Positions 1 through 36,018 of a stretch of DNA of 36,018 nt are shown here, piece after piece. The notes under the pieces are model-generated. The model was not told where the DNA came from. It worked only from the letters and a program-made list of their open reading frames with translations, and made no database searches. Origin of the DNA: Deltaproteobacteria bacterium. Lineage in GTDB: Bacteria; Myxococcota_A; JAADFL01. A program made the translations under genes and the position numbers. Numbering within the stretch: the first letter of the stretch is position 1; every line of letters begins with the position of its first letter. The stretch spans positions 1 through 36,018 of the forward strand of contig JAADFL010000011.1 of assembly GCA_013152945.1 (NCBI GenBank), read 5' to 3'.

Positions 1-217
1 CCATGACGTGTGAAGCCTGATTGGGGCTAATATCTTTTTCAGTCATATTCGGTCATCGGGCAACAGGCAAGAAATGTGCTTGTAATGGGCCAGCCCATAT
101 ACAGCCGAATAATAATTACGCCGTGTTGTATTTTTCCAGGTTAAAAGCCGCCTGCTTGTAGCTTGTACCCCAATTCCGAAATCCGAAATCCCGGATCCCA
201 AATCCAAAAGGGCTGGC
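1..217 (+). repeat. Left arm of 217-bp terminal inverted repeat
   Basis: This segment is the reverse complement of 35802-36018 over its full length with no gaps and about seven mismatches by eye; positions 1-91 are identical. It contains a short internal direct repeat (CCGAAAT twice, about 176-190) next to a GGATCC-centred palindrome. I see no transposase, integrase or tRNA beside it. Because both window ends begin at exactly the same base of the repeat, it is most simply a dispersed genomic repeat at which an assembly broke. A true element terminus is the alternative. Open frames run through it but look spurious. Confidence 0.9.
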
Positions 218-225
218 ATCGTGGT

Positions 226-331
226 AGGGCCTCCGTCCCCCTTGGGGTCCCGTCCCCCTTGGGGTCCCCCCTTGGGGTTGTCGGGCCTCCGTCCCCCTTG
301 GGGGGTCCCCTTGGGTTTGCCCCTTGGGTTT
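226..331 (-). repeat. Degenerate G/C-rich tandem array (left)
   Basis: This is an imperfect array of CCTCCGTCCCCCTTGG-like units, the complement of CCAAGGGGGACGGAGG, with variable spacing. It lies just inside the left 217-bp repeat and mirrors the longer array at 35590-35800, so core plus array form one composite repeat. Between it and the holB start at 381 lie about 50 bases with no recognisable signal. Confidence 0.8.
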
Positions 332-380
332 GAACAATGCACAGTTGACGAATTTCTATAACTGGCGTAATTGAATATAC

Positions 381-1328
381 ATGTCTTTTACCGACATCCC
401 TGGTCAGGAAAGGGTCGTAAGGACCATAAAGAATGCCCTGGAGGCGGGCAGGCTTCCCCATGCCTTGTTGTTCCAGGGGCCTATGGGAGTGGGCAAGAAA
501 GATACAGCGATAGAGCTTGCAAAAGCCCTTAACTGCGCGGCACAAACAGGTGATGCCTGTGGCAGTTGTATCCAGTGCAGAAAAATCGAGAGACGTGTTC
601 ACCCGGACGTAAGGCTAATCGAAAGGGAAACAGAGAAAACAAAGATCAGCATATCACAGATTCGTGAACTGATAAGAACAATGACCCAGTTCAAACCGTT
701 CGAGGGCAGGGCCAAGGTATTGATCCTGGATCGAGCGGAAGAACTTAGCCAGGAGGGTGAGAATGCACTTTTAAAAACACTGGAGGAGCCACCCCGGGAC
801 ACATATTTGATCTTGGTCACATCAGAACCGAACAGGTTGCTTCCAACAACAAGATCCAGGTGCCAAAAAATCGTTTTTACCCGTGCTCCTTATCCCATAG
901 TCTATAAAAAAGCGTTGGAATTAACCGCCAACGATGAGGAATACGCAAAGCTCCTTGCCCTTTTGGCGGACGGGAGCATTGGTTCTCTCGAAGAATTGCA
1001 TAAGCAGAACCTAAAAGAACGCTGGCCGGCAATGGAAGATGCGGCCGGGGGTGATATAGATCCGGTATATGCTCTGCTGCTCGCTTCGAGAGAGGGAAGG
1101 AGCAGGGAATCTGCGATAAGGTGCCTGAAGCTTCTGGATGCAGCTTTACGTAAACGCCTACTGGAAGCAGCGGAAAATCTAGCTGCATGGGAAGTGGAGG
1201 ACGTGCTGGAATCTCTCGATTTACTGTCAACATACAGAAGAAACATTGATCTTGGGATCAATCCAAGGCTGCTGATGGAAAACGTGTTTCTAGCGCTTTC
1301 ACACAAGGGACGGGTTCATGTCTCCTGA
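381..1328 (+). CDS. holB: DNA polymerase III delta' subunit (clamp loader)
   Basis: This is the delta' subunit of the clamp loader, which helps place the sliding clamp on DNA during replication. The 315 residues open with the typical PGQE start of the family. A P-loop GPMGVGKK lies at 33-40, with Lys where Ser/Thr is usual. A four-cysteine zinc module follows (C52, C60, C63, C66), then a Walker-B-like VLILDRAE at about 113-120 and the SRC sensor motif at 159-161. The all-alpha C-terminal part matches the clamp-loader collar. Length is normal for the family. No strong ribosome site precedes the ATG, but the N-terminal match fixes the start. The 3' end overlaps the next gene by 11 bases. Only the terminal repeat lies upstream, so the usual neighbour tmk cannot be checked. 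Confidence 0.93.
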   Translation: MSFTDIPGQERVVRTIKNALEAGRLPHALLFQGPMGVGKKDTAIELAKALNCAAQTGDACGSCIQCRKIERRVHPDVRLIERETEKTKISISQIRELIRTMTQFKPFEGRAKVLILDRAEELSQEGENALLKTLEEPPRDTYLILVTSEPNRLLPTTRSRCQKIVFTRAPYPIVYKKALELTANDEEYAKLLALLADGSIGSLEELHKQNLKERWPAMEDAAGGDIDPVYALLLASREGRSRESAIRCLKLLDAALRKRLLEAAENLAAWEVEDVLESLDLLSTYRRNIDLGINPRLLMENVFLALSHKGRVHVS

Positions 1329-2484
1329 CAGGGTATTCCTGTCCAAGATTGGTGGAAATATTGCCTTCATAGCAGGTACGGCAGCCGCACTCCTGTTTTT
1401 CGTAGAGGCTGTTTGCAGGTTTTTCGCACTTGGCCCGCCCGATCCCAGACCGTGGAGAGAAAACCCGGACTTGTACAGAATATGCGGGAGGAGTTACTGC
1501 ACGAGGGCGGACGTTTTATTTCCTATAAAGTCGAGGACAGGTGCAATCAGGTGGCTCAAGACCAACAACTTGGGGTTGCGCGAAGATGAATCTTGCACCA
1601 AGTCTGAAAAAGGCGTTTTCAGGGTTCTCTTATTGGGGGATGAAATCATTGCCGGCGAAATAGCCAATAAACGAACTCTGGCCGCCAGCTTGGAGCAGAA
1701 TTTGACAAGAGTAACGGGTCACAAACTCCGCGTCCTTAACGCAGGTGTGCGCGGATATGGACCTTATGAAATTGCAATCAGGGCTGATTTGGTTGAAAAG
1801 CTGGACGTGAATGCAGTATTGGTGACCATTAATGCAGGAAATGATTTACTGGAAGGATTTCTTGGAAAGTCCAGGTTTAAACCCATTAACAAGTTTAGGA
1901 CTATTCGACTACTTAGCGCCTGGACATATGAACAATTATCATACCTCGGATTGGAAATAAAAGATTTTACAGTCCGCAACCAAGTAGTTGAATGGCTTTG
2001 GCCAAGGCCTGCCGGCGAAGGGTTATCGCAAGCTATTTGGCTCCAGCGAGGGCCTGGGAAATTGAACAGGGCATTGAACATTTTACAAGGCCGGTTAAAG
2101 AAAATCGAGCAGGTCTGTAGAACACACGGCATAAAGATGTACATTCTATTGGCTCCTTGTTGGCTTTCAATGCCCAAGGTAGCTCAAAGCTTGTTCCCAC
2201 GGATTTCGCATAATTTAGTCCGACTGTCACCATCGGCTGCATCCTCCTTGCAGAAAAGGATCGAGAAACGCATTATCGAAAAATTGTCATCCCTGGAGCA
2301 AAACGTGTTTGAACCGAAAACAGAAATGAACGTCAAGGGCGGGTGGTTTACAAGGTCGGATTACCTGTTATCTATGAATGGCAAGCAAGCTCTTGGTGGG
2401 CAGGTGACAGGTTGGCTTTTGAGTGACTATTGGTTTGCCAAACGGATTGATGCGTCGAAAAGAGCCTCCATGGCTGATTTCTAG
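1318..2484 (+). CDS. SGNH-fold membrane-anchored protein, probably catalytically inactive
   Basis: This 388-residue protein has one N-terminal membrane helix (about 10-37) and a periplasmic domain of the SGNH/GDSL hydrolase fold. The family landmarks are visible: NNLGLREDE (83-91), block I as LLLGDE (104-109), the block II region NAGVRGYG (141-148) and block III INAGND (171-176). The nucleophile Ser of GDS is Glu109, and the DxxH block near the C terminus reads SDYLLS (347-352) with no His. Both parts of the usual catalytic dyad are therefore missing. Families with this layout often act on O-acetyl groups of surface polysaccharide, but here a binding or scaffold role is more likely. It overlaps holB by 11 bases, suggesting coupled translation. 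Confidence 0.75.
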   Translation: MSPDRVFLSKIGGNIAFIAGTAAALLFFVEAVCRFFALGPPDPRPWRENPDLYRICGRSYCTRADVLFPIKSRTGAIRWLKTNNLGLREDESCTKSEKGVFRVLLLGDEIIAGEIANKRTLAASLEQNLTRVTGHKLRVLNAGVRGYGPYEIAIRADLVEKLDVNAVLVTINAGNDLLEGFLGKSRFKPINKFRTIRLLSAWTYEQLSYLGLEIKDFTVRNQVVEWLWPRPAGEGLSQAIWLQRGPGKLNRALNILQGRLKKIEQVCRTHGIKMYILLAPCWLSMPKVAQSLFPRISHNLVRLSPSAASSLQKRIEKRIIEKLSSLEQNVFEPKTEMNVKGGWFTRSDYLLSMNGKQALGGQVTGWLLSDYWFAKRIDASKRASMADF

Positions 2485-2503
2485 GTTTTTGGAAACGCCG
2501 GAG

Positions 2504-2531
2504 TTGACCAGGAAGTAAAACAATGGATAAT
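2504..2531 (+). promoter_or_regulatory. Candidate sigma-70 promoter for the FHA gene
   Basis: TTGACC (2504-2509) and GATAAT (2526-2531) are separated by 16 bases; each matches five of six consensus positions. Transcription would begin near 2538, about 60 bases before the FHA start. This would let the gene be expressed apart from holB. Confidence 0.45.
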
Positions 2532-2597
2532 ATTTGCGTTAATGAATTTGGAGTTGGGATACCCATTGGTTGGCAATAGTATGTGGCGGGGCATGTC

Positions 2598-4268
2598 ATG
2601 AAACTGGAAATTAAGGAAATCGGCTCTACTGTTGTCCATGAGATCGGGTCAAGTGGGGCTGTACTCGGAAGAGGACGTTCTGGAACGGACATCCTGGTTA
2701 GGGGAGGTTCCGTATCAAAGGAACATGCAAGGATTTTTTTTAAAGATGACGGATGGTACATCGAGGACCTTGGTTCGGCCAATGGGACTTTCGTGGGTGA
2801 TCGGCCTGTGACAAAACCTACTCCACTGAATGTGGGAAGTCATTTCAAGCTTGGTAAGAAACAATTCCAGGTGGTGTACCTTGATTTCGACATGGAGGCT
2901 GAAGTAACCAAACCTGCGGCCCAAGCCCCGGCCGAAGCAGATTTAATGAGACGGGAATTGGCAGGAGACACCATTCCACAACGGAGGCCGACCCTGGACT
3001 ATTCCGTTGCCGGTAAAAATGATTATGGGGAAAGCGCCGCGCCGCTTACTCCGGCTCCAATAGATGTAGATTCCGGCTCTTCCACAGGAGAAGGAGGCAA
3101 TATCAAAAATGGTGACACGGGCCGGTATATCAATGAGGTGACACAACCAGCCGAAACAGGAGAGGCATTGATGTCCGGTGCAGCAACAAAAATTACAAAA
3201 GTAGATCGAGTTGAACCGGTTGGAGGCTCAGGAACCATGGACGAACAATTGGCAATGACGCAGATGCCTGAAAAATTGGGAACTCTGGATGAAACCATGC
3301 AAGGTGGAGATCCCGGGCAAGAGGACGCCACGGCGCCACAAGCTGAGGGTAACCAGGGAGACGGTGACCAGAATATGGGGCAATCAATGGAAACCAGGAA
3401 CCAGGAGTCCGGCCGGGATTATGAAGTCAACCGAAGTAATGTTGCTGTTTTAGGTAATTCAAGTGACAGAGAGCCCAAGGATGCCGTTGAGGCAGGCCAA
3501 GGAGAATCCGAGACAGAAGAGATTTCAGAGGAGATGGAAGGCATTGGCGGTATTAAGAGTACGTTGGCCGGGATGAATAAGCTTTACCTGGCCGGAATCG
3601 GCCTGGCTGTATTGGCCCTGATCGTTATTGTCATTATGGTTACGGGCAATGTCAACAGTGAAAAGAAAGAAAAGAATGATGATGTTGCGGCCACGGCAAT
3701 GGCCGGCTCCCACAAGGTTCCGGCTAATTCAGTGGATAAGACTGCCAGGGCAACGAATGAACCGGAAACTGCCGGCTCATCGCAAAACATCGGTGAGCAT
3801 CGAGAAAGCGCCGGTTCACCGGTTGCTGCAGGAAAAAAAGTTGTAGCAAGAGAGCAACAAGCAGGGGCAGAGTCGGAACAAGGTTCCACGCCTTTGGAAC
3901 CTGGTAATGCAAGGGGAACAACCCCGCCCGGCAAGGGTAAAGAAAAGAAAAAATCGAACAGTGCCGGACAGGGTAGTACCCCAGGCCCGTGGCAGATATA
4001 TTCCGGGAAATTGAAAACCATAGAAGATACGATTACCAGGAACCCCAGACTTTTAAGGGATAAGACAGTTTATAAGGAGTACGAGAGGTTTTTGAAAGTC
4101 TCATTCGCTATTGCCAAAAAGTACAATAAAAAAATAAAAAAACAACCCTGGCGCAAAAAACTGATCGAAAGGTTGAGGGATCTCGCTCTGATGAAGAACA
4201 CGGGAAACCTTGTCGACAAGCTGTTTAAAAGACTATGCGGTGTGAACGGGGACGGTTGTCCCGGCTAG
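2598..4268 (+). CDS. FHA-domain single-pass membrane protein
   Basis: This protein of about 556 residues begins with a clear forkhead-associated domain (about 1-95), a phosphothreonine-binding module. The key residues are Arg25 of the GRG turn, Ser40 and His43 in SKEH, and Asn62-Gly-Thr in the binding loop. A long acidic, Gln/Gly/Glu-rich disordered stretch follows. One membrane helix lies at about 326-351 (MNKLYLAGIGLAVLALIVIV). After a second disordered stretch comes a basic helical C-terminal domain of about 90 residues that I do not recognise. The FHA domain should be cytoplasmic and the C terminus periplasmic. I chose ATG 2598 over an in-frame GTG at 2583 because the FHA fold starts there. 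No Ser/Thr kinase is encoded in the window, so its phosphorylated partner is unknown. Confidence 0.88.
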   Translation: MKLEIKEIGSTVVHEIGSSGAVLGRGRSGTDILVRGGSVSKEHARIFFKDDGWYIEDLGSANGTFVGDRPVTKPTPLNVGSHFKLGKKQFQVVYLDFDMEAEVTKPAAQAPAEADLMRRELAGDTIPQRRPTLDYSVAGKNDYGESAAPLTPAPIDVDSGSSTGEGGNIKNGDTGRYINEVTQPAETGEALMSGAATKITKVDRVEPVGGSGTMDEQLAMTQMPEKLGTLDETMQGGDPGQEDATAPQAEGNQGDGDQNMGQSMETRNQESGRDYEVNRSNVAVLGNSSDREPKDAVEAGQGESETEEISEEMEGIGGIKSTLAGMNKLYLAGIGLAVLALIVIVIMVTGNVNSEKKEKNDDVAATAMAGSHKVPANSVDKTARATNEPETAGSSQNIGEHRESAGSPVAAGKKVVAREQQAGAESEQGSTPLEPGNARGTTPPGKGKEKKKSNSAGQGSTPGPWQIYSGKLKTIEDTITRNPRLLRDKTVYKEYERFLKVSFAIAKKYNKKIKKQPWRKKLIERLRDLALMKNTGNLVDKLFKRLCGVNGDGCPG

Positions 4269-4453
4269 AGCGGCAAGGGCTCTGGGCTTTCCTACCATGC
4301 TTGATTCCGGTTTTGATGACGCAATGCGCCTTGATAGTGCGGGCCTCTTGAGTTCATCATGTTATTAGTAATTTGCTATTTTGCGCCATGCATGCTCGGG
4401 CTTTGATTGTTCAGATAGTGATGTTTTTTAGCATGTGCACAAGGGAGCCAAGG

Positions 4454-7400
4454 ATGTGGGTGCCGGCTTTTGGCAGGAATATCGCAAAGCTTGCTATGAT
4501 CTTGTTCTCGCTTGGAAATTTTTTCTCCTGTGACAAGATGGATATTTCCAAGATAATGCCGGACCGGGACAAGTCCAGGTACTTTGAAAACGAGAAGCCG
4601 ATCGGTGACGAAAACCCCTCTTTTGGAGAGCAGCTTTTTTATGTGTTGTACCATGATATCGATGACGATCTGCCTGATGGCATAACCGGGAAAAACGATT
4701 ATGACCCTTCTGAAATACTTGCATACAGGGAAGCGAGAAAACAGGCATTTTGGGCCATGAAGGACGAGTTTACTGCTGCTGCAAATGCAACCGCAGGAGG
4801 TCATCTTTTGGATCCTCTGCAGGAACCCGGCGACATGGGTTGCAGGAAGATGGAAAGCGCTCTTGAGTGCAGCCTGCGATCCATGCTCGACAAGATAGAC
4901 GACGGGACATTACCAAGGTTGAGCAGGACCGCGGCCAGGTTGTTGCGTGATCTATTGGACCGGGAAAGACCCGGAGAGGAGGACAGGATCGCTGCGGTAG
5001 ATGAAAATGGAAACCAGATTCCTGATTGGATCGAGGATGTCCTCTATTTGAAAAATACGAACCTGATGTTTACGAGACGCGAGCTTGTGGAATTATTCCA
5101 TCAGTACTTTTCATATGACCAGGTATATGAATTCCTGCACGAATTGGCCAGGCTGGCCAGAGGTCTGGACGTAGACGAACACCCTAACCATACAGGGGAC
5201 ACGCTTCCAGAGTTGCTTGATGCTGTGGGTGAAGAGCTTGCCGGGGTAGACGTGGACAAGGCTGTTATGTCGATAGACACAGAACTGTTGGAAAAGGTTG
5301 TTCGTGCCATAGCAACTCCTGATACGGGATTGCCTGCATGGGTGGTCAGGGCCGACGGCTTCGGCAATCCCATGGTCTTGACTGTGAATGGTAAGCTTCC
5401 AAAACCCTTTGTGGACAATGACGGTGACGGCCTGCCGGACGTGGACAAGGATGGAACGCCGGTAGATATTCATGGGAATCCGATTTCCATACCGCCCTTT
5501 GCCTTGGCAGGTGAGGACCCGGTTCCAAGAGATACGTACGGCAGGGCGTTGACCAAAACAGGCGGGAGCCCTCTCTACGATTATGTGGACTTCAAGAGAA
5601 CAGCCATGGGAGCCGCAGTGAGAACTCTACGGGAGATGGTGGCTGCAGGAGTTACCGAAGAAGCCGACTTCGATCGCATTGTAGATTGGGCTGCACAGTC
5701 GCTTGGTTATCCAGAGGCACCTGGTGTGCTCGGTAAAGATCAGCGGTTCTCGGCAAAGAGGTTTCCTTTCATAGACCAGGCCGTGAATTTATTATACAGC
5801 ATAACCGCGACTGCAAGGTACCCCGAAATGGACAAGCTGTCCCGTGGTATCGCCATGCTTGGTAAAGATTCCTGCCGGGTGGAAAAGGATGATGGCACGG
5901 AAACTTGTCAATCAGCGGTAGCTGATGCAGCAAAGGTAATGGGTGATGCCTGGGACCTGCTTTCAGGCTCGGGCGCCAAGCTAGAGAAACATAACAGCCT
6001 GGCCGATGAACTTTTGCCCATGATCAGGGAAATGCTGGCGGCGCCGGCTCCTGTTTCCAGCGGCCGGGCCGATTTGCTGGAAGCAGTGCTGGCTGTTTTC
6101 AGTGATTCGGGACGGCTCGGATTGGGCCCATCTCTTGCAACCATGATGAAATACAGGGACCGGGATCTCAAAAAACCGGTAGACCCTTCAACCTATCATG
6201 CGGATGCCGGCCCTGACGAGTACAAAGACCGTTCGACCTTACAAAGATTTTTGCACTTGATCAGCGACAGCAATGGAGCCGTGTACCAGCCTGACCTGAG
6301 TTTTTTCCCAGGTTTGCCCGAGTTCAAGATAGAAAACCTGGCCGCTTTCTACATTGATGCTCTTGGATGTAATGCAACGGTTCCATTGATTTTCAAGACA
6401 GTTGTGCAGGTCCTTGCAGACGATACATTAAACGAGTGTGCTTACAAGAATCCTGATAATCCGCCTTCACAGGCGGATTTCCCCATGTACATCAGTGCGA
6501 GGCAACTCAACAGGTTTATTACTGCAGACAACTTTTGCGGCAATCCTACGGGGCGTGAGGGCAAGGAACTTCGTTCTTTCAATGGAGACACGCTTTTTGC
6601 GTTTGAAAACTCAGGGGCTGCTACGGCTTTCAAACCGGTGGCGCAAGTTTTCTCCAGCGTGGGAAAGAGCAAGTTACTGGCAGATATCCTTTCTTTGCTG
6701 CATGCACATTTTTCAAAGTACAACCAGGGACTGGATATTCCGGGCAGGGAAAACGGCAATAGGGTGGTGGCCAATCTTCGTCCCCTGGAGCCGACGCTCG
6801 TAAAACTTCTCGACGATGGCCCGGATGACCTCGACATGCTGGGCCGGGCGTGGCCGGCATTCAAGGCCTTGACACTCGTCGACCTTTCCGATGAGGGAGG
6901 AACAGGAGACCTGTACACGGAACTGGTATCCTTTTTGGATTATCTTACCGATCCCGTACAATTCGATGCGACCAGGGACAACAGCCCAGGTGACCTTCCA
7001 AACGGTATGGCGATACCGAAAGCCATGGATGGCGTCACCCTGATTCAACCCGGCAAGGTGACTCATCTACATGCATTGGTCCAGGCTATGTCAGAGCTGG
7101 ATGATGCTTATGACAGTACTAAGCAGGTGGTTAAAGACGATTTCAAGAGGATCCTGGACCTGTTGATTGATCGCTTTTTATTTGAGGGTTGGCAGGACAT
7201 GGACAGGGGTGAACGAGCCGGAAGCCTTATTAATAAATTGCTCGGCTCGTGTATGAACCTTGTGGCGGACGAAGTTGAATCCAGGATTGAACAGGGTATA
7301 TATTTCAGCAATCTGGATGAAACGTTGGAAGATCTGGAGACGCTTGCCGATGATACGAGGGATTTTATCGAGGGCCGGACACTTGCGGCAGGCATGAGAT

Positions 7401-7996
7401 TCCTGGTGCAGGCACGCAGGGATTCCCAGTTACGCAATCTGTTCAGGGGACTGTTCAATTACCTGGCCGAGCCCAGGGCAAAGGAAGATGAACCTTTCTA
7501 TGCAAGGGATGCGTACACGAACTTGGGCAGGCTCGTTACCGCCCTCATGGAGTTGAAGGCCATGGGCAGGAGCAGGCAGGCCATTGCAGGTACATTGGAT
7601 ATCATTTCCAAGATTCTTACCGAGTACAGGCAAGAATTGCTATCCATGCTGGATGACCTGGATACAAGTATAGAAGCTAATTCGGTCTTGATTGGAGACA
7701 GGGGGAAAAAGGGCAGAAAGACATTATTCGTGGCGATAAGGAATCTTTTTGCGCCTTCGGCGGAGCTTACAGAATACCCGTTCGAAACCCTTGGAAAAAC
7801 GCTGAAGGTTTTGGCAAGGGAGGATCCTCTCCAGGCTGATTCGGATCTCGGGCCTCGTGATTTGTACAGAATGTTGAACAAGGCATTGGACTATTTACAA
7901 GATGAGCACCACGGAATCGAGCGGCTCTATTCCATAATCTGCGAGCGAAAGAGAGGATATATGGACCGGGACGATCCTTGTGGTGATTGGCTCTAG
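4454..7996 (+). CDS. Large putative lipoprotein of unknown function
   Basis: I do not recognise this protein of about 1180 residues. I chose ATG 4454 because AAGGGAG lies 7-8 bases upstream and a signal peptide follows directly; the frame is open back to a TTG at 4373. The hydrophobic stretch ends in FFSC (Cys26), a weak lipobox, so it is a possible lipoprotein. Two short calcium-loop-like segments are visible: DENGNQIPDW near 183 and DNDGDGLPDVDKDG near 321. The rest is mostly helical and rich in Leu, Asp and Arg, with no enzyme motif and no obvious internal repeat. Its stop lies 43 bases from that of the convergent fadL-like gene. The 185 bases before it hold nothing I can identify. Confidence 0.75.
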   Translation: MWVPAFGRNIAKLAMILFSLGNFFSCDKMDISKIMPDRDKSRYFENEKPIGDENPSFGEQLFYVLYHDIDDDLPDGITGKNDYDPSEILAYREARKQAFWAMKDEFTAAANATAGGHLLDPLQEPGDMGCRKMESALECSLRSMLDKIDDGTLPRLSRTAARLLRDLLDRERPGEEDRIAAVDENGNQIPDWIEDVLYLKNTNLMFTRRELVELFHQYFSYDQVYEFLHELARLARGLDVDEHPNHTGDTLPELLDAVGEELAGVDVDKAVMSIDTELLEKVVRAIATPDTGLPAWVVRADGFGNPMVLTVNGKLPKPFVDNDGDGLPDVDKDGTPVDIHGNPISIPPFALAGEDPVPRDTYGRALTKTGGSPLYDYVDFKRTAMGAAVRTLREMVAAGVTEEADFDRIVDWAAQSLGYPEAPGVLGKDQRFSAKRFPFIDQAVNLLYSITATARYPEMDKLSRGIAMLGKDSCRVEKDDGTETCQSAVADAAKVMGDAWDLLSGSGAKLEKHNSLADELLPMIREMLAAPAPVSSGRADLLEAVLAVFSDSGRLGLGPSLATMMKYRDRDLKKPVDPSTYHADAGPDEYKDRSTLQRFLHLISDSNGAVYQPDLSFFPGLPEFKIENLAAFYIDALGCNATVPLIFKTVVQVLADDTLNECAYKNPDNPPSQADFPMYISARQLNRFITADNFCGNPTGREGKELRSFNGDTLFAFENSGAATAFKPVAQVFSSVGKSKLLADILSLLHAHFSKYNQGLDIPGRENGNRVVANLRPLEPTLVKLLDDGPDDLDMLGRAWPAFKALTLVDLSDEGGTGDLYTELVSFLDYLTDPVQFDATRDNSPGDLPNGMAIPKAMDGVTLIQPGKVTHLHALVQAMSELDDAYDSTKQVVKDDFKRILDLLIDRFLFEGWQDMDRGERAGSLINKLLGSCMNLVADEVESRIEQGIYFSNLDETLEDLETLADDTRDFIEGRTLAAGMRFLVQARRDSQLRNLFRGLFNYLAEPRAKEDEPFYARDAYTNLGRLVTALMELKAMGRSRQAIAGTLDIISKILTEYRQELLSMLDDLDTSIEANSVLIGDRGKKGRKTLFVAIRNLFAPSAELTEYPFETLGKTLKVLAREDPLQADSDLGPRDLYRMLNKALDYLQDEHHGIERLYSIICERKRGYMDRDDPCGDWL

Positions 7997-8039
7997 GCTG
8001 TTCTTTACCTGCAAGGCCTGATATTTAACTGAAAAGATA

Positions 8040-9377
8040 CTATAGATCGAATTTGTAACTTACGTCCAGACCGATGCTGTGGTACAGCCCTCTGTATGCT
8101 GCAGGCCAGTGGTTTACAGGAACATTGTTCGAGTCCAGTTTAACGTCTTCGTCCCTGTTGAAATATATCAATATGTAGGCAAGGTTCATGGTGAGGGGAA
8201 ATTGCTTGGAAATCGTGTACCCCAATCCAAAGCTCCAATCGTAACGATTGCCGTCAGGGAGTGCGGGACCCAGCGTAGTACTCGGGACCGGTGTCAAATC
8301 GAAGATGAAGCCGGTCCTTACTTTGAAGCCGTCAAGACCCTGGACAATGCCTGCTCCATCGAGTTGCAGGCCGAAACGGAAGGTGGCCGTGTCCTGGAAA
8401 TCCTGCTCCATGCGCATGTTGTTTTCCGGTGTCTTGTTCAGCTCGACATAAAGCACGTCATAGGTCGACCACATCACCTGGGTGACCTCAAGCTGGAGCA
8501 AGAGCCAGTTCAACGGCCGGTACGCAATGCCTGCGGCTATGATGTCGGGCATGGTTATCTCCATGGAAAGATCCTGGTCCGGCAGCGTGTCTGCAAAGGA
8601 TGGCGGAACATCGAAAGAGCCCTTGCCCGATAAGGCCAGGTTGAAGCGGCTCCTGTAGTGTATTCCGAGTGAAAGTTCGTCCATGGGTTTGAATAACACT
8701 CCGAAGTTCATACCGAATCCCCATCCCGAACCTCCGAGTTCGGCACTGCCGAACCTGTTCGAAGGATCGACCGAGTCCCAGCCTTCCCGCATGAAGTCGA
8801 TACCTCTTTGAAATTCTATCGAACCCTTGGCTGCGTCGAAACCGAGGCCGAAGGAGATCCAGCGTGCCGGGCTCCACGATATGCAAGGGTTTACAGTAAG
8901 GACCTGGAGCGAGACCTTTTCGATCTCTTGTCTACCAGTGTCCCATTGCTTGCCGCCGGGCCATGAGATTCCAAGGCCGAGGTGAGGGAACACTCCCAGA
9001 CCTGCGGCGACTCCATGCCCCAGGGACGCGGATACATATGCGAACGGGATGGGAAATAAACCATTGTCCGCAGCTATGGAGGGCCCGGTTGTGACATGTC
9101 CTGTCGAGTAGTCCACGTGTTTGGGCTTTGTCTTAAGGGTGGTGAGTATTAGACTCATACCTGCGGTCGCACCTATACCATTTTGAAAGGCAAGGCCGGC
9201 GGGATTGTAGTATACCGCAGTCGGATCGTTCGCCACGGACACGAATGTCCCGGCCATACCCTGGGCTGCAGCTCCCTGCTCGTAGATTAGAAATCCTCCG
9301 GCAAGTGACCGGATGGATGCTAAACTCAATGTAGATACAACGAAAAGCATGGTAACGTATAATTTGACCTGCTTCAT
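8040..9377 (-). CDS. FadL/OMPP1/TodX-family outer-membrane transporter
   Basis: This 445-residue beta-barrel belongs to the family that moves long-chain fatty acids and other hydrophobic compounds across the outer membrane. A signal peptide ends near residue 26 (SLA before GGF). The mature start carries the family hallmark YEQGAAAQGMAG (32-43), then DPTAVYYNPAGLA (51-63) with the NPA hatch motif. The rest shows alternating aromatic beta-strands, and the length is typical (E. coli FadL is about 446). Its ATG overlaps the stop of the upstream lipase gene as ATGA, so the two are probably translated together. The substrate cannot be read from sequence, but a lipase partner points to fatty acids or lysophospholipid products. 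Confidence 0.93.
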   Translation of the reverse strand: MKQVKLYVTMLFVVSTLSLASIRSLAGGFLIYEQGAAAQGMAGTFVSVANDPTAVYYNPAGLAFQNGIGATAGMSLILTTLKTKPKHVDYSTGHVTTGPSIAADNGLFPIPFAYVSASLGHGVAAGLGVFPHLGLGISWPGGKQWDTGRQEIEKVSLQVLTVNPCISWSPARWISFGLGFDAAKGSIEFQRGIDFMREGWDSVDPSNRFGSAELGGSGWGFGMNFGVLFKPMDELSLGIHYRSRFNLALSGKGSFDVPPSFADTLPDQDLSMEITMPDIIAAGIAYRPLNWLLLQLEVTQVMWSTYDVLYVELNKTPENNMRMEQDFQDTATFRFGLQLDGAGIVQGLDGFKVRTGFIFDLTPVPSTTLGPALPDGNRYDWSFGLGYTISKQFPLTMNLAYILIYFNRDEDVKLDSNNVPVNHWPAAYRGLYHSIGLDVSYKFDL

Positions 9378-11605
9378 TGTTCCACCTCCGTCCCCGCCGA
9401 GGAGATGAACAGGGCAGCCTGTGATGCGGCATGGTCATGACCCTGCCCCTGGTCGAACAAGACCCGGTGACCGCCGTCCACCTCTACGGCGTTCACTATT
9501 GTTGCCGGGTCATAGGCTCCGAACTCCTCGGCCAGTTTTTTCGCCGCGCCCGCAGGCAATACCTCATCCTTTTCCGGAATTTGGAACAGGATTTTTTTAT
9601 TGGTCATGGGCACATCTTCCCGTCTCAATAGGTCCTTGAAGGCCATCATCCTCCGAAACCTGAATGCTCGTGCATATGCGGCCGGATCGATTCTTTCCAG
9701 GACCCAGGAGGCGACATCTATTTTTCTCGGCCCCAGAGACACGCTCCACTTGGCAAGCTGGTCTGTGATTCCAGAGGGCGCGTATCCCGCCTTTTCAAAA
9801 GCCTGGATCACCTTTGTTGCTCCCCCGGCAAATGCGCTCAAGACGCCGACCATGACATCCGGTTCGACTGCCAGCACCACCGAACCGGTTATGGCTCCGA
9901 GTGAGCCTGCTACCAGCCCGGGTGGAGAATCGTCCAAAATGCCCGGCCCTGCCTCGGCTTTTTCGAGCGCCTTGGAAAGCGAGTCTGATGTTATCGCCCT
10001 GACCGCCTGTAATTGTTCCACTACCGCCTGCTCAAGGTTGCCTGTTATGAGGAATGGATCGTCGTCCCATAGTTTTGGTATCGGATGTTCTCCATGGCCC
10101 GGGAGATCCAGGGCAACCACGGCAATACACTTGTCTGCCAGGGACGGGGCAATGCCGATTGCATCCTGCTTGGAACCTCCTGCGCCGTGTATGACGATCG
10201 CGCTTTTGAAAGGCTTATTGCAGTCATGCCCTGTAATGGGCAAAAAGATCATGAACGGCACGTCAAGAGTTTGCACATCATCCGGCAGGGGAAGTTGCAA
10301 CAATCCCTGTTCGCCCCTGAAGTCCGGGACTGCCAGCGTGCCCTTGTACATTGCAGAGACATGTCCGGGGATGTTGCCGGCGACTGACCTGGTGATTCGG
10401 GTAATCAGGCCGTCATCAGGGATCGACCCGGAATAGAGGGCCGCCCTTGCCCTTTGCATGTCCATTGCAATGCTCTGGGTTGTCATGGACCATATCAGGG
10501 CGGTGCTGTTCCTGTCCAGGTTCAGGGATGTTTGTATTGCCTCGTCGTCCAGGGCCTCGTTCAGGGCCACCCTGAGTTCTTCAAGGTCTGAGGCATCATC
10601 GTCTTCCAGGGCCGCGGTCCTGCTCCTAAGGCATTTCGGTAACTTGTGCTCCTTATACAAGTCAAGCAATTCCTGCGAATCATATTCACGGTCGTATTCG
10701 CACAAGGGCTCACTTGAAAGGGCAAACCATGTTGCTGCGTCCTGGACCACGGGCCAGTACACCATGCATGTCTCGTCGCCAAGAGATGGGGGGGTTATGC
10801 AGTTGTCGTTGAAGACCTTGCAACGGGTCTGGTCCAGGGCTGCATCGCACTGGGGATTGGGCCTGCCGCCCGGGAGGAATCTCTGGGTTATGGTGTAGGC
10901 GGGGATCTCGGCGGTTTCACTGCCGTGGAGTATGGGCCTCGACGTGTCCGGATCCTTGGCTCTCAAAGCCATGAGATAGGTTTTTCTCTGAAGGAGCGGC
11001 TCGCCGGGTTTCATAAAGGCCAGCCATCTCGAAAGTACGTGGTCCGGGTTGTCCGGGTCCTTGTAATCAACCTGTTCTATGCGAGCTGAGAACTTGGGGA
11101 CATCACTGGCTGCGGCCTGCTGTTCGCCGTCCCAGCTTCGAACCACTTTTATCGATTGATCGAGGGACTGAAGATCGACTTTGTTGGAAAAGGATGCCGA
11201 GAATTCACCAGTCACCGGGAATCCGTCCAACAGGTGGAGTTTTCGTTTTACCGTCCATTCGAAATCAAGAGCAGGATCGCCGGCTCTTGCCTTTGCATCG
11301 GAAAGTTCTTGGTCGTCCCATTCCTGGAAGTCTACACATGTGCATTTTTGCTCGGACAAGGGTCGCTCGTCTGGATCTTTTGGACACCAAGACAGATTGC
11401 ACAGGTCTTCGAATCCGTTTTTTCTGACATCCGAGGGATTGGTTTCAGCCAGGCCGTCGAATGGAAAGGGCAGGCGATCGGCTTTAGGGTCCAGGTCGGC
11501 CACGACTACATCGGGCCTAGGTTTCATGTTCAGGTCCGGCGCACATGCCTCTATCAGAGGCAGAAAGGAACAAGTAAGTATTTTCAGGATTTCGTATCGG
11601 CTCAT
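9374..11605 (-). CDS. VolA-like lipoprotein lipase/lysophospholipase (alpha/beta hydrolase)
   Basis: This 743-residue lipoprotein has lipobox LIEAC with Cys21. A mixed N-terminal region of about 440 residues contains many cysteines. An alpha/beta-hydrolase domain follows, with oxyanion motif HGAGG (473-477), LDLPGHG (499-505), nucleophile Ser568 in AGSLG, acid Asp680 in PEKDEVLP and His713 in GGH. The triad looks complete. The layout resembles the bacterial lipases with an extra N-terminal domain, including Vibrio VolA, a surface lysophospholipase known to be encoded beside a FadL homologue. Here too a FadL-family gene follows and overlaps the stop. That pairing supports cleavage of external lipids with import of the released acyl chains (inference). 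GAGGAG precedes the ATG. Confidence 0.8.
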   Translation of the reverse strand: MSRYEILKILTCSFLPLIEACAPDLNMKPRPDVVVADLDPKADRLPFPFDGLAETNPSDVRKNGFEDLCNLSWCPKDPDERPLSEQKCTCVDFQEWDDQELSDAKARAGDPALDFEWTVKRKLHLLDGFPVTGEFSASFSNKVDLQSLDQSIKVVRSWDGEQQAAASDVPKFSARIEQVDYKDPDNPDHVLSRWLAFMKPGEPLLQRKTYLMALRAKDPDTSRPILHGSETAEIPAYTITQRFLPGGRPNPQCDAALDQTRCKVFNDNCITPPSLGDETCMVYWPVVQDAATWFALSSEPLCEYDREYDSQELLDLYKEHKLPKCLRSRTAALEDDDASDLEELRVALNEALDDEAIQTSLNLDRNSTALIWSMTTQSIAMDMQRARAALYSGSIPDDGLITRITRSVAGNIPGHVSAMYKGTLAVPDFRGEQGLLQLPLPDDVQTLDVPFMIFLPITGHDCNKPFKSAIVIHGAGGSKQDAIGIAPSLADKCIAVVALDLPGHGEHPIPKLWDDDPFLITGNLEQAVVEQLQAVRAITSDSLSKALEKAEAGPGILDDSPPGLVAGSLGAITGSVVLAVEPDVMVGVLSAFAGGATKVIQAFEKAGYAPSGITDQLAKWSVSLGPRKIDVASWVLERIDPAAYARAFRFRRMMAFKDLLRREDVPMTNKKILFQIPEKDEVLPAGAAKKLAEEFGAYDPATIVNAVEVDGGHRVLFDQGQGHDHAASQAALFISSAGTEVEQ

Positions 11606-11650
11606 TTTGTAACTCCTCTCTTTTTTAAACCGGCCTCAAATGTACTGGAA

Positions 11651-11679
11651 TGTCTATTATCCCGCCCGGCTCCTGTCAA
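11651..11679 (-). promoter_or_regulatory. Candidate sigma-70 promoter for the lipase-fadL pair
   Basis: On the minus strand a perfect TTGACA (11674-11679) is followed after 17 bases by TAGACA (11651-11656). A start near 11644 would give a leader of about 40 bases ending in GAGGAG before the lipase ATG at 11605. The site lies in the 177-base gap after the mutase small-subunit gene, so the pair may be transcribed on its own. Confidence 0.4.
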
Positions 11680-11782
11680 TGTGGCAGGTTTTGCAACAGC
11701 TCCATATCCGAATTTTTTTGACAACCGATCATGACTCGGCCGGGAAGAACACCGGAAATCGGGCCGAAATAGGCGGAATTTC

Positions 11783-12190
11783 TTATGCGGCCCTGGAATC
11801 CATCTTGGAACGAATGAACTCGGCGATCTCGGTTATTGTTGTTCCAGGAAGGAACAGCTTATCCACTCCCTGGTCTTCGAGCGATTTCAAGTCGTCTTCC
11901 GGTATGATGCCGCCTCCGACGATCAGGATGTCTTCGGCGTTTTTTTCTTTGAGTAATTCGATTACCTTGGGGAAAATCGTCATGTGGGCCCCGGCAAGAG
12001 ATGAGAGGCCGATAACGTCCACGTCTTCCTGGATGGCTGCCTCTACTATGTCTTCAGGGGTCTGGTGGAGCCCAAGGTATATTACCTCCATGCCGGCATC
12101 CCGGAGCCCCTTTGCAATGACTCGAACCCCGCGATCGTGACCGTCGAGTCCCGGTTTTGCCAATAGGACCCTGATTATTTTCTCAGCCAT
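11783..12190 (-). CDS. Acyl-CoA mutase small subunit (B12-binding)
   Basis: This 135-residue protein is a stand-alone cobalamin-binding domain of the methylmalonyl-CoA mutase superfamily. The base-off motif DGHDRG supplies Asp16, His18 (the lower cobalt ligand) and Gly21. GLSSLAGAH (61-69) and VGGGIIP (91-97) complete the nucleotide-tail pocket. I chose ATG 12190 because AGGAGG lies nine bases upstream; a longer frame to 12250 would overlap the large-subunit gene. The gap to that gene is 31 bases. The size matches the small subunit of isobutyryl-CoA mutase (IcmB, about 136 residues) and the small chain of split methylmalonyl-CoA mutases. Together with the next gene it should form the holoenzyme in the cytoplasm. 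Confidence 0.92.
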
Positions 12191-12221
12191 TTTTTCAAAC
12201 CTCCTGTACCACGGGAGTGGT

Positions 12222-13880
12222 TCAAATCGCCGGCTCCCTGTACTCTCCAAAGACCTTCTTGAGTTCTCCTATGATTTCGCCTTCTGTGCACAAAGCCTTG
12301 ACGGCATTCAGGACCCTGGGCACTATGTTATCATTGCCGCGGGCCGCATCGTTGAGTTCTTTCAAAGCCTTGCGCACTGCACCGTTGTCTCTTTCTTCGC
12401 GCAGTTTCTTTACACGTGCCGCCTGCTTGCGTTCCAGTTCGGAATCGACCTTCAGGATCTCCAGGTCCGGTTCATCGTTGGTTCGGTATTCGTTGACTCC
12501 TACGACTATCTTCTCCTTTTTCTCGAGTTGACGCTGGTACCTGTAAGCCGATGATTCGATTTCCCGCCTTATGAAACCATTGTCGATTGCAGCCAGCATT
12601 CCGCCTGAATCATCTATTTTCCGGAAATATTCCTCTGCCCGGCGTTCCATGGTGTCTGTGAGCGATTCCACGAAATACGATCCTGCCAGGGGATCTATGG
12701 TGTTGGCAACGCCTGTTTCATTGGCAATGATCTGTTGTGTTCGCAGTGCGATTGTAACAGCCTTCTCGGTTGGCAGGGCCAATACCTCGTCCATGGAATT
12801 GGTGTGCAGGGACTGTGTTCCTCCAAGCACTGCTGCAAGGGCCTGGTACGCGGTTCTTATTATATTGTTCTCGGGTTGCTGGGCGGTCAAGGAGCAGCCC
12901 GCTGTTTGGGTATGAAACCTGAGCAACCAGGACCTTGGATTCTTTGCGCCGTATTTCTCTTTCATGCGACGCGCCCAAATCCTGCGGGCCGCCCTGTACT
13001 TGGCTATCTCCTCGAAGAAATCATTGTGCGAGTTAAAGAAAAAGGACAGCCGCGGCGCGAATTTGTCCACGTCCATGCCGGCTGCAATGCCCGCCTCCAC
13101 GTAGGCAAAGCCGTCGGCCAAGGTAAAAGCCAGCTCTTGAACGGCTGTCGAGCCTGCTTCCCTTATGTGGTAACCGGATATGGAAATAGTATTCCACTTG
13201 GGCACATGGTCTGCTGCAAACTCCATTATGTCGGTTATTATACGCATGGACTGCACGGGCGGAAAAATAAAGCTCTTCTGGGCATGATATTCTTTCAATA
13301 TATCGTTTTGAATGGTTCCGCGAAGTTTTTCGCTCGAAATTCCCTGTCGTTCGCCTACGGCGATATAAAGCGCCCAGAGTATAACCGCCGGCCCATTTAT
13401 GGTCATGGACGTGGAGACCTTGTCCAGGGGAATACCGTCGAACAGCACGACCATGTCTTCGAGCGAGTCAATGGCGACTCCACACCTGCCTACCTCGCCC
13501 AGGGATCTGGGATGGTCCGAGTCATAACCCATGATGGTAGGCATATCGAACGCCACGGAAAGCCCTGTCCCCCCGCCCTGAAGCAGGTATTTGTATCTCT
13601 GGTTGGATTCTTCGGCTGTGCCGAATCCCGCGAATTGGCGCATGGTCCAGGTTCTGCCCCTGTACATGTCTGTCTGAACGCCGCGGGTATAAGGATATTC
13701 TCCCGGAAATCCGAGGTCTTTCATGTATTCCAGGTGTTCTATATCTTTTGGAGTGTATAATTCCTTGATTGGTTCGCTCGAAACAGTGGAGAATTTTTCC
13801 GGTGTTTTGCGGGAAGGCGTTTCCTTGTTGTCGTATTTTCGTTTTTCTTCTTCAAAGAGTTTCTTATCACGGATTTTCAT
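12222..13880 (-). CDS. Acyl-CoA mutase large subunit, isobutyryl-CoA mutase-like
   Basis: This 552-residue catalytic subunit has the radical acyl-CoA mutase barrel, with YPYTRG (62-67), LSVAFDMPT (107-115), GYDSDHP (118-124) and GYH with His238, equivalent to His244 of methylmalonyl-CoA mutase. The two substrate-selecting positions read Phe83 (RQFAGF) and Gln201 (HAQKSF). Methylmalonyl-CoA mutase has Tyr89 and Arg207 there, while isobutyryl-CoA mutase has Phe80 and Gln198. The 552 + 135 residue split also matches IcmA + IcmB. I therefore favour interconversion of isobutyryl-CoA and butyryl-CoA over methylmalonyl-CoA; a related non-carboxylated substrate is possible. ATG 13880 has GGAGG nine bases upstream; a longer frame to 13958 would overlap meaB. 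No epimerase or propionyl-CoA carboxylase gene is present. Confidence 0.9.
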
Positions 13881-13896
13881 GTACGAGCCTCCAAAG

Positions 13897-14856
13897 TTAC
13901 ACAGGGTTGGGACCGGCAATAAGACTTGCAGCAAGCTCCTCGGCCTCCTTGAGCGCATCTCCTCCGGAGATTATCCTGTTTACCGCGGCTTGGACGAGGG
14001 TATCGGACCATTCGGCCCGCCATATTTCGTTTTCCATCTTTTCATAGAAATGTTGTTTCAATTGTCTTTTTATCCGGGCCTTTCGTTTTTCATCCAACTC
14101 TTTTGTCTGCTCCAGGAATCCCTTGTGGGAATCAATGGCCCGGATGAGTTCATCCAGGCCCTTTCCGGTATTGGCGATTGTCAATACAACGGGCGGTCTC
14201 CAGCCGTTTTCTCTTACCGTGATCAATTTCACGAAATCTTTGAGATCGGCCACCATCGCATTTGTGCCGGGCTTGTCCGCCTTGTTGACAACGTAGATGT
14301 CGGCTATTTCCATGAGCCCGGCCTTCAAAAACTGCATGCTGTCACCGGCCTCGGGCTGAAGCACTACGCACGTAGTGTCGACCAACTCGCGGATTTCCAC
14401 ATCGACTTGCCCCACGCCAACAGTCTCGATTACTATTGTGTCGAATCCAAAGGCCTCCAGGACTGCCGTCGTGAGCCACGCAGGCCAGGAAAGGCCGCCA
14501 GTACTGCCCCTGGTCGCCATAGACCTTACAAAGACATTCGTTCCCTTGATGTCCTGCATGCGGACACGGTCACCCAGAAAGGCTCCCTTGGTAAAAGGGC
14601 TTGACGGATCGATCGCCACTACACCGATTTTCTTTTTTTGTTTTTCGAGTATGGATGCAAATGAGTTAACCAGGGTGGATTTTCCCACGCCGGGCGCCCC
14701 GGTAAGGCCGATACGTATAGCCCTCTTGGACGGATCATAGAGTTCGGCCAGGAGAGACGTGCCAAGAGGATCGCCCTGCTCGATGAGGGAGATGATTCTC
14801 GCAACCGCCCGGCGATCGCCAGCGCGAAAGCGGTCCGCCAGGTCTTGCCTGTTCAT
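13897..14856 (-). CDS. meaB: MeaB-type GTPase chaperone of B12 acyl-CoA mutase
   Basis: This G3E-type GTPase of about 319 residues gates loading of adenosylcobalamin onto acyl-CoA mutases and protects them from inactivation. Visible motifs are Walker A GAPGVGKS (53-60), the switch region [20 protein letters not shown] (81-100), ETVGVGQ (144-150) and base-specificity motif NKAD (191-194). A helical C-terminal dimerisation arm follows. I chose ATG 14856; the frame continues up to 14910, which would overlap the adenosyltransferase gene, and ribosome-site evidence is weak for both. It sits between the adenosyltransferase and the mutase large subunit with gaps of 11 and 16 bases, a direct operon of cofactor maker, loader and enzyme. 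Confidence 0.95.
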
Positions 14857-14867
14857 GGCCTTGCCTT

Positions 14868-15419
14868 TCAGTACTCCACCCCCGGTCTGGCTGAAAGTCC
14901 ATTCCTCCATGGGTGCTTGACCTCTTCGATCCTGGACACGTAGTCGGCCCTGTCAAGGATTTCAGGAGGAGCATACCTGCCGGTAATGACCAGCTCTGTA
15001 TGCCTGTTGCGGCGATCAAGAAGATCGAGCGCATCTTCGAGTTTTATCACTCCGTAATCCACTGCCACGTTCAACTCGTCGAGGATCACCAGGTCGTGTT
15101 CTCCTGCATCCAGGACCTGCCTGGCCCTTTCGATTCCACGGGCCGCCAACTCTAGGTCTTCTTTGGAAGGCGCTCCCTTCTTGACAAAGGTAGGCAGACC
15201 ATGTTGTTCGAGGGTAAGCCCCATGGGCTCCAGTTTCCGGGCCATGCGGACTTCCCCGTAGTTTTCGTCCCCCTTCATGAACTGGATGATTATTACCTTG
15301 CCTCCATGTCCCATGGCGCGAAGCGCAAGACCGAGCGCAGCCGTGGTCTTGCCCTTTCCATCACCTGTGTACACCTGCACTGTTCCGATATTTTTATTCT
15401 TGTTTTTATTTTTGTTCAA
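14868..15419 (-). CDS. cobO: Cob(I)alamin adenosyltransferase, CobO/BtuR type
   Basis: This cytoplasmic enzyme transfers the adenosyl group of ATP to cob(I)alamin, making the cofactor the mutase needs. The P-loop GDGKGKTT follows directly after an N-terminal Asn-Lys run. ILDELN, TGR and the C-terminal HP..NGLSARPGVEY complete the CobA/CobO/BtuR signature; at about 183 residues the length is normal. The frame opens at a GTG at 15431 with no ribosome site. I prefer TTG 15419, which has GGAGG about five bases upstream and lies 15 bases after the predicted transcription start. It is the first gene of the four-gene B12 mutase cluster. The Asn-Lys run is encoded by an A-rich low-complexity stretch. 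Confidence 0.92.
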   Translation of the reverse strand: MNKNKNKNKNIGTVQVYTGDGKGKTTAALGLALRAMGHGGKVIIIQFMKGDENYGEVRMARKLEPMGLTLEQHGLPTFVKKGAPSKEDLELAARGIERARQVLDAGEHDLVILDELNVAVDYGVIKLEDALDLLDRRNRHTELVITGRYAPPEILDRADYVSRIEEVKHPWRNGLSARPGVEY

Positions 15420-15440
15420 GGCATCCTCCACGGTCGATGG

Positions 15441-15470
15441 AATCTAGCCGAGAGCCGGCCGGGGTGTCAA
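15441..15470 (-). promoter_or_regulatory. Candidate sigma-70 promoter for the B12 mutase cluster
   Basis: On the minus strand TTGACA (15465-15470) is followed after 18 bases by TAGATT. Transcription would start near 15434, leaving a very short leader of about 15 bases that contains GGAGG before TTG 15419. A leader this short leaves no room for a cobalamin riboswitch. Confidence 0.42.
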
Positions 15471-15579
15471 TACCGGTAGCTTGTGACGGTAGGCGGGACT
15501 CGCAATCCAGCAGGTTGCAGCATGGTACAGGCGATGGTAAAAAATTACAGTAAATCGATTAGCACAAAGGAGGTAAGAA

Positions 15580-17385
15580 ATGGTTGATAAAACAACCAAC
15601 AGGTTTTATAAAATAACACGGCGTTATTTGGCTTCCTGTTTGTTTCAAGTATTCGCATTATTGTTTACGACTGCCTTTCTGCCTGGATGCAACTCGGGCA
15701 GATCCAGGGGAGATACCGATACGGATACTGATACCGATACGGATACGGATATTGACGCAGATACGGACATTGATGCTGATGCCGATACAGACGCGGATAC
15801 AGACACGGATACAGACACGGATACAGAAACGGGCACGGATACAAATAAAAAGCCGTCCTGTGCAGCACATGGAGGATATTGTTCGCTTCATAAAGGAGAC
15901 TGCAGGACCAATTACAGGGTTTCGCCGGTGGACTATGACTGCAACGAATCCTGCTGTATTCCGGAGCAAGGTGACACAGACGTGGATAGTGATACAGACA
16001 CCGACACGGATACGGACACGGATACGGACACTCAAACCAGTGAGACATGCGTGTCAAAGGGTGGTTATTGCCTGGTCTTTCCTACGGGATGCAAGCAAGG
16101 TTATGAAAAATCGGCTGACAAGTACGAGTGTCCTACCATGTGCTGTTTGCCTGCCGGGGGAGATACGGACACGGACACGGACATGGATACCGATGCTGAC
16201 ACAGACCTTGATACCGACGTTGACACAGATACGGATACGGACACGGATACCGACACGGACACGGATACGGACACGACTTGTCCTGACTCATTGTCTGCTA
16301 GGATCAGTGTGAAAATAATTGATGTATCTCCTGACTCCGTGAACCTTGCTGCAGGAGGATACTTCTCGAACTACACTCCGCCAATACTTGCGCCGTTGAG
16401 TCAGGGCGGCGCACTGGTGGCATGGGTAAGTCGCGGCAGCAAGGTGCATGTAACAAGGCTGGATTCGAGCCTTGAAAAAGTCAGGGATGACACGGTCATG
16501 GATGGTAATGAGTTACGTGGACTTGCAACCCGGGACAATGGCTTTGCAGTCATGGTTCAACGTGGTGATGATGTAATGGCGCTCGTTGGATTTGACATGC
16601 AGGGAAACAAACTATTCGACGTGAAAATGGTGGGAGACAATGCACATGAACCCGGGGACAAGTGGATTCGCCGCGATTGGGGTGATTATGGGAGGCTGAT
16701 ATTCGCAGACGGCAAGTACATTGTTTACTACGGCCATGTCCAGAATTTCGGTGACAAGGGCATACACCAGGGAGACCTGCTCTGGTACTATTCAACAGAT
16801 GGCACCAAGGCAGGTTCCTCCTGGAATTGGGGATGCAGTCACAGCCTGGACGTGCGCCTGGCTTACGATGGCTCAAGAATCGCTCCTGTATGCCTGTCCG
16901 ACTGCTACCCCTCAAAGGGAATATGGTACAACCACCAGAGCGCGGAGATACATTCCGAGCCCTCTGGAAATTGCAGCGGGTCCAGTTCGGCTGAACTCGG
17001 CGGCTTGGTGGCCGGGTCGGGAAAGTTGTGGTTGACCTTTGTTTCCGATGAGGGCCGGGAATCGCATGATGTTGCTCTCGTGGACATAGACAGCGGCAAG
17101 GTCGGGGAAGTGAAATGGTTGACCGGCACTGCGGGCGAACAGGAGAGCAATGCTCACTTGGCTGTGTACGGAGACGACCTGCTTGCTGGTTGGCAGGCAG
17201 ACAAGAACCTGTATTTGGCGGTCGTGGATACAAACGGTAATATCATCCAAGGTCCAAGGGCAGTGGAAGTCACGTTTAACCGGCAAAATGATTTCGTTAA
17301 TTTCAAAAACGGCGATGTTGGCTGGGCCTATGCCTGGGACAACATGAGTCAGCTCAAGATAGTGAGAGTACGGTTTTGTCACTAG
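15580..17385 (+). CDS. Lipoprotein with Asp-Thr linkers and paired six-cysteine modules
   Basis: This 601-residue protein has a signal peptide ending in lipobox LPGC (Cys37). Three Asp-Thr-rich tracts (residues 45-88, about 132-151 and about 195-233) alternate with two 33-residue cysteine modules at 94-126 and 157-189. Both modules share the exact spacing C-x6-C-x6-C-x12-C-x3-CC, suggesting small disulfide-bonded domains. The remaining 370 residues are beta-rich, with repeated LVAWV/DDLLAGW-type strands like a propeller, and I cannot assign a family. The start is firm: AAAGGAGGT lies six bases before the ATG. It probably sits on the outer surface with the tracts acting as spacers. Function is unknown. 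The gene is divergent from the B12 cluster. Confidence 0.88.
   Translation: MVDKTTNRFYKITRRYLASCLFQVFALLFTTAFLPGCNSGRSRGDTDTDTDTDTDTDIDADTDIDADADTDADTDTDTDTDTETGTDTNKKPSCAAHGGYCSLHKGDCRTNYRVSPVDYDCNESCCIPEQGDTDVDSDTDTDTDTDTDTDTQTSETCVSKGGYCLVFPTGCKQGYEKSADKYECPTMCCLPAGGDTDTDTDMDTDADTDLDTDVDTDTDTDTDTDTDTDTDTTCPDSLSARISVKIIDVSPDSVNLAAGGYFSNYTPPILAPLSQGGALVAWVSRGSKVHVTRLDSSLEKVRDDTVMDGNELRGLATRDNGFAVMVQRGDDVMALVGFDMQGNKLFDVKMVGDNAHEPGDKWIRRDWGDYGRLIFADGKYIVYYGHVQNFGDKGIHQGDLLWYYSTDGTKAGSSWNWGCSHSLDVRLAYDGSRIAPVCLSDCYPSKGIWYNHQSAEIHSEPSGNCSGSSSAELGGLVAGSGKLWLTFVSDEGRESHDVALVDIDSGKVGEVKWLTGTAGEQESNAHLAVYGDDLLAGWQADKNLYLAVVDTNGNIIQGPRAVEVTFNRQNDFVNFKNGDVGWAYAWDNMSQLKIVRVRFCH
15712..16278 (+). repeat. 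Three in-frame hexanucleotide (GAYACN) Asp-Thr tracts
   Basis: The tracts at 15712-15843, 15973-16032 and 16162-16278 are tandem six-base units such as GATACG/GACACG encoding Asp-Thr, with occasional Ala, Val, Ile, Met or Leu in the Thr slot. Because the unit is six bases, gain or loss of units keeps the reading frame, so linker length can vary without inactivating the gene. The two gaps between tracts encode the cysteine modules. Confidence 0.93.
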
Positions 17386-17600
17386 AGCGGCTCAAAAGTA
17401 TTTGTAAACTCTGCCACGCAGACTCTTGCCGGTTCGCGCAGGTTTTTGTAATTAGCTGAAATTCTTTGTTTTTAAAATAGCTGTTTCAGCCCCTTGAATG
17501 CTGTTTGATAATAGTGTATTGAGAACCAATCGGGGATTACCCCGGGGAAAGTAACGGTCAGAGGCCATGAGCGGCCATTAATGACAGGAGGGTGATAGGA

Positions 17601-19370
17601 ATGGCAGACAATCCTTATTTCGTAGACGAGTCGAAACCTTGGTTCACCAAGGAGGCCGGTTGGCCCGACGAGGTGCCGAAAAACATCGAATTTCCGGAAA
17701 TGACTCTTGGGGAAATGCTTCGCAAGACCGCGAGGCAGTACCCGGATTACAAGGCAATCTGGTTCTTGAACACCTTTATGACGTTCAGAAAACTGGACAA
17801 GTACGTTGACGCCTTTGCAACGGCACTACACAAGAGAGGGATCAAGAAAGGTGATGTTGTAACCTTGCTTCTTCCAAACTCTTTTCAGTATGTCATAGCA
17901 TACTATGCCTGTATGAGAATCGGGGCTATTGCCTCCGGTGTTAATCCCACTTATAAACCGTTCGAAATACTTCATCAGCTTGATACGGTGGGGAGCAAGG
18001 CATTGATAGTTCTGGATGCCCTGTATGAGAAGCAGGTTGCCCCGATAATAGAAAAGCACCCCATGGATTTCGTGGTGGCAACTAATATTACCGACCTTGC
18101 CGACATTTCCGGTTTGAAGAAAATTCTGGGTAAACTCCTGGGCAAAATACCAACCGGCCCGGTACCTGACGATGCCTTGCGGTTTCTTGACATGCTCAGG
18201 ACCCCGATCGATCTACCCGAGGTAGAAATAAATCCAAAGGAGGATCCTGCAACTTACATAATGACCGGCGGTACTACCGGTGTACCGAAAGCGGCTGTGT
18301 TGACTCATTTCAACTGTGTTTCAAACACAATCCAGTCAAGGGCATGGTTGTTCAAGGTCAAGCCCGGGGCTTGCGCCGTGGGCGTGTTGCCTTTATTCCA
18401 CTCGTTTGCAATGACCACGGTGATGAATCTTACAGTCAATTTCGGTGGGTTGGCCATGTTATTCCCGCGTCCTCCTGATACCAAGGAATTGGTGGATACG
18501 ATAGTCGGGATCGGTCCGGACGATGCAACCATGTACGTAGGAGCTGAAATCTTATTCCAGCGCATGGCGGACTTCCTGGATAACCCCCAAAACAAGCAAT
18601 ACGTGGACAAGCTTGCCGGAAAGCTGGCCTTGTGTGTTTCCGGGGCAGGTCCGCTTCACAGGCCGGTCCAAGAAAAGTTCGAGAGAGTTACGGGCGGTCG
18701 CCTGGTAGAGGGTTACGGCCTGACAGAGACGACACCTGTCGTGTCGGCCGGACCTTTCTGGGGCGAGCGCAAGATAGGAACAATAGGTCTTCCTTTTCCA
18801 GGCACGGAATGGCGGATCGTGGACAAGGATGATTACAAGAAGGTGACCCCGACCGGTGAGAGCGGAGAGATAGCGGTTGCAGGACCGCAAGTCATGAAAG
18901 GGTACCTGAACAAGCCAGAGGAAACAGCGGAGACCGTGGTTGAAATGGATGGCAAGCGGTGGTGCCTGACCGGCGACATCGGCTTTATGGATGAGCTTGG
19001 CCGCATTACCATCAATGACAGGAAGAAGCAGCTCATAAAGTACAAGGGTTATTCCGTATTTCCAAAAGAAGTGGAAGAACTGGTCGGCGGCCACGAATCT
19101 GTAAGCGAGGTCGCAGTAGCCGGCCTGCCCGACGAAGAGACCGGAGAGGTGATCAAGGCCTGGGTGGTGTTGAACCCGGAGTACAAGGGCAAGATCACCG
19201 AGTCCGAACTCCTCCAGTGGTGTAAGGACAACCTGACACACTATAAGGTGCCCAGGCATATCGAGTTCAGGGATGAGTTGCCCAAGACCCTGGTCGGTAA
19301 AGTCTTGCGAAGGGTGTTGCAGGAAGAAGATCCTATATGGAAGAAGGCTAACCAAGGCAAGAAGGAGTAG
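17601..19370 (+). CDS. Long-chain acyl-CoA synthetase (FadD-like, AMP-binding)
   Basis: This 589-residue member of the ANL adenylating superfamily activates a fatty acid to acyl-CoA through an acyl-AMP. The P-loop TGGTTGVPK lies at 222-230, GYGLTETTP at 371-379, hinge LTGDIG with Asp459, and the C-terminal PKTLVGK motif with catalytic Lys567. Family members of similar length act on medium- to long-chain acids. GGAGGG lies about eight bases before ATG 17601; an in-frame GTG at 17592 is less likely. The 215 bases before it contain no signal I can support. It could activate the acyl chains brought in by the nearby lipase and FadL-like channel, although it is on the other strand and about 8 kb away. 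Confidence 0.93.
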   Translation: MADNPYFVDESKPWFTKEAGWPDEVPKNIEFPEMTLGEMLRKTARQYPDYKAIWFLNTFMTFRKLDKYVDAFATALHKRGIKKGDVVTLLLPNSFQYVIAYYACMRIGAIASGVNPTYKPFEILHQLDTVGSKALIVLDALYEKQVAPIIEKHPMDFVVATNITDLADISGLKKILGKLLGKIPTGPVPDDALRFLDMLRTPIDLPEVEINPKEDPATYIMTGGTTGVPKAAVLTHFNCVSNTIQSRAWLFKVKPGACAVGVLPLFHSFAMTTVMNLTVNFGGLAMLFPRPPDTKELVDTIVGIGPDDATMYVGAEILFQRMADFLDNPQNKQYVDKLAGKLALCVSGAGPLHRPVQEKFERVTGGRLVEGYGLTETTPVVSAGPFWGERKIGTIGLPFPGTEWRIVDKDDYKKVTPTGESGEIAVAGPQVMKGYLNKPEETAETVVEMDGKRWCLTGDIGFMDELGRITINDRKKQLIKYKGYSVFPKEVEELVGGHESVSEVAVAGLPDEETGEVIKAWVVLNPEYKGKITESELLQWCKDNLTHYKVPRHIEFRDELPKTLVGKVLRRVLQEEDPIWKKANQGKKE

Positions 19371-19387
19371 GCATTATTTCTCCTAAA

Positions 19388-19416
19388 TTGCCAAAAAATA
19401 GAGCATTTTTTACAAA
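19388..19416 (+). promoter_or_regulatory. Candidate sigma-70 promoter for the stress-protein gene
   Basis: TTGCCA (19388-19393) and TACAAA (19411-19416) are spaced by 17 bases, with a predicted start near 19423 and a leader of about 20 bases containing GGGAGG. It lies in the 73-base gap after the acyl-CoA synthetase gene. Confidence 0.38.
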
Positions 19417-19443
19417 GGGATGTAAAAATGGGAGGCTGGTTCA

Positions 19444-19935
19444 ATGAAACGCCTGGTAATTAACAAGGTGCTGATACCGGTAGACTTCACCGACTGTTCC
19501 AGGAGAGCATTCTACGTGGCCCTGGAGCTGGCTGCAAAGTTTGGGGCGAAGTGCACTGTCATGCATGTCATCGAGCCCATCACGGCTCTCGATCTGTCTG
19601 CGAAAAAATACAAGCAGGTATACAAGGACGTAACGAGGATGGAAGAAGGCGTGCAAAAGAGGGTGGAGGAATTTGTCGCGGAGGAGGACTATGAAATCGA
19701 TCCTGCCAGCATAGGAATCGAGATATCCGTGGGCAAGCCTTTCCAGGAAATACTGAAGAAGGCCAGGGAACTGGGTGTGGATTTGGTCATAATGGGCTCG
19801 CACGGCAAGCTTGCAGGCGACGAAGTCATGATGGGGTCGACCGCGGAGCGTGTTGTCAGGAGAGCTCCTTGCCCGGTATTGGTGATAAAACCGCAGGATT
19901 TTCGTTTTGAAATACCCAACGGGTTGAAAAAGTAG
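19444..19935 (+). CDS. Universal stress protein, UspA family
   Basis: This is a 163-residue single-domain UspA protein. IPVDFTDCS (11-19) carries the family's Asp14, and the ATP-binding motif G-x2-G-x9-G-S/T is intact (Gly118, Gly121, Gly131, Ser132). It is therefore expected to be an ATP-binding Usp. The C-terminal strand APCPVLVIKP is typical. GGGAGG precedes the ATG by about ten bases. It follows the acyl-CoA synthetase closely and may be co-transcribed as well as having its own promoter. Usp proteins of this kind help cells survive starvation or redox stress; the exact role here cannot be read from sequence. Confidence 0.94.
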   Translation: MKRLVINKVLIPVDFTDCSRRAFYVALELAAKFGAKCTVMHVIEPITALDLSAKKYKQVYKDVTRMEEGVQKRVEEFVAEEDYEIDPASIGIEISVGKPFQEILKKARELGVDLVIMGSHGKLAGDEVMMGSTAERVVRRAPCPVLVIKPQDFRFEIPNGLKK

Positions 19936-19967
19936 TTTTTTCGAGTAAAACAAAAAAAGGTCCCTCG

Positions 19968-20465
19968 TTGAATCTTGAGTCTGAATATATATTCCGGGAT
20001 ATCCCGGTACAGAGATGGTTCTCTATCCTGTTGGATCCTGCTTTTGACGATTTCATCGAAAAGCGCCTGGACTTACAGGAGCGCAAGGTTCTGGAGTCTA
20101 AAGATAATGGTAGGGTAATAACCAGGAGGATCAGGATGGTTCCTGTAATTCCCCGGGCCTTTGGAAAATTCGTGCAGCGTGGAATATTTCAGGTGGAAGA
20201 GAAATCTGAAATAGTAATTGAAAAGGGCCTGATCGAGTGGAGAGTGGAACCCTCCTTGGGCGGCGATCGATTCGATGGTCATGGTTCGGTCCGTGTTTTT
20301 TCCCATGGGCAAGGATGCAAAAGGATACTGAAAGGAGAAATCAGGCTCGATGTGCCGTTACTCGGTTCCAGGCTCGAAGGAAAGATCGTTGACTTGATCC
20401 TGGATTCATATAATCGTGCTTCAAGGCTCATGGAAGAGTGGCACCGGAAGACGGGGCAGCATTAA
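19968..20465 (+). CDS. DUF2505-like (SRPBCC-fold) protein
   Basis: This 165-residue soluble protein resembles DUF2505, a branch of the START/polyketide-cyclase fold that binds hydrophobic ligands in a cavity. The pattern DPAFDDFIEKRLD, then RRIRMVPVIPRAFGKF, then a central IEWRVEP strand and a long C-terminal helix fits that fold. The best start is a TTG at 19968, 32 bases after the stress-protein stop; AAAAGG lies about 10-15 bases upstream, so the start is uncertain. It has no signal peptide, so it is cytoplasmic. Placement after an acyl-CoA synthetase would suit a lipid-binding role, but this is inference. Confidence 0.72.
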   Translation: MNLESEYIFRDIPVQRWFSILLDPAFDDFIEKRLDLQERKVLESKDNGRVITRRIRMVPVIPRAFGKFVQRGIFQVEEKSEIVIEKGLIEWRVEPSLGGDRFDGHGSVRVFSHGQGCKRILKGEIRLDVPLLGSRLEGKIVDLILDSYNRASRLMEEWHRKTGQH

Positions 20466-20533
20466 TCTCCGGTTTGTTACTATTCGCACGCACTTGCTTG
20501 TGAGAGTAATCACAGATATCCTGGTGCAATGAA

Positions 20534-20542
20534 TGGTATAAT
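20534..20542 (+). promoter_or_regulatory. Candidate extended -10 promoter for the surface-protein pair
   Basis: TGGTATAAT (20534-20542) is a perfect extended -10 element (TG-N-TATAAT). No good -35 hexamer lies 17 bases upstream, which is usual for this promoter class. Transcription would start near 20549, 78 bases before the GTG of the propeller lipoprotein, and could read through into the giant gene. Confidence 0.48.
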
Positions 20543-20626
20543 TCTGCTTGTTGTTCGATGGAGCGGGAGGCTCTCTAATCCATCGCGTGTATAAAAGAAG
20601 CAATAAGGATTTGGGAGGTAAGGATA

Positions 20627-23600
20627 GTGGCCGCCAATACGGGGAAAAGTATAAAATTGATTCTCATTATCTGGGTACTGAATGTTTTGATTTTTGTGTC
20701 CGCTTTGTCCTGCAAGGTAAAACCGGAGAATCCATTTGATCCGGATACGCCCCTTGACTTGAAGGCCAAGGCCATACTGTCCGGCAGGGTGCTGTTGAGT
20801 GACTCGACCGACAGGAGCGGTGTTGTGGTCAAACTCCTTGAAACAGGCCGGGGAACCACAACAGGGGCGGACGGTATCTTCAGGATCGCGTCCCTGGATC
20901 CCGGTACGTACACGATTCGATTCCAGAAGGCCGGGTACAGGACAGAGACTCGAATTGCAAACATGCTTATGGGTGAAGAACATTTGATGGGCGACATATA
21001 TCTGAAGGATTTGACGCCGCCTGATCCTCCCAGGATAAACGAGAAGGGAGGCAGGGTGGATCTCCAGACGGAATGTGACGGATCGAGTGACAGGAAGGGA
21101 TGTGTCGCACAGGTGAAGTTAACCGTGCATGGTGGACCTTTCACATATGCAAGTGCTTGCAATCCGAATGAGCCCGGGACGACTTTTACATCCGATGGGA
21201 ACGGGTCATTCGCCTTTGAGGCCATGGGAGGCGCCCAGTACAATGATTGGACCAGGGTTTGTTATGACCAGGGAATTGTTTTCATGGTGAATGAGGATGA
21301 GGAATCCAGGTTGAGAATCAGGAAGGTGGACCCCGAGGGTAACGCAAGTTCGGATGATTTCATTGTACTTGTGGAAGATTCGACTCCGCCGGCCCCCCCC
21401 CAAGTGACTTCTGTAATCGAAGGACGCGATGATGTTCGCATTTCATGGAACAAGGGACAGGACGATGACATAGCCGGGTATCGTCTGTATTATGGAGCTG
21501 CCAGGGACAGTCTTTTCGGTGCATTCGCCGTGCAAGGATCTTCCCCGATAGACATGGGTGATGTGACCGAGTTTACCTTATCGGGCCTGAATCCGGGCAG
21601 CCAGGTTTTCTTTGCCTTGTCTTCCCTGGACATTGTAGGGCACGAAGGTCGAAAGACGGTTGCCTTCGAGGCTCTTCCGAACTATGTGACCCCTGAACAG
21701 GAATCCCTTGTGGTATTCGACAGGCAGAACAGGGATGATCACGTTCTCGGACAAGTCTTGTTGAATGACGACAGGCTGGTTACAGCCAGGGGAAGACTGG
21801 GTATCTCTGTCCTGGACCTCACGGATCCCAAGGATCCTGTACTGACTGCATCCGGGCTTGAACCTTTGCCTGCACTCGGCCTTTGCCGTTTTCAGGGTCA
21901 TCTGCTCGTGGCATCGGGACCGGGGGGATTATGTCTTGTTCCCATGTATCCCGGTTTGGATGCAGACGGTCCCGTGTTTTTCGAGCCTTCATGCATGGGA
22001 GCAGAGAGCCTGGGATTGTCCGACCTGGACTTGAGCGGCGTGGCTTCCAATGGGAGGCATGTGGTTGCAATCAACCGCAACGGCCCGGGTGAATCAGGAC
22101 TGGTTGTCCTGGATGGCTCGGACCCGGCCGACTTGAAGCTTGAATCAGTGAGAAATTTGAATTCAGAGCCTGCGACTCTCGCAATATCCGGAGACCTGGT
22201 TTTCGTCGGTTATGCAGGAGCGGTGAGAACCATTAGTGTGTTCGATATATCCGACCCGGTAGTGCCCAGGTTGGCGGCCGAGGTAAGGCCGGCTGATTTC
22301 GGCATGCGGAATGTATCGAAGATTCTTATTCAGGATGACAGGCTGTTTTTGGCAGGCGGGACTCAGGGCCTGGCGATAATGCACATAGATCGGGCCAAGC
22401 TTCTCGATGCGGGTCATGATTGCGGGCTCGCAGGGGACTGCCTGGAACTATCCGGCATATTCGATACGTCCGATTCTGTGGTGGACGTGGATGGCCAAGG
22501 CGGTCTGATCTTGATGGCCGGCAAAAAGGATGGCCTGTTGGCGATAGAGGCATCCGATCCCTCCAACCCCACGTTGCTCGGCAGGGCAGGAGCAGCCGAG
22601 ATCGAGGGAGCGGGATCAATGGCTGAAAGAGTATCCATGGCCGGCACAAATGCTGTTGTGGCTGTTTCGCCGCCCGGAATCGAGACCTTCGAGTTGGGGG
22701 GACCGAGGACGCCCAAGCCTTTGGCCTCCGTTCCAACGGAGGGTCTTGCAAAATATGTAACATTGAAAGGTAGGTGTGCTCTTGTGGCGACCGGTACCGG
22801 CAAGGTGCAGGCTGTCGACATGGCGGATCCGGTGAACCCGGCGTCTGCAGGCGTACTTGACGTTCAACCTGAGGGAAAATCAATTGATAAGATAGAAATC
22901 AACGGTGACCTGGCCATGGCGGTAAGTGCCGCATCCGGACTTTACATCTTGGACGTGTCAAATTCGTGTACCCCGGAATATTTGGGAGCTTGGCGTCCGG
23001 GTCAGATCCTGTCCGATGTTTTGCCCATGCCCGGCTCGATGTTGCTGGCTTCGCTCGAGGACCGGGAGGTCGATGGAACGATCCAGCCGGCCGGTCTTGC
23101 CCTGGTCGATATTAAAGACCCTGCAAATCCTTTTGTGGCAGTCTTCAAGCCTGCAAGCGATCTTGGAATAGAAGACAGTGATTCAATCCAGCTTCAATCC
23201 ATGTTGTTGGACGGTGCCGGGAATCTTTGGATCATAGAAAGACGGGCCGGAGCATCGGACTCGGAATTCGGGCTTTATAAGGGCGCTGTGGGAACGAAAT
23301 CCGGCGGCCTCTTATCATGCCGCAAATCCCCCGGAGATTGCCTGCCGGGCGCCATCAAAAAGGTGGATATCCCCGGGTTGGAATATCCTGACGGGTTGTT
23401 CGGTATCGGCCATGATTTCATTGGAGTCCTGGATCTAATAGACCCGGATGAACAGAATTCGAAGATCATCGTGTTGTCTGGAGATGGAAAGGGGCAGGTA
23501 GCTGCCCTGAATGTATCCGGGCAAGTGAACTCGACCGTAATTGATGGAGATTATCTATATCTTGCCAGTGGCAACCTTGGCATGCAAGCCGTGTATCTCG

Positions 23601-23764
23601 GGGATTTTCTCGAATCCGGCATGGATTGCCGGGCAGGAGCGTGCAGGTTGACCATACGATCCGGTCTTTCACTCGAAGACGAAGTCCAGGGCCTGTTCGT
23701 ATATGGTACGTGGCTGTTGGCGGCACAGGGCAAGGCAGGTTTGGGAGTAATCGAGCTGGAATAG
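20627..23764 (+). CDS. Lipoprotein with carboxypeptidase-regulatory, FnIII and LVIVD propeller domains
   Basis: This 1045-residue exported protein starts at GTG 20627 with GGGAGGT seven bases upstream. The signal peptide ends in ALSC (Cys29), a lipobox. Next comes a carboxypeptidase-regulatory-like Ig domain (about 47-126: GRVLL, GIFRIASLDPGTYTIRFQKAGY). A cysteine-containing beta domain follows (to about 250), then a fibronectin type III domain (about 252-350: TPPAPP, SWNKGQDDDIAGYRLYYG). About 690 residues of LVIVD-type propeller repeats complete it (recurrent LVVLDGSDPADL, VFDISDPVVPRLA, ILDVSNSCTPEYLG). Such proteins bind other surface proteins or polysaccharides. It ends 28 bases before the giant gene, so the two are probably one operon and may associate at the surface. 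Confidence 0.87.
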   Translation: MAANTGKSIKLILIIWVLNVLIFVSALSCKVKPENPFDPDTPLDLKAKAILSGRVLLSDSTDRSGVVVKLLETGRGTTTGADGIFRIASLDPGTYTIRFQKAGYRTETRIANMLMGEEHLMGDIYLKDLTPPDPPRINEKGGRVDLQTECDGSSDRKGCVAQVKLTVHGGPFTYASACNPNEPGTTFTSDGNGSFAFEAMGGAQYNDWTRVCYDQGIVFMVNEDEESRLRIRKVDPEGNASSDDFIVLVEDSTPPAPPQVTSVIEGRDDVRISWNKGQDDDIAGYRLYYGAARDSLFGAFAVQGSSPIDMGDVTEFTLSGLNPGSQVFFALSSLDIVGHEGRKTVAFEALPNYVTPEQESLVVFDRQNRDDHVLGQVLLNDDRLVTARGRLGISVLDLTDPKDPVLTASGLEPLPALGLCRFQGHLLVASGPGGLCLVPMYPGLDADGPVFFEPSCMGAESLGLSDLDLSGVASNGRHVVAINRNGPGESGLVVLDGSDPADLKLESVRNLNSEPATLAISGDLVFVGYAGAVRTISVFDISDPVVPRLAAEVRPADFGMRNVSKILIQDDRLFLAGGTQGLAIMHIDRAKLLDAGHDCGLAGDCLELSGIFDTSDSVVDVDGQGGLILMAGKKDGLLAIEASDPSNPTLLGRAGAAEIEGAGSMAERVSMAGTNAVVAVSPPGIETFELGGPRTPKPLASVPTEGLAKYVTLKGRCALVATGTGKVQAVDMADPVNPASAGVLDVQPEGKSIDKIEINGDLAMAVSAASGLYILDVSNSCTPEYLGAWRPGQILSDVLPMPGSMLLASLEDREVDGTIQPAGLALVDIKDPANPFVAVFKPASDLGIEDSDSIQLQSMLLDGAGNLWIIERRAGASDSEFGLYKGAVGTKSGGLLSCRKSPGDCLPGAIKKVDIPGLEYPDGLFGIGHDFIGVLDLIDPDEQNSKIIVLSGDGKGQVAALNVSGQVNSTVIDGDYLYLASGNLGMQAVYLGDFLESGMDCRAGACRLTIRSGLSLEDEVQGLFVYGTWLLAAQGKAGLGVIELE

Positions 23765-23792
23765 AATAAAAAATATTCGGGAGGGTAGGAAC

Positions 23793-26700
23793 ATGAACAA
23801 AAAGACGGTGTACTGGGCTGTTGCGATATTCAGTGTAACGGCAATAACAACCGCCGTGATTCTCGCCTCGGGGAATCCTCCCTTCATGGTCAATCCCGGA
23901 TCACCGCTTTACTTCAATCTGGAAAGGCCGGAGGCGATCGATCTTCATGCTGTAGACAAGGAAGGGGACCAAATATACTGGTATTGTCTGCTCGACGGGG
24001 AAAAAGACTGTAGAGAGGCTGATATCCTCATAGAACCCGACAAGCAATCCAAGACAGGAGAGCTTGCATGGCTGTACGCCAAGGAGGTACCCCCGGGTGA
24101 CTACAATATCGAGCTTTTCGCATGTGATGAGGCCGTTTCGGACCCCAAGGTCTGCGATACGGTAACAACGGTGCTGCAGGTGTACAAAGGATTCCCGCCG
24201 AAACTCCATCCAATACCGTCGCCTGACTTGGTAGGTGTTGGCCAGGACATGGCCAGGTACTTCAATGCAGAGGATGTTGACTCCGACAGACTGTATTGGT
24301 CCTGTGATATGTGCGATGCCTATGGTGCCGAGTTGAAGCCCGGGGATGAAAGCGGCAGGCAGGCAATCTTCCACTGGATTCCCGGAAGAAGCGGTATATA
24401 TACCTTTGATATTACTGTTTCCGATGGGGATGTTCCGGGCAAGGGCTCATCGGACCACCAGATATACCAGGTCGAGGTTCGGGATGGCTTTGGCTTGTCG
24501 GTCAGGAGAATCCTGCACGAGCGAAGCCCCGGCCATGAATTCGAGGCATACGAATTGCAAAAGTCGGGAGAACGGGTGACCGATTCCGAAGGATCGCTTT
24601 TGCATATCGAGGCAAGGTCATGGGGTATCGTCAACGAGATCTACAAGATTGAAAATCCGCCTCCGGGAAGTGAGGTGGGCCCCGAGTCCAGGAACATGTA
24701 CTATGTTCCGGACTATGAATTGGTATTGGACGGCGACCCTCCGCTTGTGATCGAGCCTATGACGGATTTTTCCGTGCAAGGTGATACATTGAAGGGAGAG
24801 CATGTCAGCTTCAATTTCCTGGTCGAGATTCAGGTCGATCATACTGACAGGCCCACGACGTACACTCCGTTGCTGCCTGCCAAGGTAAAGATCGGAGACA
24901 CTTACACAGTGATCATACAGGGTAAAGACCCTGACGGCGAGGATCAGGCCAGGATAGAGTATGCATGTGTTTCACTCCAACCGCCTGGGACCTTGCCGCC
25001 CGAGGTCAATTGCAAGACCACTGGCGAAGGCTTGGAACTTTCATGGCGACCGGATCCGGGCCAGGCATCGGACTACCTGATTGAAACGAGAAGCGGCAAG
25101 AACTTGGAAAATGGAGGAAACGAAAGACAAGGGACTTACGAGGCAACGCAAATCGTTTTGCATGCTCCTGCGAAACCTGCGCCCGGCCTCGGCTTCCTTG
25201 CATCCAGCACCCCCCCCAATTTTCAACCCAAAATAAACATGTATACAAAGTCCGGCAGCTATGTGCTTCAAAGCAAGCCTATCGCCCTGGACGGCGATCT
25301 CATGGAATTGTCTGTTGATGCGAACAATGTAGGCGGCAACTCCGGAGGTGACGGAGTTTCCGTGGATATCTGGTACGACTGGGAAGACACGCAACCACCC
25401 GGCAATGATGAAGAAGCTGATCTGGTATGTATCCCCGAGGCACCGGGTGATTGTTTCGATACTCCCTTCAGCATAAATGTCGATCACAGGGAAACCGGTT
25501 CGGACCTCATGTACACAGTGACCGCCTGGGTCGACCGCTTCGACGTACTCGACGAGTTGAGCGAGGAGGATAACCTGTCAACTACTTCCTTCTGGGCAAG
25601 TAGCGACGTGGATAACGATCAGGTGCCCGACCTTTCCGAATCGTTGGGAAATATCAGTATATCCACGGTGTGGGATAATCCCACGGGCGGCACTATGGAA
25701 CCGGGTGATTCGAGAACCGTGTACATGAAGGTGCATAACAGCGGGACATTACCGGTCCGGGTGAGTTCCTCTTCGGACGTGGACCTTAAATTCAGGACTA
25801 CCGTGGGAGTGGACGTAACGTCCGAGTACCAGGTAACCCTTACTTCTCCGCTTGTTTTTCCCGTAACCATCCAGGGGGAAGACGATTATGTATTTACTTT
25901 TACCGCCGGGTTGAAGACACCGGGAGACATGGGAGACAATTATCCTACGAGCGGGACCATCAGGGTCGCAGGGACTATCGTGGCGACCAACAACATTCCG
26001 AACATGACACCGCCGCCGGGATCTACGCCTTCAACGGTATCGGACACTGATGGAAACCCTTACGATTCATGGATCGTGCCTTCTTGTTCATCCACTTACT
26101 GTGACGATGGCATTCCATGCACCATAGATGCATGTAACAGCGGCGGAACCGCGTGTACTCATACCGCCGACAATGCCTTTTGCGATGACGGCTTATGGTG
26201 CAATGGAAGCGAGACATGCAACCTCGTATCGGGATGCCAAGCCGGGATCGCGCCTGATTGCTCGGATGGCGTATCGTGTACTTCGGATTCATGCAATGAT
26301 GTCACGGATACGTGCGAGCATATTCCGGATGATTCTATTTGCGATGACGGCCTGTGGTGTAATGTGGATTCCTGTGATGAGACACTTGGATGTACGCACG
26401 GCCCAAGGGACTGCTCGGACGGCGTGTCGTGTACTGCGGACTCGTGCAATGAAACCGCGGATATTTGCGAGCATTCGGCAAATGATGCTTCGTGTGACGA
26501 CGGGCAATGGTGCAATGGCAGCGAAACGTGTGATCCGGATCTTGGTTGCCTGGCGGGCGCGGCTCCCGATTGCTCCGACGGGATCGCATGTACCAACGAT
26601 TCTTGCAATGAAGCCACGGATAGCTGTGATCATTCAGCCGATGATTTTTTATGTGACGACGGGCAATGGTGCAATGGCAGCGAAACGTGCGATCCGGATC

Positions 26701-29700
26701 TTGGTTGCCTGGCGGGTGCGGCTCCCGATTGCTCCGACGGGATCGCATGTACCAATGATTCATGCAATGAAGCGACGGATACCTGTGAGCATGTGGGCGA
26801 TGATTCCGCATGTAATGATGGCCTTTGGTGTACCATGGACAGTTGCAATGAAACGGCGGGATGCGAATATTCGGCCCGTGACTGCTCCGACACAATAGAT
26901 TGCACATCGGATACATGTAACGATGTAACGGATACCTGTGTTCATCAACCCCAGGACTCGGCATGTGACGACGGCAACATGTGTAATGGAAGCGAAACGT
27001 GTGATGCTCTGACAGGTTGTGTAATGGGTGAGGCGCTGGTATGCGATGATTCAAACCAATGTACGGACGACTCGTGCGATCCTGTATTGGGGTGTGTCCA
27101 TATTAACAATTCAAGTTCATGTAGCGACGGCGATCCATGCACAGAGAACGATACATGCTCCGGGGGGATATGCTCAGGAGATCCCCTGGATGCCGATCAT
27201 GATGGTTACATATCGGATTCTTGCGGTGGCAATGATTGTGACGATTCCAGGGGGGACGTGAATCCGGCTGCAACCGAGGGACCTTTCGGTGATTCGACTT
27301 GTCAGGACGGATTGGATAATGATTGCGATAACAAGATCGATGAAGTTGATACCGGGTGCCTGGAGTGTTTGGTCGACAGCGATTGTGACGATAACAATGT
27401 CTGCAACGGCACGGAAATATGCAGTAGCGGCGTGTGTGTGTCAGGAACGCCGCTGGATTGCGATGACGGACTTTGGTGTAATGGAATGGAGACGTGTAAT
27501 CCCGTGAGCGGATGTACAGCGGGTACAGCCCCGGACTGTGACGATGGGATTGCATGCACCATTGACGGTTGTGACGAGGTGAACGACAGGTGTGAACACA
27601 TCGCCGACAATGGTTCCTGCGACAATGGAGCCTGGTGCGACGGTAGCGAGACCTGTAATCCAACCACGGGTTGCGTTTCGGGAACCGCACCGAATTGTGA
27701 TGATGGGATAGCCTGCACATCGGACGATTGCGATGAAGTGAACGATAAATGTGAAAACATTCCTGATGATTCGTCCTGCTCCGACGGCCTGTGGTGTAAC
27801 GGGGGAGAAATTTGTGATTCAACCGCCGGTTGTATAAACGGTATTCCTCCGGATTGTGATGATACGGTCTCATGCACTTTGGATTCGTGCGATGAATTGA
27901 ATGATACCTGTGTGCACGAAGAACAGGGCAGCCTGTGTGATGATTCGAATCCCTGTACAGACGATAGTTGTGATTCATCCTCGGGTTGTATACACACACC
28001 AAATTCTGTTTCATGTGACGACAATAATCCTTGTACTACCGATGATACATGTTCGAATGGAAATTGCATTGGTGGTGGACAGCTCGATTGCGATGATTCT
28101 AATCCATGCACGGATGACAGTTGCAATTCATCATCCGGCTGCGTCAATACGCCCAACACCGGACCGTGCGATGATAACAATGAATGCACGATCGGCGATA
28201 CATGTTCAGGTGGTGTGTGTACAAGCGGCACAGCTCGTGATTGTGACGACTCAAACCCGTGCACCGATGATTCGTGCAGCCCGTCCATGGGTTGCCTTAA
28301 CATCAACAACACCGAGGTTTGCGACGACAATAATGTCTGCACGGTGGGGGACAGGTGCTCCGGCGGTTTGTGCCAGGGGAACCTGAAAGATGAGGATAAC
28401 GACGGTTATGTGCCCGTGGCTTGCGGTGGAATTGATTGTGACGACCAGAGGCATGATGTTAACCCCGGCATGTTCGAGGGCCCCATGGGAGATGCCTCCT
28501 GCTTCGACGGGTTGGACAATGATTGTGACGGGTCTGTGGATTCCGATGACCAGGGGTGCGGCACCTGCACGAACGATCAGCAGTGTGATGATGGTAATCT
28601 GTGCAACGGCGTGGAGAAATGCGAGTCAGGCAGATGCGTTGGTTCTCCCGGCTTGTCGTGCAACGATGACAACCCGTGTACCGATGATTCTTGCGACAAG
28701 GTAACAGGGTGTGTGTTTACTCCCAACACCCGTGCTTGTGACGACAACAATCCATGTACCGTAAATGACGTGTGCAATAACGGGTTATGTACCGGGGGAA
28801 CGCCAAAAAATTGTGATGACTCAAACCCGTGTACAAGCGATTCTTGCAGGGCGGGGGAAGGCTGCGTTAACGAGCCGAATACCGAGCCTTGCAATGACGG
28901 TGATGACTGTACCGCCAACGATCGGTGCTCGGGGGGTGTCTGTGTAGGACAACCGGTGGATTTTGATCAGGACGGCTATGTTCCGGAATCATGCGGCGGG
29001 CGGGATTGCAACGATCATGATAAGGCTGTCAACCCGTCTGTTTTCGAGGGACCTTTTGGGAGTGAGGCGTGTGCAGACGGCAAGGACAATGATTGTGACG
29101 GGCTCGTCGATACCAGCGACAGTGGATGTTCCGGCTGCATGAAGGATTCGGATTGTGATGATCTTGATGTGTGCAATGGCGCTGAGAAATGCGTTGAAGG
29201 CAAGTGCATACCAGGCGAAATGCTGGATTGCTCGGACGAAAACCCGTGTACATCGGATACGTGTGAAGCGGGCAGGGGATGTATCAATACGCCGGTAATA
29301 AACGGTATTTCTTGTGACGACCACCTTTGGTGCAACGGCACTGACGTTTGTGTGGATGGAGTTTGTGTTGTGGGACAGCCCCCTGATTGCGATGATGGAA
29401 TACCTTGTACTGCAGATACATGCAGTGAGTCACAGGACATGTGTTTGCATGTGCCCATGAACCAGGGTTGTGACGACGGCAAATGGTGTAACGGTGTAGA
29501 GGTTTGCCAAGCCGGAAAGGGATGTGTTGCAGGGACCCCGGTCGACTGTTCGGATAACATCGACTGCACCAGGGATGAATGTGTCGAGAAGGACAAGTCT
29601 TGCAAAAACGTGCCGCGAAACGAGTTTTGTAACGACAATGATCCTTGTACTGCCGACGTGTGTGAACCGGCGATAGGGTGTGTGTTCCACTCAGAACCGG

Positions 29701-31802
29701 ATTATGACCGGGACGGGCACCTGGCTGAAGGGTGCGGAGGTGATGACTGTGATGATACGAACAGTGATGTATTTCCAGGCGCTGTTGAAAAGTGTGATGG
29801 ATTGGACAACGATTGTGACGACGTGAAAGACGAAGGCTGTTCCGGTGATACAGATACGGACACGGATGTCGATACGGATGTCGATACGGATGTCGATGCC
29901 GACACGGACACAGATACGGACACGGATACCGATACCGATACGGATACAGATACCGATACCGACACACAACCGGGACTGGACAAGGACAAGGACGGCATGC
30001 CCGATGCCTGGGAAAGAGCAAACGGCCTCGATACAACTCGTGACGATTCAATGGATGACCCGGACAACGACTGGTTCCCGAACCTTGCCGAGTATATGCT
30101 ATCGACACCGCCAAAGATCGACAACAGGAAATTGGAGGACAGGGACCTGGATCACATGCCTGATGTCTGGGAGAAGGCAAACAACCTGGATACGACCCGT
30201 GACGACTCGCTTGAAGATCCGGACAATGACGGTCTCACCAATATTCACGAATACTTCAGTGTGACATCTCCACACACGCCCAACAACGGGATGGCGGACA
30301 AGGACGGCGATCTCATTCCGGACATTTTTGAGCACGCCTTCGGCCTCGACAGACCCAGGCAAAGGGCCACCGGTATCCGTGACTGGGACCAGGACGGCCT
30401 GCCGGACCTTGTCGAGTACTTGGATGGGACGCCACCAAGAAACGCAAATAATGAAATCTGGAATGTCTCTGAATTGCCATCACGATTCCTTCTTGCATAT
30501 TCTTTCTCAAAATCGAATCTGCCATGGCAGGACCCTGATGGAGACAGACTTTGCAACATGGCGGAGTATCTGGCAGGAACTCCCCCTGATGTACCTAATA
30601 CCAAGCTCGATGACAAGGAGGGAGACGGTCTGCCGGACAGTTACCAGGAGGCATACGGGTTGCTTAGAATCGGCTTTCTGGATACGGATTCTGATACCAT
30701 TCCGGACCTTGTGGAGTACTACTCGGCAACTTCACCGGTAGTTCCAAGGTCCGCCTCCGTGGACAGGGATCGGGATTCCATGCCGGATACGTACGAAGTT
30801 GCCTTTCGATTGGACCCTGAAGATCCAAAAGACGCCTCATCGGACCAGGACAATGATTCCATTACCAATGCCGAGGAACAATATACGGGGACCTCGCCTT
30901 TAAGGCCCCTTGAGGATGAAACGGATGTAGATTCTGACAATCTTCCGGATGTCTTCGAGCAGGCCTATAATATCGACGGTGGACAGGATGGAGATGACGA
31001 CAACGACGGTTTGTCGAATTTCATTGAACTGATGGACGGCACTCCGCCGTCCGTGGATAATGCTGATCTGGCCGACAAGGACCAGGATGGACTGCCGGAT
31101 CGTTTCGAGACAGCAAACGGGTTGGTTGTCGGAAAGGACGATTCATCCTTGAACCCGGATAATGATTTAATGGACAACAGTGCCGAATACTTGGCCGGAA
31201 CATCTCCTCTTGTGCTGGATCCGTACAAACCTTACCTGGATCCGGCCTTCCTGGCTCTCTCTCTGGGACAGCGAGTCCAAGCCGTGGTAAAAGACTCGGT
31301 AGAGCCTGTCCGCTTCACGGCTTCGCCGTCATCCGTGGTGATAGTGGATTCGGATGGCATGGTTTCGGCCCAGGGCCTGGGCAGGGGCAGTATTGCCGCA
31401 GTAGATGACAATGGCTTGAAAGCGGTTGCAACAGTGTCGGTTGCCGAGCCTCTGGTTGTAGTGCCGTCCAGATTGGAACTCGAAAAGGGAGAACGGTTTA
31501 CTTTTAATGTGAAGGGCGGGGTCCCTCCCTATACCATGACTGTGTCTCCTTCGAACCTGGCTTCTGTAAGCGGTATGGAACTGGTTGCCGGAGGCGTGGG
31601 CCGTGGACTTCTGAATGTGACGGATTCGGAAGGCAGGACTGCAAAGGCCGAACTGGTGGTTGGGCCCGTTCAATCCGGGGTCCAGGGTTGTGGTTGCGGA
31701 ACTGGACCTGCAAACATGGGTACAGGGCCATCTTGGTCTGTCGGTTTCCTGCTTTTCGTTGTAATCGCGATTGGGAGGAAGAGAAAAAACCAACGCCGAT
31801 GA
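23793..31802 (+). CDS. Giant multidomain surface protein with MYXO-CTERM-like tail
   Basis: This 2669-residue secreted protein has a signal peptide at about 1-26 and GGGAGGG before the ATG. Residues to about 750 form Ig/cadherin-like domains, with a CARDB-like one near 490-610. Residues 765-2016 are cysteine-rich repeats of two kinds (CDDGLWCNGSETC... and CDDSNPCTDDSC...). Four MopE-type Asp/Cys modules interrupt them at 1133-1189, 1533-1589, 1723-1779 and 1970-2016, with the pattern DxDxDGY..CGG.DCDD...DGLDNDCDG. An Asp-Thr tract follows (2019-2058), then seven or eight thrombospondin-3-like calcium repeats (about 2060-2476), BIG2-like domains (about 2480-2625) and the tail CGC (2633-2635), helix and RKRKNQRR. 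That tail fits the myxosortase-processed class. It is probably a cell-surface calcium-rich fibre or adhesin; no enzyme motif is visible. Confidence 0.9.
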   Translation: MNKKTVYWAVAIFSVTAITTAVILASGNPPFMVNPGSPLYFNLERPEAIDLHAVDKEGDQIYWYCLLDGEKDCREADILIEPDKQSKTGELAWLYAKEVPPGDYNIELFACDEAVSDPKVCDTVTTVLQVYKGFPPKLHPIPSPDLVGVGQDMARYFNAEDVDSDRLYWSCDMCDAYGAELKPGDESGRQAIFHWIPGRSGIYTFDITVSDGDVPGKGSSDHQIYQVEVRDGFGLSVRRILHERSPGHEFEAYELQKSGERVTDSEGSLLHIEARSWGIVNEIYKIENPPPGSEVGPESRNMYYVPDYELVLDGDPPLVIEPMTDFSVQGDTLKGEHVSFNFLVEIQVDHTDRPTTYTPLLPAKVKIGDTYTVIIQGKDPDGEDQARIEYACVSLQPPGTLPPEVNCKTTGEGLELSWRPDPGQASDYLIETRSGKNLENGGNERQGTYEATQIVLHAPAKPAPGLGFLASSTPPNFQPKINMYTKSGSYVLQSKPIALDGDLMELSVDANNVGGNSGGDGVSVDIWYDWEDTQPPGNDEEADLVCIPEAPGDCFDTPFSINVDHRETGSDLMYTVTAWVDRFDVLDELSEEDNLSTTSFWASSDVDNDQVPDLSESLGNISISTVWDNPTGGTMEPGDSRTVYMKVHNSGTLPVRVSSSSDVDLKFRTTVGVDVTSEYQVTLTSPLVFPVTIQGEDDYVFTFTAGLKTPGDMGDNYPTSGTIRVAGTIVATNNIPNMTPPPGSTPSTVSDTDGNPYDSWIVPSCSSTYCDDGIPCTIDACNSGGTACTHTADNAFCDDGLWCNGSETCNLVSGCQAGIAPDCSDGVSCTSDSCNDVTDTCEHIPDDSICDDGLWCNVDSCDETLGCTHGPRDCSDGVSCTADSCNETADICEHSANDASCDDGQWCNGSETCDPDLGCLAGAAPDCSDGIACTNDSCNEATDSCDHSADDFLCDDGQWCNGSETCDPDLGCLAGAAPDCSDGIACTNDSCNEATDTCEHVGDDSACNDGLWCTMDSCNETAGCEYSARDCSDTIDCTSDTCNDVTDTCVHQPQDSACDDGNMCNGSETCDALTGCVMGEALVCDDSNQCTDDSCDPVLGCVHINNSSSCSDGDPCTENDTCSGGICSGDPLDADHDGYISDSCGGNDCDDSRGDVNPAATEGPFGDSTCQDGLDNDCDNKIDEVDTGCLECLVDSDCDDNNVCNGTEICSSGVCVSGTPLDCDDGLWCNGMETCNPVSGCTAGTAPDCDDGIACTIDGCDEVNDRCEHIADNGSCDNGAWCDGSETCNPTTGCVSGTAPNCDDGIACTSDDCDEVNDKCENIPDDSSCSDGLWCNGGEICDSTAGCINGIPPDCDDTVSCTLDSCDELNDTCVHEEQGSLCDDSNPCTDDSCDSSSGCIHTPNSVSCDDNNPCTTDDTCSNGNCIGGGQLDCDDSNPCTDDSCNSSSGCVNTPNTGPCDDNNECTIGDTCSGGVCTSGTARDCDDSNPCTDDSCSPSMGCLNINNTEVCDDNNVCTVGDRCSGGLCQGNLKDEDNDGYVPVACGGIDCDDQRHDVNPGMFEGPMGDASCFDGLDNDCDGSVDSDDQGCGTCTNDQQCDDGNLCNGVEKCESGRCVGSPGLSCNDDNPCTDDSCDKVTGCVFTPNTRACDDNNPCTVNDVCNNGLCTGGTPKNCDDSNPCTSDSCRAGEGCVNEPNTEPCNDGDDCTANDRCSGGVCVGQPVDFDQDGYVPESCGGRDCNDHDKAVNPSVFEGPFGSEACADGKDNDCDGLVDTSDSGCSGCMKDSDCDDLDVCNGAEKCVEGKCIPGEMLDCSDENPCTSDTCEAGRGCINTPVINGISCDDHLWCNGTDVCVDGVCVVGQPPDCDDGIPCTADTCSESQDMCLHVPMNQGCDDGKWCNGVEVCQAGKGCVAGTPVDCSDNIDCTRDECVEKDKSCKNVPRNEFCNDNDPCTADVCEPAIGCVFHSEPDYDRDGHLAEGCGGDDCDDTNSDVFPGAVEKCDGLDNDCDDVKDEGCSGDTDTDTDVDTDVDTDVDADTDTDTDTDTDTDTDTDTDTDTQPGLDKDKDGMPDAWERANGLDTTRDDSMDDPDNDWFPNLAEYMLSTPPKIDNRKLEDRDLDHMPDVWEKANNLDTTRDDSLEDPDNDGLTNIHEYFSVTSPHTPNNGMADKDGDLIPDIFEHAFGLDRPRQRATGIRDWDQDGLPDLVEYLDGTPPRNANNEIWNVSELPSRFLLAYSFSKSNLPWQDPDGDRLCNMAEYLAGTPPDVPNTKLDDKEGDGLPDSYQEAYGLLRIGFLDTDSDTIPDLVEYYSATSPVVPRSASVDRDRDSMPDTYEVAFRLDPEDPKDASSDQDNDSITNAEEQYTGTSPLRPLEDETDVDSDNLPDVFEQAYNIDGGQDGDDDNDGLSNFIELMDGTPPSVDNADLADKDQDGLPDRFETANGLVVGKDDSSLNPDNDLMDNSAEYLAGTSPLVLDPYKPYLDPAFLALSLGQRVQAVVKDSVEPVRFTASPSSVVIVDSDGMVSAQGLGRGSIAAVDDNGLKAVATVSVAEPLVVVPSRLELEKGERFTFNVKGGVPPYTMTVSPSNLASVSGMELVAGGVGRGLLNVTDSEGRTAKAELVVGPVQSGVQGCGCGTGPANMGTGPSWSVGFLLFVVIAIGRKRKNQRR
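26493..26810 (+). repeat. 159-bp tandem duplication inside the giant gene
   Basis: Copies at 26493-26651 and 26652-26810 encode 53-residue cysteine repeats. The first 43 residues of each (from CDDGQWCNGS to NEATD) are identical, and the first 110 bases differ at only about three sites, mostly silent. Other repeats in the array are far more divergent, so this is a recent unequal-crossover or slippage event. Confidence 0.88.
29847..29966 (+). repeat. Hexanucleotide Asp-Thr tract in the giant gene
   Basis: This 120-base GAYACN tract encodes 40 residues of alternating Asp and Thr, with Val or Ala in the Thr slot in the first third. It joins the fourth MopE module to the thrombospondin-3-like repeats. 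It has the same unit and codon mix as the three tracts in the 601-residue lipoprotein about 14 kb upstream. Confidence 0.93.
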
Positions 31803-31878
31803 CTCTGGAAAAGTATGACGTTTTTTAATTAAGATTGCAGTTTTTTACACCGACAAGTGCTCGATGTTTGGATCTGCG

Positions 31879-32505
31879 TTAATTATTTTGTGTCGATTGT
31901 CTTTGCGGAGGAGGAGGAATCTTTCCGGTCAGGTCGAAAATCTTGATCTTGCCGATGCGGTGGGCAAACCGTTCTGCCGTCTCGTATACAAGGTAGACGT
32001 GATCATGTTGTATTCCCCTTATTGGGACCGGAAGCATGTAAACTCCCAGGCACGCATTCTTATCGCACCATGTGTCGGCAATGCTGCCGCCCTTTTTACC
32101 TTGCTTGTCGGCTTCCCTGTGAAATCTTTTTTTAAGCTCCGCAGACAGTTCTTCGAATCTTGATACGGATGATTTCTTTGGATCGACGAATATCAATGCC
32201 CGCACGAGCCGCCCTCCATCGAACAGGTATGTCGCCATGTTGTATAACTCCGGCAATCCATGCCTCTGCTCGAACATCGGCAGGCCTCTCTTGGGTTGTT
32301 TGAGCGATGGCACCTTGGATTTCAACTCATCAAGGCCCATGTTCAAGCTAATCCATTCGAAACCCGGAGGCGGCCCGATTTTTGGGATCTCACTCTTGTT
32401 TTTTTGGCAAGACGAAATCAGTGCCGGGAAACATAGAGCAGAAAGTAACAAAACCAGGGGCCAAGATTCGATTTTCTCAAAAAGGGCGGTATTCGTGGGC
32501 CTCAT
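31879..32505 (-). CDS. Small lipoprotein of unknown function
   Basis: I do not recognise this 208-residue protein. I chose ATG 32505 because AAAGGAGG lies six bases upstream; the frame is open to 32538. A charged N terminus and a hydrophobic stretch end in ISSC (Cys33), a lipobox. The mature part starts with a Pro-rich segment, then a mixed alpha/beta region (GLDELKSKVPSL, YLFDGGRLVRALIFVDPKK) and two cysteines at WCDKNAC, which may form a disulfide. The C-terminal end is Pro/Gln-rich. It follows the 158-residue membrane-anchored gene by 57 bases and is probably in the same operon. Its stop faces the giant gene across 76 bases in which I see no convincing terminator hairpin. Confidence 0.72.
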   Translation of the reverse strand: MRPTNTALFEKIESWPLVLLLSALCFPALISSCQKNKSEIPKIGPPPGFEWISLNMGLDELKSKVPSLKQPKRGLPMFEQRHGLPELYNMATYLFDGGRLVRALIFVDPKKSSVSRFEELSAELKKRFHREADKQGKKGGSIADTWCDKNACLGVYMLPVPIRGIQHDHVYLVYETAERFAHRIGKIKIFDLTGKIPPPPQRQSTQNN

Positions 32506-32562
32506 GCAGCCTCCTTTAATTAAAATGGCCGGCGGCAATCGTATGAGCTGATCAATATGCTC

Positions 32563-33039
32563 TTACATATAACCATCGGGTACCTCTACGTAATTCATTT
32601 TGCTTTTTGAAAAATCCACGAGCAAGATCCCATTCCTTTTTCCGGGATCGACCATGCCTTTAACAGCCAGGTTGCCGAAAACGCCCTTTATCATGACCTC
32701 CATCTCAACGGGATCTTCAGGTAGATTCAAACGCAACTTGTACCTGCCCTTCCGGGCTTCACTTTTTGAACTCCTTGCCAGGTCGGCAACATCCAGGCGC
32801 TGAACCAATTTTCCCTGACTGGAAGCTGTTATGGTCAGGGCTATATTTTCTTTTTTATTTCCTTGTCCCGGCCGGTGGCCGCATTTTTCCAAAATGGTTC
32901 CTAAATCGAAAATCATGTCCACCTTCCTGGTTCCCTGCAACTCCAGGAGAATAAATCCCGCAGCCCCTGCCAGAACCAGGAGCGGCGCTAACCTCCTGGT
33001 CAGTAGGTGCAACAGCTTATCCTTGAGATCGGACTTCAT
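32563..33039 (-). CDS. Small membrane-anchored protein of unknown function
   Basis: This 158-residue protein has a short basic N terminus, one hydrophobic segment at about 17-34 (LAPLLVLAGAAGFILLEL) and a soluble, probably periplasmic, beta-rich domain. The run LALTITASSQGKLVQRLD with a later RYKLRLNLPEDPVEMEV suggests an Ig- or lipocalin-like sandwich, but I cannot name a family. There is no lipobox. It is the first gene of a probable two-gene unit with the small lipoprotein and is divergent from the DUF721 gene. Confidence 0.65.
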   Translation of the reverse strand: MKSDLKDKLLHLLTRRLAPLLVLAGAAGFILLELQGTRKVDMIFDLGTILEKCGHRPGQGNKKENIALTITASSQGKLVQRLDVADLARSSKSEARKGRYKLRLNLPEDPVEMEVMIKGVFGNLAVKGMVDPGKRNGILLVDFSKSKMNYVEVPDGYM

Positions 33040-33149
33040 GATTTACGACTCTAAAACCGTAGCAGCTCGATGGCAAGACCGGCCCGTTGTTTTATCGGCG
33101 CAGGGTTGCATGCTTGACATATGGCCCAAAGCTCCTGAATATAGCGGCC

Positions 33150-33542
33150 ATGGCAAAGGACGGGAAAAAACCGGCCGCCCGGGGTAAAGCCGGAAAAAAA
33201 AAGATGCGCCGCCGCATGGAAACACCTTCTTTTATTTCCGGTATTTTGGATAGTCCAAGCAATGACAGGTTGATTCGCAAGGCAGCCCGTCTCTACAAGT
33301 TGAGGCGGGCTTGGCCGATAGTAATGGGGGAACAACTTGCAAAGCGCTGCGAGCCTGTTGATGTCACTGATAAGAAATTGGTAATTGCAGCCTTCGGCTC
33401 GGTTTGGATGCACGAGCTTCAATATCTCAAGACAGATATCCTGAAGAGGATATGTGAAATCCCGGGATTCACAAAATTGAGCCAAGTCATAGTCAAGCAG
33501 GGTGAAACCCTAAGCCGGGAACAAACGGAAGCAAAGCCATGA
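33150..33542 (+). CDS. DUF721/DciA-like protein
   Basis: This protein of about 130 residues fits DUF721, whose best-known member DciA loads the replicative helicase DnaB in bacteria without DnaC. After a basic Lys/Arg/Gly-rich N terminus comes the family core: LRRAWPIVMGEQLAKRCEP, then DKKLVIAAFGSVWMHELQYLKTDIL. I chose ATG 33150; the frame is open to a TTG at 33087, and no good ribosome site marks either. A TTGACA at 33114-33119 would place transcription very close to this ATG, so a near-leaderless message is possible. Its stop overlaps the next ATG as ATGA. Confidence 0.8.
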   Translation: MAKDGKKPAARGKAGKKKMRRRMETPSFISGILDSPSNDRLIRKAARLYKLRRAWPIVMGEQLAKRCEPVDVTDKKLVIAAFGSVWMHELQYLKTDILKRICEIPGFTKLSQVIVKQGETLSREQTEAKP

Positions 33543-34432
33543 ACAGCAATGCAAATAGGGTGTTTCTCCTGGTCAAGAGTGCAAGACCGCTTCAATGGAT
33601 GAAGAACATCGTTGTTTTGGCACCTCTTGTATTTGCTCACAAGCTCATGGATCGGGATTTGTTTACAAAGGCGGTTATCGCCTTTTTGGTCTTTTGCCTG
33701 GTGGCATCCGCCACGTACTTGCTCAACGATCTGAAGGACAGGGAAAAAGATCGCCTTCACCCTGTAAAAAAAAACAGGCCCATTGCTGCGGGACTGCTTG
33801 GGCCATGGTCTGTGTTCCCAGCGGCAATAGCTCTTACACTTACAGGATTGGCAACATCTTACTATTTTTTGGGCCTTGATTTTTCAACCTGGATTGTCGT
33901 GTACATCCTGGTCCAGACTGCTTACAGTTTTGGGCTGAAGGGAGTGATAATCATCGATGTTTTCACGGTTTCAGCCGGGTACGTGGTTCGAGTCGTTGGA
34001 GGAGCCGTAGCAATACATGTTCCTGCATCTGCATGGCTCATATTGTGTACTTTACTTCTTTCACTATTTTTGAGCCTTGCAAAACGCAGGCATGAGATCC
34101 TCCTGCTAGGCGATATGGCGGAGGATCACAGAAAAAGCCTTGTCCAGTATGATCGAAGCCTCTTGGATCAGATGGTGGGGGTTGTCGCCCCGGCCACTGT
34201 GATCGCTTATGCGCTCTACACGCTTGACCCGGATACTGTTAAGCGTTTTGGCGGGCAGGGGCTCTTTTATACAGTGCCCATGGTTCTGTATGGACTCTTC
34301 AGGTACATGTACCTGGTACATGCAAAAAGAAAAGGCGGCGAACCGGACAAGACATTACTAACGGATACGGCATTACTGTTGGATGTTCTGCTGTACGCCA
34401 TCCTTGTAATAGCCTTGATTTATTTGAGATAG
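33539..34432 (+). CDS. UbiA-family prenyltransferase, decaprenyl-phosphate phosphoribosyltransferase-like
   Basis: This 297-residue integral membrane protein has about eight or nine helices. The first Asp-rich motif is NDLKDREKD (63-71), followed by HPVKKNRPIAAG (74-85); RPLQWMKN (16-23) opens the chain. The second half has YSFGLK, IIDVF and GYVVRVVGGA. This combination matches the UbiA subgroup that moves phosphoribose from PRPP onto polyprenyl phosphate, the first step toward arabinofuranose donors in mycobacteria and also found in other bacteria. Other UbiA substrates cannot be excluded. Partner genes (DprE1/DprE2-type epimerase, phosphatase) are not in the window. Its start overlaps the DUF721 stop by four bases. 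Confidence 0.87.
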   Translation: MNSNANRVFLLVKSARPLQWMKNIVVLAPLVFAHKLMDRDLFTKAVIAFLVFCLVASATYLLNDLKDREKDRLHPVKKNRPIAAGLLGPWSVFPAAIALTLTGLATSYYFLGLDFSTWIVVYILVQTAYSFGLKGVIIIDVFTVSAGYVVRVVGGAVAIHVPASAWLILCTLLLSLFLSLAKRRHEILLLGDMAEDHRKSLVQYDRSLLDQMVGVVAPATVIAYALYTLDPDTVKRFGGQGLFYTVPMVLYGLFRYMYLVHAKRKGGEPDKTLLTDTALLLDVLLYAILVIALIYLR

Positions 34433-34443
34433 GAGAAAACGGC

Positions 34444-35556
34444 ATGACCCCACCGAAAAAAGGTGTAAAGAAAAAATCCGAAGTAGCGGTCCTAAGAACC
34501 AATCCGGGAAACGTGATTAAAGATTATAAGATGCTGCTAGAGTTGGCAGGCGTGGAGCAAGCCCTGCCAAAAGGCCCGGAACTCTTGCTCAAGATAAATA
34601 TTTCGTGGCAGAAATTTTATCCTGCTTGCTCCACTACTCCGTGGCAACTGGACGGTGTAATAGAGGGATTGCTCGAACTCGGATATTCAAGGGAGAGCCT
34701 GACAGGCGCCCACAATCGCACGGTGGTAGTTGATGCCAAGATCGGCGAGGTCAACAACAAGCATAAACCGGTTCTCGACAGGCACAAGGTGCGTAACATC
34801 CATTTGTACGAGCCCGAAGAAGATTGGTTCTATTACAGTCCAAAGTCAGACCTGCTCGCACTGGATCGTATTTTCCCGGACGGCATAATGATTCCCAAGC
34901 GTTTTCCAGGCACGGGCATTCTGCATTTGCCGACAGTAAAGACACATGTTTTCACTACAATGACAGGTGCAATGAAAAATGCCTTTGGCGGACTCCTGAA
35001 CGAGAACAGGCATTGGGCTCATTCAGACATTCACGAGGTCCTGGTTGACTTGTTAACCATACAAAAGGAGATCCACGAGGGTGTTTTTGCAGTCACTGAC
35101 GGAACGATTGCCGGAGATGGCCCCGGCCCAAGATGCATGGATTGGAAGGTAAAGAATGTAATACTGGCCTCGAGTGATCCGGTCGCAATCGATTCGGTTG
35201 CAGCAAGGATGATGGGCTTCGACCCAATGAAATTGAAGTTCCTCGCACTTGCCCATGAAAAGGGGCTCGGCAATGCAGATCCGTCCATGATTAAAATAAC
35301 AGGGGATGAAGAAGCTGCATCCGAGCGATGGAATTTTACGAATAATGCAGATACATTTGCTAGCCGCGGCCAAAAGGCCATTTACTGGGGCCCGCTAAGG
35401 CCCCTGGAAGGTTTGCTGCTTCGTAGCCCGCTTGTGCCATGGTCTTACCTGGCATCAAGGCTCTATCATGACGTGTATTGGTATAATGTCATAGGAAAAC
35501 ACAGGGTGGATCGTTTCATGAAGACCAAGTGGGGAAAGCTTTTCAAATCGTATTGA
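34444..35556 (+). CDS. DUF362 family protein
   Basis: This 370-residue protein carries the DUF362 core: LLLKINISW near the start, then LHLPTVKTHVFTTMTGAMKNAFGGL, VTDGTIAGDGPGP, and SSDPVAIDSVAARMMGFDP. Many relatives carry ferredoxin-type 4Fe-4S motifs, but no CxxCxxC cluster is present here. It has no signal peptide. The function of the family is not established. AGGAG lies about eight bases before the ATG, and the gene follows the UbiA-type gene by 11 bases, so the two are probably co-transcribed. It is the last gene before the terminal repeat. Confidence 0.85.
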   Translation: MTPPKKGVKKKSEVAVLRTNPGNVIKDYKMLLELAGVEQALPKGPELLLKINISWQKFYPACSTTPWQLDGVIEGLLELGYSRESLTGAHNRTVVVDAKIGEVNNKHKPVLDRHKVRNIHLYEPEEDWFYYSPKSDLLALDRIFPDGIMIPKRFPGTGILHLPTVKTHVFTTMTGAMKNAFGGLLNENRHWAHSDIHEVLVDLLTIQKEIHEGVFAVTDGTIAGDGPGPRCMDWKVKNVILASSDPVAIDSVAARMMGFDPMKLKFLALAHEKGLGNADPSMIKITGDEEAASERWNFTNNADTFASRGQKAIYWGPLRPLEGLLLRSPLVPWSYLASRLYHDVYWYNVIGKHRVDRFMKTKWGKLFKSY

Positions 35557-35589
35557 AATTGGATTCCGCTTTTTGAAGCACACAAGTAT

Positions 35590-35800
35590 TTGGCAACCAA
35601 GGGCCAGCAACCAAGGGCCAGCAACCAAGGGCAGCCCAACCAAGGGGACCAACCAAGGGGGACGGACCAAGGGGGACGGAGGCCCAAGCCGACCAAGGGG
35701 GACGGAGGCCCTACACCACCAAGGGGGACGGAGGCCCTACACGACGACCACACGACAGCAACCAAGGGGGACGGAGGCCCCTCCTCGCCCACCACTGCAA
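35590..35800 (+). repeat. Degenerate G-rich tandem array (right)
   Basis: The array begins with near-perfect 14-base CAACCAAGGGCCAG units and grades into CCAAGGGGGACGGAGGCCC units with spacers of several lengths. It is about twice as long as the left array and lies in mirrored orientation beside the right 217-bp repeat. The frames through it are open only because of composition. The stretch from 35557 to the window end contains no gene that I can support. Confidence 0.82.
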
Positions 35801-35801
35801 C

Positions 35802-36018
35802 GCCGGCCCTTTTGGATTTGGGATCCGGGATTTCGGATTTCGGAATTGGGGTACAAGCTACAGGCAGGCGGCTTTTAACCTGGAAAGATACAACACGCCA
35901 TAATTATTATTCGGCTGTATATGTGCCGGCCCATTACAAGCACATTTCTTGCCTGTTGCCCGATGACCGAATATGACTGAAAAAGATATTAGCCCCAATC
36001 AGGCTTCACACGTCATGG
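35802..36018 (-). repeat. Right arm of 217-bp terminal inverted repeat
   Basis: This is the inverted partner of 1-217. The outermost 91 bases are identical; the roughly seven mismatches fall in the inner part, including paired changes in an AATTACGCC/AATTATGGC stretch. There is no gap between the arms over the whole length. Confidence 0.9.

Follow-up and report, generated by a model that had tools for sequence, protein, structure and literature searches.

Based on residue signature, phylogeny, operon context and a published gene cluster of the same composition, we propose that a four-gene operon in a deltaproteobacterial contig (the window, the whole 36,018-nucleotide stretch analysed) in all probability encodes an adenosylcobalamin-dependent isobutyryl-CoA mutase of the IcmA/IcmB type (EC 5.4.99.13) and the helper proteins that load its cofactor. 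An earlier interpretation of the same DNA (the sequence-only reading) had favoured this enzyme over methylmalonyl-CoA mutase (MCM), and the residues, the tree, the operon context and the Syntrophothermus lipocalidus cluster all lend it support. The enzyme type is already known and this is another member, whose substrate, direction and physiological role we infer from sequence. More interesting than the identity itself is the predicted sharing of the operon's small subunit between two mutases.

Open reading frames and profile searches in the window place all four genes on the reverse strand in the order adenosyltransferase, MeaB, large subunit and small subunit, and this order, together with the short spacing, suggests a single operon. 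The adenosyltransferase gene (14,868-15,431, reverse strand, start codon uncertain) encodes an ATP:corrinoid adenosyltransferase of the CobA/CobO/BtuR type (TIGR00708, 183 bits, cut-off 168; PF02572), and is followed by a gene for a MeaB-type GTPase chaperone for B12 loading (13,897-14,856, reverse strand; TIGR00750, 303 bits, cut-off 241; PF03308). The large substrate-binding chain is encoded by an open frame of 552 amino acids plus stop (12,222-13,880, reverse strand), with an alternative upstream ATG at 13,958. It is an acyl-CoA mutase (TIGR00641, 798 bits, cut-off 304), assigned to the isobutyryl-CoA mutase (IcmA-like) type from its F/A/Q signature, the tree and a structural model. After a gap of 31 bases comes the gene for the small adenosylcobalamin-binding, IcmB-like subunit of 135 amino acids (11,783-12,190, reverse strand; TIGR00640, 170 bits, cut-off 57), which contains the B12 motif DGHDRG (DxHxxG type) and has HcmB (4r3u_C) as its closest solved chain.

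Upstream of the operon lies a promoter-like site (15,441-15,470, reverse strand), a consensus match that we regard as weak because the region contains five such sites where chance alone would give 3.6. The search for a cobalamin riboswitch returned no Rfam family at its gathering score anywhere in the window. The genes on either side of the operon (8,040-11,605 and 17,592-19,370) encode a FadL/TodX-type outer-membrane transporter, an alpha/beta hydrolase and a FadD-like acyl-CoA ligase, which suggests a neighbourhood concerned with lipid use; searches of the window detected neither a beta-oxidation dehydrogenase nor a thiolase close by. Elsewhere in the window (23,793-31,802) is an open frame of 2669 amino acids, whose sole Pfam match consists of seven Dicty_CTDC repeats of the slime-mould type.

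Alignment to solved structures places Phe83 (codon 13,632-13,634, reverse strand) and Gln201 (codon 13,278-13,280, reverse strand) at the positions of Tyr89 and Arg207 of P. shermanii MCM, which are sequence indices 88 and 206 in 1req_A, a chain one residue short. The sequence-only reading had claimed this correspondence, and it is borne out against 1req, 5req and solved IcmF. The entry 5req, entitled 'Y89F mutant', departs from 1req exactly at the Tyr aligned with Phe83, and solved IcmF has Phe and Gln at the two substrate positions. Since the F/Q pair occurs in 80/80 of the closest relatives fetched and Tyr/Arg chains form a separate clade, the substitution is, on these alignments, more than a chance one. 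A passage in a Rhodospirillum rubrum paper calls MCM from Tyr/Arg at two specificity-determining sites, citing Jost et al. 2015 (PMC7238569), and the two-residue diagnostic is thus established practice. Other mutases read at the same positions include three from Streptomyces plasmids, all Y/R, and two with different signatures. On Sphingobium plasmid pTomTYG43a, a gene annotated as methylmalonyl-CoA mutase (1938-3659 of the locus) and followed by small-subunit and MeaB genes reads Val/Glu/Val across the three specificity positions, a combination seen in no class of this comparison. A Proteobacteria MAG encodes a third mutase chain (G097:C19:1971-3623) with Val/Ile/Gly.

In a tree of 86 mutases, inferred after removal of the three signature columns, all 25 Tyr/Arg chains form one clade (support 100/99), and the large chain falls within a separate F/Q clade of 20 rows (support 100/99). 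Forcing it into the Tyr/Arg group was rejected by an AU test on a 30-row set that included the signature columns (p-AU 0.0096). The sequence-only reading had named a position inside the true MCMs as evidence against its proposal; the chain instead lies outside all of them. A Streptomyces IcmA row of provisional sequence formed a long branch of unsettled place in the trees, and as a query found a best match of at most 54% among the listed records. The nearest clade members are from Bacillota (Carboxydocella, Peptococcaceae, Carboxydothermus). The best Bacillota F/Q relatives reach about 70-75% identity, above the best from the organism's own phylum (63%, or 65% over a partial chain), which hints at horizontal transfer.

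The cassette of adenosyltransferase, MeaB, large and small subunit is conserved, whole or mostly, in nearly all loci of the large chain's clade, in which the closest relatives are mostly Bacillota; most Anaerolineae F/Q genes occur without it. Among 91 proteins flanking 18 relatives' loci were 16 acyl-CoA dehydrogenases (at 11 of the 18 loci), seven thiolases, four hydroxyacyl-CoA dehydrogenases and four CoA-transferases. At the Carboxydocella locus, the cassette comes directly after genes for two acyl-CoA dehydrogenases and an enoyl-CoA hydratase-like protein. Such neighbours would be expected of an enzyme supplying butyryl-CoA oxidation.

In the mechanism we propose, the adenosyltransferase would produce adenosylcobalamin, the MeaB G-protein would gate delivery of this cofactor to the small subunit, and binding of the acyl-CoA would fall to the large one. 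Breakage of the Co-C bond would then initiate a radical 1,2-shift of the CoA-thioester group, interconverting isobutyryl-CoA and n-butyryl-CoA. Phe83 and Gln201 take the place of the Tyr/Arg residues by which the free carboxylate of methylmalonyl- and succinyl-CoA is held, so the pocket would suit a simple alkyl chain. In the cell, the enzyme would probably feed isobutyryl-CoA derived from valine or isobutyrate to butyryl-CoA beta-oxidation, or work in the opposite direction.

Profile-based annotation points to a different enzyme. The best NCBIfam match above its cut-off is the model 'methylmalonyl-CoA mutase N-terminal domain', which makes plausible the earlier prediction that automatic annotation would call the gene an MCM, and the full-length MCM model scores 684 bits, under its cut-off of 876. 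That the large chain is an MCM nevertheless seems highly improbable to us, given that both carboxylate-binding residues are changed, that the tree and the AU test place it elsewhere, and that a separate Tyr/Arg MCM adjoins an epimerase gene in the same genome. In a passage that cites Cracan 2010, IcmF is described as widely misannotated as MCM (PMC7764203). The 552- and 135-residue chain lengths given in the sequence-only reading were correct, whereas their use as a sign of Icm was rejected, as the Y/R mutase of this genome has the split layout too. The mutases of a haloarchaeal, an Ilyobacter and an Acetoanaerobium replicon are likewise split and Y/R, hence MCM-type, so the layout is not specific to Icm; the haloarchaeal and Ilyobacter ones lie beside or near methylmalonyl-CoA epimerase genes. 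Two further families were rejected: IcmF, because the parts are separate open frames here and the IcmF model scores far under its cut-off, and ethylmalonyl-CoA mutase (MeaA/Ecm), because the large chain is neither a single B12-fused chain of about 660 amino acids nor Tyr/Arg. Ruegeria MeaA exemplifies the latter family (661 amino acids, fused B12 domain, Y/A/R, near ccrA).

Falling on the non-MCM side of the tree does not in itself define the substrate, since the Tyr/Arg clade excludes HcmA as well and that side thus spans more than one activity or substrate class. An AlphaFold2 model of the large chain (mean pLDDT 81.5, pTM 0.85) matches HcmA (4r3u) best (TM 0.89), then MCM, then IcmF; judging from this model, the fold alone does not split substrate classes. 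HcmA is the closest solved structure in both sequence and fold, as would suit a 2-hydroxyisobutyryl-CoA mutase of the HcmA or RcmA type, yet we give this identity only the slimmest chance. At positions 83, 110 and 201, HcmA and a Xanthobacter homologue from an hcm-like operon have Ile/Asp/Gln, as against Phe/Ala/Gln here, and Ala110 (codon 13,551-13,553, reverse strand), which aligns with what we take to be Asp117 in HcmA numbering, argues against such an activity. RcmA presumably has Val at the aligned position. Moreover, hcm and rcm operons come with a 2-hydroxyisobutyryl-CoA ligase gene (PMC7176365), which is absent from this operon. The F/Q pair would exclude a carboxylate ligand while leaving the alkyl chain, and with it the chain length, unfixed by residues 83 and 201. 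The enzyme could therefore be an F/Q mutase acting on another uncharged acyl-CoA, such as isovaleryl-/pivalyl-CoA or 2-methylbutyryl-/valeryl-CoA, with isobutyryl-CoA a side substrate at most; the titles of IcmF crystal entries name isobutyryl-, butyryl-, isovaleryl- and pivalyl-CoA. We consider this rather unlikely, as the same cassette adjoins beta-oxidation genes in relatives, and a cluster of this type is known from an organism that isomerises isobutyrate.

An isobutyryl-CoA mutase would operate alongside a separate MCM in this organism. Family searches of the genome, which is 94% complete, detected two large chains of the mutase family, one Icm-type and one MCM-type. The second (contig C35) has Tyr/Ala/Arg at the specificity positions, is itself a split chain, and has a methylmalonyl-CoA epimerase gene directly after it, indicating a separate large chain for the propionate pathway. 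The same searches returned 11 acyl-CoA dehydrogenase and two carboxyltransferase matches, which makes a capacity for beta-oxidation likely.

Neither of the two large chains has a fused B12 domain, and the genome yielded one TIGR00640 protein and one TIGR00750 (MeaB) protein, both encoded in this operon. A single B12 subunit for both enzymes is the reading that these counts most simply suggest. We consider it reasonably probable that the small subunit pairs with both the Icm and the MCM large chains, one B12 module (adenosyltransferase, MeaB and small subunit) thereby serving two mutases. The pattern may be common in split-type genomes. Sixty genomes, this one included, encode a single F/Q and a single Tyr/Arg split chain as their only large mutase chains (second-chain signatures were read by residue, in one genome only at the Arg position). 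One small subunit was found in 50 of them, two in eight and none in two, in a set that was chosen by similarity to the large chain, is rich in Chloroflexota, and consists of related and in many cases incomplete genomes. Assembly gaps are an unlikely cause of the missing small subunits, because independent loss at 10-30% would give p < 1e-10 for 50/60, a value overstated by the relatedness of the genomes and their similarity to the query, and because the pattern also occurs in a one-contig Anaerolineales chromosome of 2.24 Mb (CP075367.1). In a quick tree of this short protein, the single small subunits group with F/Q-linked ones and not with most Tyr/Arg-linked ones (SH-aLRT 92). The literature searched, with incomplete coverage, held nothing relevant on a shared mutase small subunit, and the 2:1 ratio of large to small chains may be a new point. 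In the Chloroflexus aurantiacus genome paper, Caur_1844, 2508 and 2509 are listed together as MCM (PMC3150298).

Labelling the large-chain gene as MCM would misplace isobutyrate/butyrate chemistry in propionate metabolism. Reading two residues and looking for the cassette of adenosyltransferase, MeaB, large and small subunit offers a simple route to re-annotating these widespread proteins, with targets in Bacillota, Chloroflexota, several more phyla and some archaea. If the small subunit is indeed shared, counting large chains would not tell how many complete mutases a genome encodes, and two pathways would fail together once a single small-subunit gene was lost.

Among known systems, MCM (1req, 2xij and the paralogue in the same genome) shares the fold and the TIGR00641 family with the large chain, and the paralogue is also split; MCMs differ in having the Tyr/Arg pair and forming a separate clade, and the paralogue in its link to an epimerase. 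HcmA/HcmB (4r3u) resembles the operon's enzyme in its split subunits and in Gln at the second position, and at 48% identity is the closest solved structure, but has Ile and Asp where Phe83 and Ala110 occur here. IcmF (4xc6, 5cjt) has Phe and Gln at the substrate positions and the same fold, but is a single chain (B12 domain, G-protein, mutase), compared with three genes here, and its identity is 36-37%. The Streptomyces cinnamonensis IcmA/IcmB enzyme likewise consists of separate large and small subunits and presumably carries the same F/Q pair, at Phe80/Gln198 in the figures quoted by the sequence-only reading, whereas the operon described here has MeaB and adenosyltransferase genes next to the mutase pair. 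The published counterpart in composition is Slip_0757-0760 of Syntrophothermus lipocalidus TGB-C1, described as an isobutyryl-CoA mutase cluster, from an organism reported to isomerise isobutyrate to butyrate (PMC5017805). Likened by gene functions, both clusters comprise mutase N- and C-terminal domain proteins, a cob(I)alamin adenosyltransferase and a MeaB-like protein (PMC5017805); the operon described here differs in belonging to another organism, whose genome has a separate MCM large chain that lacks its own small subunit.
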